Of a DNA stretch of 64,000 nt, positions 1-64,000 are shown piece by piece; within the stretch, counting starts at the first letter, position 1; every line of letters begins with the position of its first letter. This DNA comes from Blastococcus tunisiensis (GTDB taxonomy: Bacteria > Actinomycetota > Actinomycetes > Mycobacteriales > Geodermatophilaceae). Location: assembly GCF_900112815.1 (NCBI RefSeq), contig NZ_FOND01000014.1:1-64000 (forward strand). Reading direction: 5' to 3'. Under the pieces are notes generated by a model. The model did not search any database, had not been told where the DNA came from, and saw nothing but the letters and a program-made list of their open reading frames with translations. Both the position numbers and the translations under genes were made by a program.

Positions 1-2
1 AC

Positions 3-332
3 AAGGGCGTTCAATACGTCGCCGTGCGCTACACCCAGCGCCTCGCCGAGGCCGGCGCGGTCGCGTCGGTCGGCTCCACCGGCGACTCCTACGACAACGC
101 CCTCGCCGAGGCCTTCAACTCCCTCTTCAAGGCCGAACTCGTGCGCAACCGCGGCCCCTGGAAGGGCATCGACGACCTCGAGATCGCCGTCGCCGAGTAC
201 GTCGACTGGTTCAACCACCGACGCCTACACGGCGAGATCGGCCTGATCCCACCGGCCGAGCACGAGGACCACTTCTACCGGCACAACCCCGTGGCGACTA
301 CCGTCGCCGCGTCAGTTCCGAGTCTCCACTGA
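3..332 (+). CDS. IS3-family transposase, C-terminal part (cut by window edge)
   Basis: This is the C-terminal end of an IS3-type OrfB integrase/transposase, which cuts and joins DNA ends of the insertion sequence with a DDE catalytic triad. The reading frame is open from the first bases of the window, so the start and most of the catalytic core lie outside. Visible family features are the segment GDSYDNALAEAF, which carries the last catalytic Glu, followed by the KAELV and WFNHRRLHGEIG blocks that are typical of IS3 C-termini. Whether the full element is intact cannot be judged here. It sits at the edge of a defence-type island. Confidence 0.85.
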   Translation, partial: KGVQYVAVRYTQRLAEAGAVASVGSTGDSYDNALAEAFNSLFKAELVRNRGPWKGIDDLEIAVAEYVDWFNHRRLHGEIGLIPPAEHEDHFYRHNPVATTVAASVPSLH

Positions 333-346
333 ACTCGGGGCGAGAC
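318..346. repeat. Probable right end of the IS3-family element
   Basis: Directly over the transposase stop lies a short inverted pair, ccgagt (318-323) and actcgg (333-338), in a GAGTCTCC...CTCGGGGC context. This resembles the terminal ends of actinobacterial IS3 elements. The matching left end lies outside the window, so the call rests on position and general resemblance only. Confidence 0.4.
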
Positions 347-641
347 AAACCGTCCGGTGCCCCGTTGGATGCGCAGTCGCCCCCGGTCGATCGTCCATTC
401 CGCCACCTCGGCATCACTGACGCTCAACGCGGCAGAAACCGCGCGCGGGCTTCACGCAGGTCCGCCTGGCCTGGCGCGCCACCGTTGCTCGTCCCGGCGT
501 ATCGGCGGCGGTGAGGCTGGGGGAGTGGGCGGCCGGTGCAGCCAACGTGACCCCGTAGCGGCACTGACCTACTCGCCATGGCGCCGTGCTTCCGACCTCG
601 GCGTCGTCGACCCGTAGGCACCGGGGGAGCCCGGCTCTCTG
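347..641. other. Gap without a recognised gene
   Basis: About 295 bases between the IS end and the DUF1016-like gene. Open frames exist on both strands, but they are arginine-rich low-complexity translations of GC-rich DNA with no recognisable domain. No convincing promoter, repeat or RNA was seen. Confidence 0.5.
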
Positions 642-677
642 GTGGACCCGCTAACGCTGTCAGTCCTCTGCGGCACG

Positions 678-1172
678 ATGCCGGGCATGGCCGGGACTGG
701 ATCGCCACCGCCCGCTGACTACGGGCAGCTGCTCGGTGACGTGCGCGAGCAGCTGCACTCCTCACGTGCCGCGGCGCACCGTGCGGTCAACGCCGAGATG
801 CAGGCGCTCTACCGGACCATCGGCCGCAGCCTGCTCGGGCGCATGCGCGAAGGCTGGTCGGTGGATGTCGTGGAGAAGTTGGGCGTAGACCTGCGTGCGC
901 AGTTCCCCAACAGCATCGCCTTCTCGCCCTCCAACCTCGACTACATGCGCCGCTTCGCCGAGGCGTGGCCTGATCCGGCCGCCCCGCTGCTGGAGCAACT
1001 GCCCTGGGGACACATTCGGGTGCTGCTGGACGAGGTGGCCGAACCGCAGCTTCGGGATTGGTACGCCGCCGCGGCGGTGCGGCACGGCTGGTCACAGGAC
1101 GTGTTGCTCAACCAGATCAAGGCCGGCAGTCACCGGCGAACGCCGCCCGCCGACAGCTCCCTTTCGCCGTAG
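678..1172 (+). CDS. DUF1016/YhcG N-terminal domain protein, lacking the nuclease half
   Basis: Resembles the N-terminal helical domain of YhcG/DUF1016 proteins, seen in the order YRTIGRSL, GWSVDVVEKLGVDLRAQFP, SPSNLDYMRRF and WGHIRVLLDEV, ending with WSQDVLLNQIKAG. Complete members are about 330-370 residues and carry a C-terminal PD-(D/E)XK nuclease. This frame stops at about 165 residues, just where that domain should begin, and no continuation was found in the other frames. It is probably a truncated remnant, though a standalone N-domain protein is possible. The start is uncertain: ATG at 678 or 687, or GTG at 642. Confidence 0.6.
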   Translation: MPGMAGTGSPPPADYGQLLGDVREQLHSSRAAAHRAVNAEMQALYRTIGRSLLGRMREGWSVDVVEKLGVDLRAQFPNSIAFSPSNLDYMRRFAEAWPDPAAPLLEQLPWGHIRVLLDEVAEPQLRDWYAAAAVRHGWSQDVLLNQIKAGSHRRTPPADSSLSP

Positions 1173-1246
1173 CGACGCAGCCGCGAGTTGGCGAGCACCG
1201 TGTCGGCGGGTTTCCGGTCGAGAGCTTCCACCCGCTGCATCCCGGG

Positions 1247-1486
1247 TCAGTCGCCGTCCTGGCCCCGGAGCCAGTCACGGATCAGCTTGATGGTCTCCTG
1301 CGGCCGGGGAGCGGCGGCGTAGACGCGGAACTCCCGGTAGCGGGGGTGGTCGATGTCCAAGGCCCGTAGGTCGTCTTCCCGGAGGCGTGCGACGTGGACT
1401 CGTCTGCCGAGCACACCGGTCCCGCCTGGCTCACCCGTCCCAGTCGGTGGCCCGCTGTCCGTCACGGTCGGGATACGGTCCGTCAC
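1247..1486 (-). CDS. Small hypothetical protein (79 aa)
   Basis: I do not recognise a family. The frame would start with GTG and encode a 79-residue protein with a Thr/Gly/Pro-rich N-terminus (about residues 1-25). A more protein-like C-terminal half follows, with the segments LREDDLRALDIDHPRYREF and IKLIRDWLRGQ, which suggests a short helical domain. It would be divergent from the exonuclease-BRCT gene, 18 bases away, with no clear ribosome binding site. The composition of its C-terminal half is the main reason to list it; it could be a degraded fragment. Confidence 0.35.
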   Translation of the reverse strand: MTDRIPTVTDSGPPTGTGEPGGTGVLGRRVHVARLREDDLRALDIDHPRYREFRVYAAAPRPQETIKLIRDWLRGQDGD

Positions 1487-1504
1487 CTCAAACCGGGAGG
1501 GGAC

Positions 1505-3139
1505 ATGGACGAGGGCAGCCGCGTACTCGCGATCGTGGACCAGGTGGACGATGCACCCGTCGTCTGGTGGGTAGACCTGGGACCCAAGATCGCCGGCATG
1601 ACCAGGCTCTGCGGAGCATGGGTGCTGGACGGGGATGACCGCATGCAGACGCTCCGGGCGCTGACCGCGTCCCGCGTCATCGTGGCGACCGCGAGCGGAC
1701 AGGCGTTGCTCGATGCCCAGCAGGTCGTGCCCGATCGGATTCTCGACACCGACGCCACCCTCACCGCCGTCATGGCGGTCCGCGACGAGCTGCAGACTGT
1801 GTACGAGAAGGCCGAGGCGGCCAGAAGGACCACGCTGACGCCGCCGCGCTGGCCATCCCTCCTGGAGCCGCTGGACACCGAGACCGCGTCGACGCCCGGC
1901 GGCGATCCCCGCACCTCACGGGCCCTGGGCATCGCCCAGTGGCTGCATTCACTGTGCGCTGCCTGGGACACCATCGAGGAGCAGCGGCTCGCCCGCCCGT
2001 ACATGCGTCCCCTCGGCGGCCCCGCCACCCGCGGGCTGCCGGTCATCTACCGCGACACGTGGCCCGATCCGGTCCGCCACGAGCCGGCTCTGTCTGTGGA
2101 GGCGCCCGAGGTTGCTGCGCTTGTGCCGGCACCGCGCACGTCGGTGGAGGACGCGGCAGCGTCGACGCTGGTGCCACTCGAAGCGCTGGACTTCGTTGCC
2201 ATCGACGTCGAGACCGCCAACGCACACCGCGGCTCAATCTGCGCCATTGGTGCGGCCGTGGTCCGCGGCGGCGTCGTGGTGTCCACCCACTCGTGGCTGG
2301 TGCGTCCGCCCGCCGGCCTGGACGCCTTCGACAGGATCAACGTCCGTCTGCACGGCATCACCGCGGACATGGTCGCTGACCAGCCCTCCTTCGCCGAGCG
2401 GCTGGACCAGCTCGTGGAGGTTGCCGGAAATCTGCCGCTCGTCGCGCATAACGCGGCCTTCGACATCGGCGCGCTCCGCGAGGCCTGCCTGGTCGCCGAC
2501 AAGGAGTGGCCGACCGCCGACTACGCCTGCTCGCTGATCCTGGCGCGGCGGGCGCTGGACCTGATCTCCTACCGCCTGCCGATCGTGGCTGCCGAGTGCG
2601 GTGTCGACGCCGGGCGCCACCACGAAGCCGGCGCCGATGCGCGCGCGTGCGCGCAGGTCGTCATCGAGATCGCGCGGCGCCGCAACGTCGGGACCCTGGC
2701 CGAGCTCCTTACCGACCTGCATGTGCTGGCCGGCCGGCTGGACGCCGCGGCCTGGCGCGGCTGCCACAGCACCCTCGGCTCCGCGGGCATAGGGCTCATC
2801 CGGCCGGAAACCGCCGTCGACGCCGACCCCGAGCACCCGCTGTACGGCCACGTCCTCGTCTTCACCGGCGCGCTGAGCATCCGCCGGCAGGACGCCTGGG
2901 ACGCCGCCGCCCGGTGCGGTGCCGTGGTCGAGAAGACCGTGACGAAGCGAACCACGATGCTCGTCGTCGGGGACGGCTTCACCGGCAGTGACCCCGCCGA
3001 CTTCACCACCGGCAAGGCGGCCAAGGCGGTGCAGCTACGTGACAACGGCCAGCGCATCGAGGTCCTCACCGAAGCTGACCTCGTCCAACTTCTCGCCGAT
3101 GCACAGACCTTCGGGGTTCGGGAGGCGGTCGTCGTCTGA
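1505..3139 (+). CDS. DEDDh 3'-5' exonuclease with C-terminal BRCT domain
   Basis: A 544-residue protein in three parts. Residues 1-225 are an unrecognised N-terminal region that begins MDEGSRVLAIVDQVDD. Residues about 230-400 are a DnaQ-like exonuclease carrying D234-x-E236 (FVAIDVET), D320 (HNAAFD), and H373 with D378 (HHEAGADA), so all DEDDh residues are present. Residues about 448-535 are a BRCT domain (GHVLVFTGAL...TMLVVGD), as in NAD-dependent ligases. Related exonuclease-BRCT proteins are thought to act in DNA repair or defence. ATG 1505 was chosen because GGGAGGGG lies just upstream at 1496-1503. A strong hairpin follows the gene. It lies in the defence-type island. Confidence 0.85.
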   Translation: MDEGSRVLAIVDQVDDAPVVWWVDLGPKIAGMTRLCGAWVLDGDDRMQTLRALTASRVIVATASGQALLDAQQVVPDRILDTDATLTAVMAVRDELQTVYEKAEAARRTTLTPPRWPSLLEPLDTETASTPGGDPRTSRALGIAQWLHSLCAAWDTIEEQRLARPYMRPLGGPATRGLPVIYRDTWPDPVRHEPALSVEAPEVAALVPAPRTSVEDAAASTLVPLEALDFVAIDVETANAHRGSICAIGAAVVRGGVVVSTHSWLVRPPAGLDAFDRINVRLHGITADMVADQPSFAERLDQLVEVAGNLPLVAHNAAFDIGALREACLVADKEWPTADYACSLILARRALDLISYRLPIVAAECGVDAGRHHEAGADARACAQVVIEIARRRNVGTLAELLTDLHVLAGRLDAAAWRGCHSTLGSAGIGLIRPETAVDADPEHPLYGHVLVFTGALSIRRQDAWDAAARCGAVVEKTVTKRTTMLVVGDGFTGSDPADFTTGKAAKAVQLRDNGQRIEVLTEADLVQLLADAQTFGVREAVVV

Positions 3140-3207
3140 CTGCCGGCCGGTGCACGACTGTCGAACACATCCCCGGCTGCAGGCGACACGATGCTGACGA
3201 CATACAG

Positions 3208-3243
3208 CAGCGACCCCCTCCCAGGTCCGGGAGCGGGTCGCTG
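3208..3243 (+). terminator. Rho-independent-type hairpin
   Basis: Arms 3208-3222 and 3229-3243 pair at 14 of 15 positions around a six-base loop (aggtcc) and are followed by TTGTGGTT. It lies 68 bases after the exonuclease-BRCT stop and fits a transcription terminator for that gene. Confidence 0.75.
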
Positions 3244-3381
3244 TTGTGGTTGATCAGGCGGTCGCGATCGCCGCAGCCACGATGGGGAGAAGCTCCGGGG
3301 CGGTCAGCTTGAAGCGCGATGTGGCAATCCGGAGCGGAAGGGCTGTACTAAAGCGTCAGCAATGGCCCACACTTTCTCGCC

Positions 3382-5373
3382 ATGACCTCCCCTCGCAGGT
3401 CGAAGCACGGGACGATCGCCGATCACCCTCGCCTCGCCGCGCAGTTCGACCCCGCGGCCAACGGGGGGTTGACCGCCGATCAGGTCAACGTCGGCACCAA
3501 CGAGAGGCTGTGGTGGAGTTGCCCGGTCGCCGCTGATCATCGCTGGCAGGCCACCGGCGCGAACCGGCTGCGCGGCACCGGGTGTCCGTTCTGTGCCGGC
3601 CAGCAGTCCTCGGTGACCAACAACCTGCTCAACTACCCGGAGCTGGTCGCCGAGTTCGACGTGGAGGCCAACGGCGGGCTCGCCCCCGCGCAGGTGGTCG
3701 CCACGACCACCAAGAAGGTGTGGTGGCGCTGTCCGGTCGCCGACGACCACCGGTGGCAGGCTAGGGGTGCAGACCGAGTCGCCGGGGCCGGCTGCCCGGC
3801 CTGCATCGGCCGGCAGCTGTCGGTGACAAACACCGTGGCCGCGTATCCGGAGCTGGCCGCGCAGTTCGACGTCGCCGCGAACGGCGGGCGCACCCCCGAC
3901 CGGGTCATCGCCACCACGAACGACCGCCTGTGGTGGGTCTGTCCGGTCGCCGACGACCACCGGTGGCGGGCCACCGGCAACAACCGGGTGCGTGGGGGCA
4001 CGCGCTGTCCTGCCTGCGCCGGGCTGCAGGCGTCGGTGACGAACAGCCTGGCGCGATTCCCCGAGCTGGCCGCGCAGTTCGACGTGCAGGCGAACGGGGG
4101 GCGCACCCCCGACCAGGTCGTCGCCCTCACGATGGAGAAGCTGTGGTGGGCCTGCCCGGTCGCAGACGACCACCGCTGGCGGGCCCCCGGAGACAGCCGC
4201 GTCCGCGGCAGCGGCTGCCCCGCTTGCGCCGGCCGTCAGGTGTCGGTGACCAACAACCTGGCCCGGTTCCCCGAGCTGGCCGCGCAGTTCGACGTCGAGG
4301 CCAACGGCGGGCGCACTCCCGAGCAGGTCGTCGCCGGCACCCACGAGCTGCTCTGGTGGGCGTGCCCGGTCGCGCCCGACCACCGCTGGCGGGCACGCGC
4401 CCAGGCGCGGGTCGCCGGGGCTGGCTGCCCGGCCTGCTCTGGCCGTCAGGTGTCGGTGACCAACAACCTGGCCCGGTTCCCCGAGGTGGCCGCGCAGTTC
4501 GACGTCGAGGCCAACGGCGGACGCACTCCCGACCAGATCGTTGCCGGCACTCCCGAGAAGCTCTGGTGGACGTGTCCAGTCGCGCCCGACCACCGCTGGC
4601 AGGCATCCGGCGACAGCCGGGTGCGCATCGGCTCCGGCTGCCCGGCCTGCGCGGGACTGCAGGTCTCAGTGACCAACAGCCTCGCCCGGTTCCCGGAGCT
4701 GGCCGCGCAGTTCGACGTCGACGCCAACGACGGCCTGACCCCCGAGCAGGTCGTCGCGGGCACCAACCGCAAGCTGTGGTGGGCCTGCCCGGTCGCACCC
4801 GACCACCGTTGGGCCGCGTCCGGCGCCAACCGGCTCAAGGGCCGTGGCTGCCCGGCGTGCGCGTTGGTCGCCATCTCCATCCGGGAGGTCCGGCTGGCCG
4901 CCGAGCTGGCCGCCGCTCTACCCGGGCTGGACGTCGAAGCGCGGCGCATTGTGATGCCCGGGAGTCGGGCCCTCGAGGCGGACATCCTCGACCGGGAGCG
5001 TCGCCTGGTTGTCGAGTATGACGGCAGCTACTGGCACGCCGGGGAGGTCATGGAGCGCCGGGACCGGGACAAAACCGCTCGGTTGACCGAGGCCGGGTAC
5101 ACCGTCATCCGGGTCCGGGAGGCGCCCCTGGCGCCCATCACCGCCGCCGATGTGACCTGCAGCGAAGAGGACCCGATCCACCTCGTCGCCGCCGCCGTCC
5201 TGGACCGCATCGCCGCGTTGCGCCCCGACCTGCTCGCCGTCCACGAGGCCGCCGTCTACCGACGGCACGGCCGTCCCCTCGGCAACGTGGACGCGGAAAC
5301 CCGGCTGGCGGAGCTGCGCCGCCGAGCCGCCCGCACTGCAGCGGAGCTCGGCAGCGACCCGACCCTGTGGTGA
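3382..5373 (+). CDS. Seven-repeat zinc-ribbon protein with Vsr/DUF559-like nuclease domain
   Basis: A 663-residue protein. Residues about 9-500 are seven tandem units of 70-71 residues. Each unit has a PELAAQFD...NGG segment, a WWxCPVAxDHRW segment and a CPxC pair, so each likely binds zinc (DUF4379-type treble-clef ribbons). Residues about 525-580 look like a Vsr/DUF559 PD-(D/E)XK nuclease: EADILD, LVVEYDGSYWH and YTVIRVRE. The last repeat ends CPACALVA instead of CPACxGxQ and leads into the nuclease part. Proteins of this build occur in defence islands, but I know of no proven function; DNA binding by the ribbons and cleavage by the C-terminus is inference. No clear ribosome binding site precedes ATG 3382. 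Confidence 0.8.
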   Translation: MTSPRRSKHGTIADHPRLAAQFDPAANGGLTADQVNVGTNERLWWSCPVAADHRWQATGANRLRGTGCPFCAGQQSSVTNNLLNYPELVAEFDVEANGGLAPAQVVATTTKKVWWRCPVADDHRWQARGADRVAGAGCPACIGRQLSVTNTVAAYPELAAQFDVAANGGRTPDRVIATTNDRLWWVCPVADDHRWRATGNNRVRGGTRCPACAGLQASVTNSLARFPELAAQFDVQANGGRTPDQVVALTMEKLWWACPVADDHRWRAPGDSRVRGSGCPACAGRQVSVTNNLARFPELAAQFDVEANGGRTPEQVVAGTHELLWWACPVAPDHRWRARAQARVAGAGCPACSGRQVSVTNNLARFPEVAAQFDVEANGGRTPDQIVAGTPEKLWWTCPVAPDHRWQASGDSRVRIGSGCPACAGLQVSVTNSLARFPELAAQFDVDANDGLTPEQVVAGTNRKLWWACPVAPDHRWAASGANRLKGRGCPACALVAISIREVRLAAELAAALPGLDVEARRIVMPGSRALEADILDRERRLVVEYDGSYWHAGEVMERRDRDKTARLTEAGYTVIRVREAPLAPITAADVTCSEEDPIHLVAAAVLDRIAALRPDLLAVHEAAVYRRHGRPLGNVDAETRLAELRRRAARTAAELGSDPTLW

Positions 5374-5530
5374 GCAACGCTTCCGGGCGACGGGCTGCGG
5401 AAGGCCGTCGGTGGCGCTCCCGCCTCCCCTCTTGGAGGCAGCCGGCCCGCATACGCGACGGCGAAATGGTTCTACCGCGGCACGCTGACGACGGAGATCG
5501 CCGGCAGACGGCCGGCGCGAGGAAGGCAAG

Positions 5531-6154
5531 GTGAGTGCGCTGGCGCGGCAGACCTGGATCGACCAGCACGTCGACATCATGGTGAACGAGCTGGCGGAGC
5601 TCGGCCTCACGGCCCGCCGGGAACCGCTCGCTGACTTGCTGCGCGAGCGCGTCCGCAGCGTCGCCGCGCAGATGGGCGTCAGCGAGCAGACCGCCCGTGG
5701 CTACCTGACCACCGACCTGCTGCGTCAGCTCGCCCGAGAGATGGCGGTGCAGCTCGTCGACGAGCATCCCGGCGCCAACCTGCGCGCCCTGCGCCGCACC
5801 GTCTCCCTCGACCGGACCGGGCTCGGCCGCCTCCTACGTGGCCTCGCCACGTCGGCCCGCATCCTCGCCGCCGGCGAGGATCACGACCGCAGCGACGAGT
5901 GCCTGGGGCTGCTGTTCGACGTCGGGATCTTCGTCCCCGACACCCCCGCGGACGATTCCGCCGCAGTCCTCGTCCCGCCCGCCGCACTGACCCGGGCCGC
6001 CCGACTGCTGAACACCGCCGCCGACGCGCTGCTGACCGGCAGCAACCCGGACCAGCTGACCGCAGCCGAGGCTGCGGACCTCAGTGCCGGGATCATGGTG
6101 GACGTGCGGTGGATGAGGGAGCTGGCTGCGACCCAGTCGCAAGGCGACGTCTGA
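5531..6154 (+). CDS. Hypothetical protein upstream of the Wadjet operon
   Basis: A 207-residue protein of unrecognised family. GTG 5531 is supported by AGGAAGG about five bases upstream. Residues about 30-60 contain VAAQMGVSEQTARGYLT, which resembles a helix-turn-helix, so a DNA-binding role is possible. The rest is rich in Ala, Leu and Asp and probably helical. No signal peptide or membrane segment is visible. It lies 162 bases before jetA on the same strand, so it could share transcription with the Wadjet genes or regulate them, but that is inference from position. Confidence 0.6.
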   Translation: MSALARQTWIDQHVDIMVNELAELGLTARREPLADLLRERVRSVAAQMGVSEQTARGYLTTDLLRQLAREMAVQLVDEHPGANLRALRRTVSLDRTGLGRLLRGLATSARILAAGEDHDRSDECLGLLFDVGIFVPDTPADDSAAVLVPPAALTRAARLLNTAADALLTGSNPDQLTAAEAADLSAGIMVDVRWMRELAATQSQGDV

Positions 6155-6316
6155 CGCGAGGCGCACTGCAGCTCAGATGACTGCCCCGTGGCGTGGCATG
6201 CGCACCATTTGCGGGACCGGCGGCCGACGGCGTGTCGGTTCCGTCACAGGGTGACGACACACTACGCAGACACACCGGGTGCGGGGGCGCCCGACGAGAC
6301 GGGGAGGGGGAACGGC

Positions 6317-7846
6317 ATGGACGTGGTGCAGCAGCACGACGACCTGCTCGCGCAACGCCGCAACCACTCCGCGTGGAAGCTGCTCGTGGCCGACAACGCG
6401 CCGCTCGTGATCGGCTTCCTCGACCGCGTGTTCCTCACCCCGAACGTGCGTCAGCTGCCGGGCCCGGAGCTCACCGAGGCGCTCGAGGACCACCTGCACC
6501 CGTTGCGTGGCGCGGACACGGCCGCGTACCCGAAGGCCGCCGAGGCGTACCTGGCGGACTGGGCCGACGCCCGCAACGGCTGGCTGCGCCGGTTCTACCC
6601 GACGGGCAGCGACGTCGCCCACTACGCGCCGACCTCGGCGGTGGAGACGGCCGCGGCGTTCGTCCGCTCGCTGGGCCGCCGGGAGTTCCTCGGCACGGCG
6701 AGCCGGCTGCTCACCGTCCGCGACCTGCTCCGGCAGATCACCGCCGGTGCGGCCACGGACCCCGAGGTGCGGCTGGGCGCGCTGGAGCGGCAGCGGGCCG
6801 AGATCGACGCGCAGATCGAGGCCATACGCAGCGGCGCCGACACCGGCCTGGACGACACCGCCATCAGGGAGCGGTACGCGCAGGCGGTCACCACCGCCCG
6901 GGAGCTGCTGGCCGACCTGCGCGAGGTGGAGGAGAACTTCCGCGCACTCGACCGCGACGTCCGCCGGCGCGCCACCACTTGGGACGGGCCGCGCGGGGAG
7001 TTCCTCAAGACGGTGTTCGGCACTACCGCCGAGATCGGCGCGTCCGATCAGGGTCGCTCCTGGCGGGCGTTCTGGGAGCACATGCTCTCGGCCGCCCAGC
7101 AGGACGAGCTGGCCGAGCTCCTGGCTGCGGTGCGCTCGGTGCCGGCGCTGACCGGCGCCGGGGAACAGGTCACCCAGCTGCTGCGCGAGGAGCTGTTCGT
7201 CGCCGCCGAGGCCACCCAGCGCACCGTCGCCTCGCTGTCGGCACAGCTGCGTCGCTTCCTCGACGAACGCTCCTGGAGCGAAGGCCGTCGCATCCACGAG
7301 GTCATCCGCGGCACCCTCGCGGCGGCGCTCGCCGCGCACGACGGCGACGTCCGCGGTCTGGGCAGCGACCTGGCCGGCCTGCGCGCCGAGTTCGCCCTGC
7401 CGCTCGAGCGGCCGCTGTACACGCCGCGGACCGAGACCCGTCTGGAGTCGACTGCCGCCGAGGATCCCGGCGTCGACCCCGGCGGCGACGATGCCCTCGC
7501 CGACCTGCTCGACATCAGTCACATCGACCTCGATGCCCTGCGCGCCGCGGTCGGCAGCACCGTCGCCGCGCACGGGGGCCAGGCCACCCTCGGCCAGGTC
7601 GTCCGCGCCCATCCGCTCACCGAGGGCCTGGCCGAGCTCGTCGGGTACCTGCAGGTCTCCGACGACGGCGGCCTGGTGTTCCCGGACCACCGTGAACGCA
7701 TCGGCTGGACCGATCCCGACGGTCGCCGCCGGCAGGCCGACGTCCCCCTCGTCCTCTTCGGCGACGCTCCGCGGTCGCCGGTGCCGAGCACCCCCGATCG
7801 CGCGTCGACGCCGCAGCCGCGCACCGCCGCGCAGGAGAGCCGCTGA
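6317..7846 (+). CDS. jetA: Wadjet anti-plasmid system protein JetA (DUF3375)
   Basis: JetA is the kleisin-like subunit of the Wadjet complex, an SMC-type machine that recognises and destroys small circular DNA. The 509-residue product shows the DUF3375 pattern: a helical N-terminal part (LVIGFLDRVFL, HLHPLRG, WLRRFYP), a long helical and coiled middle (about residues 140-240), WRAFWEHMLSAAQQDELAEL, and a C-terminal winged-helix-like segment (about 395-470). ATG 6317 was chosen because ggggaggggg lies just before it; a more upstream start lacks this. It is the first gene of jetABCD, with one base separating its stop from the jetB start. DUF3375 and DUF4194 together point to a type I-like Wadjet. 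Confidence 0.9.
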   Translation: MDVVQQHDDLLAQRRNHSAWKLLVADNAPLVIGFLDRVFLTPNVRQLPGPELTEALEDHLHPLRGADTAAYPKAAEAYLADWADARNGWLRRFYPTGSDVAHYAPTSAVETAAAFVRSLGRREFLGTASRLLTVRDLLRQITAGAATDPEVRLGALERQRAEIDAQIEAIRSGADTGLDDTAIRERYAQAVTTARELLADLREVEENFRALDRDVRRRATTWDGPRGEFLKTVFGTTAEIGASDQGRSWRAFWEHMLSAAQQDELAELLAAVRSVPALTGAGEQVTQLLREELFVAAEATQRTVASLSAQLRRFLDERSWSEGRRIHEVIRGTLAAALAAHDGDVRGLGSDLAGLRAEFALPLERPLYTPRTETRLESTAAEDPGVDPGGDDALADLLDISHIDLDALRAAVGSTVAAHGGQATLGQVVRAHPLTEGLAELVGYLQVSDDGGLVFPDHRERIGWTDPDGRRRQADVPLVLFGDAPRSPVPSTPDRASTPQPRTAAQESR

Positions 7847-7847
7847 G

Positions 7848-8477
7848 ATGGCTGCCCCCGAACTGTCCATCGCCCTGGCCCACCTGCTCCGCGGGCCGGT
7901 TCACGCCGAGGACGTCCCGGCCGTCTGGACGTCCATCACCTCGCTGGGGCCGCAGCTACGCGAGCACCTGGAAGTTCTGGGCATGCGGCTGGTCGTCGAC
8001 GACGTCGAGAACTACGCCTACCTCCGCCAGCTCGACGAGCTGCCCGAGGGCATGCCCCGCCTGGTCCGCCGGCACGCGCTGACCTTCACCGCGACCGTGC
8101 TCCTGATCCTGCTGCGCCAGCAGCTGGCCACCGCCGAGTCCGACGGCGACACGCCCCGCCTGATCGTGACCACCGAGGAGATGGTCGAGTCGATGCGGCT
8201 CTACCACCGCGACGGCACCAGCGACGAGAAGATCGCCTACGACATCACCGCGCTGGTCAACCTCGGCTACCTGCGGCGGCTGCGGGGCGAGACCGACGTG
8301 TTCGAGGTCCGCCGAATCATCAAGGCGCTGGTCACGGCCGACTGGATCGCCGAGTTCGGCGACCGGCTGCTACAGCTAATCCCGTCCGGCGAAAACGCCG
8401 CCGACCACGCCCCAGACCCCATGCCTGACGACGCGGACGCCCAGGCCGCCGCGGCCACCGAAGGAGCGCCGGCATGA
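7848..8477 (+). CDS. jetB: Wadjet protein JetB (DUF4194)
   Basis: JetB is the small kleisin-interacting subunit, comparable to MukE/MksE, of the Wadjet SMC-like complex. The 209-residue product has the DUF4194 features: VDDVENYAYLRQ near residue 50, ALTFTATVLLILLRQQL near 75, a helix around EEMVESMRLY, and a winged-helix segment ALVNLGYLRRL. The C-terminal 25 residues are an Ala/Asp-rich tail. The start is tied to the operon layout: ATG is one base after the jetA stop, and the gene end overlaps the jetC start by four bases (ATGA). Translational coupling of the three genes is likely. Confidence 0.9.
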   Translation: MAAPELSIALAHLLRGPVHAEDVPAVWTSITSLGPQLREHLEVLGMRLVVDDVENYAYLRQLDELPEGMPRLVRRHALTFTATVLLILLRQQLATAESDGDTPRLIVTTEEMVESMRLYHRDGTSDEKIAYDITALVNLGYLRRLRGETDVFEVRRIIKALVTADWIAEFGDRLLQLIPSGENAADHAPDPMPDDADAQAAAATEGAPA

Positions 8478-11400
8478 GTGCCACGCCCGTCCGTCCGCCG
8501 GTCTCCCTGGCGCCGGACGAAGGGTTCCTGCCGCTGGAGGTGCCCGGCCGCCACGGCGTGCGCCTCGAGCAGTTCCAGATGCTCAACTGGGGCACCTTCG
8601 ATACCACCGTCGCGCGCCTCGACGTCGATGGCAGCAACGCGCTGCTCACCGGCAACGTCGGCGCCGGCAAGTCGACCATCGTCGACGGTCTGACGACGCT
8701 GTTCGCCTCCGCGCACAAGGTCACCTACAACCGGGCCGCCGGGGCCGACCGCAGCGAGCGGACGCTGGCCACCTATGTGCTGGGCCACTACAGCAACGTC
8801 TACGACGAGGCCACCGGCAGCACCCGCCCTCAGTCACTGCGGGAGCGCAAGAGCGCCTACAGCGTGCTGCTGGCCCGCTTCACCGGGCTGCCCGGGCCGA
8901 CCGGCACCCTCTCCGCGGGCGCGGTGTTCTGGTTCGAGGCCACCGGTGTGGTGCACCGCCTGTACTTCACCGCCCCGGCCGCGCTGGACATCGCCGAGCA
9001 CCTGGCCGGCCACGGCGACACGAGAGCAGTCCGGGCGGCGCTGCGCGCGGCTGGCGGCGACCTGTTCGACGACAACTTCCGCAACTACCAGCGCTCCCTG
9101 TGCCGGCACCTCGGCATCAGCCCCGCCGCGCTGGACCTGCTGGTGCAGACGGTGTCGATGAAGTCCGTCGGCAACCTCACCGACTTCGTCCGCGCGCACA
9201 TGCTCGACGCCGTCGACGCCCGTGAGCGCATCGGCAAGGTCCTCGACCACTACAGCGACCTCACCCGCGCGCATGAGCTGGTTCAGACCGCCCGCCGACA
9301 GCTGGACGCGCTCACACCGGTCGCCGAAGCGGCCGCCGCCTACGACCGCGCCGTGGCCCGCACCCAGGCCAGCACCGAAGCCGCTGCCGCCGTTCCGGCC
9401 CGCGTCGAGCAGCACCGGGTCACCCTGCTCGCCGCCGCGATCGCCGAGCTGGCCGGGCAGATGCCCGCCCGCGAGGCCGCGGTCAAGGCCAAGCGGAGCG
9501 AGTTGACCGGTCAGGAGACCCGGCGCACGCAGCTGGCCCTCGCCCTGCAGGCCGGCGGTGGCGCGGAGCTCACCGAGGCTCGGCTGCGCATGGAGGCCGC
9601 CGAGACGCGGCTCGGTGACGTCCGCCGCGCGCACGTCGAGCTCGTCGCCCTGGCCGCCCAGGCCGGCGTCTCTGCCCCGGAGCGCACCGCCGACCACCCG
9701 CGGTTCCTCACCGCTGTCAAGGACGTCGCCGCCCGGCTCGCCGCCGCGGAGCGGGATCTGCGCAAGCGTGACTTCGAGGCTCAGTCGAAGCTGGCCGGCG
9801 CCCGCGAGGAGCTGCGGACCCTGCGCGAGGAGCTCGCCGCGGCCGGCAGCCGCGACAGCAACGTCTCCCTTGACGACGCCCGGCTGCGCGGCCGCATCGC
9901 CGAGGCGCTCGGACTGGCCGCCGACACCCTGCCGTTCGCGGCCGAGCTCATCGCCGTGGCCCCGGAGTCGGCCGAGTGGGAGCCGGCGGCCGAACGCCTC
10001 GTCCGCCCGTTCGCGCTGTCCCTGCTCGTGCCCGAGGAGGACTACGCCCGCGTCGCCGCCTGGGTCGACCGCGAGCACCTCGGCCGCCGGCTGGTGTACT
10101 TCCGCGTGCCCAACGTGGTGGCCGCGCCCGCCGCGCCCCGCGCCGGAACGATGGCCGCGCACCTCCACATCCGCCCCGGTACCCCGGTGAGCGCATGGCT
10201 GCGCGCCGAGATCAACCGCCGCTTCGACCACGTGTGCGTCAACGACGCGACCGAGCTGAGCGGGCACACCCGGGCGGTCACCCGCGCCGGGCAGGTCAAG
10301 GACAACGCCCGGCACGAGAAGGACGACCGCCGGCGCGCCGACGACCGCCGCCACTACGTGCTCGGGTGGGACACCGCCGCCCGGCGTGCGCACCTGACCG
10401 CGGCCATCCCGGGCGCTCAGCGCGCCGTCGAGGAGGCCGAGCGCGCACAGGAGGCCGTCGGCAAGGAGCGGAGCGGCAACGGCGACCGGGAGTACGCCGT
10501 TCGCCAGCTCACCGAGCGGTTCACCGACCCTTCCACCGTGGACGTCACCACCGCGGTGCAGGGCGCTGCCGCCGCCCGCGAACTGCACGAGAAGCTCGCC
10601 TCCCGCCCGGACATCGCCGAGCTGCTGGACCAGCAGGCCGACTGCGAGCAGCAGATCAGCACGCTGGGCAACGAGTTGTCCCGGCTGGACCGGGCCCTGG
10701 GCGCTGCCACGGAGCGGCTCGAGCAGCACCGCACCGCACACGACGCCGCCGAGCGGGCGCTGGCTGCCATGCCAGAGCCGGAGCTGTCCGAGGAGGCGAC
10801 GGCAGCGCTCGCCGACGCCCTGCGGCAGGCCGGCGTCCCGCCTGCCAAAGCGACCGACTGCGACGCCTGGGGGCAGAAGGTCACCGAGGCGCTGCGCGCA
10901 CGCGCCGCGTCGGCGTCGGCCACCCGGGAGCGCACCGGCCGGGACCTGACCAACGCGATGAAGGATTTCGCGCACTCCTGGCCGCAGATGGTCGTCGACA
11001 TCCCCAGCGACCCGGAATCCCGGGGCGAGTACCTGGCCATCCGGGACCGGCTGGCCACCGACGACCTGCCCAGCTACGAGAAGCAGTTCCGCGAGCAGCT
11101 GGAGACCAACGCCATCCACGAGCTGGTCGGGTTCAGCAACTTCCTCGACCGCGAGGCCGGCAAGATCACCGCGCGCATCGACACGATCAACGGGGCCCTG
11201 GCCGAGATCGACTACCGGCCTGGCACGTACATCCGGCTTGAGGTGGAGCGCAGCGCCGACCTGGAGGTGCGTGAGTTCCGTCAGCAGCTGCGCGACATCA
11301 CCGCCAACACCCTCCTCGGCGACGACGACACCTACGCCGAGTCCCGGTTCCTCTTGGTCAAGGAGCTGCTCGACCGCTTCCAGGGCCGCGAGGGCAACGC

Positions 11401-11986
11401 CGCCGCCGACGAGCGGTGGACCGCGCGGGTCACCGACGTCCGCAACTGGTTCTCCTTCGCCGCCTCCGAGCGGACCCGCGAGGAGGACGCCCCGCTGGAG
11501 CACTACACCGACTCCGGCGGCAAGTCCGGCGGGCAGAAGGAGAAGCTCGCCTACACCATCCTGGCCGCGTCGCTCTCCTACCAGTACGGCCTCGCCGGCG
11601 GCAACGTCTCCGCGTTCCGCTTCGTGATGATCGACGAGGCGTTCGGCCGCGGTTCGGACGAGTCGACCCGCTTCGGGTTGGAGCTGTTCACCCGCCTGGG
11701 GCTGCAGCTGCTCGTCGTCACCCCGCTGCAGAAGATCAACACCATCGCGCCGTTCGTCGACGCGGTCGGCTACGTCCGCAACGACGACCCGCGCAGCCGG
11801 CTGGTCACCATGACCATCACCGAGTACCAGGAGCAGCGGGCCCGCCGCGCGGGTCAGCGCCTCGCCGAGCGCGCGGTCACCGTCCTGCCGCCCGCGGACG
11901 CCAACGAGAGCGAGGTCGACCCCGCAGTCGACGGGACGCCGGACGGTGGCGACGATGCGGTGGCCGCGGCCGGCGGCTCCTGGTGA
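8474..11986 (+). CDS. jetC: Wadjet SMC-like ATPase JetC
   Basis: JetC is the MukB/SMC-like ATPase that powers DNA loop extrusion by the Wadjet complex. In the 1170-residue product the Walker A motif is GNVGAGKST (residues 60-68). The middle (about 280-950) is a long Ala/Glu/Arg-rich coiled coil interrupted by a hinge-like globular part (about 500-620). Near the C-terminus come the ABC signature SGGKSGGQKEKLAYT (about 1015) and Walker B FVMIDEAFGRGS (about 1050). All ATPase motifs are intact, so the machine looks active. It overlaps jetB and jetD by four bases each. The last 40 residues are a disordered Asp/Gly/Pro tail. Confidence 0.93.
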   Translation: MSATPVRPPVSLAPDEGFLPLEVPGRHGVRLEQFQMLNWGTFDTTVARLDVDGSNALLTGNVGAGKSTIVDGLTTLFASAHKVTYNRAAGADRSERTLATYVLGHYSNVYDEATGSTRPQSLRERKSAYSVLLARFTGLPGPTGTLSAGAVFWFEATGVVHRLYFTAPAALDIAEHLAGHGDTRAVRAALRAAGGDLFDDNFRNYQRSLCRHLGISPAALDLLVQTVSMKSVGNLTDFVRAHMLDAVDARERIGKVLDHYSDLTRAHELVQTARRQLDALTPVAEAAAAYDRAVARTQASTEAAAAVPARVEQHRVTLLAAAIAELAGQMPAREAAVKAKRSELTGQETRRTQLALALQAGGGAELTEARLRMEAAETRLGDVRRAHVELVALAAQAGVSAPERTADHPRFLTAVKDVAARLAAAERDLRKRDFEAQSKLAGAREELRTLREELAAAGSRDSNVSLDDARLRGRIAEALGLAADTLPFAAELIAVAPESAEWEPAAERLVRPFALSLLVPEEDYARVAAWVDREHLGRRLVYFRVPNVVAAPAAPRAGTMAAHLHIRPGTPVSAWLRAEINRRFDHVCVNDATELSGHTRAVTRAGQVKDNARHEKDDRRRADDRRHYVLGWDTAARRAHLTAAIPGAQRAVEEAERAQEAVGKERSGNGDREYAVRQLTERFTDPSTVDVTTAVQGAAAARELHEKLASRPDIAELLDQQADCEQQISTLGNELSRLDRALGAATERLEQHRTAHDAAERALAAMPEPELSEEATAALADALRQAGVPPAKATDCDAWGQKVTEALRARAASASATRERTGRDLTNAMKDFAHSWPQMVVDIPSDPESRGEYLAIRDRLATDDLPSYEKQFREQLETNAIHELVGFSNFLDREAGKITARIDTINGALAEIDYRPGTYIRLEVERSADLEVREFRQQLRDITANTLLGDDDTYAESRFLLVKELLDRFQGREGNAAADERWTARVTDVRNWFSFAASERTREEDAPLEHYTDSGGKSGGQKEKLAYTILAASLSYQYGLAGGNVSAFRFVMIDEAFGRGSDESTRFGLELFTRLGLQLLVVTPLQKINTIAPFVDAVGYVRNDDPRSRLVTMTITEYQEQRARRAGQRLAERAVTVLPPADANESEVDPAVDGTPDGGDDAVAAAGGSW

Positions 11987-13194
11987 GCCCTGCGCGTACC
12001 GCTGGCTGGGCCGGGCCGAGCACCGTCCGCGAGGCCCTGCGCGTCCGGTGGGACCGCGGCGACGTGCTGCGGGAGCTGCACACCGACCCCGCGGACCGGC
12101 GCGTGTTCCCGCTGCGCGTGCGGCTGCCCGGGCCCGGCCGCACGGAGCTGGCCGACCGGTACGCCGAGGCCACCACCTGGGCCCGCGGGCTGCGTGACGC
12201 CGCCGCCCGCGACGGCTGGACGCTCGAGGTCAGGCCGGTGCGCGCCGGCGGGCTCGGCACCCAGCCGATGCCGTACGCCGGAGTCGTCGACACCCCGGAG
12301 CTGGCGCTGCGGCTGCTCGGCCGCGACCGCGCCGGTGACGCCGCCCGCTTCGCGGCCGCGCTGCAGGCGGCCAATGCCCTCGACCCAGCGGCGCGGGATC
12401 TGGCACTGGGCCGCCCGCACGACGTGCTCGGAGCCGCCGGCGACTGGCCGCTGCTGCTGCAGCTCGCCGGCTGGATCCGCGACCATCCCCGGCCCGGCAT
12501 CCACCCGCGGCAGATCCCTGTCGCCGGGGTGCACACGAAGGTCCTGGAGCGGAACACCGGGCTGCTCAGCCGCCTCCTCGAAGCCCTCCTACCCGCCGAG
12601 GCGGTCGAGCCGGCCGCGCGCGGGTTCGCCGCCCGGTACGGCTTCGTTGAACCGGCCCGCCGCGCACGGGTCCGCGGCGCCGCTGCCGCGCTCGGCGTCC
12701 CCGTCGACGGCACCGCCGACGTCGAGTGGGACGTGGCCGCCCTCGCCGCGTTGAACCCGGCCAACTGCGGCATCACCGAGCTGCTCGTCTTGGAGAACAA
12801 GACGTCGTTCCTCACCGCCCCCACCGGCGCCGGCCGGCTCATCCTGTGGGGAGCCGGCTACGGCGCGGACGAGCTGCTCGCGGCACTGCCGTGGCGGACC
12901 GAGGTCGCCGTCCGCTACTGGGGCGACATCGACACCCACGGGTACGTGATCCTCGCCCGGGTCCGCGCGGTCGCGCCGCACGCCACCAGCGTCCTGATGG
13001 ACACAGCGACGCTACTGGCTCACCGGCCGTACTGGTCGACCGAGGCCGCACCGCGGACCGATCCGCTGCCCCACCTGACGGCGACCGAGGCGGAGGTGTA
13101 CGCCGCGTTGTGCGCGGGCACGCACGGCGTCGGCGTCCGGCTGGAGCAGGAGTTCGTCCGCTTCGATCTGGTCACGTCCGCGCTGATGTCGTAG
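11983..13194 (+). CDS. jetD: Wadjet nuclease JetD (DUF3322/DUF2220)
   Basis: JetD is the nuclease of the Wadjet system; its Toprim-containing, topoisomerase VI A-like fold cuts the DNA bent by JetABC. GTG 11983 overlaps the jetC stop as GTGA, giving 403 residues. The N-terminal part (about 1-190) corresponds to DUF3322, with DWPLLLQLAGWI and the HTKVLERN segment. The C-terminal part is DUF2220 with the Toprim signatures LLVLENKTSF (about 265-275) and VRYWGDIDTHGY (about 307-318), which hold the expected acidic metal ligands. With all four subunits intact and in frame, the operon should be functional. Confidence 0.92.
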   Translation: MSPARTAGWAGPSTVREALRVRWDRGDVLRELHTDPADRRVFPLRVRLPGPGRTELADRYAEATTWARGLRDAAARDGWTLEVRPVRAGGLGTQPMPYAGVVDTPELALRLLGRDRAGDAARFAAALQAANALDPAARDLALGRPHDVLGAAGDWPLLLQLAGWIRDHPRPGIHPRQIPVAGVHTKVLERNTGLLSRLLEALLPAEAVEPAARGFAARYGFVEPARRARVRGAAAALGVPVDGTADVEWDVAALAALNPANCGITELLVLENKTSFLTAPTGAGRLILWGAGYGADELLAALPWRTEVAVRYWGDIDTHGYVILARVRAVAPHATSVLMDTATLLAHRPYWSTEAAPRTDPLPHLTATEAEVYAALCAGTHGVGVRLEQEFVRFDLVTSALMS

Positions 13195-13195
13195 G

Positions 13196-13223
13196 CGCCG
13201 GGAGGTGTCGAGGACTCCTGGCG
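13196..13223. terminator. Hairpin between jetD and the patatin remnant
   Basis: Arms 13196-13204 and 13215-13223 (CGCCGGGAG with CTCCTGGCG) pair with one G-T. It starts two bases after the jetD stop, between convergent genes, and could end both transcripts. There is no clear T run. Confidence 0.45.
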
Positions 13224-13232
13224 GCCCGCGCC

Positions 13233-14287
13233 TCAGCCGAGCAGGGCCGGGGTGTAGTGGTGGAGCAGTAGGCGTGTCAGCTGCTCCCCGCGGGTGGTGA
13301 CGGCGCCGAGGTCCTCGTCCTTCATCGCCTTGAAGTTCGTGGGGTATCCGTTCACGCGCTCCAGCGGCACCAGCCCAGGGGCGGCCATCGGCAGCTTGTC
13401 GTCCTTCTGGCCGAGGTAGGCGTGGACTACGCCCTGGAACTGCCCGGGGCCTGCGGAGTTGTGCAGCCGCGCCCGGGTGCCGTCCTGGGTCCCGCGGTAG
13501 GTGATGTCGAAGCTGCGCATGAGCCGGAACGGCAGCACCCGAGCGTTGGATTCGCCCGGCTCCTGGCGGCCGGCGTCGGACGCGATCACGTAGTCGACCG
13601 GGTACACGTGGTCGGTGAACGCCCGATCGCGCCCGGACTCGAGCACGGACAGCCCTAGGTTGTCGTAGACACCCCCGTCGGTCAGGGCGACCCGCTGGCG
13701 CTGTGTCCGGCCGCGGCGCTCGAAGGTGTACGTCCTCTGCACCGCCGGCAGGAGCAGCGGGAAGGCGGCGCTGGCCGCGACGGCCTCCGCCACCCGGATG
13801 GGCTCCACGATGCGCCCGTACATCCAGCTGGCACTGACGTCGCTGCCGAAGCGGACCGCGCCCGGCCGGTGATCAGGTCGGTGGCCGAGAGCACCGTGGC
13901 CAGCCCGGGGTGGGTGACGTCGGGCAGGTGCCTGTCGCCGAAGGCGCGGTCGGCGAGCGCGGCGGCGAGCACATCGGTGCGATTCCGGCTGGCTCGTTCG
14001 CGGCCGCCGGGACCGGCGGCCGCGACGAGGTCGCCGGCCCTGCGGGCGAGGCGCGCAGGAGACAGGGTTCCTGTGGCGAGCTGCAACTGCAGGCCCCGCC
14101 GCAGGAGCGCCACGACGTGCTCGTCGAACTCATCGAACCGCGCGGGGCCGTAGGCCCACAGTGCGGCCAGCAGGCTTCCGCCGCTGATGCCGCTGATGCC
14201 GCTGACGACGGTGACCTTGTGCAGGACGCCGGTGTCGTGAGTGGGGTCCGGGGGTCCATCGCGTGCCGCAGACTGGCCGAGAACCAC
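13233..14287 (-). pseudogene. Patatin-like phospholipase remnant, frameshifted and 5'-truncated
   Basis: Two frames on this strand together make most of a patatin-like lipid acyl hydrolase. The upstream frame (from 14287) carries VTVVSGISGISGGSLLAALWAYG with the serine elbow. The downstream frame (to 13233) carries AVAASAAFPLLLPAV and the ALTDGGVYDNLG motif with the catalytic Asp. They join near 13855-13862, where one base appears missing: ATDLITGRA must pass to VRFGSDVSASWMYGRI. The N-terminal glycine-rich oxyanion motif is also absent, since the frame begins where the integrase terminator lies. The gene is therefore broken twice. A sequencing error could explain the frameshift but not the missing start. 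Confidence 0.75.
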
Positions 14288-14319
14288 CGCGGGCCCACCG
14301 GGGTACCGGTGGGCCCGCG
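14288..14319 (-). terminator. Strong hairpin downstream of the integrase gene
   Basis: Arms 14288-14301 and 14306-14319 pair perfectly over 14 bases around GGTA. The hairpin lies 11 bases after the integrase stop on the minus strand. It also sits at the exact 5' edge of the patatin remnant. Confidence 0.7.
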
Positions 14320-14330
14320 ACGGAGGTGGG

Positions 14331-15659
14331 CTACTGCTCGTCGTGCAGCGGGCGCTCGAAGAGCTGCTGCTTCAGCTTGGCCAACTCGTCCAGGCGCTCC
14401 TTGAGGTAGTGGTCGGTGGAACTGCCCCCGTCGTGCGCCAGGTGGAGCTTGGCGGCCTGCTGGTCGGCCGCCTTGAACACCATGCGTCCGCTGGTGTGGC
14501 GGATGTCGTGGCAGCGGAGCTCGACGCGCTCCGTCCACGGCAGGTGGCGACGGACCCGGGCGAACAGCCCCTCGATGCGCTTGCGCGAGATGGGCCGGAC
14601 CGTGCGCGAGACGAAGTAGCCGTGCTCGTCGAAGGTGTCGACGGGCCGGCCGTAGAAGACGGGGGAGGACCCCGTCAGTGCGGGGATGCCGTGCCGGCGG
14701 TCCTCCTCGGAGGCGTCCGGCGGCGCGGCGACACGGGGTCCGCGGGTGAGCGAGTGGATGACCAGGTCGGCCATGTGCGTGCTGGTGGTGGGCCGGTACC
14801 GCCAGGTCTTCTTCTTCTTGTCCCAGTAGCGGATGCGGCAGCCCTCGACGTCGAGCCCGCCGCAGGTCGTGTCCAGCAGCGCACCGCGGCGGACGGCCTG
14901 GATGAGCAGGTGCCGCAGGATGAGCCCGTCGAGCGCGGGGTCCTGGCCGGTGCTGACGGCGGTGCCGTAGACCTCGACGAACTCCTGGTCGGTCAGCGAG
15001 CGCGCTCCGGCCTCCTGTCGGGGCGGCAGCTTGACCTTCAGCGCCGGGTTGGTGGCGGCTTTCTCCTCGTCGACCAGCCACGTGAACATCCACCGGGTCG
15101 CCTGGATGAACTGCTCGCGGGCCCCGCGACCGTCGCTGTGCAGCAGGTTCCGGCCGGCTGCCTCGCGCTTGACGTTGCGGGCGACGGTGCGCTTCAGTCC
15201 GCGGCGCTGGGCCCACCAGGCGGCCTCGGCGATGACGCCGCGGGTCATCTCCTTGACCGCCAGGTCAGGCACGCCGAGGTAGCGGTCGGCGCAGTCGCCG
15301 TGCAGCTCGCCGTCGGGCATCGCGCACACCTCGGCGTGTCCGTCGTCACCGCCGGGGCAGGGGCACGGCCCGGTCGCGCACGCCGGGCAGGGGCACGGGC
15401 ACACGTCGGGCAGCCCGTCGACGAGCAGCCGCAGGTAGGGCGCCCAGGTCTTCTCGCTGTCGGGCAGGTCCTGGCGCAGGGCGGTGGTCGCCTCGGCGAC
15501 CGCCTGCCGCACTCGGTAGAGCTGGGCCTGGGCCGGGAGCATCGTCTCGACGACGGACGCGTCGAAGCCCTGCGCGAGCAGGGTCGCGCGCATGGCGTCG
15601 CGGGTGGCCTCGTGCACGGCGTCGTCCGAGCGCGTCGCGGGGGTGGGGATGGTGGTCAT
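14331..15659 (-). CDS. Tyrosine-type site-specific integrase with cysteine-rich insert
   Basis: A 442-residue phage-type integrase, probably the enzyme that inserts the island at the neighbouring tRNA gene. The catalytic set is visible: Arg in LLIQAVRRGALL (R257 or R258), H384 and R387 in CHDIRHTSGR, His in LHLAHDGG (about 409) and the nucleophile Tyr418 in TDHYLKERL. The N-terminal core-binding part spans about 130-215. Residues 87-123 hold eight cysteines (87, 89, 91, 94, 99, 101, 112, 123) with few other residues between, an unusual insert that could bind zinc. It lies directly downstream of the AbrB-like gene on the same strand. Confidence 0.88.
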   Translation of the reverse strand: MTTIPTPATRSDDAVHEATRDAMRATLLAQGFDASVVETMLPAQAQLYRVRQAVAEATTALRQDLPDSEKTWAPYLRLLVDGLPDVCPCPCPACATGPCPCPGGDDGHAEVCAMPDGELHGDCADRYLGVPDLAVKEMTRGVIAEAAWWAQRRGLKRTVARNVKREAAGRNLLHSDGRGAREQFIQATRWMFTWLVDEEKAATNPALKVKLPPRQEAGARSLTDQEFVEVYGTAVSTGQDPALDGLILRHLLIQAVRRGALLDTTCGGLDVEGCRIRYWDKKKKTWRYRPTTSTHMADLVIHSLTRGPRVAAPPDASEEDRRHGIPALTGSSPVFYGRPVDTFDEHGYFVSRTVRPISRKRIEGLFARVRRHLPWTERVELRCHDIRHTSGRMVFKAADQQAAKLHLAHDGGSSTDHYLKERLDELAKLKQQLFERPLHDEQ

Positions 15660-15722
15660 GCGGAGTTCTCCAGTCGTGGCGGCGGCACCGGTCGTGCCGC
15701 GGACGTGAAGGGACGGTGCGGG

Positions 15723-16235
15723 TCAGCGGACGATGCGCAGTCGCCCGCCGGCGTCGCCGGCAGCGGCCGGGACCGAGGCGGCCGGCGCGACGCCGTCAGC
15801 ACCGAACTGCTCGTCCCCGGGGGAGGCGGACGCGGTGGCCGCGGGGCGACGAAGCCCGTCGAGCAGGTCGCCGATGCCGGCCGACAGCCGGCTGGCGGCG
15901 GTCACGGTGATGACGCCGCGGTCGGTGTCGAGGACGGCCAGGACGTCGGCGCCGTCGGGGATGCCGGCCTCACGCCGGACCGCGGCGGTCAAGGTCAGCC
16001 GGCCGCGAGCATCCAGCGGAAGGGCGGCGACGGCGAAGCCCGGCCGCGGGCGCTCGGCGCTGCCGGGCAGGAACACGGTCAGCACCGCCCCGTCGCGCTC
16101 GGCCGGCGCGGGAGCCGCCGCAGCCAGCGTGAGCGGCAGCATGAGCCGGCCCTTGGCGTCGAGCATGCGGATGAGCGCGTTGCTGCGGGGTGCGGCCGGG
16201 TCGGCCGGCCGCACCCACATCCCGGAGAGGTCCAC
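15723..16235 (-). CDS. AbrB/SpoVT-type DNA-binding domain protein, probably 5'-frameshifted
   Basis: The segment LDARGRLTLTAAVRREAGIPDGADVLAVLDTD is an AbrB/MazE/SpoVT swapped-hairpin DNA-binding domain (about residues 73-110). A degenerate copy, MLDAKGRLMLPLTLAAA, sits near residue 24. The listed GTG start gives 170 residues. However, the frame stays open and protein-like for about 35 codons upstream without a start (AASWAGVGPLLAAVGERAPA), and another frame supplies a plausible N-terminus from ATG 16564 (MGESDAAALRAVLATAD). The two would join near 16345-16360 if one indel is assumed. It lies 63 bases upstream of the integrase and may control it. Confidence 0.6.
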   Translation of the reverse strand: MDLSGMWVRPADPAAPRSNALIRMLDAKGRLMLPLTLAAAAPAPAERDGAVLTVFLPGSAERPRPGFAVAALPLDARGRLTLTAAVRREAGIPDGADVLAVLDTDRGVITVTAASRLSAGIGDLLDGLRRPAATASASPGDEQFGADGVAPAASVPAAAGDAGGRLRIVR

Positions 16236-16564
16236 CGCCGGCCCGGTGCCGGCATCGCCGCCGGTACCGGTGGCCAGCCGCAGCGCGTCGGCCGGCGCCC
16301 GCTCGCCAACAGCGGCCAGGAGCGGGCCGACCCCGGCCCACGAGGCGGCACCCCGGACAGCGCGGCAGCGGCCGCGGGTGTGGCTACGGCGGTGACGGGC
16401 GACGTGGCACGCGCGGGAATCGGAGTCGGCGCCGCCGCAGTGCGGACGCGCGCCATCGGCGGGAGCGGGGGAGCTGCGTTGGGCATGCGCAGACCGGTGC
16501 TGAGGTCCCGACGATCGGCAGTCGCCAGCACGGCGCGAAGGGCAGCGGCGTCAGATTCACCCAT
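16236..16564 (-). other. Likely displaced N-terminal part of the AbrB-like gene
   Basis: From ATG 16564 a frame reads MGESDAAALRAVLATADRR and continues to about 16350. Beyond that, the AbrB frame reads as credible protein and this frame becomes Arg/Pro-rich noise. One inserted or deleted base near 16350 would restore a single gene of about 280 residues. No start codon occurs in the AbrB frame between 16236 and about 16400. Confidence 0.45.
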
Positions 16565-16677
16565 TCCGGGTGTCGCCGCGGGGGGGATGGTGGCCGCATC
16601 GGTCCGAGAGGGGACCGTGCGTTCCGGCCGGGGAGAGCCCGGCTCTGGGCTTGGAAGGTGGGAGAACTCCCACTCCA

Positions 16678-16765
16678 TGGTGTCCGAGGGGGGACTTGAA
16701 CCCCCACGCCCGATAAAGGGCACTAGCACCTCAAGCTAGCGCGTCTGCCATTCCGCCACCCGGAC
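16678..16765 (-). tRNA. tRNA-Leu (GAG anticodon)
   Basis: Read on the minus strand the sequence starts GTCCGGGTGGCGGAATGGCA and folds as a class II tRNA. The acceptor arms are 16759-16765 and 16682-16688 (with one G-T pair). The anticodon stem is CTAGC/GCTAG with loop TTGAGGT, giving anticodon GAG. A variable arm is present, and the T-arm is TTCAAGTCC in a GGGGG/CCCCC stem. The discriminator is A and CCA is encoded (16678-16680). The tRNA is intact, and its 3' end faces the integrase and island, as expected for a tRNA attachment site. Confidence 0.95.
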
Positions 16766-16821
16766 GAGTGCCAGACCAGACTACCGGAGCCGTCCCCGGG
16801 TTCGGAGCACCCCCTGGGTGG

Positions 16822-17856
16822 TCAGGTCGCGGCGACCGAGACCCGGCCGCGGCCGGCCCGCTTGGCGGCGTAGAGCGCGTTGTCCGCGGCGGTGTACAGG
16901 CCCCGCCGGTCGTCGGAGTGCTGGGGGACGTGGGCGACGCCGACGCTGATGGACAACGCGAGCAGGGTGCCGTCGGCCAGCGTCATCGGCGTCGACCGGA
17001 CCGCCTCGAGGAGGTCGCGCGCCCGCTGCACGGCGGTGCGCCGCCCGCACCCGGGCATGAGGACGGCGAGCTCGTCGCCGCCCAGCCGGGAGAGAACGGC
17101 GTCCTCGGCCCGGACCCGGCCGCTCAGCACGCTCGCCAGGTGCACCAGCACGTCGTCGCCCACCGGATGACCGTGGGTGTCGTTGATCGACTTGAACGAG
17201 TCGACGTCGATGAGCACCAAGGCTGTTCCGCCGGGGACGGAGCGCGACATCGCCGTCTCCAGGGCGCCGTCGAACGCGCGGCGGGTCGCCAGGCCGGTCA
17301 GCGAGTCGACCGTGAGCTGCTCCTGCAGGGCGGCGACCAGCCGCTCCTGGGTGGTGTTGGCGCGGACCAGCATCACGGCCATGACCACGAGCACGGCGCC
17401 GAAGAAGACGAGGTCGGTCATCGCCGCGTCGACGGGCAGCAGCAGCAGGAGCGCGACGCCGTCGCCGGCCACCGCCGTGCCGGTCACCAGGACGACGGCA
17501 CCCCGCTCGAGGTGCGAGGCCGCCCACAGCACCGGGAAGGCGAGGAAAGCCTGCGACGCGGCGGACGGATCGTCGGTCAGCACGTTGAGGCCGCAGATCA
17601 GCAGCACGCCACCCACGGCGATCATGGTGTAGACGCCGGCACGGTCCAGGATCTCGGCGGGTACCAGCGCGACGGCTGCGGCGATCAGGAGCACCAGGCC
17701 CACCGCCGACCAGGCGGCGATCTTCGCCCAGATGCTGTACGGCAGCGGCTGGAAGGTGTTGAAGGCGGCGAGCACGACGGCGGCCACGACCAGGATGAGC
17801 ACGCCGCTGCGCCCGGCCGTCTCCGGCTCCCGCGCCCGCATGCCCATCCCCGCCAC
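16822..17856 (-). CDS. Membrane diguanylate cyclase (GGDEF domain)
   Basis: A predicted diguanylate cyclase that makes cyclic di-GMP from two GTP. Residues about 18-165 contain about six hydrophobic segments (first GVLILVVAAVVLAAF), so the sensor part is in the membrane. Residues about 180-340 are the GGDEF domain: DSLTGLATRRAF, VLIDVDSFKSINDTHGHPVGD, RLGGDELAVLMPG and the C-terminal DNALYAAKRAGR. The signature is GGDEL, a tolerated variant, so activity is likely. The gene stands alone, with its 3' end toward the tRNA. It lies just outside the island on the chromosomal side. Confidence 0.9.
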   Translation of the reverse strand: MAGMGMRAREPETAGRSGVLILVVAAVVLAAFNTFQPLPYSIWAKIAAWSAVGLVLLIAAAVALVPAEILDRAGVYTMIAVGGVLLICGLNVLTDDPSAASQAFLAFPVLWAASHLERGAVVLVTGTAVAGDGVALLLLLPVDAAMTDLVFFGAVLVVMAVMLVRANTTQERLVAALQEQLTVDSLTGLATRRAFDGALETAMSRSVPGGTALVLIDVDSFKSINDTHGHPVGDDVLVHLASVLSGRVRAEDAVLSRLGGDELAVLMPGCGRRTAVQRARDLLEAVRSTPMTLADGTLLALSISVGVAHVPQHSDDRRGLYTAADNALYAAKRAGRGRVSVAAT

Positions 17857-18017
17857 CTGTTCAGCATCGGCGTGCCCGGGCCCCGGGACGAGGTGCCCTC
17901 ACCCCTGCGAGGGGGGCCCTCTTGCGCACGGAAGCGGACGGGCTCGTCCGTAACTCTCCTCGCCGGCCGGGGCACGCCGCGGAGGACGCGGGGACCGCGG
18001 CGACTTAGGCTCGCCGG

Positions 18018-19337
18018 GTGGACAGCAACGCTCCGGTCAGAGCAGAGGACGAGGTCGCCGAACTGCTGTCCGACCTCATCCGGATCGACACGACGAACAC
18101 CGGCGACACGCGCACGAGCGCGGGGGAGCGGACCGCCGCCGAGTGGGTGGCCGGCACGCTCGCCGACGTCGGCATTGAGTCGCAGATCCACGAGTCCGAG
18201 CGGGGCCGCGCCAGCCTGGTGGCGCGCATTCCCGGGGCCGACCGCAGCCGCCCGGCTCTGCTCGTGCACGGACACCTCGACGTCGTCCCCGCCGATCCGG
18301 CCGAGTGGAGCGTCCATCCCTTCTCCGGCGAGGAGCGTGACGGCTACGTCTGGGGCCGCGGAGCGGTGGACATGAAGGACATGGATGCGATGGTCCTGGC
18401 GCTGGTGCGCGAGTGGGCCCGGACCGGAGTCCAGCCACCCCGCGACATCGTGCTGGCCTTCCTCGCCGACGAGGAGGCCGGCGGGAAGCTCGGTGCCCGG
18501 TACATGGTCGACGAGCACCCCGATCTGTTCGAGGGCTGCACCGAGGCGATCAGCGAGGTCGGTGGCTTCAGCATCACGGTGCGCGACGACCTACGGCTGT
18601 ACCTCGTGCAGACCGCCGAGAAGGGACTGGCCTGGATGCGGCTGACCGCCTCCGGCAAGCCCGGCCACGGGTCGTTCGTGCACGACGACAACGCCGTCAC
18701 CCGGCTCTGCCAGGCCGTCGCCCGGCTTGGTTCGGCGCGACTGCCCACCGTCCTGACCCCGCCCATGCGGCAGTTCATCGCCGCCGTCGAGGACGCCTAC
18801 GGCATCGAGATCGACCCCGACGAGCCCGAGCAGGCGCTGGCCCGGCTCGGCAGCATCAGCCGGATGATCGGCGCAGCCCTGCGCAACACGGCCAACCCGA
18901 CGATGGTCGACGCCGGCTACAAGGCCAACGTCATCCCGGGGACGGCCTCGGCCACGGTCGACGGCCGCTTCCTCTACGGCCAGCACGAGGAGTTCGAGCG
19001 CCAGCTCGCCGGCCTGATCGGCGAAGGCGTCCAGCGCGAGTGGATCGTCCACGACCAGGCCGTGGAGACGACGTTCGACGGCCCGCTGGTCGATCAGATG
19101 GTCGCCGCCCTGAAGGCGGAGGACGACGGTGCCCGACCGGTGCCGTTCACGATGAGCGGCGGCACCGACGCCAAGAGCTTCCAGACCCTCGGCATGCGCT
19201 GCTTCGGGTTCTCGCCGCTGCGGCTGCCTCCGGACCTGGACTTCGCCTCGCTCTTCCACGGCATCGACGAGCGGGTGCCGGTGGAGTCGCTGCAGTTCGG
19301 CGTCCGGGTGCTCGACCGGTTCCTGCGCTCGGTCTGA
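18018..19337 (+). CDS. M20-family metallopeptidase
   Basis: A 439-residue dizinc amidohydrolase/peptidase of the M20 (ArgE/DapE/CPG2) group. The metal-binding motifs are present in order: LLVHGHLDVVPA, VWGRGAVDMKDMDAM, AFLADEEAGG with the catalytic Glu pair, and near the C-terminus SGGTDAKSF. The middle segment LTASGKPGHGSF belongs to the dimerisation lid domain. It is probably a cytoplasmic dipeptidase, since there is no signal peptide. Substrate cannot be told from sequence; DapE itself is less likely given the longer length. GTG 18018 opens the frame. Confidence 0.9.
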   Translation: MDSNAPVRAEDEVAELLSDLIRIDTTNTGDTRTSAGERTAAEWVAGTLADVGIESQIHESERGRASLVARIPGADRSRPALLVHGHLDVVPADPAEWSVHPFSGEERDGYVWGRGAVDMKDMDAMVLALVREWARTGVQPPRDIVLAFLADEEAGGKLGARYMVDEHPDLFEGCTEAISEVGGFSITVRDDLRLYLVQTAEKGLAWMRLTASGKPGHGSFVHDDNAVTRLCQAVARLGSARLPTVLTPPMRQFIAAVEDAYGIEIDPDEPEQALARLGSISRMIGAALRNTANPTMVDAGYKANVIPGTASATVDGRFLYGQHEEFERQLAGLIGEGVQREWIVHDQAVETTFDGPLVDQMVAALKAEDDGARPVPFTMSGGTDAKSFQTLGMRCFGFSPLRLPPDLDFASLFHGIDERVPVESLQFGVRVLDRFLRSV

Positions 19338-19379
19338 CACCGCCGGACCGGGTGCCGCGGTCGCCGGACCGGTGACGGG

Positions 19380-19647
19380 TCACTTCAGGATCGGGTGGCG
19401 CTGCACGACGCCGAGGCGTTCCCATGCGGCACCGAGGCCTGCCGTGCGGCCGGCGCCGACGAGGGCCAGGAGCACGAGGACGAGCGCGTAACGCCCAGAG
19501 GAAGACCCAGCCGATGCTGAGCCGGAGCGCCGCGGCGGTGTAGCGCGCCCAGCGCTGCGTCGCGGCCTGCGTGGTGCCCCGGCGCACCGGCCCGCGGCCG
19601 CTGGGGGAGTCGTCCTGGCGGAGCGGGGGCTGCACGGTCGTGTCCAT
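19380..19647 (-). pseudogene. DoxX-family membrane protein with internal deletion
   Basis: Starting at ATG 19647, with AGGAAGAAG upstream, the frame reads MDTTVQPPLRQDDSPSGRG and runs to LSIGWVFLW, the usual N-terminus and first membrane segment of an actinobacterial DoxX protein. At about 19497-19502 the frame changes, and another frame resumes with RYALVLVLLALVGAGR and ends ERLGVVQRHPILK plus a stop at 19380, a typical DoxX C-terminus. The central region of roughly 100 residues is missing. The two pieces look like the ends of one gene after an out-of-frame internal deletion. Confidence 0.75.
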
Positions 19648-19796
19648 GGACTCGGTCTTCTTCCTGCTCAGGATGGTGTCGAGCCACAGTGCGGGGCGGC
19701 AGGTCGCCGGACGACGAGGCGAAGGTCCCGCCCGGCCGCCCACAGGTCCCGAGGTCTGCGGCCCGCCCATCCGGGCGGCCCGGCCGGCGTGGTGTG

Positions 19797-20603
19797 ATGC
19801 TGGTCATGAACGCTCCCTCCGCCGGATCCGTGGCCCTCATCACCGGAGGGACCGGCGGCTTCGGCCGCGCCCTCGCCACCAAGCTCCGGGCACTCGACGT
19901 CACCGTCGTGCTCACCGACCTCGACAGCGAGCGCAACCGGCAGGTCGCCGCCGACCTCGGCTGCCCGTTCCTGCCGCTCGACGTCACCGACCTGGCCGCC
20001 ACCGAGGCCGTGGTCGCGCAGGTGGAGGCCGAGCACGGCCGGCTGGACGCCGCCTACCTCAACGCCGGCATCTCGGCGGCGAAGTCCGACGACGCGCTGG
20101 ACCTCGACGAGTTCATGAAGGTGGTGAACATCGACCTGTTCGGCGTCGTCTACGGCGTCCAGGCGGCGCGCCCGGCGATCCAGCGGGCCGGGGGAGGGGC
20201 GATCGTGGTGACGGCGTCACTCGCCGGCCTCTCGCCGATGGCCGGAGACCCGGGGTACAGCGTCGCCAAGGGAGGCGCGATCGCGTTCGTCCGCTCGATG
20301 GCCCCGCGGTTGGCCGCCGAGGGGACGACGATCTCCGCGATCTGCCCCGGCTTCGCCGACACCGCGATCATCGACCGCATCCGCGACCAGTTCACCGCCG
20401 CGAACTTCCCGGTCCTCACCGCCGAGGAGGTGGCCGACGCGATGGTGATGGCCTGGACGTCGGCCGAGCCCGGCGCCGCGTACGTGATCCAGCCCGGCGT
20501 CGGCGTCGTCCCCTACAAGTTCAAGGGGGTGCCGGCGGCGAGGACGCAGACCGGCGAGACGGCCGTCGTCCCCGAGGCGCTCCGCCCGCCGTCGATGCGC
20601 TGA
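19797..20603 (+). CDS. Short-chain dehydrogenase/reductase (SDR)
   Basis: A 268-residue classical SDR, an NAD(P)-dependent oxidoreductase of unknown substrate. Seen features are the cofactor loop TGGTGGFG near residue 18, LTDLD after strand 2 (which favours NAD), LNAGIS, the catalytic Ser in VVTASLAGLS, YSVAKGG with the YxxxK pair, and CPGFADT. Length is normal. ATG 19797 and ATG 19806 are both possible starts; the second begins MNAPSAGS. It is transcribed away from the DoxX remnant. A tandem-repeat region follows it. Confidence 0.88.
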   Translation: MLVMNAPSAGSVALITGGTGGFGRALATKLRALDVTVVLTDLDSERNRQVAADLGCPFLPLDVTDLAATEAVVAQVEAEHGRLDAAYLNAGISAAKSDDALDLDEFMKVVNIDLFGVVYGVQAARPAIQRAGGGAIVVTASLAGLSPMAGDPGYSVAKGGAIAFVRSMAPRLAAEGTTISAICPGFADTAIIDRIRDQFTAANFPVLTAEEVADAMVMAWTSAEPGAAYVIQPGVGVVPYKFKGVPAARTQTGETAVVPEALRPPSMR

Positions 20604-20606
20604 CGC

Positions 20607-20735
20607 CGTCCTCCCCGCACCGCACGGCATCCCCGGTCCTCCCGGACCGCACGGCGTCCGTCCTCCCGCACCGCACGGCGTCCGTCCTCCCGCACCGCAC
20701 GGCGTCCGTCCTCCCGCACCGCACGGCGTCCTCCC
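20607..20735. repeat. 24-bp tandem repeat array
   Basis: About five head-to-tail copies of a 24-base unit containing CCGCACCGCACGGCGTCC. The central copies are identical and the outer ones diverge. It lies directly after the SDR stop. There are no spacers, so it is not a CRISPR array. On the minus strand it would translate as repeated DAVRCGRT units, but no gene is supported there. Confidence 0.8.
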
Positions 20736-20764
20736 TCACCGCCCACCGTGGGGGAGGACACCCG

Positions 20765-20785
20765 ATGATCAGGTCCCCTGATCAT
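20765..20785. promoter_or_regulatory. Perfect palindrome upstream of the quinone oxidoreductase gene
   Basis: ATGATCAGG (20765-20773) and CCTGATCAT (20777-20785) form a perfect 9-base inverted repeat with a 3-base centre. It lies 57 bases before the next start codon. It could be an operator for a dimeric regulator or an extragenic palindrome; similar TGATCA motifs occur near 28250-28310 and at the window end. Confidence 0.45.
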
Positions 20786-20841
20786 GGCCCGGGGCGGGAC
20801 CCGGTGACCGCGGTCACGGGCCGTCTGGCACTGTCGGGGTC

Positions 20842-21798
20842 ATGCGTGCATGGCGGGTACACGAACTCGGTGATCCTTCGAAGGTCATGAGCCTCGACGA
20901 GGTCGACCAGCCCACCGCGGGCGAGGGCCAGGTGCTGGTCAAGGTGCGGGCGGCCGCGCTGAACTTCCCCGACGTCCTCATGGCGATGGGCATGTACCAG
21001 GAGAAGCCGCCGCTGCCCTACACCCCGGGCGTCGAGCTGTGCGGCGAGATCGTCGAGACCGGCCAGCGGGTCATCGGCTCGCCGTCGGGCGGCCCGGGCG
21101 CGTTCGCCGAGTACGCGCTGATGGACGCCACCAACGCCTGGCCGGTCCCGGACTCGATGTCCGACGAGAAGGCCGCCGCGCTGTACCTCACCTACCAGAC
21201 CGGGTACGTCGGCCTGCACCGCCGCGCGAACATCCAGGCCGGCGACTGGGTGCTCGTCCACGCCGGGGCCGGAGGAGTGGGGACGGCGGCGATCCAGCTG
21301 GCCAAGGCGGCCGGCGCGAAGGTCATCGCGACCGCCGGCGGCGCCCGCAAGACGCAGGTCTGCACGGATCTCGGCGCCGACCACGTCATCGACTACACGA
21401 GCGAGGACTTCGTCCCCGTGGTCAAGGAGGTCACCGGCGGGCACGGGGCCGACATCGTCTACGACCCGGTCGGTGGCGACGTCTTCGACAAGAGCACCAA
21501 GTGCATCGCCTTCGAGGGGCGCATCGTCGTCGTCGGGTTCACCAGCGGCCGGATCCCGGAGGCCAAGGCGAACCACCTGCTGGTCAAGAACTACAGCGTC
21601 GTCGGCCTGCACTGGGGGCTGTACCGCAAGCACGAGCCGGCGATCTTCGGCCAGGTGCACGACGAGCTGGTGAAGCTGGTCGGCTCGGGCGCCGTCGACC
21701 CTCTCGTCGGCGCGGTCCACCCGCTCGAGGAGGCGCCGCAGGCGCTGATGAAGCTGGCCTCGCGCGACACCGTCGGCAAGGTCGTCCTCGTCCCCTGA
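20842..21798 (+). CDS. NADPH:quinone oxidoreductase-like (zinc-free MDR family)
   Basis: A 318-residue medium-chain reductase of the quinone oxidoreductase/crotonyl-reductase-like group. The N-terminal GroES-like fold shows LNFPDVLMAMGMYQ and PGVELCGEIVETG. The Rossmann part has VLVHAGAGGVGTAAIQLAKAAGAKVIATA and a DYTSEDF segment. The catalytic zinc ligands of alcohol dehydrogenases are absent. The likely reaction is NADPH-dependent reduction of a quinone or enone; the substrate is unknown. A perfect palindrome lies just upstream. Confidence 0.9.
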   Translation: MRAWRVHELGDPSKVMSLDEVDQPTAGEGQVLVKVRAAALNFPDVLMAMGMYQEKPPLPYTPGVELCGEIVETGQRVIGSPSGGPGAFAEYALMDATNAWPVPDSMSDEKAAALYLTYQTGYVGLHRRANIQAGDWVLVHAGAGGVGTAAIQLAKAAGAKVIATAGGARKTQVCTDLGADHVIDYTSEDFVPVVKEVTGGHGADIVYDPVGGDVFDKSTKCIAFEGRIVVVGFTSGRIPEAKANHLLVKNYSVVGLHWGLYRKHEPAIFGQVHDELVKLVGSGAVDPLVGAVHPLEEAPQALMKLASRDTVGKVVLVP

Positions 21799-21823
21799 GC
21801 GCCGCGCCTACCGTGGGGGCGCC

Positions 21824-22633
21824 ATGACCGAGCTCCCGCTGATCGACGAGCGGGCACAACTGCGCGCGGACTGCTCCCGGTGCGCCGGGCTGTGCTGCGT
21901 CGCGCCGTCGTTCGCGGCGTCGGCGGACTTCGCGATCGACAAGCCCGCCGGCGTCCCCTGCCCGAACCTGGCCGACGACTTCCGCTGCGGCATCCACCCG
22001 CAGCTGAGGGAGCGGGGTTTCCCCGGCTGCACGGTGTTCGACTGCTTCGGCGCCGGCCAGCGGATCACCCAGGAGACGTTCGGCGGACGCAGCTGGCGGG
22101 AGGCGCCCGAGCTCGCCGCCGTCCAGTTCGCCGTCCTGCCGGTGGTCCGACACCTGCACGAGGCGCTCTGGCACCTGACCGAGGCGGCCACGCTAGGGAC
22201 GGCGGGGGAGGAGGTCCGCGATCTGCACGCGACGACCGAACGGCTCGCGGCCGGCACCGCCGAGCAGTTGCGGGCCGTCGATGTCGCCGGCCACCGCGCC
22301 CGGGTGGGGGAGCTGCTGGGCCGGATCAGCCGTGAGGTGCGGGGGCCGGGGCGCCCCGACCGCCGGGGCGCGGACCTGATCGGCCGCGACCTGCGGCGTA
22401 CCCGCCTGCGGGACGCGAGCCTGCGCGGGGCCTACCTGATCGGTGCGGACCTGCGCGGCGTCGACCTGGGGCGGGCCGACCTGCTGGGTGCCGACCTCCG
22501 CGCGGCCGACGTCCGCGGCGCCGACCTCAGCCGGTGCCTCTTCCTCACCCAGCCGCAGGTGACCGCGGCGCGCGGGGACATGTCGACACGTCTCCCTGTC
22601 GCCGTGTCGGCACCGGCGCACTGGGCCGGTTAG
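21824..22633 (+). CDS. Pentapeptide-repeat protein with N-terminal cysteine cluster
   Basis: A 269-residue protein in two parts. The N-terminal third is cysteine-rich: CSRCAGLCC, then CPNL, RCGIH and FPGCTVFDCFGAG. This resembles YkgJ-like metal or Fe-S binding clusters. The C-terminal part (about residues 180-245) is a run of pentapeptide repeats of the A(D/N)LRG type, such as GADLIGRDLRRTRLRDASL, which fold into a right-handed quadrilateral helix. No function is known to me for this architecture. Its end overlaps the convergent DUF5703-type gene by four bases. RBS support is weak, but the ATG fits. Confidence 0.85.
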   Translation: MTELPLIDERAQLRADCSRCAGLCCVAPSFAASADFAIDKPAGVPCPNLADDFRCGIHPQLRERGFPGCTVFDCFGAGQRITQETFGGRSWREAPELAAVQFAVLPVVRHLHEALWHLTEAATLGTAGEEVRDLHATTERLAAGTAEQLRAVDVAGHRARVGELLGRISREVRGPGRPDRRGADLIGRDLRRTRLRDASLRGAYLIGADLRGVDLGRADLLGADLRAADVRGADLSRCLFLTQPQVTAARGDMSTRLPVAVSAPAHWAG

Positions 22634-22833
22634 ATCACCGGCAGCGGCAGGTAGGAGAGCCGGGCGCGGCGGCGCAGGATGGCCTTGCGGGTGCCGTCCG
22701 GGTGCAGTTGGAGCCGGGCCAGCTCCCAACCCCCCGTGTCCGCCTGCAGGCTCAGCATGGTCGCCGCTGCGGACCGGGACGTGCCCGGCGGGATCCGCAG
22801 CGGCGCGTACTGGTAGTCCGCGACCGCCTCCAT
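22630..22833 (-). CDS. DUF5703-like small protein
   Basis: A 67-residue protein that starts at ATG 22833, preceded by GGGGGG, and reads MEAVADYQYAPLRIPPGTSR, then GGWELARLQLHPDGTRKAIL and RRRARLSYLPLPVI. This matches the short actinobacterial DUF5703 family. The function is unknown. A longer frame extends upstream, but that part is Arg/Pro-rich noise, so the inner ATG was chosen. It is convergent with and overlaps the pentapeptide-repeat gene end. Confidence 0.75.
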   Translation of the reverse strand: MEAVADYQYAPLRIPPGTSRSAAATMLSLQADTGGWELARLQLHPDGTRKAILRRRARLSYLPLPVI

Positions 22834-22952
22834 CCCCCCGATTGTGCATGGCCGTCGACGATCGGTCACCCGGTCGACCTCCGGTCTGCCGGAGCCGCCC
22901 GCGTTGGGCAGGATGGACGGCGACCCGCCACCGCACGACGAGGGAGGACGAC

Positions 22953-23225
22953 GTGACCGCACCCGGAGCCCCGGACGAGGTGCCCGACGCCGACCGCGCC
23001 GAGCAGGAGGCCCGGCCGGACCCGCCGGCCGTGACCTCGGCCGGTGACGCGAGCAGCCCGGGCGAGGGCGTGCCCGAGGCCGACGCCCTGGAGCAGCAGC
23101 TGTCCGCGCGACCCGGGGAGACCGGGAACCCGGTGCGGCCGGTCGGGGATCGCGAGGCCGACGAGGCCGACCTTCTGGAGCAGGACGCCGACGTGCCCGT
23201 GGACGACGACGACGTCGTGACCTGA
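22953..23225 (+). CDS. Acidic, probably disordered small protein
   Basis: A 90-residue protein starting at GTG 22953 with GGGAGG just upstream. It is dominated by Asp, Glu, Ala and Pro, has no cysteine, membrane segment or signal peptide, and ends VDDDDVVT. A motif with core (E/D)AD..EQ occurs three times (DADRAEQEA, EADALEQQL, EADLLEQDA), so it may be built from short repeats. Similar acidic proteins are common in actinobacteria and their role is unknown to me. It is divergent from the DUF5703-like gene. Confidence 0.65.
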   Translation: MTAPGAPDEVPDADRAEQEARPDPPAVTSAGDASSPGEGVPEADALEQQLSARPGETGNPVRPVGDREADEADLLEQDADVPVDDDDVVT

Positions 23226-23253
23226 GCGGACCCTTCCGCTCCCTCGCGAGTGT

Positions 23254-23271
23254 GGTTAGGCTGCCCTAACC
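23254..23271 (+). promoter_or_regulatory. IdeR/DtxR-like iron box
   Basis: GGTTAGGCTGCCCTAACC is a near-perfect inverted repeat (seven of eight arm positions) and matches both halves of the DtxR/IdeR operator (TTAGGTTAGSCTAACCTAA). It lies 17 bases before the ATG of the DUF2470 gene, so iron-loaded IdeR should repress that gene. Confidence 0.7.
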
Positions 23272-23288
23272 CGTCCGAGGAGTGCGTC

Positions 23289-24095
23289 ATGCCGACCTGC
23301 CCGAGCCGCCCGGCACCTGAGCCGCACCGTCCCGAGCTCTCACTCCTCCGTCCGGGACCGGCCGAGCGGGCGCGCACGGTCGCGGACCGGCGCGGGGCGA
23401 CCGTCTGCGCCGCCGGACTGCAGAGCAGCAGGGTGCTGGCCCATGCGATCACCGCGGCCGACCAGATCCTCGTCGCCGTCCCCTCGGCGGGAGACCTGGT
23501 GTCGGCCGTGACGGCCGCTCCGGACGCGGACCTGTCCGCGTTCGTGATGGTCACCGACCATGCGCCGGTGCCGCTGCGGCGACCGGTCCGCGCCCAGCTG
23601 TGGCTCTCGGGATGGCTGACCCCGGTGCCGTCGCGCGACGAGCGGTCGGCCGTGCTGGCCTTCGCCGACGCGCGGCCGGCCGAGGTCCTGCTCGACGTCG
23701 GAAGCTCGGTGAGACTGCTGCGGCTGGACCTCGCCGAGGTGGTGCTCTCCGAGGGGGGAGAACCGCTCGACGTGAGCCCCGTGGACTTCCTCGCCGCCCG
23801 GCCCGATCCGCTCGCCGGGATCGAGGCGGAGCACCTGCGGCACCTCGATCAGGACCACCCGGAGTTCCTCGGGCTGCTCGCCGGCCTGCTGCCGGCCGGC
23901 TCGCTGGGCCCGGGTGAGGCCCTGCGCCCGGTGGGGCTGGACCGCTTCGGCTTCCGGCTCCGGATCGAGCGGCCCGGCGGGCACCAGGATCTCCGCGTGC
24001 CCTTCGGGCGCCCGGTCACCTGCGCGGGTGAGCTCGGTGCCGCGGTGGGGCAGCTGGCCTGCAGGGCGCGCAGAAGGTCCCCCGGCCGGGCCTGA
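23289..24095 (+). CDS. DUF2470-domain protein, likely iron-regulated
   Basis: A 268-residue protein. The C-terminal part (about 175-260) resembles DUF2470, the domain found at the C-terminus of HugZ-type haem-degrading proteins: EHLRHLDQDHPEFLGLL, VGLDRFGFRLRI and LRVPFGRPVTCAGEL. The N-terminal part (about 20-160) looks like the split-barrel half, with TVCAAGLQSSRVLAH and QILVAVPSAG. A role in haem or iron handling is inference, supported by the IdeR-like box immediately upstream. ATG 23289 is supported by CGAGGAG. No haem-ligand assignment is possible by eye. Confidence 0.75.
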   Translation: MPTCPSRPAPEPHRPELSLLRPGPAERARTVADRRGATVCAAGLQSSRVLAHAITAADQILVAVPSAGDLVSAVTAAPDADLSAFVMVTDHAPVPLRRPVRAQLWLSGWLTPVPSRDERSAVLAFADARPAEVLLDVGSSVRLLRLDLAEVVLSEGGEPLDVSPVDFLAARPDPLAGIEAEHLRHLDQDHPEFLGLLAGLLPAGSLGPGEALRPVGLDRFGFRLRIERPGGHQDLRVPFGRPVTCAGELGAAVGQLACRARRRSPGRA

Positions 24096-24449
24096 CCGGG
24101 CCGTCGCGAGGTCCGGCCCGCGGGCCTGAGTCGCCCGTTGCGACGTCCGTCACGCCCGTCTGATCCGCCCGTGCGACGTCCGTCACGCCGCACATGTCGA
24201 TCTCTTTGCGGGTCCGTGTCCATCTCAGGTGTTCGGGCTGCCGCCTCGCCCGCCGCTGTTAGCTTCGTCCATCGCGGGTCGGTGCAGGTCCGGGCGGAGA
24301 CGCCGGATGCGCGCCGGGGAGACGGTTCGTCCGCCCGCCGCCCACCACGCTGCTGCGCCCCCGGCGTACGCGGCCGTCCATGCCCGCGACAGCCCAACCA
24401 GGACGCGCAGCCCCCGCCCTCCGGGGCCCGTCCGACGAGAGAGGTGAAC
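24096..24449. other. Leader region before the betaine transporter, with 18-bp direct repeats
   Basis: About 354 bases without a convincing gene. It contains two identical 18-base copies of TGCGACGTCCGTCACGCC at 24139-24156 and 24172-24189, offset by 33 bases (about three helical turns), as expected for regulator sites on one DNA face. No riboswitch was recognised. Confidence 0.55.
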
Positions 24450-25514
24450 GTGCCGGCAGTACAGGTCGACGGACTGTTCAAGGTCTTCGGTCGCCACCCC
24501 GAACAGGCGGTTGCCCGTCTGCGGGAGGGCGCATCCGCGGCGGAGCTCCGCGCGGAGGGCTCCACGGCGGCGGTGATCGACGCCTCCTTCAGTGCCGAGC
24601 CCGGCGAGATCTTCGTGGTGATGGGCCTGTCCGGCTCCGGCAAGTCGACGCTGATCCGGATGCTCAACGGGCTCCTCCCGCCGACCGCGGGGAGCGTTCG
24701 CATCGGGGACACGGACCTGACCGACCTCGACCCGGACGGGCTGCGCCGCCTGCGCCAGGGGCACATCAGCATGGTGTTCCAGCACTTCGCCCTGCTGCCG
24801 CACCGCAGCGTCGCGGAGAACGCCGCCTACGCCCTCGAGGTCCGCGGCGTCGACCGGCGCACCCGGCTGGCCGCGGCGCGCGAGGCCCTCGCGCTGGTGG
24901 GCCTGGAGGGGTGGGTGGACCACCGTCCCCACGAGCTCTCCGGCGGCATGCAGCAGCGCGTCGGTCTGGCGCGCGCCCTGGCCGCCGAGACCGACGTCCT
25001 GCTCATGGACGAGGCGTTCAGCGCACTGGACCCGCTGATCCGCCGGGAGATGCAGGACCAGCTGCTGGAGCTGCAGCGCCGCTTCGGCAAGACCATCGTC
25101 TTCATCACCCACGACCTCAACGAGGCCATGCGGATCGGCGACCGCATCGCCGTCATGCGCGACGGTCGCATCGTCCGCACCGGCACGCCCGGGGAGATCC
25201 TCACCGACCCGGGCGACGAGTACGTCGCCCGCTTCCTCGCCGACGTCGACCGCGCCCGCGTCTTCACCGCGTCCGACGTGATGACGCCGCTGCCGGTCGG
25301 CGCGACCCCCGCGGCCGCCACCGTCGCCGCGCGCACCCCGCTGACCGAGCTCGTGAACCACGTGGCCAGGTCCGAGGAGCCGCTGCTCGTCGAGGACGCC
25401 GACGGGCGGGTGCTCGGCATCGTCACCCGCACCGCCGTGCTGACCGCCCTGGGTGGCGGTGCCCAGGACCGGTCCGACGACTCCGCGCACCTCCTGGAGG
25501 CCCTCGATGCCTGA
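24450..25514 (+). CDS. proV: Glycine betaine/proline-type ABC importer, ATPase subunit
   Basis: The 354-residue ATPase of a ProU/OpuA-type osmoprotectant importer. Visible are Walker A GLSGSGKST, the Q-loop in MVFQHFALLPH, the signature LSGGMQQRVGLARAL, Walker B VLLMDEAFSALDP and the H-loop FITHDLNEAM. The N-terminal KVFGRHPEQAVARLREG and the C-terminal CBS-like region (about 265-345, DVMTPLPVG and GIVTRTAVLTAL) are typical of ProV. CBS domains in this family sense ionic strength. GTG 24450 has GAGAGAGG at suitable spacing; GTG 24444 does not. The end overlaps the permease start by eight bases. Confidence 0.9.
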   Translation: MPAVQVDGLFKVFGRHPEQAVARLREGASAAELRAEGSTAAVIDASFSAEPGEIFVVMGLSGSGKSTLIRMLNGLLPPTAGSVRIGDTDLTDLDPDGLRRLRQGHISMVFQHFALLPHRSVAENAAYALEVRGVDRRTRLAAAREALALVGLEGWVDHRPHELSGGMQQRVGLARALAAETDVLLMDEAFSALDPLIRREMQDQLLELQRRFGKTIVFITHDLNEAMRIGDRIAVMRDGRIVRTGTPGEILTDPGDEYVARFLADVDRARVFTASDVMTPLPVGATPAAATVAARTPLTELVNHVARSEEPLLVEDADGRVLGIVTRTAVLTALGGGAQDRSDDSAHLLEALDA

Positions 25515-26469
25515 TCTCCACCTCCTCGCGGCCGAGGGTGACGGCGGCCTGCCCCGCATCCCGTTGGGCGACTGGATCGACACCGGCTTCGACTGGCTCA
25601 AGGACAATTTCGACCCGGTGTTCGACGCCGTGAGCACGGTGACCGAGGGGGCCGTCGACGGGCTGACCGACGTCCTGCTCGTCCTGCCGCCGGTGCTGTT
25701 CGCCGCGCTGCTGGCCGTTCTCGGCCTCCTGGCCCGCTCGGTGGTGTTCGCCGTCGGGTCCCTGGCCGGGCTGCTGCTCGTCCAGAGCATGCAGCTGTGG
25801 GAGCCGGCCATGGAGACCCTCGCGCTGCTGCTGTTCGCCACCGTGGTGTCGGTGGCCATCGCGATACCCCTGGGCATCGCCGCGGCGAAGAACGACCGGG
25901 TGAGCGCGCTGGTCCGGCCGGTGCTGGACTTCATGCAGACGATGCCGGCGTTCGTCTACCTCGTCCCCGCGGTGACGTTCTTCGGGATCGGGCTGGTGCC
26001 CGGTGTCGTCACCACGATCATCTTCGCCCTGCCACCCGGCGTGCGGCTGACCGAGCTCGGCATCCGGCAGGTCGACGGCGAGACCGTCGAGGCCGGGCAC
26101 GCCTTCGGCAGCACCCCCGGCCAGATCCTGCGGGGCATCGAGCTGCCGCTGGCGCGGTCCACCATCATGGCCGGGATCAACCAGGTGATCATGCTGGGGC
26201 TGTCCATGGCCGTGATCGCCGGGCTCATCGGCGCCGGTGGACTCGGCGGCGTGGTCGTCACCAGCATCTCCCGGCTCGACGTGGGCCTCGGCTTCGAGGC
26301 CGGCCTCGCCGTGGTCATCCTCGCCATCTTCCTCGACCGGCTCACCTCGTCGTTCGGTGACCGGACCCGTTCGGGCGGTCTCCGCTCGCTGATGCGTCGC
26401 CGCCGGTCACCGGCAGACACCGATGCCGACGTCGAGGCCGCCAGTTCCAGGCGACTGCCGGTCGTCTGA
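25507..26469 (+). CDS. proW: Glycine betaine/proline-type ABC importer, permease
   Basis: A 320-residue inner-membrane permease of the ProW/OpuAB group. After an N-terminal amphipathic stretch (DWLKDNFDPVFDAVSTV) there are hydrophobic segments around residues 55-110, then the inner-membrane-component core. The EAA-type loop that contacts the ATPase reads GETVEAGHAFGSTPGQILRG near residue 200, followed by SMAVIAGLIGAGGLGG. ATG 25507 overlaps the proV end, which implies translational coupling. The C-terminus is a basic then acidic disordered tail. Confidence 0.9.
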   Translation: MPDLHLLAAEGDGGLPRIPLGDWIDTGFDWLKDNFDPVFDAVSTVTEGAVDGLTDVLLVLPPVLFAALLAVLGLLARSVVFAVGSLAGLLLVQSMQLWEPAMETLALLLFATVVSVAIAIPLGIAAAKNDRVSALVRPVLDFMQTMPAFVYLVPAVTFFGIGLVPGVVTTIIFALPPGVRLTELGIRQVDGETVEAGHAFGSTPGQILRGIELPLARSTIMAGINQVIMLGLSMAVIAGLIGAGGLGGVVVTSISRLDVGLGFEAGLAVVILAIFLDRLTSSFGDRTRSGGLRSLMRRRRSPADTDADVEAASSRRLPVV

Positions 26470-26598
26470 TCCACCGCGGGCCGACAGGCCCGCCTCCCCG
26501 ACCTGCGCGACGACTGCCCCCTCACGGGGGGCGGCAGCCGCGCGCACGGGCCCGCGACGAGCGGGTCGTTCTGCACCACCGAGAGGAGCACCAGTCCG

Positions 26599-27528
26599 TT
26601 GAGCACCAACATGACCCGCCGAGGTGTCCGTCTGGCCGCCGGTATGGCGGCGCTCGCCCTGACCGCCACCGCCTGCGGCAGCGACGACGGCGAGAACACC
26701 GACGCCACCGCCAGCGGCGGCAGCGACACCTGCGACTCGGTGACGCTCGGCTTCATCCCGTCCTGGACCGATGGGCTGAGCATCGCCCACATGTGGAAGG
26801 ACGTCCTCGAGACCCGTGGGTACGAGGTGGAGTTCGAGGAGATCGCCGACGCCGCCCCGCTCTACGCGGGCCTGGCCGGCGGCGACATCGACGTCTACCC
26901 CTCGGCGTGGTCGGAGGTCACCCACGCGGACTACCGCGAGGAGTACGAGGACGACCTCGAGGACCTCGGCGCCTGGTACGAGGGCGCCGTCCTCACCCTC
27001 GCCGTCCCCGAGTACACCGAGATCGAGTCGATCGAGGACCTGGCCGGCAACGCCGAGATGTTCGGCGGCCAGATCATCGGCATCGAGCCGGGTGCGGGCC
27101 TGACCCGGACCACCAAGGAGAGCGTGATGCCCGGCTACGGGCTGACCGACTCCTACGAGCTGGTCGAGTCCTCCACCACGGCGATGCTGGCCGAGCTCCA
27201 GGCCGCGATCGACGCCGAGGAAGACATCGTCGTCACGCTGTGGCGGCCGTTCTGGGCCAACAGCGAGTTCCCGATCAAGGACCTCGAGGACCCGCAGGGC
27301 ACGCTCGGCGAGCCCGAGGGCCTGCACAGCATGGCCCGCGCCGGCTTCTCCGACGACTGCGGGGAGGTCGCCGAGCTGATGAGCGACTTCACCCTCACCG
27401 ACGAGCAGTACGGCTCGCTGGAGAACAAGGTCGTCAACGAGTACGGCGAGGGCAGCTACGACGAGGCCGTCGACGCGTGGTTCGAGGAGAACCCGGAGCT
27501 CGCCGAGACGCTGCGCGGCGAATCCTGA
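26599..27528 (+). CDS. proX: Glycine betaine-type ABC importer, substrate-binding lipoprotein
   Basis: A 309-residue extracytoplasmic binding protein. It has a basic N-terminus, a hydrophobic stretch and a lipobox around residues 23-26 (TATAC), so Cys26 should be lipidated. The OpuAC-like fold includes FIPSWTDGLSIAHMWKDV, PSAWSEVTHADY, and VVTLWRPFWANSEF with tryptophans suited to a cation-pi betaine pocket. It is strongly acidic, as expected for a secreted actinobacterial protein. TTG 26599 follows GAGAGGAG by 10 bases; ATG 26611 is the alternative. It completes the importer with the ATPase and permease genes upstream. Confidence 0.9.
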   Translation: MSTNMTRRGVRLAAGMAALALTATACGSDDGENTDATASGGSDTCDSVTLGFIPSWTDGLSIAHMWKDVLETRGYEVEFEEIADAAPLYAGLAGGDIDVYPSAWSEVTHADYREEYEDDLEDLGAWYEGAVLTLAVPEYTEIESIEDLAGNAEMFGGQIIGIEPGAGLTRTTKESVMPGYGLTDSYELVESSTTAMLAELQAAIDAEEDIVVTLWRPFWANSEFPIKDLEDPQGTLGEPEGLHSMARAGFSDDCGEVAELMSDFTLTDEQYGSLENKVVNEYGEGSYDEAVDAWFEENPELAETLRGES

Positions 27529-27549
27529 TCGACTGAACCATCCACGCCT

Positions 27550-27591
27550 CGGGCGCGGTGCACCGGCGACGACGCCGGGGCACCGCGCCCG
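27550..27591 (+). terminator. Terminator after the betaine transporter operon
   Basis: A perfect 12-base stem (27550-27561 with 27580-27591), with a further CCGGCG/CGCCGG pairing inside, followed by TCGCGTTTCCC. It lies 21 bases after the proX stop and fits a strong intrinsic terminator. Confidence 0.8.
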
Positions 27592-27752
27592 TCGCGTTTC
27601 CCCGACCCCCACCGGTTGCCCACGTGGCGCGGTGTCCAGGCCGCCCCGCACCACCACGGGTGCATACCGTAGGGCTCCGGTGGCCGCCCGAACGGGTGGT
27701 TCAGCGGCGGGCGGGACGACGGAGGCGGCAGCGGTCGGCAGAGTCGCCCGGC

Positions 27753-28235
27753 GTGGTCGCGGTCCTCGTCATCCTGCTGATCCTCGTCGGCCTGCCGCTG
27801 CTCGCCTGGTGGCTGGGCAGCCGCCGGGCCTGGTCCCGCGTCGATGCCCGTGGTCGCGACCAGATGCAGGTGGAACGGGAGTGGATGAGCCGGCACCGCC
27901 TGGACCACGTCGAGGTCGCCGAGGTCGACCGGGCGGTCAGCCGGGGGCGGGCACTCACCGACGACCGATTGCGGGCGGCGACCGTCGAACGGGCGCAGAT
28001 GATGCGGGACGCGATGCGCGCGTGGGAGGAGAGCCGGCCACGGTTCACGGCCGTGATGCGCTGGCTCGGGATCGTCTGGCTGCTGCTGCTGATCACTGCG
28101 CTCGTCTTCGCCGTCGCCTTCGGGGACTGGCCGTGGGGCCTGTCGTTCTACCTGCTCGCGGCTGCCGGGTCCGGCATGAATGGCTGGTTCCAGCGACGGA
28201 ACCTGCGGCGGGCCATCGAGCTCAACGGCGGCTGA
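27753..28235 (+). CDS. Hypothetical membrane protein
   Basis: A 160-residue protein of unrecognised family. Three hydrophobic segments are seen: the N-terminal VVAVLVILLILVGLPLLAWW, WLGIVWLLLLITALVFAVAF near residue 105, and WGLSFYLLAAAGSGMNGWF near 130. Between the first two is a soluble charged region rich in Arg and Asp that includes MQVEREWMSRHRLDHVEV. GTG 27753 was chosen because it opens the first membrane segment; the upstream frame is low-complexity. It is convergent with the RecD-like helicase gene. Confidence 0.6.
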   Translation: MVAVLVILLILVGLPLLAWWLGSRRAWSRVDARGRDQMQVEREWMSRHRLDHVEVAEVDRAVSRGRALTDDRLRAATVERAQMMRDAMRAWEESRPRFTAVMRWLGIVWLLLLITALVFAVAFGDWPWGLSFYLLAAAGSGMNGWFQRRNLRRAIELNGG

Positions 28236-28324
28236 CCGGCCACCGCCCGATGATCACCGGCGAACGGCTCGCCCCGTCGGCGTGGCGAACAGCCATCCAC
28301 CGATGATCACGGGACGGGTGCGCG

Positions 28325-30292
28325 TCAGCCGGTGAGGTCGCCCAGGTCGGCCAGCAACGCGGCCAGTCGGGTACGGCGGGGGCGGACGTCCACCTCGCGC
28401 ACCGCGCGGGCCAGCGCGGCACCCGAGGCGTGCACCACCGACAGGTGCTGCTGCGCGCGGGTGAGCGCCGTGTAGATCAGCGGCCGGGAGAGCATCCCGC
28501 CGGCCTCCGGTGGCACGACGACGACCACGCCCGGCCACTCGGAGCCCTGCGCCCGGTGGACGGTGATCGCCCAGCCGTGCCGCAGGTCCGACATCGCCTT
28601 GCCCGTCACGGTGACCGGGCCGGAGGCGAAGGTGACGTCGAGGGAGCCCTCGCCGGTCTTCGTCACCACGCCGACCTCGCCGTTGGCGAACCCGACCGGC
28701 TCGAGCTCCAGGTGGTTGGCCGTCGCCACCACCCGGTCCCCGGCGTCGAAGCCCCAGACCGTGCCCTCGCCGGGGTTGAGCACCGCCTTCAGCGCCTTGT
28801 TCAGCTCGATCGTCCCGGCCGGCCCGCGGTGCACCGGCGTGACCACCTGGACGGCGCCCGGGTCGATGCCCAGCGCCCGGGGGATGGAGTCGGTGACCAG
28901 CTGGACCACCCGTCGCGAGGCCTCCGCACTGCCGGTGGCCGGGACGATCACCACCTCGCGGTCGGGGGAGTCCACCGGCGGCAGCTCGCCCTCGCGGACG
29001 GCGGTGGCCAGCCGGGCGATCGCCCCGCCCTCGGCCTGCCGGTAGAGCGTCGTGAGCTCGGTGACCGGGACCGCGCCGGAATCGATGATGTCGCCCAGCA
29101 CGTGGCCCGGGCCGATCGAGGGCAGCTGGGCCGGGTCGCCCACGAGCAACAGGTGCGTGCCGTCGGGGCAGGCCTCCAGCAGCGCCGCGGTCAGCTCGAC
29201 GTCCAGCATCGAGGCCTCGTCCACGACCACGACGTCGGCATCGAGGGGCCACTCCTCGTTGCGGGCGAACCCGCCGGTCATGCCCTGGGCACCGAGCAGC
29301 CGGTGCACCGTCGTCGCCGGGTGGTCGGTGAGCTCCTCCAGCCGCTTGGCGGCCCGGCCCGTGGGGGCGGCCAGCGCGATCTCGGTGCCCTTGGCGCGGA
29401 GCAGCTTCACCACCGCCGCCACCGTGCGGCTCTTGCCGGTGCCCGGCCCGCCGGTGAGCAGGCTGACCCCGGAGCCGAGCACCTGGGCGACGGCCTTCTT
29501 CTGCGCCTCGTCCAGCCCCTTGGCCACCGACCGCACCGAGGCCGGGTCCGCGATCCGCCCCGCAGAGGCGGCCAGGCGGGCGATCCCCTCGGCCACGGCC
29601 TCCTCGGCCATGCCGTAGCGGGCCAGCGACAGCGACCGCAGGGCGGGGTCGGGCTCGCTGTCGGGATCCTCCGGCTCGGGCGGTTCGTGCTCCAGCACGT
29701 CACCGGACTCGACCGCCGCCACGATCGCGGCCGCCGGATCCGCGATGCCCTCGGCCTGCAGCGCGGCGACGACCAGGTCGGCCGGCAGCACGGTGTGCCC
29801 GTCGCGGGTCGCCGTCCGCAGGGTCAGCCCCACGATCGCCCGGCCCCGGCGGCTGTCCTGCCGGTCGGCTCCCTTGAGGACGGCGATGGCCAGCCGGTCG
29901 GCGTCGCCGAGGGCGACCCCGGGCAGGCTCAGCAACGCCCACGGGTCGTCGCGCAGCCGTCGGGCGGCGTCCGGCCCCAGCGCGTCGGCGACCCCCGCGG
30001 CGAGCTTGGCCTGCAGACCGGCTCCGACCAGCAGCTCCACGACGTCGTAGGTGGGCTGCGCGGCCAGGAAGCTGGAGAACAGCCGCTCGGCGCGCTGGCG
30101 GCCGACGAGCGGGATCTTCACCAGCCGGTCGGCGGTGACGTCGTCGGGCGCGGTGATGCCGGCCCCCGGCAGCTCGGCCGCCGTCCGCCGGCCCAGCCCC
30201 GGCCAGAGCCCGGCGGCGCAGAACGCGGCGAAGACCGGGTCCCCGGCCGGCGCGGAGGGCGTGCCCCCGGTCGAGCTCGCGAGCCCGCTCAC
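28325..30292 (-). CDS. RecD-like ATP-dependent DNA helicase
   Basis: A 655-residue superfamily 1 helicase resembling RecD2. Motif I is [17 protein letters not shown], motif II is [10 protein letters not shown], motif III is [16 protein letters not shown], and the C-terminal part has [18 protein letters not shown] and [10 protein letters not shown] (motifs V-VI). The N-terminal 240 residues are a helix-hairpin-helix-type region ([14 protein letters not shown]). Helicases of this kind act 5' to 3' in repair and recombination. GTG 30292 overlaps the aldo/keto reductase stop as GTGA, so the pair is coupled. A longer upstream open frame is antisense noise and overlap with the upstream gene. Confidence 0.85.
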
Positions 30293-31269
30293 GTGTCCGC
30301 CCGCCGTTCGGGATAGCCGAAGGCCGGGGCCGAGACGTCCTCCAGCGCGGTGCGGATGGCGGCCGGCAGGCGCACGGTCTCGGCGTCCAGGCTGGCCTGC
30401 AGCTGCTGAGCGGTGCGGGCGCCGACGACGGGGGCCACGACGCCGGGCCGGTCGCGCACCCAGGCCAGCGCGACGGCCAGGGGAGTGGTGCCCAGCCCCT
30501 GGGCCGCGGTGATCACCGCCTCGACGATCCGGTCGGCCTTCGCCGAGCGGAGCCCGTCGATGAAGCCCTGCCACTGCGGGGAGGCACCGCGGGACTCCGA
30601 CGGCGTGCTGTGCCGGTACTTGCCGGTGAGCAGGCCCCGCCCCAGCGGCGACCACGGCAGCACGCCGAGGCCGAGGGACTCCGCGGCGGGGATCACCTCG
30701 CGCTCGACCCCGCGCTGCAGCAACGAGTACTCGACCTGCGTGCTGATGACCGGGGTGCGGCCGGGCCACGCCCGCTGCCAGGTGGCGGCCTGCGCGGTCT
30801 GCCAGCCGGTGAAGTTGCTCACGCCGACGTACCGGGCGCGCCCCGAGGAGACGGCGACGTCGCAGGCGGCCAGCGTCTCCTCCAGCGGGGTCGCCTCGTC
30901 CCAGGCGTGCAGCTGCCACAGGTCGACGTGGTCCAGGCCGAGGCGCTCGAGGGAGGCGTCCAGCGCGGCCAGCAGATGACCCCGCGAGGCGCCGCGCCCC
31001 ATCGGCCCCGGCGCGGTGCGCCCGACCGCCTTGGTGGCGACCAGCACCTCCGAGCGGGGGACGACGTCGGTGAGCAGGTGCCCGAGGACCCGCTCGCTCT
31101 CCCCGTCGCAGTACACGTCCGCGGTGTCGACCAGGGTGCCGCCGGCGTCGACGAAGGCGGTCAGCTGCATCGCCGCCTCGTCCTCGTCGGTGTCGCGGCC
31201 CCACGTCATCGTGCCCAGCGCCAGCCGGGAGACGACCAGTCCGCTTCGCCCCAGCGCGCGTTGCTCCAC
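30289..31269 (-). CDS. Aldo/keto reductase
   Basis: A 326-residue NADPH-dependent reductase with a TIM-barrel fold. The catalytic tetrad region shows [14 protein letters not shown] (Asp and Tyr), [10 protein letters not shown] (Lys) and LWQLHAWDE (His). The C-terminal cofactor-binding segment is [16 protein letters not shown]. The subgroup is that of the YajO/Tas-like and general stress reductases. Substrate unknown. GTG 31269 gives [16 protein letters not shown], the normal family N-terminus. It is the first gene of a two-gene unit with the helicase and is divergent from uppP. Confidence 0.9.
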
Positions 31270-31428
31270 GACCGGCCAACCTACCGGCGGACCCCGTCCG
31301 CCACCGGGGAGCACCCGGCCGCCCGGAGCGGCGCGGAGGATCACCCGGGCGCCGGGCCTAGGGTGTCCTCCCGTGCCTGCCCGACCGATGCCCCGGCCCG
31401 TCCGCACCGTCCCCGGGGGACCGCGCTG

Positions 31429-32259
31429 ATGGGCTGGATCGAGGCGGTCGTCCTGGGGATCGTGCAGGGGTTGACCGAGTTCCTGCCGATCTCCTCCAGC
31501 GCCCACCTGCGGGTCGTGGGGGAGGCCTTCGGCTGGGACGACCCGGGGGCGGCCTTCACCGCGATCACGCAGATCGGCACCGAGGCCGCCGTCCTGCTGT
31601 ACTTCCGGAGGGAGATCTGGCGGATCATCGTGGCCTGGCTGGGCTCCCTGGCCGGGCGACGGAAGGGCGACCCCGACGCCCGCATGGGCTGGCTGATCAT
31701 CGTCGGCAGCATCCCGATCGTGGTCCTCGGCCTGCTGTTCCAGGACGACATCGAGACGACGCTGCGCGACCTGCGGATCGTGGCGACGGCGCTGATCCTG
31801 TTCTCGCTGATCCTCTTCTGGGCCGACCGGGTGGGCGCCAAGAAGCGCGAGCTCGCCGACCTCACCGTGCCCCACGGCATCGGTTACGGGTTCGCGCAGG
31901 CGATGGCGCTCATCCCGGGCGTCTCCCGGTCCGGCGGCACCATCACCATGGGGCTCTTCCTCGGCTACTCCCGCTCGGCGGCGGCGCGCTACTCGTTCCT
32001 GCTCGCCGTCCCCGCCGTCCTGGGCTCGGGGTTCTTCCAGGCCTACGAGTCGCTGACCGGTGACGTCGCCGGCGAGGGGGTCTCCTGGGGGCCGACGATC
32101 CTGGCCACCGTCATCGCCTTCGGCGTCGGCCTGACGGTGATCGCCTGGCTGCTGCGCTACCTGGACCGGGGCAGCTTCACGCCGTTCGTCGTCTACCGGA
32201 TCGCGCTGGGCACGCTGGTCCTCGTGCTGGTCTGGACCGGCGTCCTCGACCCCACGTGA
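31429..32259 (+). CDS. uppP: Undecaprenyl-diphosphatase UppP/BacA
   Basis: The integral membrane phosphatase that recycles undecaprenyl diphosphate to the monophosphate carrier for peptidoglycan synthesis; overexpression of this family gives bacitracin resistance. The 276-residue product begins [20 protein letters not shown] and contains the (E/Q)-rich motif ISSSAHL near residue 25 and the second motif [17 protein letters not shown] near residue 160. At least seven hydrophobic segments follow the family pattern. The length is normal. It is followed after 37 bases by the histidine phosphatase gene on the same strand. Confidence 0.95.
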
Positions 32260-32296
32260 GCCGGGCCGCGCAGCCGGTCGGCCTAGTCTTCCTGCC

Positions 32297-32995
32297 GTGA
32301 CCACGGTGATCCTGCTCCGGCACGGGCGGACGACGGCCAACACCGGTGGCGTCCTCGCCGGCTGGACACCCGGCGTGCAGCTCGACGAGACCGGCGCGGC
32401 CCAGGTGGCGGCGGTGGGGGAGCGGCTGGCGAAGGTCCCGTTGGCCGCCGTGATCAGCAGCCCGCTGGAGCGCTGCGTGCAGACGGCCGGGGTCGTCGCC
32501 GCCGGCCGCGACGTCGACGTCCGGACCGACGACCGGCTGGGCGAGGCCCGCTACGGCGACTGGACCGGCCAGACGATCAAGGAGCTGGTCAAGGACCCGC
32601 TCTGGAAGATCGTCCAGCAGCACCCGTCGGCGGCGGTGTTCCCGGGCCCCGAGGGGGAGGGGCTGGCGCAGACCCAGGCCCGCGCGGTGGCCGCCGTCCG
32701 GTCGTGGAACGCCGAGCTCGGGCCCGAGGCGGTCTGGCTGGCCTGCAGCCACGGTGACGTGATCAAGGCGATCCTCGCCGACGCGCTGGGCCTGCACCTG
32801 GACCAGTTCCAGCGGATCGTCGTCGACCCCGCCTCGATCTCGGTGGTGACCTACACCGACACCCGCCCGTTCGTCGTCCGGGTGAACGACACCGGCGGCG
32901 ACGTCTCCGCGCTGATCCCGCCGCCCCGCAGACGCCGGCGGACCAAGGCCTCCTCCGACGCCGTCGTGGGCGGCGGAGCGGGCACGACGGTCTGA
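32297..32995 (+). CDS. Histidine phosphatase, MSMEG_4193 type
   Basis: A 232-residue phosphoglycerate-mutase-like phosphatase. The N-terminal TTVILLRHGRTTAN carries the catalytic RHG His, and the second catalytic His lies in WLACSHGDVIKA near residue 155. This variety is found next to DUF3090 and SCO1664-type genes and mshC in actinobacteria, exactly the order seen here, so a shared but undefined role in this neighbourhood is likely. The substrate is unknown. The C-terminal 20 residues are basic (RRRRTKASSD). GTG start. Confidence 0.88.
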   Translation: MTTVILLRHGRTTANTGGVLAGWTPGVQLDETGAAQVAAVGERLAKVPLAAVISSPLERCVQTAGVVAAGRDVDVRTDDRLGEARYGDWTGQTIKELVKDPLWKIVQQHPSAAVFPGPEGEGLAQTQARAVAAVRSWNAELGPEAVWLACSHGDVIKAILADALGLHLDQFQRIVVDPASISVVTYTDTRPFVVRVNDTGGDVSALIPPPRRRRRTKASSDAVVGGGAGTTV

Positions 32996-33079
32996 CCTCG
33001 GCGGCCCCGTCCCGAGGCTCGCGTCGCGCGAAGCGTGACGTGAGAAGGACGGGGTCCTTCTACCGCGTAACCTGGTCGC

Positions 33080-33631
33080 GTGCCCCGTCAGGTCCATCTC
33101 TTCGAGCGTCCGACCCGCTTCGTCGCCGGCACCGTGGGCCAGCCCGGCGACCGCACCTTCTACCTGCAGGCGTCCGACGAGAGCGGCCGCACGGTCAGCG
33201 TCGCCCTCGAGAAGACGCAGGTCCAGGTCCTCGCCGACCGGATGAACGAGCTGCTCGACGAGGTGGCCGGCCGGGCCAGCACGGTGATCCCCGAGGTCGC
33301 CGAGGTCGACGACCTCGAGCCGCTCACCGCCCCCGTCGACGAGGAGTTCCGGGTCGCGGCCATGGGCCTGGCCTGGGACGGCTCGGCCGAGGCCGTCGTC
33401 GTGGAGGCCGTCGCCGCCGGCGAGGAGCCGATCGACGAGGAGGCCATCCTCTCCGACAGCGACGACGGGCCCGACGCGCTCCGGGTGACCATCACGCCGG
33501 TCGCCGCGCGCGCCTTCGTCGCCCGCGCCCGCCGGGTCATCGCCGCAGGCCGGCCGCCGTGCCCGCTGTGCTCCCTCCCGCTGGACCCGGCCGGGCACGT
33601 GTGCCCGCGGCAGAACGGCTACCGCCGCTGA
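33080..33631 (+). CDS. DUF3090 family protein
   Basis: A 183-residue conserved actinobacterial protein. It begins MPRQVHLFERPTRFVAGTVGQPGDRTFYLQ in the family manner and ends with a cysteine pair arrangement CPLCSLPLDPAGHVCPR that looks like a zinc knuckle (about residues 160-178). The middle is acidic. Function is unknown; the consistent position between the histidine phosphatase and the SCO1664-type gene points to a shared process. It is 15 bases ahead of the next gene, so co-transcription is probable. Confidence 0.88.
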   Translation: MPRQVHLFERPTRFVAGTVGQPGDRTFYLQASDESGRTVSVALEKTQVQVLADRMNELLDEVAGRASTVIPEVAEVDDLEPLTAPVDEEFRVAAMGLAWDGSAEAVVVEAVAAGEEPIDEEAILSDSDDGPDALRVTITPVAARAFVARARRVIAAGRPPCPLCSLPLDPAGHVCPRQNGYRR

Positions 33632-33645
33632 CCGGCGGCTCCCCG

Positions 33646-34395
33646 ATGAGCGAGCAACCGGTCGAGCCGGACCTGCGCGCCCCTGCGGACGACGACGAGG
33701 CGATGCGGCTGCTCCGCGAGGGCGTCATCGACCTCGAGGGCCGGATGCTGGACGCGTCGAACGTGACCCTGGTCGGCGCCATCCGGTCCGACGAGCTGGC
33801 CGCGGAGTGCGTCTACAAGCCGGTCGCGGGGGAGCGGCCGCTGTGGGACTTCCCCGACGGCACCCTGGCCGGCCGGGAGATCTCCGCGTTCCTGGTCTCC
33901 GAGGCCACCGGCTGGCGGGTCGTGCCGCCGACCGTGCTGCGCGAGGGCCCCTTCGGCGCCGGCATGGTCCAGCTGTGGATCGACGGCGACGAGGACGTCG
34001 ACCTGGCCGCCTTCGTCCGCCGCGACGACCCGGCGCTGCGCCGGATGGCCGTGTTCGACGCCGTCGTCAACAACGCCGACCGCAAGGGCGGGCACATCAT
34101 CCCGATGCCGGACGGCCACGTGTACGGCGTCGACCACGGCATCTGCTTCTCCGTCGACCCCAAGCTGCGGACCCTGCTGTGGCGGTGGGCGGACGAGCCG
34201 CTGACCGCCGAGGCCGTGGCCGTGCTGGAGCGGCTGGGCGACGAGCTGCGCGGGGACCTCGGCGAGGCCCTGCACGAGCACCTGACCCGCCGCGAGGTGC
34301 GCTGCACCCAGCAGCGGGTCGCCGAGCTGCTGCGCACCGGCCGGCACCCCGAGCCCAGCGGCGAGTGGCCCGCCCTGCCCTGGCCGCCGTTCTGA
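33646..34395 (+). CDS. SCO1664 family protein (kinase-like fold)
   Basis: A 249-residue member of the SCO1664 family, which resembles phosphatidylinositol 3/4-kinase-like folds. Family-typical segments are VYKPVAGERPLWDFPDGTL with a possible nucleotide-contacting Lys, FDAVVNNADRKGGHIIP (a catalytic-loop-like DxxxxN arrangement), and VYGVDHGICF (a DxG-like site). The reaction is not known. ATG 33646 begins MSEQPVEPDLRAP; it follows the DUF3090 gene by 15 bases. A long inverted repeat lies just after its stop. Confidence 0.85.
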   Translation: MSEQPVEPDLRAPADDDEAMRLLREGVIDLEGRMLDASNVTLVGAIRSDELAAECVYKPVAGERPLWDFPDGTLAGREISAFLVSEATGWRVVPPTVLREGPFGAGMVQLWIDGDEDVDLAAFVRRDDPALRRMAVFDAVVNNADRKGGHIIPMPDGHVYGVDHGICFSVDPKLRTLLWRWADEPLTAEAVAVLERLGDELRGDLGEALHEHLTRREVRCTQQRVAELLRTGRHPEPSGEWPALPWPPF

Positions 34396-34399
34396 GGGC

Positions 34400-34456
34400 C
34401 GAACCATGCGAACTCGTGGCCATCAGCCGCTGATGGCCACGACTTCGCATGGTTCG
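34400..34456. terminator. Long near-perfect inverted repeat (terminator or extragenic palindrome)
   Basis: Arms 34400-34426 and 34430-34456 match at 26 of 27 positions around a 3-base loop; the arms include GAACCATGCGAA and TGGCCATCAG. It begins five bases after the SCO1664-type stop. It could end that transcript, but the length and lack of a clean T run also fit a dispersed extragenic palindrome. Confidence 0.7.
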
Positions 34457-34486
34457 CGCTGACGTCCTGGCTCTAGGGTGCCCGCC

Positions 34487-34873
34487 ATGCCGCACCGCTC
34501 GCGTCTGTCGATCCTGCTGCTCGACCTGCCGCCGGAGCAGCACGCCGCCGGCAGCGCCTTCTGGGCCGGGGCCACCGGCCGGACGGCGGAGCCCGACAGC
34601 ACCGACGAGAAGTGGGCGTCGCTGGGCGCGTTCGCCGAGGGCTGGCACGTCGAGATCCAGCGGACCGGCGAGGGGACGGCGCCGCGATGGCACGTCGACA
34701 TCGAGACCGACGACATTCCCGCCGAGGTTGCCCGCCTGGAGGCGCTCGGGGCGACGCGGCACCAGGACATGGGCTCGTTCTGGCAGCTGCTCGACCCGGC
34801 CGGTCTGGTGTTCTGCGTCGTCGGCGTCCAGACCGGCGAGGAGTTCGACCGCCACGCCGTCTCCTGGCCGTGA
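34487..34873 (+). CDS. VOC-superfamily protein (glyoxalase/bleomycin-resistance fold)
   Basis: A 128-residue protein with the paired beta-alpha-beta-beta-beta arrangement of vicinal-oxygen-chelate proteins. Segments seen are SILLLDLPPEQHAAGSAFWAG, WHVDIETDDIPAEVARLEALGA and SFWQLLDPAGLVFCVVG. Such proteins are metal-dependent lyases, dioxygenases or drug-binding proteins; the substrate is unknown. ATG 34487 was preferred over GTG 34478. It is convergent with the mycothiol-dependent-type gene that follows. Confidence 0.8.
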   Translation: MPHRSRLSILLLDLPPEQHAAGSAFWAGATGRTAEPDSTDEKWASLGAFAEGWHVEIQRTGEGTAPRWHVDIETDDIPAEVARLEALGATRHQDMGSFWQLLDPAGLVFCVVGVQTGEEFDRHAVSWP

Positions 34874-34879
34874 GCCGCG

Positions 34880-35596
34880 CTAGTCCAGACTCACCAGGTC
34901 GATCATGGCGGCCGCCTGGAGGCCGTCGCCGTCCACGGTGAGGACCTCCAGCGGCACCCGCCGCCACAGCGTGAGCAGCAGATCGCCGGCGGTCCCGGTC
35001 AGCGCCGCGATCGGGAAGGGGCGGCTGCCGGGGAACAGGGTGCGCTCGGCATCGGCGTCGACCGCGTGCAGCACGACGGGATGCGCTCCGGGGGGCGGTC
35101 CCTCCGGCAGGGCGCCGGGGACCATCACGTCCAGCCACTCGTCGATCCCGTCCAGCCCGACGTCGGCGGGGATGGGGCGGACGTCGCCGAGCACCTGCTC
35201 CACGTCGACGACGTGCACGGTGGCCTCCTGCGCCTGGCGGCGGAGCACGAAGGCGACGTCCTGCTGCGGGGCCCACGTCCAGACCCGGGTCGCCGGCTCC
35301 GCGCCGCCGAGCACGAGCTCGAGCTCGGCGTTCTGGGCGGTCAGGAAACCCAGGAGCTCGTCGTCCGGGCGCCGCCGCGGCTCCACGTACGTCGAGGGGT
35401 CGTAGGCGCGGCTCCGCACCACCCACGTCCAGAAGTGCTGGACCTCCGACAGGTGCCAGACCAGGTCGTTCAGCCGCCAGTCGGGGCAGCCGGGCACCGG
35501 GGCCTGCCAGCCGTGGGCGAGCACCGCCTCGGCCGCCGCCCCGGCGAACCGTGCGTTCGCCTTCTCCAGGACCGGCAGGTACTCGTCCAGCTCCAT
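34880..35596 (-). CDS. Maleylpyruvate isomerase family (DinB-like, mycothiol-dependent type)
   Basis: A 238-residue protein with the N-terminal DinB-like four-helix domain of mycothiol-dependent enzymes. WRLNDLVWHLSEVQHFW gives the first metal His, and AQEATVHVVDVEQVLG gives the second His region near residue 125. The C-terminal domain has LTGTAGDLLLTLWRR near residue 200. Enzymes of this family use mycothiol, and this one lies just upstream of mshC on the other strand. The precise reaction is unknown. Confidence 0.85.
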   Translation of the reverse strand: MELDEYLPVLEKANARFAGAAAEAVLAHGWQAPVPGCPDWRLNDLVWHLSEVQHFWTWVVRSRAYDPSTYVEPRRRPDDELLGFLTAQNAELELVLGGAEPATRVWTWAPQQDVAFVLRRQAQEATVHVVDVEQVLGDVRPIPADVGLDGIDEWLDVMVPGALPEGPPPGAHPVVLHAVDADAERTLFPGSRPFPIAALTGTAGDLLLTLWRRVPLEVLTVDGDGLQAAAMIDLVSLD

Positions 35597-35713
35597 CGCT
35601 CCTCCTCGTGCCCGCCCCGCGCCGACCCCCGGACGCTAGGGGAGGGACACGGCGAACGGGGCGCTCCCGGTGCGCGGCGCAGCCGCGTCGGCACCCCGCT
35701 CTAGGCTCGTGCC

Positions 35714-37021
35714 GTGCTCTCCTGGCCTGCCCCGCTGCTCCCGACCCTGCCCGGGACCGGGCCCCTCCTCAAGGTCCACGACACCTCCCGCGGCGAGGTG
35801 GTGGCCACCAGCCCCGGTTCGACGGCGCGCATGTACGTCTGCGGCATCACGCCCTACGACGCCACCCACCTGGGGCACGCGGCCACCTACCTGGCGTTCG
35901 ACCTGGTCAACCGGATGTGGCGGGACGCCGGGCACGCCGTGCACTACGTCCAGAACGTCACCGACATCGACGACCCGCTGCTCGAACGCGCCGACCGCGA
36001 CAACGAGGACTGGGTCGTGCTCGGCATGCGCGAGACCGCCCTCTTCCGCGAGGACATGGCCGCCCTGCGCGTGCTCCCGCCGGAGGACTTCGTGGGCGCC
36101 GTCGAGTCGATCCCGCGCATCGTCGCGCACGTCGAGGACCTGCTCGACGAGGGCCTGGCCTACGTGCTGGACGACGGGACCGGCGACATCTACCACGACG
36201 TCGCGCAGGCACCCGGCTTCGGCGGCGAGTCGCGGTACGACGAGGCGACCATGCTGCGCTTCTTCGCCGAGCGCGGCGGGGACCCCGAGCGCGTGGGCAA
36301 GCGCCAGCCGCTGGACCCGATGCTGTGGCGCGGGCAGCGGCCGGGCGAGCCGTCGTGGCCCGGGCCGCGCGGCACCTCAGGTCGGCCGGGTTGGCACATC
36401 GAGTGCGCCACCATCGCGCTGGACACCATCGGCATGGGCTTCGACGTCCAGGGCGGCGGCAACGACCTCGTCTTCCCGCACCACGAGTACTCCGCCGTGC
36501 ACGCCGAGGCCCTGACCGCGACCAAGCCGTTCGCGCGGGCCTACGTGCACGCGGCGATGATCGGCCTGGACGGCGAGAAGATGAGCAAGAGCCGGGGCAA
36601 CCTGGTGTTCGTCTCCAAGCTGCGGGGCGAGGGCGTCGACCCCATGGCGATCCGGCTGGCCCTGCTGTCCGGCCACTACCGCACCGACCGCGCCTGGACG
36701 GCCGACCTGCTCCGGCAGGCGGAGGAGCGGCTGGCCACCTGGCGCCGCGCCGTCGCCCTGGACGACGGTGCTCCCGCCGCGCCGCTGCTCGTGGGCCTGC
36801 GCGAGCGGCTCTCCGACGACCTCGACAGTCCCGGGGCCATCGCCCTGGTGGACGCGTGGGCGGCGGAGACCCTGGCGGCGGGCGACGACGCCGAGGAGGA
36901 GTCGCCGCGGATCGTCTGCGACGCGGTCGACGCCCTGCTGGGAGTGGCGCTGGACCCGAGCGCCCGGGACAGAGCGCTGGACCCGAGCGCCCGGGGGACC
37001 GCCCTGGGCGAGCGCGGATGA
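35714..37021 (+). CDS. mshC: Cysteine:glucosaminyl-inositol ligase MshC
   Basis: MshC joins L-cysteine to GlcN-Ins in the ATP-dependent step of mycothiol synthesis. The 435-residue product resembles CysRS but is shorter. Seen motifs are [19 protein letters not shown] (zinc Cys43 and the HIGH-like THLGH), the ERGGD element ([14 protein letters not shown]), [11 protein letters not shown] with another metal Cys, and [10 protein letters not shown] (KMSKS). GTG 35714 opens the frame. The stop overlaps the dgt start as ATGA. The C-terminal 23 residues contain a duplicated LDPSAR unit. Confidence 0.95.
36947..36995 (+). repeat. 27-bp-offset direct duplication inside mshC
   Basis: Two identical 22-base copies (36947-36968 and 36974-36995), offset by 27 bases, add nine codons in frame. 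They encode the repeated ALDPSARDR and ALDPSARGT units at the end of MshC. Confidence 0.8.
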
Positions 37022-38064
37022 CTGGCCCGGGCTCCTTCCGGTTCACCGACCGGGCGGCGCGCGAGGCCGCGGAGGTGCAGCTCGCGCCGGCGGCCGCGCG
37101 CGCGGCCGACAGCCGCGGACGGGTCCGCCCGGAACCCGAGGACCCGCTCCGCACCTCCTTCGAGCGGGACCGGGACCGGATCCTGCACGCCAAGGCATTC
37201 CGCCGGCTCAAGCACAAGACGCAGGTCTTCCTGAACCCCGACGGCGACCACTTCGTCACCCGGCTCACCCACACCCTGCAGGTCACCCAGGTCGCGCGGT
37301 CCCTGGCGCGGGCGCTGGGGCTGAACGAGACGCTGGCCGAGGCGATCGCGCTCGCCCACGACGTCGGGCACTCGCCGTTCGGCCACCTCGGCGAGGACGC
37401 GCTCGAGCCCTACGTGCCCGGCGGCTGGCACCACGCCGCCCAGGGCGTGCGGATCGTGGAGGTGCTGGAGCACCTCAACCTCACCTGGGAGGTACGCGAC
37501 GGCGTCCGGTCGCACAGCTGGAAGATCGCCCCGCCGCCCTCCGCCCGCGAGGGGGAGTGCGTCCGCTACGCCGACCGGATCGGCTACCTGTCCCACGACG
37601 CGCTCGACGCCATCCGCGCCGGGGTGATCCGGACCGACGACCTACCGGCCCGGGCCCGCGAGGTGTTCGGCGCACCCGGCAGCGAGATGGTCGGCACGAT
37701 GATCGACGCCGTCGTCGAGGGTTCCCTGTCACCGCAGAACAGCGACGGCGCCGTCGTCATGGCGTCCGGACCGCTGGCGGCGATGCACGAGCTGCGGGCG
37801 TTCATGTTCGAGCGGGTGTACGCCTCGGAGGCCGCCGCCGGCCAGAAGCACGTGGCCATCGACGTCATCCGCCGGCTGGTGGACCACCACCTGGCCCACC
37901 CCGAGCTGATCCCGGCCTCCTACCGTGATACCGAGGCCGACGCGATCACTCAGGTCGTCGACTACGTGTCCGGCATGACCGACCGGTTCGCCCTCGCCAT
38001 GCACGACCGGCTCTTCGACGCCGACGCCACGTCCCGGATGACGCCGCTCCTGCGGGCGCAGTAG
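37018..38064 (+). CDS. dgt: Deoxyguanosinetriphosphate triphosphohydrolase-like HD protein
   Basis: A 348-residue HD-superfamily dNTP triphosphohydrolase that cleaves dNTPs to the nucleoside and tripolyphosphate. The metal site is visible: H85 in [14 protein letters not shown]114-D115 in [13 protein letters not shown], and a later Asp in [11 protein letters not shown] near residue 190. The N-terminal [13 protein letters not shown] is the usual family block. ATG 37018 overlaps the mshC stop, so the two are coupled. The gene is followed by a hairpin terminator that faces the convergent PAC2-family gene. Confidence 0.9.
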
Positions 38065-38065
38065 A

Positions 38066-38135
38066 CCGAGAAGGCAGTTGGTGCCCGCGACACGCGGGGA
38101 CACGCCGACCCGGGCGACCGGAACTGCCCTCTCGG
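38066..38135. terminator. Hairpin between dgt and the convergent PAC2-family gene
   Basis: Outer arms 38066-38079 and 38122-38135 (CCGAGAAGGCAGTT and its complement, 13 of 14) enclose further GC pairing. The hairpin begins two bases after the dgt stop and ends seven bases before the convergent gene's stop. It probably serves both transcripts. Confidence 0.65.
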
Positions 38136-38141
38136 CCGGAC

Positions 38142-39002
38142 CTAGCTCGTGCCGCCACGGCGGCGCAAGTACCTCTCGAACTCCTTGGCGATGGTGTCGC
38201 CGCTGGCCTGGGAGAGGTCGACCTCGGCGGCCCGCTCCTCGAGCGAGCGCACGTACTCCACCACCTCGTCGTCCTCGTTGGCCATCTCGTCGACCGTCTT
38301 GACCCAGTCGTCGGCCTGCTGGGGCAGGGCGCCCAGCGGCACGGGCAGCTCGAGGACCTCCTCGACCCGCTGCAGCAGCGCGACGGTCGCGCGCGGCGAG
38401 GGCGGCTGCGACACGTAGTGCGGTACGGCCGCCCAGAAGCTGATCGCCGGCAGACCGGCCTGCACGCACGCGTCCTGGAAGACCCCGAGGATGCCGGTGG
38501 GCCCCTCGTAGGACGACGTCTCCAGCCCGTAGGTCCGCGCGGACTGGGCGTCGTACGCCGATCCGGTGACCGGGGTGGGCCGGGTGTGCGGCGTGTCGGC
38601 CAGCAGCGCGCCCAGCGCGACGACGATCGAGACGTCCAGCTCGCGCAGGATCGCGATCAGCTCGTCGCAGAACCCGCGCCAGCGCATGTTCGGCTCGATG
38701 CCCCGGATCAGCACGACGTCGCGCTCGCTCCCCGGCGGGCGGGCCACCGAGATGCGGGTCGTCGGCCACTCGATGCGCCGGCTCACCCCACCGACCAGCG
38801 ACACGGTCGGCCGGTTCACCTGGAAGTCGTAGTAGTCCTCGGGGTCCAGCGCCGCCAGCGGCTTCGCGTCCCAGATCAGCTCGAGGTGCTCGACGGCCCC
38901 GGTCGCGGCGTCCCCGGCGTCGTTCCAGCCCTCGAAGGCCACCACCACCAGCGGTTCGGTCAGCCGGGGCAGGTCGTCAGCTGCGGACTGTGGATCGGTC
39001 AC
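38142..39002 (-). CDS. PAC2-family protein (proteasome assembly chaperone-like)
   Basis: A 286-residue PAC2/DUF75 protein. Typical features are LVVAFEGWNDAGDAATGAVEHL near residue 20, DYYDFQVNRPTV, VVLIRGIEPNMRWRGFCDEL, ALGALLADTPHTRP, and SSYEGPTGILGVFQDAC. In eukaryotes the PAC2 fold assists proteasome assembly; in actinobacteria the family lies near the proteasome locus but its job is unproven. GTG 39002 opens MTDPQSAADD. It is divergent from metH and about 9 kb from mpa in this window. Confidence 0.85.
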   Translation of the reverse strand: MTDPQSAADDLPRLTEPLVVVAFEGWNDAGDAATGAVEHLELIWDAKPLAALDPEDYYDFQVNRPTVSLVGGVSRRIEWPTTRISVARPPGSERDVVLIRGIEPNMRWRGFCDELIAILRELDVSIVVALGALLADTPHTRPTPVTGSAYDAQSARTYGLETSSYEGPTGILGVFQDACVQAGLPAISFWAAVPHYVSQPPSPRATVALLQRVEEVLELPVPLGALPQQADDWVKTVDEMANEDDEVVEYVRSLEERAAEVDLSQASGDTIAKEFERYLRRRGGTS

Positions 39003-39195
39003 CTCTCCGAGCCTACGTCGATCCGGTCGGACCGCCCGGTTCGGCGACCCGTCCGCGTGATGTCGGCACCGACTCCCGGGCACGGAATGAGAGGATGGCC
39101 ACGACATCGGGAGCGCCCAAGCCTGGGCCAGCCCGCCGGGGTGCCGGAGCCACCGAGCCCGCACACCCACTGCAGAGCACCACTGGGGATCGCCT
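39003..39195. other. Divergent intergenic region between the PAC2-family gene and metH
   Basis: This 193-base region should hold both promoters. I looked for a cobalamin riboswitch, which often controls metH, and did not find its conserved core. No other known regulatory RNA was recognised. Confidence 0.4.
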
Positions 39196-42996
<3,801 letters not shown>

Positions 42997-42998
42997 CG

Positions 42999-43027
42999 GC
43001 GCCCGGAACTCCGCACGCTCCGGGCGC
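42999..43027 (+). terminator. Terminator after metH
   Basis: A perfect 9-base stem, GCGCCCGGA (42999-43007) with TCCGGGCGC (43019-43027), lies two bases after the metH stop. Confidence 0.6.
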
Positions 43028-43154
43028 GCTGCCGACCGGAGGGCTCGCACGGGTCCTCCGGTTTGGCAGAGGTCACGTATCGGGCGTCATCGTTTCGTAG
43101 TACTTTCGTTATCTGTTCGCCGGGCCCCGCTCCTCGACCGAGGACCCCGTCGGA

Positions 43155-43290
43155 CACCGCCGAACTGTGCGCGGCCCAGCGCCGCGACCAGACCGGGGAC
43201 CCATGGTTCTCCTGGGGTGAATCCTGCGCGCGTCGCAGGTAGGGCAACTTCCGGCCCGAACCCGTCAGCTAACTCGGTAGGCGGCTGAGG
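43155..43290 (+). ncRNA. c-di-AMP riboswitch (ydaO/yuaA type)
   Basis: The leader of the downstream cell-wall gene contains hallmarks of the ydaO c-di-AMP riboswitch in actinobacteria: GCCGAACTG near 43158, GGGGACCCATG near 43195, GGGGTGAATCCTGCG near 43214, GCAGGTAGGGC near 43235, and near the end CCGTCAGCTAACTCGGTAGG (43262-43281). In this bacterial group such switches precede rpf and other cell-wall genes and turn expression off when c-di-AMP is high. The exact 5' edge is uncertain. Confidence 0.85.
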
Positions 43291-43312
43291 AAGAACGGAG
43301 AGACGCCGCCCT

Positions 43313-44203
43313 GTGGCGCCCCTGACCCCGAACACCGCACAGCCCACCGACGACACCCCCGGCAGCGAGCAGGACGTCGTCCGACGCCCCCGCCGGGCGG
43401 GACGTCGACTGACCACCGCTCCGCGGTCCCGCGTCGCCTACAGCCTCGGCATCGCGACCGTCTGCGCGCTGGCCGCCATCGATCTCGTGTCGGCCGAGCC
43501 GGCCGCCAACGCCGAGCCGGAGTCGACGTCGGTCGTCGTCGCCGCCGCGCTCGGCATCGACGGCTCCGGCGTCGAGCCTGCCGAGCCGGAGGACTCCGAG
43601 CTGCTGGGCCAGCTGGCCGCCAGCCGGTCCGAGCGGGACGCGGAGCAGGCCGCGGCCGCCGCCTCCCAGGCCCAGGCCGAGCAGGAGGCCGCCGCCGCAC
43701 AGGCGGCCGAAGAGGCGCGGATCGCCGCCGAGGCAGCAGCCGCAGCACAGGCCGCCGAGGCAGCCGCCGCGGCGCAGGCCGCCGCGGAGGCAGCGGCGGC
43801 GGCACCCGCCCCCGCCGCAGCCGCGGCGGCCACGACCGCCGGTGTCGTCGCCAGGATCAGCAACAGCTCCGGCCCGATCAAGGGCGTCGCCCAGGCCGCC
43901 GCCAACGCCGTCGTGTCGAACGTGCCGGGCGCTGCGGGCATCACCATCGGGGGGACCCGCGCCAGCGCGGCCGACCCGGGAGGGCACCCCTCCGGGCTGG
44001 CGCTGGACTACATGTGCAGCCCGGCGCTCGGCGACGCCATCGCGCAGTACCACATCGCGCACTGGAACGAGCTGGGCGTGGAGTACGTCATCTGGCAGCA
44101 GCGGATGCTCAGCTCGCCGGGCGGGTCGTGGAAGGCGATGGAGAACCGCGGCAGCGCCACGGCCAACCACATGGACCACGTCCACGTGAACTACCGGGGA
44201 TGA
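43313..44203 (+). CDS. Putative secreted or membrane-anchored cell-wall hydrolase-like protein
   Basis: A 296-residue protein. A basic N-terminus ([11 protein letters not shown]) leads to a hydrophobic segment near residue 45 (YSLGIATVCALAAIDLV), suggesting export or an anchor. Residues about 105-165 are an Ala/Gln/Glu-rich coiled-coil or linker. Residues about 180-296 resemble the ARB_07466/M15-like C-terminal domain: ITIGGTRASAADPGGHPSGLALDYM with His and Asp ligand candidates, and MDHVHVNYRG. A cell-wall role is inferred from the domain and from the c-di-AMP riboswitch just upstream. GTG start; the stop overlaps the next ATG. Confidence 0.8.
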   Translation: MAPLTPNTAQPTDDTPGSEQDVVRRPRRAGRRLTTAPRSRVAYSLGIATVCALAAIDLVSAEPAANAEPESTSVVVAAALGIDGSGVEPAEPEDSELLGQLAASRSERDAEQAAAAASQAQAEQEAAAAQAAEEARIAAEAAAAAQAAEAAAAAQAAAEAAAAAPAPAAAAAATTAGVVARISNSSGPIKGVAQAAANAVVSNVPGAAGITIGGTRASAADPGGHPSGLALDYMCSPALGDAIAQYHIAHWNELGVEYVIWQQRMLSSPGGSWKAMENRGSATANHMDHVHVNYRG

Positions 44204-44919
44204 GCGGCACACCCCGAGGATCCGGAGGCCTCCGCGCCGTCCTGTTCGACATGGACGGCACGCTGGTGGAGACCGAGCAGTACTGGGGCGAGGCGATGTT
44301 CGAGCTCGCGGCCTCCCTCGGCGGCCGGATGTCCGCCGAGGCCCGCGCCGCCACGGTGGGCTCGAGCATGCGCCGGTCCATGGGCATCCTGCACGCCGAC
44401 CTGGGGCTGGTGCGCAGCGAGGAGCAGCTGCGGGCCGACGCCGCCTGGGTCGAGGACCGGACCGCGCAGCTCCTGGCCTCCGGGATCTCCTGGTCCCCGG
44501 GTGCGCGCGAGCTGCTCGTCGCCGTCCGCGAGGCAGGTCTCCGGACGGCGCTGGTCACCACCACGCCCCGCCGGCTGGCCGACATCGTCCTCACGACGGT
44601 CCGGGGCGACCTCGGTGACGACCCGTTCGACGTCACCGTCTGCGGCGACGAGGTGCCGGCGCGCAAGCCCGACCCCGCGCCCTACCTGCAGGCGATGGCG
44701 GCCCTCGGTGTCGAGGCGCAGGAGTGCGTGGTGATCGAGGACTCGGATGCGGGAGTCACCGCCGGGCTCGCCGCCGGCGCCGCGGTCCTCGGCGTGCCGA
44801 CCGTCCAGGAGATCCCGCCGGCGGCCGGTCTCGTCCTCCGGGACGGCCTCGTGGAGGTCGACGTGGCGGCGCTGGCCGCCGTCCTGTCCGAAGGCTCGTC
44901 GACGGGGGTCTGGGCGTAG
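44200..44919 (+). CDS. HAD-superfamily phosphatase
   Basis: A 239-residue haloacid-dehalogenase-type phosphatase of the beta-phosphoglucomutase-like group. Motif I is VLFDMDGTLVETE, motif II is ALVTTTPRR with the Thr, motif III Lys lies in VPARKPDPAPY, and motif IV is VVIEDSDAGVTAG. The substrate is not defined. ATG 44200 overlaps the upstream stop as ATGA, so translation is coupled to the riboswitch-controlled gene and may share its c-di-AMP control. Confidence 0.9.
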   Translation: MSGTPRGSGGLRAVLFDMDGTLVETEQYWGEAMFELAASLGGRMSAEARAATVGSSMRRSMGILHADLGLVRSEEQLRADAAWVEDRTAQLLASGISWSPGARELLVAVREAGLRTALVTTTPRRLADIVLTTVRGDLGDDPFDVTVCGDEVPARKPDPAPYLQAMAALGVEAQECVVIEDSDAGVTAGLAAGAAVLGVPTVQEIPPAAGLVLRDGLVEVDVAALAAVLSEGSSTGVWA

Positions 44920-45094
44920 CCGCGCGTCAGCATCCGTGGAACGCGTCGCGTCCACCACCGATGGACGCAGCGTCACGACAGGCATAAACGGCTCGCCGCC
45001 GTGCCCAAATCTCCCCTGCGGGCGCAGCGATCCCCCCGCAACCGCGCGATGCCCTGTGCACTCCACCGGTTCGGACCGCTGGAGGGGGACTCGG

Positions 45095-45781
45095 GTGGAT
45101 CATCAGACACGCAACCACTCGGCCGCCGGAGTTGCGCTGCTCTCAGGTGCGGCCGCTGTCGCCTTCTCCACGACTCAGACGTGGGTCGATGCCACCGGAG
45201 CCGCGTGGGGACGCTTCGACGGCGTGACCGTCGCCGGGTCCCTGGGGTTCGACAGGCTTCTCGCTCCCGGCGGTCAGTACGGAAACGTCGAGCCGCTCAT
45301 CCTGGGATGCGCGGCAGCGCTGGCGGTGCTCGCGCTCCTCCTCTTCGTTACCCGGGTGCCCGGCCTCGGTGTCCTCTGGCGTGTCTTGGCGCTGGCTGCG
45401 CTGGTGCTCCTCGGCCTGACGGCCGTGACGGCGTGGAGCGTCGTCAACGATCCGGCGTCGGTCGTCGCCGATCCGGACACGCTCGCCGGGCAAGGGTTCG
45501 AGACCGGGGTCGCCCTCCTCGAAGCGCTCGGGTTCGCTGTCGTGGAGCCAGGCGTCGGTTTGTGGCTATTGACGGCTGGGAGCGCCATCGCCGGCATCGG
45601 GGTGCTCGTCCCAGCCACCCGCAGCAGGACCGTGGCGGCGCTCCCGCACGCCGTATCGATGCCACCCCCACCTGGGGCGGGCGGCTTACCGCCGGGCTGG
45701 TACCCGGATCAGTTCGATCCGAGGTGCGTGCGCTTCTTCGATGGCCGGCACTGGACCGGGGCGACGCGAATTAGTGGCTGA
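45095..45781 (+). CDS. Membrane protein with C-terminal DUF2510 domain
   Basis: A 228-residue protein with four hydrophobic segments at about residues 10-30, 68-88, 95-117 and 155-178. The C-terminus, PPGWYPDQFDPRCVRFFDGRHWTG, is a DUF2510 motif, a short Trp-rich domain found on actinobacterial membrane proteins, here probably cytoplasmic. The function is unknown. GTG 45095 is preceded by GGAGGGGG. The membrane part resembles Trp-associated small membrane proteins only loosely. Confidence 0.75.
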   Translation: MDHQTRNHSAAGVALLSGAAAVAFSTTQTWVDATGAAWGRFDGVTVAGSLGFDRLLAPGGQYGNVEPLILGCAAALAVLALLLFVTRVPGLGVLWRVLALAALVLLGLTAVTAWSVVNDPASVVADPDTLAGQGFETGVALLEALGFAVVEPGVGLWLLTAGSAIAGIGVLVPATRSRTVAALPHAVSMPPPPGAGGLPPGWYPDQFDPRCVRFFDGRHWTGATRISG

Positions 45782-45804
45782 CAGCCGGACCGTGACCGAT
45801 GACG

Positions 45805-46776
45805 TCAGTCGCGTTCGACGACCGGCAGCAGCGTCTGCCAGCCCCGGGCGGCCGCAGCCTCCGCCGGGAACGGTGGGGGAGTGCCGCCCCACGCGGGGCA
45901 CAGGGCCTGGTGGTCGCACCAGCCGCACAGGCGGGTCTTGTTCGGCCGGAAGTCGCCGGTGGCCACCGCGCGCTCGATCGCGGCCCAGATGGCCTGCAGG
46001 GTGCGCTCGAAGCGGAGCAGCTCCGCCTCATCGGGGGCATAGGTGAGCGTGTCGCCGTCGCCCAGGTAGATCAGCTTGAGCTGGGCCGCCACGACGCCGC
46101 GGGTGCGCCAGAGCACCAGGGCGTAGAACTTCATCTGGAACAGGGCCTTGGCCTCGAACGCCTCGCGCGGCATCGAGCCGGTCTTGTAGTCCACCACCCG
46201 CAGGGCGCCGTTCGGTGCGACGTCGAGCCGGTCGACGAACCCGCGCAGCAGCAGCCCGTCGGGCAGGGTCACCTCGACCAGCTGCTCGCGCCCGTCGGGC
46301 TGGATGCGGGTCGGGTCCTCCAGTGCGAAGTACCTCTCGACCAGTTTCCCGGCCGACGCCAGCCACGCCTCCACCGACTCGGGGGCGTTCGCATCGGTCT
46401 CCGCGCCGTCCTCCTGCGCCGCTCCGAAGAGCTCGGCGATGCCCGGCTCGTCGCGCAGCTCGGCCCAGGCCGGCGCGACGAGGTCCTGCGCCGCCGCCAC
46501 CGTGCGCCCGGCCGCCGGCAGGTCGTAGAGCTTCTCCAGCACCGAGTGCACCAGGGTGCCGCGCACCGCGGCCAGGGTCTTGCGCTCGGGCAGCCGGTCG
46601 ATGGTGCGGAAGCGGTAGAGCAGGGGGCAGGTCTTGAAGTCGGCCGCCCGGCTCGGGGACAGCGACGGGCGGCGGGGCCCCTCGGTCTCGTCCGTGGGGA
46701 CGACACCGTCCGCGGTTGCCTCGGAGCCGTCTGCGGTCACCTCGGAGCCAGCTGCCGAACCCAGGATCGCCGTCAT
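45805..46776 (-). CDS. RecB-family exonuclease (PD-(D/E)XK)
   Basis: A 323-residue RecB-like nuclease. The N-terminal motif is LSPSRAADFKTCPLLYRFR, which includes one cysteine, and RGTLVHSVLEKLY. The catalytic core is FVDRLDVAPNGALRVVDYKTG (D...DYK). The C-terminal CGWCDHQALCPAW carries three cysteines, so an iron-sulfur cluster with the N-terminal cysteine, as in AddB/Cas4-like enzymes, is likely. ATG 46776 (MTAILGS) was chosen over a longer upstream frame. It is divergent from trmI, a neighbour arrangement common in actinobacteria. Confidence 0.9.
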   Translation of the reverse strand: MTAILGSAAGSEVTADGSEATADGVVPTDETEGPRRPSLSPSRAADFKTCPLLYRFRTIDRLPERKTLAAVRGTLVHSVLEKLYDLPAAGRTVAAAQDLVAPAWAELRDEPGIAELFGAAQEDGAETDANAPESVEAWLASAGKLVERYFALEDPTRIQPDGREQLVEVTLPDGLLLRGFVDRLDVAPNGALRVVDYKTGSMPREAFEAKALFQMKFYALVLWRTRGVVAAQLKLIYLGDGDTLTYAPDEAELLRFERTLQAIWAAIERAVATGDFRPNKTRLCGWCDHQALCPAWGGTPPPFPAEAAAARGWQTLLPVVERD

Positions 46777-46790
46777 GGACCCGAGGCTAG

Positions 46791-47801
<1,011 letters not shown>

Positions 47802-47998
47802 CGGCCGCCTCCCCGAGCCGTCGCTGGAGGGGCCCGATGGGGCCGCCCGCCCGCGCACGCCCGTGATGAGCCGCCCGGGCGCACCACCTGGGGTTCCTGT
47901 GACGTACCGGTCACGTCCTCCGCGAGCCCACGGCGAACTGTCCGGCCGCGTGTATAGATTTGCGTCTCGAACTCCCTCGACGTGTGTGGAGGTGCGCG

Positions 47999-49777
47999 AT
48001 GAGTCTGGGTCCCGACGAGATCCGCGCGCGGCGTGAACGAGACGTCGCGGCACTGCTCAGCCAGATCTCCTACCTCGAGGAAGAGATCGGTCTGCTGCGC
48101 CGGAAGGTGGCCGACAGCCCCCGGCAGGTGCGGCTGCTGGAGGAGCGCATCGCCGAGGCGGAGGGCCGCGCGGCGTTCCTCTCCGAGCGCAACGACAAGC
48201 TCGCCGGCACGCTCCGCGACGCCCGCGAGCAGCTCGTCTCGCTCAAGGAGGAGGTCGACCGGCTGGGCCAGCCCCCGTCCGGCTACGGCGTCTTCCTGAC
48301 GCGGTACGACGACGACACGGTGGACGTGTTCACCGGGGGCCGGAAGCTGCGGGTGTCCGTCTCGCCCAATGTCGAGGTGGAGACCCTGCGGCCCGGCCAG
48401 GAGGTCATGCTCAACGAGGCGCTCAACGTCGTCGAGGCCAAGGACTTCGAGCGGTCCGGCGACGTCGTGATGCTCAAGGAGCTGCTGGAGCCCGTCGACG
48501 GGGTGACCCCGCGCGCGCTGGTCATCGGCCACACCGACGAGGAGCGGGTGGTGTTCCTCGCCGACTCGCTGACCGGCCAGCCGCTGCGCAGCGGCGACTC
48601 CCTGCTGCTGGAGTCCCGCTCGGGCTACGTCTACGAGCGGATCCCGAAGAGCGAGGTCGAGGAGCTCGTCCTCGAAGAGGTCCCCGACATCGACTACTCC
48701 GACATCGGTGGGCTGGCGCGGCAGATCGAGCAGATCCGCGACGCGGTGGAGCTGCCGTTCCTGCACGCCGACCTGTTCCGCACCTACGAGCTGCGGCCGC
48801 CGAAGGGGATCCTGCTGTACGGCCCGCCCGGCTGCGGGAAGACGCTGATCGCCAAGGCCGTCGCCAACTCGCTGGCCAAGAAGGTCGCCGCGGCCAAGGG
48901 CGGTGGCGACGCGAGCCAGGGGAAGTCCTACTTCCTCAACATCAAGGGCCCGGAGCTGCTCAACAAGTACGTGGGGGAGACCGAGCGGCACATCCGGTTG
49001 GTGTTCCAGCGAGCGCGGGAGAAGGCCAGCGAGGGCACGCCGGTCATCGTCTTCTTCGACGAGATGGACTCGATCTTCCGCACCCGCGGGTCGGGGGTGT
49101 CCTCCGACGTCGAGTCCACGATCGTGCCGCAGCTGCTCAGCGAGATCGACGGCGTCGAGGGCCTGGAGAACGTCATCGTCATCGGCGCCTCCAACCGCGA
49201 GGACATGATCGACCCGGCGATCCTGCGGCCCGGCCGGCTCGACGTGAAGATCAAGATCGAGCGTCCGGACGCCGAGGCCGCGCGGGACATCTTCAGCAAG
49301 TACCTGACGACGTCGCTGCCGATCAACCCCGACGACCTGGCCGAGCACGGCGGCAGCCGTGAGGCGACGATCGCCGGGATGATCCAGCGCACCGTCGAGC
49401 GGATGTACACCGAGAGCGAGGAGAACCGCTTCCTCGAGGTCACCTACGCCAACGGTGACAAGGAGGTCCTGTACTTCAAGGACTTCAACTCCGGCGCCAT
49501 GCTGCAGAACATCGTCGACCGGGCCAAGAAGATGGCGATCAAGGAGCACCTGGAGACCGGCACCTCGGGTCTGCGGGTCAGCCACCTGATGGCCGCCTGC
49601 CTCGACGAGTTCAAGGAGAACGAGGACCTGCCGAACACGACCAACCCCGACGACTGGGCGCGGATCTCCGGCAAGAAGGGCGAGCGGATCGTCTACATCC
49701 GCACGCTCATCAGCGGCAAGGGCAACGAGTCCGGACGCGCCATCGACACCGCCACGAACACCGGCCAGTACCTGTAG
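47999..49777 (+). CDS. mpa: Proteasome-associated ATPase Mpa/ARC
   Basis: A hexameric AAA+ unfoldase that binds Pup and feeds pupylated proteins into the 20S core. The 592 residues comprise an N-terminal coiled coil (about 1-85, [19 protein letters not shown]), OB-fold interdomains (about 90-235), the AAA domain with Walker A GPPGCGKT (275-282), Walker [11 protein letters not shown] (about 350), and the C-terminal GQYL, whose Tyr-Leu end docks on the proteasome. All motifs are intact. ATG 47999 follows GGAGGTG. A plausible -10 element, TATAGAT, lies at 47953. A terminator follows. Confidence 0.96.
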
Positions 49778-49819
49778 GCCCCTCCGCCCCACCGGCCGAG
49801 GCCGGATTCCCGGACGACG

Positions 49820-49860
49820 CGGAACGGCCCGGCCACCGACGAGGTAGCCGGGCCGTTCCG
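49820..49860. terminator. Terminator between mpa and the rpf-like gene
   Basis: A perfect 14-base stem (49820-49833 with 49847-49860, core GGAACGGCCCGGC) lies between the convergent mpa and rpf-like genes, ending 14 bases before the latter's stop codon. Confidence 0.75.
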
Positions 49861-49874
49861 CGTGCCGGAGCGGG

Positions 49875-52295
<2,421 letters not shown>

Positions 52296-52325
52296 GCCGC
52301 CGCCCGCCACTCGTCGGGCGGCGGC
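52296..52325 (+). terminator. Terminator after dop
   Basis: A perfect 11-base stem, GCCGCCGCCCG (52296-52306) with CGGGCGGCGGC (52315-52325), begins directly after the dop stop. The following gene is on the other strand. Confidence 0.7.
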
Positions 52326-52343
52326 CCAGGCCGTGAATGGGCG

Positions 52344-53138
52344 TCAGTTGCCGCTGTCGCTGCTGCCCACGCCCTGGATGCTGCGGGCGAGGTCCCAGCG
52401 CTGCGCCGTGTTGCGCAGCCAGTCGGCCCACTTCTCGACGTCGTCGCCGTACTCGCCGTCGACGGCGTCCTCGATGATCTGCCGGACGTCGGCGCGCGCC
52501 TCCTCGGGCTCCTGACCGAACACCCCCTGGATGTCCCGGCGCAGGTCCTGGGGCAGGGACGCGATCAGGCCGCCGAGCCGCTCGCTCCAGCGCTCGGCCT
52601 CGTCGCCGTAATCACCACCGACAGCGTTCTGCACGATCTCCTGCAGCCGCTGGGTCCGCTCGCCGGCCGGGAGGTCCTGCAGGCCCTCGAGGTCCTCGCG
52701 GAGGTCGTCGGGCAGCCAGTCGCCGGCGTCCACCTGGGGGAGGTCGCCGAAGGCGTCCTCGGCCTGCTCCCGGGCCTCGGCCGCTGCGTCGCCGGCGTCC
52801 TCCGCCGCCTGCTCGGCCTGCTCGCGGGCGTCCTCCACGGCCTGCTCGGCCTGTTCCCGCGTGTCCTCCAGCGCTTCCTCGGCCTCCTCGACCGCCTGCT
52901 GGGCCTCGTCCTCGCCCTCGTTGGCGGCATCCTCGGCCTGTTCGCGCGCGTCGTCGAGAGCCTGCTCCGCCTCGTCGATCGCCTGCTGGGCCTCTTCCTG
53001 GACCGCCTCCACCGCCTGCTCGGCGTCGTCCATCGGAGCGGCGGACGCCGCCGGCCCGGCGAACACCGCGGCGGCGGTCAGGGCTGCGGCTCCCGCACTG
53101 GCCAGGGCATGTCGTCGTCCTCGTGCTCGCAGTGTCAC
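52344..53138 (-). CDS. Secreted acidic coiled-coil protein of unknown function
   Basis: A 264-residue protein that I cannot place in a family. Residues 1-33 form a signal peptide (RARGRRHALASAGAAALTAAAV, cut near SAA-APM). Residues about 36-135 are a long Ala/Glu/Gln/Asp-rich coiled coil built of near-repeats such as DDAREQAEDA, EDTREQAEQA and EDAREQAEQA. Residues about 140-264 form an acidic helical domain with two similar halves (DLPAGERTQRLQEIVQNAVGG and EEARADVRQIIEDAVDG, then YGDEAERWSERL and YGDDVEKWADWL). GTG 53138 follows GAGGGAGAC. It sits between dop and pup but is antisense and exported, so it is probably unrelated to the proteasome. Confidence 0.75.
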   Translation of the reverse strand: MTLRARGRRHALASAGAAALTAAAVFAGPAASAAPMDDAEQAVEAVQEEAQQAIDEAEQALDDAREQAEDAANEGEDEAQQAVEEAEEALEDTREQAEQAVEDAREQAEQAAEDAGDAAAEAREQAEDAFGDLPQVDAGDWLPDDLREDLEGLQDLPAGERTQRLQEIVQNAVGGDYGDEAERWSERLGGLIASLPQDLRRDIQGVFGQEPEEARADVRQIIEDAVDGEYGDDVEKWADWLRNTAQRWDLARSIQGVGSSDSGN

Positions 53139-53457
53139 GGTCTGTCTCCCTCAGGTGTGGCTCGTGGCTGCTGCAGCCGTCCTGCCCCTGTCGGGCTCCG
53201 CGGCCGGGAACCTGTCTGGCACGTTCCTGCCCTGGGGTGTTCCCACCGCGGGGCCGGTCCACGAGTGCTTGGCCATGACAGGCAGGTGACACTCCTGCGA
53301 CGGTTCTCCGACAGTCCTCGCGCCGGCGCATGCCCGCGGTCCAGCCCGGTCGCGCGGAGGGGGGAACGGTGGCCACGGACCGGGTCGGCACCGCCCCACT
53401 GTCGGCACCGACGAGTACTTTCTGGCTCAGCAGCAGTTCCGATCACCGGAGGGCAGC
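53139..53457. other. Divergent region between the secreted coiled-coil gene and pup
   Basis: About 320 bases that must hold the promoters of the pup operon and of the secreted-protein gene. No known operator or riboswitch was recognised. Short GGCAGGTGACACTCCTGCG-like inverted pairing occurs near 53280-53300. Confidence 0.4.
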
Positions 53458-53667
53458 ATGGGCACCAGGGACACCGGCGGGCAGCAGAAGGCGACGCGGT
53501 CGCGCGAGGAGACCGACGAGGTCGAGGCCTCGGTCGACACCGAGGCCGCCGAACGTCACAAGGAAATGACCGAGGACGTCGATTCTCTTCTGGATGAAAT
53601 TGACGAGGTCCTCGAGGAAAATAGCGAGGAATTCGTTAGGCAATATGTACAAAAAGGGGGCCAGTAG
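53458..53667 (+). CDS. pup: Prokaryotic ubiquitin-like protein Pup
   Basis: A 69-residue intrinsically disordered tag. The C-terminal half, EDVDSLLDEIDEVLEENSEEFVRQYVQKGGQ-type region (residues 39-69), contains the helix that binds the Mpa coiled coil, and it ends Gly-Gly-Gln. The final Gln must be deamidated by Dop before PafA can ligate it to substrate lysines. The start ATG 53458 follows GGAGGGC. The last third of the gene has unusually AT-rich codons for this genome. It is followed by the endonuclease-VII-type gene. Confidence 0.95.
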   Translation: MGTRDTGGQQKATRSREETDEVEASVDTEAAERHKEMTEDVDSLLDEIDEVLEENSEEFVRQYVQKGGQ

Positions 53668-53701
53668 ACGGCCTGGTTCCGTAACTATTTGGCACGCGGA
53701 G

Positions 53702-54463
53702 ATGGAGTCGGATAAATTCTGCCCCGATTGCGGCGCTACTCGACCGGTATCGGAGTTCACCCGGGACAAGCGTCGTCGGGACGGGCTGGCTTTCTACTGC
53801 CGCTCACACGCGCGTCAGCGGGTGAGGGAGTCGAAGCTGCGGCGCCTCGGACCGCCGCAGTCGCGGCACAAGCTCGACCGCGTGGTCGCCGAAGGATCCA
53901 AGTGGTGCCCTGATTGCGACACGATAAAGCCTCTCGCCGAATTCCCGACCGCCAGGAGCAACAGGTCCGGACGCCATACGTACTGCAAGCCGTGCCACAA
54001 CGCTCGTGGTCGAGCGACTCTCGAAAAGGTCGGCGGGGCGCGCACGTATCACTTGAAGCGCCGCTACGGGATCACTGCGGCGGACGCCGACCATATGCTC
54101 CGCGACCAGGACGGCCTGTGCGCGATCTGCCGGGTGGCCCCTGCTGTGCACGTCGACCACGACCACGAGACGGGTGCCGTCCGGGCGCTGCTGTGCTTCA
54201 ACTGCAACGGCGGGCTGGGCCAGTTCAGGGACGATCCGGACGTGCTGCGGGCAGCGGCCGATTACGTCGCCTTCCACACCCTGAGCCAGCGGGTGGTGGC
54301 GCTGGCGGCGGCCGCCGGTCTCGGCCCCGTCCGCACCGTGCGGCTGGGGGAGCCGCCGGTAGGGTCGCACCGACGCCCAGGAGCCCGCGGCACCAGCACG
54401 CGGGGCATCGGGCGGAGCAGCGGTGCACGCCGGCGTGAGCAGGCGGGAGAGGCGGATGGGTGA
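53702..54463 (+). CDS. Endonuclease-VII-type HNH protein in the proteasome operon
   Basis: A 253-residue protein. The first part (about 1-110) has two similar zinc-binding segments ([19 protein letters not shown] and [19 protein letters not shown], each followed by CxxH or CxxC partners). Residues about 125-200 match recombination endonuclease [40 protein letters not shown] with the catalytic His and Asp, and [19 protein letters not shown]. The C-terminal 50 residues are basic and Gly/Arg-rich. ATG 53702 follows GCGGAG. Its stop overlaps the prcB GTG as GTGA, so it is coupled to prcB. The role in this operon is unknown. Confidence 0.85.
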
Positions 54464-55317
54464 TCGAGTCGTCAGCTGGCCGGAGCGGGTTCCCGCCCGC
54501 CTACCTGGACCGGGTGGGCTCCTCGTTCACCGAGTTCCTCTCCACCGCGGCACCTGACCTCCTGCCCGGCCGCCGTCCCGTCCCGACCATGCCCGTGGGA
54601 GACCTCGCGCCGCACGGCACGACCATCGTCGCCGTCACCTACTCCGGCGGCGTCCTCATGGGCGGCGACCGGCGCGCCACCATGGGCAACCTGATCTCCT
54701 CCCGCGACATCGAGAAGGTCTACCCGGCCGACTCCTACAGCGTCATCGGCATCGCCGGCGCGGCGGGCATCGCCATCGAGATGGTGAAGCTCTACCAGGT
54801 CGAGCTGGAGCACTACGAGAAGATCGAGGGGCTCACGATGAGCCTCGACGGCAAGGCCAACCGCCTCGCGCAGATGATCCGGGGCAACCTGGGCGCCGCG
54901 TTGCAGGGCCTGGCCGTGGTCCCGCTGTTCGCCGGTTTCGACCTCGACGCCGCCGCGGGCACGGCCCCGGGCCGGATCTTCAGCTACGACGTCACCGGCG
55001 GGAACTACGAGGAGCGCGGCTACGCCGCCGTGGGCTCCGGCTCGCTGTTCGCCAAGAACTCGCTGAAGAAGACCTGGCGCAGCGGCCTGCCGGCCGACAC
55101 CGCCACCCGCACCATCGTCGAGGCGCTGTACGACGCCGCGGACGACGACTCGGCCACCGGCGGCCCCGACCCGGTCCGCCGGCTCTACCCGATCGTCTAC
55201 CGCGTCGACGCCGAGGGCGCCGTCCGGCTCACCGACGCCGAGATCGCCGCCGTCGCCGACACGATCGTCACCGAGCGCGCCGAGGCCGACCGCCGCAACG
55301 TGGACCGGGAGGCCTGA
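54460..55317 (+). CDS. prcB: 20S proteasome beta subunit
   Basis: The catalytic beta subunit. The 285 residues carry a 53-residue propeptide that ends PHG, then the mature N-terminal nucleophile Thr54 ([19 protein letters not shown]). The catalytic Asp/Arg region is in GGDRRATMG and the Lys is in [11 protein letters not shown]. Length and segment order match actinobacterial PrcB. The GTG start overlaps the upstream endonuclease-type stop. It is three bases from prcA, so the two form an operon. Confidence 0.95.
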
Positions 55318-55320
55318 GCC

Positions 55321-56172
55321 ATGACGATGCCGTACTACGCCTCGCCCGAGCAGCTCATGCGGGACCGCTCGGAGTACGCCCGCAAGGGCATCTCCCGCGG
55401 TCGCAGCGTCGCCGTCCTCACCTATGCCGACGGTGTCCTCTTCATCGCCGAGAACCCCAGCTCCACGCTGCACAAGGTCGGCGAGCTCTACGACCGCATC
55501 GGCTTCGCGGCGGTCGGCCGCTACAGCGAGTTCGAGAGCCTGCGCGTCGCCGGCGTGCGGCTGGCCGACGTCCGCGGCTACTCCTACAACCGCCGCGACG
55601 TCACCGGCCGGGTGATCGCCAACGCCTACGCCCAGACCCTCGGCGAGATCTTCACCCAGCAGACCAAGCCGTTCGAGGTCGAGCTGTGCGTCGCCGAGGT
55701 GGGCGACCGCCCCGAGACCGACCAGCTGTACCGGCTCACCTTCGACGGGTCGATCGTCGACGAACCGGACTTCGTCGTCATGGGCGGGCAGGCCGAGACC
55801 GTCACCGGCCACCTGCGCGAGCACTTCCACGCCGCGTTGGGGCTGTCCGACGCCCTCGAGGTCGGCGTCCGCGCCCTGTCCGCCGTCAGCCCCGTCACGG
55901 CGGGGGCCACCGACGGCGGGCCCACCCGGCTGACCGGCGCCCAGCTCGAGGTGGCCGTCCTGGACCGCCGCCGGCCGAAGCGGGCGTTCCGCCGGATCAC
56001 CGGATCGGCGCTGCGCACGCTGCTCGGCGACGACCCGACGCCCGACGCGACCGCGGACGCACCACCCACGTCGGCGCACGCGCCCAGCGCTCCCGAGCCC
56101 GGCACCCCTGCAGGACTCGGCGACCCGGCCAACCCCGACAACGCCGGGGGCCCGACGACGACGGAGGACTGA
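55321..56172 (+). CDS. prcA: 20S proteasome alpha subunit
   Basis: The alpha subunit forms the outer rings and the gated entry of the core particle. It begins [30 protein letters not shown], the usual gate and helix H0 region, and continues with [15 protein letters not shown] and [19 protein letters not shown]. After about residue 225 there is a Thr/Pro/Ala/Asp-rich disordered tail (to 283) that is variable among species. ATG start, three bases after prcB. The next gene begins two bases after its stop. Confidence 0.95.
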
Positions 56173-56173
56173 G

Positions 56174-56524
56174 ATGCCGGACTACCGCGTCAACGACGAC
56201 GCCGTGCAGCAGGCCCGGAAGCTGATCGACGACGGCAAGGTCGACGTCGACACCGAGTGGTCCGACGCCGCACCGTCCGCGGACGACGGCAACGCCGAGA
56301 TCGAGGCGCACGGCTACGCGGGCTACGGCGCCTGGCACCTGGCCGTCGACCCCGACGCGTCGGAGGACACCAAGGGCCGGTACAAGTTCCCGTACGGCGA
56401 CTTCAGGAGGGTCAACCGGGCCGCCCTCATCCACGGCAAGCAGCGCGCGGCGCAGAACGACCACGACGCGATCGAGAAGGCGTTCGACGACCTGCTGCAG
56501 CGACTGGACGAGAAGCACTCGTAG
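56174..56524 (+). CDS. Conserved small protein between prcA and pafA
   Basis: A 116-residue acidic cytoplasmic protein, not recognised as a named family. Seen segments are MPDYRVNDDAVQQARKLIDDG, AHGYAGYGAWHLAVDPDA, and KFPYGDFRRVNRAALIHGKQRAAQNDHDAIEKAF. The last looks highly constrained and helical. No cysteine, membrane segment or signal peptide is present. ATG 56174 is one base after the prcA stop, so it is surely co-translated with the core subunits; pafA starts 80 bases later. A helper or substrate-linked role is a guess from position. Confidence 0.8.
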   Translation: MPDYRVNDDAVQQARKLIDDGKVDVDTEWSDAAPSADDGNAEIEAHGYAGYGAWHLAVDPDASEDTKGRYKFPYGDFRRVNRAALIHGKQRAAQNDHDAIEKAFDDLLQRLDEKHS

Positions 56525-56603
56525 TCGCGTCGTCCACCGGCTCGTGAGCGTTCCTGTGGCACGGGACACGCCCTCTGTCGCTCCCGGCGCCTAGGCTCGG
56601 ATC

Positions 56604-57962
56604 GTGGACCGACGGATCTTCGGGATCGAGACCGAGTACGGCGTCACGTGCACCTTCAAGGGGCAGCGGAGGCTGTCCCCGGACGAGGTCGCCCGCTACC
56701 TGTTCCGGCGGGTCGTGTCGTGGGGGCGCAGCTCCAACGTGTTCCTGCGCAACGGCTCCCGGCTCTACCTCGACGTCGGCAGCCACCCCGAGTACGCCAC
56801 CGCCGAGTGCGACGACCTCACCGAGCTCGTCGTCCACGACAAGGCGGGGGAGCGGATCCTCGAGGGGCTCCTGGTGGACGCAGAGCAGCGGCTGGCCGAA
56901 GAGGGCGTCACCGGCGACATCTACCTGTTCAAGAACAACACCGACTCCGCCGGCAACAGCTACGGCTGCCACGAGAACTACCTGGTGGGCCGGCACGGGG
57001 AGTTCAGCCGGCTGGCCGACGTCCTCATCCCGTTCCTGGTCAGCCGGCAGCTCGTCGTCGGCGCCGGCAAGGTGCTGCAGACCCCCAGGGGCGCCATCTA
57101 CTGCGTCAGCCAGCGGGCCGAGCACATCTGGGAGGGCGTCTCCAGCGCGACCACCCGTTCCCGGCCGATCATCAACACCCGGGACGAGCCGCACGCCGAC
57201 GCCGAGCGCTACCGCCGGCTGCACGTGATCGTGGGCGACTCGAACATGAGCGAGACCACGACGCTGCTCAAGGTCACCATGACCGATCTGGTGCTGCGGA
57301 TGATCGAGGCGGGCACCCCGATCAAGGACATGACGCTGGAGAACCCGATCCGGGCGATCCGCGAGATCAGCCACGACATGACCGGCCGGCGCAAGGTCCG
57401 TCTCGCCAACGGCAAGGAGATGTCGGCGCTGGAGATCCAGTCCGAGTACCACTCCCGCGCCATGGAGTTCGTCGACCGCGAGGGCTGCAGCCCCGAGCAC
57501 CGGCAGATGCTGGAGCTGTGGGGGCGGGTGCTCAAGGCCGTCGACAGCGAGGACCTCTCCCTGATCGACCGCGAGATCGACTGGGCGATCAAGTACAGCC
57601 TGCTCGAGCGCTACCGCGCCAAGCGCGACCTGCCGCTGAGCTCCCCGCGGATCGCCCAGATGGACCTCGCCTACCACGACATCAGCCGCCGCCGCGGGCT
57701 GTACTACCTGCTGGAGCGGGCCGGCCAGGTCGAGCGCGTCACCCACGAACCGCGCATCTTCGAGGCCAAGAACGTGCCGCCGCAGACCACCCGGGCGCGG
57801 CTGCGCGGCGAGTTCATCCGCAAGGCCCAGGAGAAGCGGCGCGACTTCACCGTCGACTGGGTGCACCTCAAGCTCAACGACCAGGCCCAGCGCACGGTGC
57901 TGTGCAAGGACCCGTTCAAGTCCGTCGACGAGCGGGTCGAGAAGCTCATCGCCAGCATGTGA
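56604..57962 (+). CDS. pafA: Pup-protein ligase PafA
   Basis: PafA couples the deamidated C-terminal Glu of Pup to substrate lysines using ATP. The 452 residues begin [18 protein letters not shown], which holds the metal-binding glutamates. They continue with [38 protein letters not shown] and [21 protein letters not shown]. It lacks the Dop-loop insertion and ends [20 protein letters not shown]. Intact and of normal length. GTG start. Its stop lies three bases from that of the convergent monooxygenase gene. Confidence 0.96.
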
Positions 57963-57965
57963 CTT

Positions 57966-58259
57966 CTACGGCGCCTCGACCGAGGCGATCCGGTATCTCC
58001 GGACCTCGGCGGACAGCACGTCGGGGAGGTCGGGCTCCGGGGCGTCCGGGTCGCCGGACGCCCGGAAGCGCTCGAGGTCCGCGTCGGACTCCCAGCGCTC
58101 GTAGACGGTGATCCGCTCGGCATCGAGCACATCGGCGGCCTGCACGAAATCCAGGCAGCCCGGTGCCCGTCGCGCCTGCCCGGTCACCTCGGCGACCCCG
58201 GCCAGGTAGCGGTCGCGGTCGTGCTCGGCGACCCGCAGCCACCCCGCGACGATGATCAC
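57966..58259 (-). CDS. Antibiotic biosynthesis monooxygenase-like protein (ABM/quinol monooxygenase)
   Basis: A 97-residue dimeric ferredoxin-like fold protein. It reads MIIVAGWLRVAEHDRDRYLAG, then RRAPGCLDFVQAADVLDAERITVYERWESDADLERFRAS, the core ABM pattern (GCL, Y-ERW). Members act as cofactor-free monooxygenases or quinol oxidases. The substrate is unknown. The ATG overlaps the upstream DUF3866 stop as ATGA, so the two are coupled. It is convergent with pafA at only three bases. Confidence 0.82.
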   Translation of the reverse strand: MIIVAGWLRVAEHDRDRYLAGVAEVTGQARRAPGCLDFVQAADVLDAERITVYERWESDADLERFRASGDPDAPEPDLPDVLSAEVRRYRIASVEAP

Positions 58260-59392
58260 GGGGCCGGCTCGGCCTCGACCTCGGCGCCGGGCACCGGCAC
58301 CCGGAGGGCCGCGTACCGGCCGGCGGCGGCCGCCGCCAGGAAGTACGCCCGCTCCTCGGGATACCCGCGGCCCATCGTGCGCAGCGGGACGGGGGAGAGG
58401 ACGAGGGCGTCGTCCAGCCCGTCGGTGTCCACCCAGACGACGGGGTTGCGGGCCGGCTGGCCGGCCAGGTCCTCGTCGACCTGACCACCGAGCTCGGAGG
58501 ACAGCCCGCGCGGGGCGATGAGCGTGACGCCGCCCAGCGCCACCCGGCCGAAGGCGGTGAGGGAGTGGTGGGAGACGCCGCGGTGCCGGGTGCGCGGATC
58601 GGCGTCGGAGATCCGCAGCGCGCCGACCGGTTCACCGCCCAGCACGGTGACCGCGTTGCAGGCCTCCCCGGCGGCCACCCCGGAGAAGCCCCACGGCGTC
58701 CCGGTGCCGAGGTTGCCCGGCCCCTGGGTGACGATCGCCAGGTCCGCGCCCAGCACGTGCCGCGCGGCCAGCAGACCGGTGTGCACGGTGACCGCCTCCA
58801 GGTCGCCGCCGTACGCCTGGCCGACGGTCACCACACCGGCCAGGGACTTCGCCAGCGCGTCGAGCGTCCGCGAGAAGGCGGCCGGCAGCGCCCCGCCGTC
58901 GGTCATCACGTAGGCGACCTTGAGGTCGGGGTCGGTGGCGAGCATCCCGATGAGGATGGCCGGCAGCGCCGAGTGCAGGTCGGCGACGACCACCGGCATG
59001 CCGCCCAGGTCGTCGACCTCGGCGAGCAGCGCGTGGTGCTCGGTCTCCTGCTCGTCCACCCCGCTCACCGTCACCTGCAGCGGCGTGTAGCGGGCCTTCA
59101 CCAGGTGTCCCGGCCCCTCCGGGTCGGGTGGCAGCCGGTCGGGCACCGCGACGACCATCGCGAAGCCCCCGGTGCCCAGCCCCTGGGCGAGTGCCGTCGT
59201 GTTGAGCAGCACCTCGTCCCCGACCTCGGGGATGCCCACGAGCGAGGGGTAGGCGAGCGCGGGCAGGGCACCCTCGTCGGGCACCTCGACGGTGAGCTGC
59301 AGGGTGTCACGGCCCCGGCGTCCGGTCTCCGTCACCTGCCCGCGTCGCCAGCGGATGCGCGAGGGCGGGGGAGGGGAGGAGGAGAAGGGCAT
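58256..59392 (-). CDS. DUF3866 family protein
   Basis: A 378-residue conserved protein of unknown function. Family segments seen are LTVEVPDEGALPALAYPSLVG, VGDEVLLNTTALAQGLGTGGFAMVV, MPVVVADLHSALPAILI, AYVMTDGGALPAAFSRTL, ADLAIVTQGPGNLGTGTPWGFSG and HRGVSHHSLTAFGRVALGG. It is probably cytoplasmic and enzymatic given the Gly-rich loops and conserved HH. ATG 59392 has AGGAGGAG upstream. It is divergent from pafB and coupled to the monooxygenase gene. Confidence 0.85.
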   Translation of the reverse strand: MPFSSSPPPPSRIRWRRGQVTETGRRGRDTLQLTVEVPDEGALPALAYPSLVGIPEVGDEVLLNTTALAQGLGTGGFAMVVAVPDRLPPDPEGPGHLVKARYTPLQVTVSGVDEQETEHHALLAEVDDLGGMPVVVADLHSALPAILIGMLATDPDLKVAYVMTDGGALPAAFSRTLDALAKSLAGVVTVGQAYGGDLEAVTVHTGLLAARHVLGADLAIVTQGPGNLGTGTPWGFSGVAAGEACNAVTVLGGEPVGALRISDADPRTRHRGVSHHSLTAFGRVALGGVTLIAPRGLSSELGGQVDEDLAGQPARNPVVWVDTDGLDDALVLSPVPLRTMGRGYPEERAYFLAAAAAGRYAALRVPVPGAEVEAEPAP

Positions 59393-59514
59393 GCAGGCAG
59401 CGTAAGGACCCCGGTGCCCCCCGGCCTCGCAGGCTCGGCGCAGGCCCCTGCACCGGGGGCCGGACAGACGGACGCCCGCGGAGCACACGACGCAGGGCTG
59501 ACTAGCCTGGGCGC

Positions 59515-60492
59515 ATGGCGGCCAAGCGGGCAGAACGACTGGTGAACCTGGTCATCGCCCTGCTCAGCACCCGCCAGTACGTCACCGCCGCCCGGATCCG
59601 CGCCATCGTGCCCGGGTACGAGGCCGACGACGGCTCCGAGCGCGCCGACGAGGCGTTCAAGCGGATGTTCGAGCGGGACAAGGCCGAGCTGCGCGAGATG
59701 GGCGTGCCGCTGGAGACCGGCCGCACCAGCGCCTTCGACACCGAGGACGGCTACCGGATCGCCCGCGCCGACTACGAGCTGCCCGAGATCCGGCTGACCG
59801 GCGAGGAGGCCGCCGCCGTCGGCCTGGCCCTGCGGCTGTGGGAGTCCGCGCAGCTCGCCGGCGCGGCGCACAGCGCCCTGGTGAAGCTCAAGGCCGCCGG
59901 CATCGACGTCGACACCTCCCGCGCCATCCCGCTGCAGCCGCGCCTGGACGCCGGTGAGCCCGCGTTCGAGCCCTGCTACGCCGCCGCCCGCGACCGCCGG
60001 CTGCTCGAGTTCGGCTACCAGCGCCCCGACGAGGACGTGCCCGCCCGCCGCCGCGTCCAGCCCTGGGGCGTCGTCGCCTGGCACGGCCGGTGGTACCTGG
60101 TCGGCCAGGACCTCGACCGCGCCGCGCCGCGCGTCTTCCGCCTCTCCCGGGTGGTCGGCACCCCCAAGGCGACCGGTCCGGCGAACGCGTTCGAGCCGCC
60201 CGAGGGCCTGGACCTCGCCGAGGTCGTGGCCGGGCAGGTGACCGGTGAGGAGCAGCTCGTCGTCGTCCGCGCCCGCCCGGGGACGGCGATCGGTCTGCGC
60301 CGGCACGCGACGCCGCTGGGCCCGGCCGACGACGGGGACGACCGGCTGCAGCTGCGCACCACCGAGCCCGGCCGGCTCGCCGACCAGCTGGCCGCGTACG
60401 GCTCCGACGTCCTCGTCGAGGCGCCGACCGAGGTGCGCGACGCCGTGATCACCCGGCTCACCCGGCTGGCCGCGATGGGGGTGCCGGCGTGA
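59515..60492 (+). CDS. pafB: WYL-domain transcription regulator PafB
   Basis: One half of the PafBC activator, which drives a RecA/LexA-independent DNA-damage regulon. The 325 residues begin MAAKRAERLVNLVIALLSTRQYVTAARI, an N-terminal winged helix-turn-helix. The WYL domain (about 145-235) has LLEFGYQ and WHGRWYLVGQDLDR, and a C-terminal WCX-type extension follows. The layout matches PafB next to PafC. ATG start. It is divergent from the DUF3866 gene and 31 bases from pafC. Confidence 0.93.
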   Translation: MAAKRAERLVNLVIALLSTRQYVTAARIRAIVPGYEADDGSERADEAFKRMFERDKAELREMGVPLETGRTSAFDTEDGYRIARADYELPEIRLTGEEAAAVGLALRLWESAQLAGAAHSALVKLKAAGIDVDTSRAIPLQPRLDAGEPAFEPCYAAARDRRLLEFGYQRPDEDVPARRRVQPWGVVAWHGRWYLVGQDLDRAAPRVFRLSRVVGTPKATGPANAFEPPEGLDLAEVVAGQVTGEEQLVVVRARPGTAIGLRRHATPLGPADDGDDRLQLRTTEPGRLADQLAAYGSDVLVEAPTEVRDAVITRLTRLAAMGVPA

Positions 60493-60523
60493 CCCTCCGC
60501 TCCGTCCCCGCGGGGGCCCCACG

Positions 60524-61501
60524 ATGAGCACCACCGGCACCACCGACCGCATGACCAGGCTGCTGGCGCTCATCCCGTACCTGACCGCCCGCGAGGACGG
60601 CGTCGCCGTGGCCGAGGCCGCCCGCGACTTCGGGGTCAGCGAGCGGCAGCTGCGCAGCGACCTCGAGCTGCTGTGGGTCTGCGGGCTGCCCGGCTACGGC
60701 CCCGGTGACCTGATCGACCTGTCCTTCGAGGGCGACCGGGTCCGCGTCACCTTCACGGCCGGCATGGTCCGCCCGCTCCGGCTCACCACCGACGAGGCGG
60801 TCGCCCTGGTCGTCGCCCTGCGCACGCTGCTGGAGCTGCCCGGCCTGGCCGAGCGTGACGCGGTCAGCCGGGCGCTGGCGAAGGTGTCGGCCGCCGCCGG
60901 GCACGCCGCCGACCGGGTGACCCCCGTGGCGGTCAGCGTCGACGCCCGCGAGGAGGCGCTCGCCGTCGTCCGGGACGGCCTGGAGCGCAAGCGCGCCCTG
61001 CACCTGCACTACTACGTGCCCACCCGCGACGAGCGGACCGAGCGGACCGTCGACCCGATGCGGCTGCTGCTGGTCGACGGCAAGTGGTACCTGGAGGCGT
61101 GGTGCCGGCGCGCCGAGGGGGTGCGGCTGTTCCGGCTGGACCGCGTCGACGACGTCGTCGTCCTCGACGAGCGGGCCGCGCCGCCCCCGCAAGCGCACGA
61201 GCGCGACCTCGACAACGGCGTCTACCAGCCCGACCCGGGGTCACCGGCCGTGCGGCTGCGGCTGTCCCGCAGCGCCCGCTGGGTGGCCGACTACTACCCG
61301 GTGGACTCGGTGACCCCCGTCGATGAGCCCCCGGGCGGCCTGGCGGTGACAGTCCGCACCCAGGACCTGGCCTGGGCGCGCCGGCTGGTCGCCTCCCTCG
61401 GCGGGGAGGCGCTGGTCGACGAGCCGGCCGGCCTGGCCGCCGAGGTCGCCGCCGACGCCCGCGCCGCGCTGGCCCGCTACGGGGTCGAGCCCACCGGCTA
61501 G
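60524..61501 (+). CDS. pafC: WYL-domain transcription regulator PafC
   Basis: The partner of PafB in the DNA-damage activator. The N-terminal segment RMTRLLALIPYLTAREDGVAVAEAARDFGVSERQLRSDLELLW is a helix-turn-helix. The WYL domain (about 150-215) includes LHLHYYVPTRDERTERTVDP and LLVDGKWYLEAWCRRAEGVRLF. A WCX-type C-terminal domain ends with GVEPTG. The 325 residues are normal for the family. ATG 60524, after the pafB stop and a GC-rich 31-base gap. The pair lies between the pup locus and tat, as in mycobacteria. Confidence 0.93.
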   Translation: MSTTGTTDRMTRLLALIPYLTAREDGVAVAEAARDFGVSERQLRSDLELLWVCGLPGYGPGDLIDLSFEGDRVRVTFTAGMVRPLRLTTDEAVALVVALRTLLELPGLAERDAVSRALAKVSAAAGHAADRVTPVAVSVDAREEALAVVRDGLERKRALHLHYYVPTRDERTERTVDPMRLLLVDGKWYLEAWCRRAEGVRLFRLDRVDDVVVLDERAAPPPQAHERDLDNGVYQPDPGSPAVRLRLSRSARWVADYYPVDSVTPVDEPPGGLAVTVRTQDLAWARRLVASLGGEALVDEPAGLAAEVAADARAALARYGVEPTG

Positions 61502-61510
61502 GGTCGCCGC

Positions 61511-61705
61511 GTGCTGTTCTGGATCGTGCTCGCCGTCGTCGTCGTGCTGGCCCTCGTCGTCCTCGGCGTGGTCGGCTACGGCGTCTTCGGTGCGTTCGGC
61601 CGGCTGGGCCGGGAGCTCGAGGCCGCCGAACGCGATGTGAGACCGCTGATCGAGCAGGCCGGGGCGACCGCCGCCCGCGCGACCGAGGTCGCCGACCGGA
61701 GCTGA
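61511..61705 (+). CDS. Small single-span membrane protein between pafC and tatA
   Basis: A 64-residue protein with one N-terminal membrane segment (WIVLAVVVVLALVVLGVVGY). A short amphipathic helix follows (FGRLGRELEAAERDVRPLIEQAGATAARATEV). I do not recognise a family. The build resembles TatA/B-type or divisome-type small anchors, but it lacks the TatA FGxxKLP motif. GTG 61511 lies nine bases after the pafC stop, so it is probably in the same transcript. Confidence 0.6.
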   Translation: MLFWIVLAVVVVLALVVLGVVGYGVFGAFGRLGRELEAAERDVRPLIEQAGATAARATEVADRS

Positions 61706-61792
61706 TCCGGCGCGGACATCCGCACGGACGCCGGGATCCGAACGCCTCTCGGCGTAGCATCGCCGGAAGACCCCAAGCCTGGAGGACCTGTC

Positions 61793-62134
61793 ATGGGCGG
61801 ACTCGGCCCGCTGGAGATCGGCCTGATCATCCTGGCCATCCTGCTGCTGTTCGGCTACAAGAAGCTGCCCGACGCCTCCCGCTCGCTCGGCCGCTCGCTG
61901 CGCATCTTCAAGGGCGAGATGAAGGGCATGAAGGACGACGACGCCCGCGAGGGCGTCCGCACGAAGGACGCCGCCACGACGACCCCGGTCCGCGGGGAGA
62001 TCGTCGCCCCGGGTAGCACGGCCGGCGACGACCGCAGCGCCCAGCTGGACGCCGAGGCCCGCGCCGCCGAGGCGCGCGCGGCGGAGCTGCGGGCCCGCGC
62101 CGAGCAGTCCCGCGCGGCCGACGGCTCCCGCTGA
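61793..62134 (+). CDS. tatA: Twin-arginine translocase subunit TatA
   Basis: TatA forms the pore-like assembly of the twin-arginine export system with TatC. The 113 residues have one membrane helix ([15 protein letters not shown]), the hinge [17 protein letters not shown] and an amphipathic helix that follows. The C-terminal half is Ala/Arg/Asp-rich and probably disordered. ATG 61793 is preceded by GGAGGAC. It lies 25 bases upstream of tatC. Confidence 0.93.
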
Positions 62135-62159
62135 CCCACCCGTACCGGGCAGGACGACG

Positions 62160-63053
62160 GTGAGCGGTCCCCGGCTGCGTCGGCGGCGCGCACCGCGCGA
62201 CGCCGAGGCGACGATGTCGCTGGTCGCCCACCTCACCGAGCTGCGCAACCGCATCGCCAAGGCGCTGCTCGCCCTACTGGTCGCCACCGCCGTCTCGTTC
62301 TGGTGGTACGAACACGGGCTGGGTGACTTCATCCGGGCGCCCTACTGCGGACTGGACGCCGAGCTGCGCTTCGGCGACGACGCGGACGGCTGCGGCCTGC
62401 TGATCACCGACGTCTTCGGCGGTGTCTTCATCCGCCTGAAGGTCGCGTTCCTCGCCGGCGCGGTGCTGTCGGCCCCGTTCTGGCTCTACCAGATCTGGGC
62501 GTTCATCACCCCCGGGCTCAAGCGCAACGAGAAGCGGTACGGGGTCGGCTTCGTGGCCGTCTCGTCCCTGCTGTTCGCGCTCGGGGCGTTCCTGGCCTAC
62601 GTCTCGCTGTCCGCGGGGCTGGAGCTGCTCCTCGGCCTCGCCGGCTCCGACGTGATCATCGCCCTGACCGCGCAGGACTACATCGGCTTCGTCCTGTCCC
62701 TGCTGGTGGCGTTCGGAGTCAGCTTCGAGGTCCCGCTCTTCGCCATCGCGCTGAACCTCGTCGGCGTGCTCAGCCACGAGGTGCTGGCCAAGAGCCGGCG
62801 CTGGATCTTCTTCCTGACCATCGTGTTCGCCGCGTTCGTCACGCCCACGCAGGACCCGTTCACGATGCTCCTGATGGCCGGGCCGATGATCGTGCTGTTC
62901 GAGCTCGCCATCCAGGTCGCCCGCGTCGTCGACAAGCGGCGCGCCAGGCGTGCGGCCCTGGAGCACTTCCACGACCTCGGTGACGACGACGCCTCCCCGC
63001 TGGACGCCCGGCCGTCCTCCCTGGACGACGCGCCGTCCCCGACGGCCCGCTGA
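62160..63053 (+). CDS. tatC: Twin-arginine translocase subunit TatC
   Basis: TatC is the membrane receptor for twin-arginine signal peptides. The 297 residues begin with a basic N-terminus that reads SLVAHLTELRNRIAKALLALL, the family HLxELRxR motif. At least six membrane helices follow. Other typical segments are SAPFWLYQIWAFITPGLKRNEKR (with conserved E in the first cytoplasmic loop region) and ARVVDKRRARR near the C-terminus. The last 40 residues are an acidic tail. GTG start. It is followed closely by the lipid-kinase-like gene. Confidence 0.95.
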   Translation: MSGPRLRRRRAPRDAEATMSLVAHLTELRNRIAKALLALLVATAVSFWWYEHGLGDFIRAPYCGLDAELRFGDDADGCGLLITDVFGGVFIRLKVAFLAGAVLSAPFWLYQIWAFITPGLKRNEKRYGVGFVAVSSLLFALGAFLAYVSLSAGLELLLGLAGSDVIIALTAQDYIGFVLSLLVAFGVSFEVPLFAIALNLVGVLSHEVLAKSRRWIFFLTIVFAAFVTPTQDPFTMLLMAGPMIVLFELAIQVARVVDKRRARRAALEHFHDLGDDDASPLDARPSSLDDAPSPTAR

Positions 63054-63066
63054 ACGCGCCCCGGCG

Positions 63067-63972
63067 GTGAGCAGCGCGGACGTCGCCGTCCTGGTGAGCC
63101 CCTCGGCGGGCCGTGGCCGCGGCACCCAGCTGGCCGGGCAGGTGCTCGACGCGTTCCGGGACGCCGGGTTCGACCCCGCCGTGCTGCCCGCCACGACCGG
63201 CGCGGAGGGGGAGCGGCTGGCCGCCGAGGCCGTCGCGGCCGGTGCCCGGGCGGTGGTCGCCGTCGGCGGTGACGGCACCGTGCACGCCGCGCTGCAGGCC
63301 GTCGCCGGGACGACGACGCCGCTCGCGCTGGTCCCGGCCGGCACGGGCAACGACCTGGTGCGGGCGCTCGACGGCCCGTCGGACCCGGGAGCCGCCGCAC
63401 GGGCGGCCGCCGAGGACCTCGCGGCCGGCACGACGCGCAGCGTGGACGCCGGCCGGACCGGGAACCGCTGGTGGGCGACGGTGCTCTGCTGCGGCTTCGA
63501 CTCCGCCGTCAGCGACCGGGCCAACCGGATGCGCTGGCCCCGCGGCCGGCGCCGGTACGACGTCGCCGTGCTGGCGGAGCTGGCCCGGCTGCGGCCGCGC
63601 GAGCTGACCCTCGTCCTCGACGGGGAGGCGCAGACCCTGCCGGTCACGATGGTCGCCGTCGGCAACACCGCCTGGTACGGCGGCGGCCTGAAGGTCTGCC
63701 CGGGCGCCGCCCCCGACGACGGGATCTTCGACGTCACCGTCGTCGGCCCCTCGACCCGCCTGGAGCTGATGCGGCAGAAGCCGCGCCTGGCCACCGGTAC
63801 GCACGTCGACCACCCGGCGGTGGCGGTGTTCCGGGCCTCGCGGGTGGAGCTGTCCAGCCCCGGTGTCACGGCGTACGCCGACGGCGAGCCGGTGTCGCCC
63901 CTGCCCGCGGTCGCCGAGTGCGTCCCCGGAGCCCTCACCCTCATCGGCACGGGCCGCGCCACGATCAGCTGA
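63067..63972 (+). CDS. Diacylglycerol kinase-like lipid kinase (YegS/DgkB type)
   Basis: A 301-residue lipid kinase family protein. The N-terminal AVLVSPSAGRGRGTQLAGQV and the catalytic-loop RAVVAVGGDGTVHAALQAV carry the GGDGT motif that binds ATP. PAGTGNDLVRAL follows, and AVGNTAWYGGGLKVCPGAAPDDG is the second conserved block. It phosphorylates diacylglycerol or a related lipid at the membrane. GTG 63067 was chosen 13 bases after the tatC stop. The window ends shortly after it. Confidence 0.92.
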   Translation: MSSADVAVLVSPSAGRGRGTQLAGQVLDAFRDAGFDPAVLPATTGAEGERLAAEAVAAGARAVVAVGGDGTVHAALQAVAGTTTPLALVPAGTGNDLVRALDGPSDPGAAARAAAEDLAAGTTRSVDAGRTGNRWWATVLCCGFDSAVSDRANRMRWPRGRRRYDVAVLAELARLRPRELTLVLDGEAQTLPVTMVAVGNTAWYGGGLKVCPGAAPDDGIFDVTVVGPSTRLELMRQKPRLATGTHVDHPAVAVFRASRVELSSPGVTAYADGEPVSPLPAVAECVPGALTLIGTGRATIS

Positions 63973-64000
63973 CCTGATCATGGCGCGTCCTCCCTCACCG

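Follow-up and report, generated by a model that had tools for sequence, protein, structure and literature searches.

The gene at positions 3382-5373 of the window (the 64,000-nucleotide stretch of Blastococcus tunisiensis DNA that was analysed) probably encodes a long-array, free-standing homing-type endonuclease that is now carried by an integrative island. This reading was adopted because of the insertion behaviour of its relatives and the kinship of its nuclease domain. The domains, active-site residues and fold match of the protein, the transfer of the island and the single-gene insertions of relatives were established by the analyses given below.

The gene encodes seven zinc-finger units followed by a Vsr-type nuclease

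The features of the gene are as follows.

3382..5373, + strand: array-nuclease gene, ATG ORF of 663 aa (seven PF14311 units, a Vsr/DUF559-type nuclease and a helical tail)
3433..3603, + strand: PF14311 unit 1, 61.3 bits
3643..3810, + strand: PF14311 unit 2, 59.5 bits
3853..4023, + strand: PF14311 unit 3, 51.6 bits
4066..4236, + strand: PF14311 unit 4, 54.4 bits
4276..4446, + strand: PF14311 unit 5, 57 bits
4489..4656, + strand: PF14311 unit 6, 53.3 bits
4699..4863, + strand: PF14311 unit 7, 55.8 bits
4864..5181, + strand: Vsr/DUF559-type nuclease core, residues about 495-600 (PF04480, active-site residues, Foldseek)

The gene contains seven tandem DNA copies spaced at 210, 210, 213, 210, 210 and 213 nt, and adjacent units are 64-85% identical at the DNA level. 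The Pfam profile PF14311 matched the protein in seven stretches (E 4.8e-105, 344.2 bits versus a cut-off of 24.5), a repeated match above the curated cut-off that makes the protein a member of this family and bears out the seven 70-71-residue repeats described in a sequence-only reading of the gene. These seven units are the only matches to the profile in the whole host genome. Every unit has the zinc motif C-x5-H plus C-P-x-C, and the four predicted zinc ligands (C, H, C and C) were invariant in all 32 units of four close arrays. The set of zinc ligands per repeat in the sequence-only reading was therefore upheld, but not its assignment to the zinc ribbons, as the current Pfam name for PF14311 (DUF4379) is probable treble-clef zinc finger. 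The job it gave the array, that of a modular nucleic-acid binder, is likely.

Matches to the TAL_effector and Anti-TRAP Pfam families were rejected as spurious, there being no passing stretch in the window protein. TAL_effector scored 27.1 bits versus a cut-off of 28; a relative (L040) scored 35.1 bits, likewise with no passing stretch. The array ORF is overlapped by a 429-aa minus-strand ORF in a different frame, and one reverse frame read across 3382-5373 contains two stops. In the array of another relative (G079) adjacent units are nearly identical (DNA identity 0.96), which suggests that arrays may grow by duplication.

The C-terminus of the protein matched PF04480 (DUF559) with 23.7 bits versus a cut-off of 20.6. 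Residues D534, E545, D547, H552 and K564 were invariant in the eight aligned proteins and are kept in 32-35 of the 36 genome and plasmid nuclease matches. These conservation figures were taken from the genome and plasmid rows because the viral set (80 of 89 matches kept, 79 loci) was found entirely through the motif EYDGx[YF][WY]H, which biases residue conservation in that set. In four of the 36 nucleases (L052, L055, L056 and L057) D-x-D-P-x-x-W-H replaces E-x-D-G-x-x-W-H, and these proteins are possibly inactive or altered.

Structures were modelled with AF2 both for the last unit plus the nuclease (18 sequences; mean pLDDT 75.5, pTM 0.56) and for the full-length protein (mean pLDDT 84.4, pTM 0.42), and the latter model repeats the secondary structure of the unit seven times. 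The alignments of relatives used 24 of 50 and 17 of 50 listed proteins, plus the window protein. The best Foldseek match of the repeat was 6sga_Fd, mt-SAF33 (DUF4379), at an rmsd of 1.4 A, with TM scores by target length of 0.62-0.66 over three entries. For the nuclease, Foldseek returned Vsr (1cw0 and 1vsr) and the catalytic domain of I-Bth0305I (3r3p) with a probability of 0.97 and E values of 0.02-0.06; the only two rows at E < 0.001 were both the DUF4379 protein of 6sga_Fd. A profile built from the alignment of units plus nuclease gave a firmer nuclease match when searched against the PDB: I-Bth0305I (3r3p, 'Mobile intron protein') was found at E 6e-7 and ranked above Vsr, which had E about 0.3, among the nuclease entries; mS66 was likewise matched. 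The above-cut-off PF04480 match, the fold matches and the active-site residues place the domain in the Vsr/DUF559 branch of the PD-(D/E)XK nucleases, and so the C-terminal fold proposed from the letters alone held when structures were predicted.

The 3r3p profile match and the PHROGs matches of the window protein, which are labelled endonuclease, HNH endonuclease and homing endonuclease, identify the domain as one of the homing-nuclease kind. With PADLOC-DB 2.0.0 only a weak homing-endonuclease (HEase) match was obtained (E 0.027), and the protein belongs to no known defence system of that database. It also falls outside the NCBIfam vsr family (TIGR00632), scoring 15.5 bits versus a cut-off of 97.85.

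The window copy lies in an island shared with Goekera deserti

By sequence comparison, the window copy is now carried by an integrase-bearing tRNA-Leu island that was transferred horizontally. The other carrier, Goekera deserti (G024), is also of the family Geodermatophilaceae and is of a separate genus by the genome grouping used. The features of the island are as follows.

348..16765: segment of the horizontally transferred island (99.1-99.5% identity with Goekera deserti where aligned), with tRNA-Leu at its end
1247..1434, - strand: remnant of a second, divergent array-nuclease gene (blastn blocks, ORF and Pfam of the intact Goekera copy)
14331..15659, - strand: phage-type integrase of the island (PF00589, 25.1 bits, just below the cut-off of 27.1)
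16678..16765, - strand: tRNA-Leu(gag), island edge (ARAGORN)

The array-nuclease gene common to the two genomes differs at eight aligned residues. Goekera has two array nucleases, one on either side of the exonuclease gene; the second (L041 14045-15919, minus strand) encodes 624 aa, is 34% identical over the match and stands before the DEDDh gene. In the window this gene is reduced to the remnant at 1247-1434 by an internal deletion of about 1.68 kb relative to the intact Goekera copy, and the blastn blocks around it are 348-1395 and 1393-4517. An apparent insertion of the second array gene in Goekera at window position 1394 was rejected; as the two ends of the gene persist in the window, it is the window that carries a deletion. 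No exact repeat of the tRNA-Leu 3' end of at least 14 nt, such as would mark an attachment site, was found in the window, L041 or L042; note that the window starts at the contig edge and that the left end of the island lies outside it.

The island also encodes a DUF1016_N protein, a DEDDh-BRCT protein, the Wadjet system JetABCD and a protein with a weak patatin-like match. The DEDDh exonuclease-BRCT protein (window 1394-3139) matches the PADLOC candidate family PDC-S48. The adjacency to Wadjet and the exonuclease had led the sequence-only reading to an undescribed defence role. Wadjet and the DEDDh gene adjoin the array nuclease only in the island shared by the window and Goekera. When the island proteins were used as queries against 39 other array-gene loci (several of them short), no Jet protein and one weak DEDDh match were found. 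The gene thus lacks, across the 39 loci outside the Goekera island, the conserved linkage to JetABCD of a Wadjet accessory gene, and a defence partner by linkage was rejected on these grounds. Neighbours differ from locus to locus among the homologues, and the suggested role is not supported by the comparison.

Relatives are widespread and vary in architecture and neighbours

Protein matches were found in 44 of 196 related genomes, that of the host included, and in 24 of the 44 only the nuclease end was matched. A search for the same architecture by six-frame survey of the collected loci with local profiles gave 123 clusters with units, of which 100 also had a nuclease: 27 in genomes (the window and a split Goekera copy included), 8 on plasmids, 63 on viral contigs and 2 in named phages. 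Where a cluster has a single nuclease, it comprises 1-11 units in genomes, 6-10 on plasmids and 1-8 on viral contigs. In 78 of the 100 clusters the nuclease follows all the units, in 17 it stands between units and in 1 it comes first; the other 4 have two nucleases. In L093 (5938-8181), L049, L057 and L086 the nuclease is flanked by a zinc array on each side within one ORF, as if both sides of the cut site might be read. At least two genes with units and nuclease are present in 16 of 49 viral loci having such genes, some of these loci being near-copies.

Of the 100 clusters, only 11 extend over more than one frame, some being pairs of neighbouring genes, so there is no conspicuous sign of the decay that selfish nucleases should show; L087 spans six frames. 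An impression that many plasmid copies are broken came from an incomplete plasmid gene table and was dropped, as the six-frame survey showed one open frame for each of L082, L083 and L085. Two of the record sets were covered to the extent of 20 of 32 and 40 of 83 records.

No neighbour was common to all eight annotated plasmid regions, and two related Rhodococcus plasmids have AbiE and pilus genes in common near the array gene. A 2.8 kb block, 88% identical, is common to two of the closer relatives (G083 and G106), whose surroundings otherwise differ. The block consists of the array gene and a divergent HEPN-like gene (L038 12045-12776 and L039 9043-9774), which stands beside the array gene in two genera; its 243-aa product has the motif RNALAH (HEPN-like by eye) and a DUF4145 match below the cut-off (E 0.041). 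Two genomes of a single genus (L039 11852-14460 and L044 10447-12548) have, downstream of their array genes, a pair of genes for an HNH_2 protein of 303-311 aa and a protein of 371-375 aa without a Pfam match, the pair having been scanned on L039.

A few unit positions behave as expected of a specificity patch

The hypervariable columns were initially picked from the arrays under test, which made that choice circular, and the selection was repeated with 58 other arrays (283 units) outside the close family. Each of these arrays has at least three units, and ten close entries, the window included, were left out. Unit positions were ranked by within-array mismatch, and the variable residues were located by reference to the predicted secondary structure. 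Most unit columns vary in the 58 arrays, and four of the eight columns first chosen recur in the top six. In the four close arrays within-array pN/pS at these six positions was 1.22-1.56 versus 0.44-0.58 elsewhere, and in none of the four was the observed pN reached by any of 500 random six-column sets.

Between orthologues the same positions are held unit by unit. In the comparison of G083 with G106 the six positions had a pN/pS of 0.23, like the remaining positions, and matched at 0.93 between units of the same index versus 0.19 between units of other index. When the window array was compared with G083 and G106 the same-index match was 0.60 versus 0.25-0.26, and the patch had diverged faster than the rest of the unit (pN/pS 0.71-0.89 versus 0.38). 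Over the three comparisons only 1-3 of the 5,040 index orders were as good as the true order, the true order counted. The rest of the unit is also orthologous (0.76-0.89 at the same index versus 0.65-0.68), and the evidence for a patch is the contrast between patch and rest, not orthology itself. What is new is that variable positions with pN/pS above 1 within an array are nonetheless kept unit by unit between the closest orthologues. Within-array variation together with retention in orthologues is as expected of a putative specificity patch, and the data fit modular recognition by residues that differ between units, are held in near relatives and drift faster in distant ones. In unit 7 the candidate patch residues are N462, S480, A482, K486 and R488 plus neighbours.

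Relatives are present or absent as single genes at uninterrupted sites

Presence or absence at an otherwise uninterrupted site was seen for four relatives (L052, L049, L168 and L169). In G058 (L052) a four-unit array-nuclease ORF (9071-10645) lies within 1,643-1,646 nt of extra sequence, where three congeners (G018, G028 and G035) lack the array gene and have 15, 13 and 12 nt instead. The array gene is located between two open convergent genes. One is dapC (TIGR03539, 513.5 bits versus a cut-off of 355.65), which aligns over its 365 residues in all three congeners. The other belongs to no known family and aligns in the three over residues 1-264, 1-265 and 19-256 of 266. The 9-nt repeat CAGCTCAGC is present at both junctions of the filled allele, a raw observation given with no chance estimate. 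Among the matches listed, relatives on the same side of dapC were also found in G026, G033 and G078, which are of another genus by the grouping.

A five-unit gene with the canonical active site in G041 (L049) lies in about 2,170 nt flanked by genes for an M18 aminopeptidase and an alpha-amylase-family protein; the corresponding stretch in G018 is 99 nt long. Among the matches listed, G018 was the one plainly empty congener of three, and no left flank was found at the site in G035. In G028 the L049 site holds other cargo of 1,537 nt (L274 1533-3069) with SDR-like and TetR-like ORFs by eye, which suggests that the site may be an insertion hot spot.

In the phages, the Jedunavirus KpV52 gene, annotated as a homing endonuclease, takes up 1,451 nt at a point where 14 nt are present in two sister phages, and the Jedunavirus Geezett gene lies between two copies of a terminator stretch that is single in two sisters. 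The Jedunavirus genes have DUF723-type units and are distant from the window protein (24-28% among the matches listed).

No empty site was seen for the window copy, which lies inside an island found in two genomes, and neither flank searches in the closer relatives G083, G079 and G106 nor the comparison of Rhodococcus plasmids gave a clean one. A chromosomal candidate for G083 was rejected, its left flank being duplicated at C14 without an array and its right flank mismatched. Judged from the alleles compared, single-gene insertions in phages and chromosomes form what appears to be the pattern of free-standing homing genes.

Discussion

In the mechanism that we propose, the seven treble-clef units would form a DNA-binding array in which a few variable residues close to the zinc site let each unit add to the specificity. 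DNA next to the bound site would then be cut by the C-terminal Vsr-fold PD-(D/E)XK domain, and the array-nuclease gene would spread when repair uses the copy that bears it as template, with the window copy travelling in the integrase-bearing tRNA-Leu island. We infer that it is DNA rather than RNA that is bound, that cleavage is double-stranded, that each array has one target and that the window copy homes. Also in favour of homing are the viral loci with two or more such genes, the lack of a neighbour common to the eight plasmid regions and the putative specificity patch. Against it speak the altered nuclease motif of L052, the single plainly empty congener at the L049 site, the distance of the Jedunavirus genes, the scarcity of broken clusters, the faster divergence of the patch between the window array and G083/G106, the modest Foldseek E values and pTM, and the failure to find an empty site for the window copy or its closer relatives.

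A homing-type nuclease is the stronger reading and a defence role the weaker. In the latter the island would have domesticated a homing-type nuclease as a weapon of defence or of conflict between elements, cutting phages or competitors at array-specified sites and acting alongside Wadjet and the DEDDh exonuclease. The make-up of the integrase/tRNA island (Wadjet, the DUF1016_N protein and the PDC-S48 candidate) speaks for this, as does the flanking of the exonuclease gene by array nucleases on both sides in Goekera. Some relatives adjoin an HNH_2 gene, AbiE genes or the HEPN-like gene, and homing-nuclease domains are reported to take part in phage-satellite conflict (PMC10448857). We nevertheless consider it unlikely: the 39 other loci gave only the one weak DEDDh match, neighbours vary, PADLOC gives no defence family beyond the weak HEase match and the single-gene insertions of relatives require no defence role.

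An array that binds RNA would agree with the repeat fold, since the best match (mt-SAF33) and also mS66 are PF14311 proteins solved in trypanosome mitoribosome assembly particles. The nuclease kin, however, are DNA enzymes and the relatives are inserted at the DNA level, and we regard an RNA-binding array nuclease as improbable. Still less credible is a Vsr-like enzyme of mismatch or short-patch repair with an added DNA-binding array. The Vsr fold and the weak NCBIfam vsr match point that way, but the score is far below the family cut-off, no methyltransferase was found among the subset of window neighbours scanned with Pfam, and the distribution is patchy, with the many genomes matched at the nuclease end only.

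The homing reading corrects a tempting defence reading. If it is true, targeted nucleases made of repeated zinc units occur naturally in bacteria and phages in large numbers and have been little studied, and the conserved order of variable residues in orthologous arrays together with the empty sites of relatives would give array-target pairs for a recognition code. We also put forward, as a speculation we think somewhat less probable than its converse, that PF14311 arrays in general are natural modular DNA readers of a kind separate from C2H2 fingers and TAL repeats. A fixed short stretch would be read by each 70-residue unit through its own patch, arrays would grow and be re-targeted by unit duplication, and those fused to a Vsr nuclease, which in some proteins lies between two arrays, would be ready-made targeted nucleases.

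Comparison with known systems

The single-unit fold is that of the DUF4379 proteins mt-SAF33 and mS66 of the trypanosome mitoribosome, which, unlike the window protein, are ribosome or assembly proteins by name and have no nuclease domain in the search output. The likeness to TAL effector repeats is in idea only, that of repeated units with variable residues; the fold of the TAL repeat is unrelated to that of PF14311 units.

The nuclease fold is shared with E. coli Vsr (1cw0 and 1vsr) and with Caulobacter VsrA, which has DUF559 (PMC12907096). Unlike the window protein, which is far below the NCBIfam vsr cut-off, these enzymes have no zinc-finger array named in the accessible part of that report. 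The likeness to I-Bth0305I (3r3p), by sequence profile and by fold, is of the Vsr-like catalytic domain, the match covering that domain alone.

Modular zinc fingers are described for T5orf172 homing genes of ICP1-like phages in PMC10448857, where beads-on-a-string fingers of CapR/DUF723 type are proposed to set the target and to recombine between repeats, an arrangement like that of the array discussed here (that paper's text has DUF4397, a figure legend DUF723/4379). The window nuclease differs from these enzymes in its Vsr fold. The T5orf172 nuclease is of the GIY-YIG type.

Long chromosomal DUF4379-Vsr arrays, chromosomal empty sites and a specificity patch were not reported in the literature searched, with most subscription journals outside its coverage. 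The closest published genes are four phage group II intron homing genes (PMC12350094, NAR 2025), which encode 3-5 zinc-finger-like domains followed by an EDxHD/Vsr-like domain. Those domains are described there as distantly related to CapR, DUF4379 and DUF723, with thousands of UniProt matches. The common ground is repeated zinc-finger-like domains of about 60 aa followed by a Vsr-type nuclease. In contrast to the distant domains of the intron genes, the window gene has seven units above the Pfam cut-off, and it appears to be free-standing in an integrative island. The architecture of zinc repeats plus a Vsr domain is therefore already in print for phage introns (PMC12350094), and the window gene is a long-array variant of this recently published kind.
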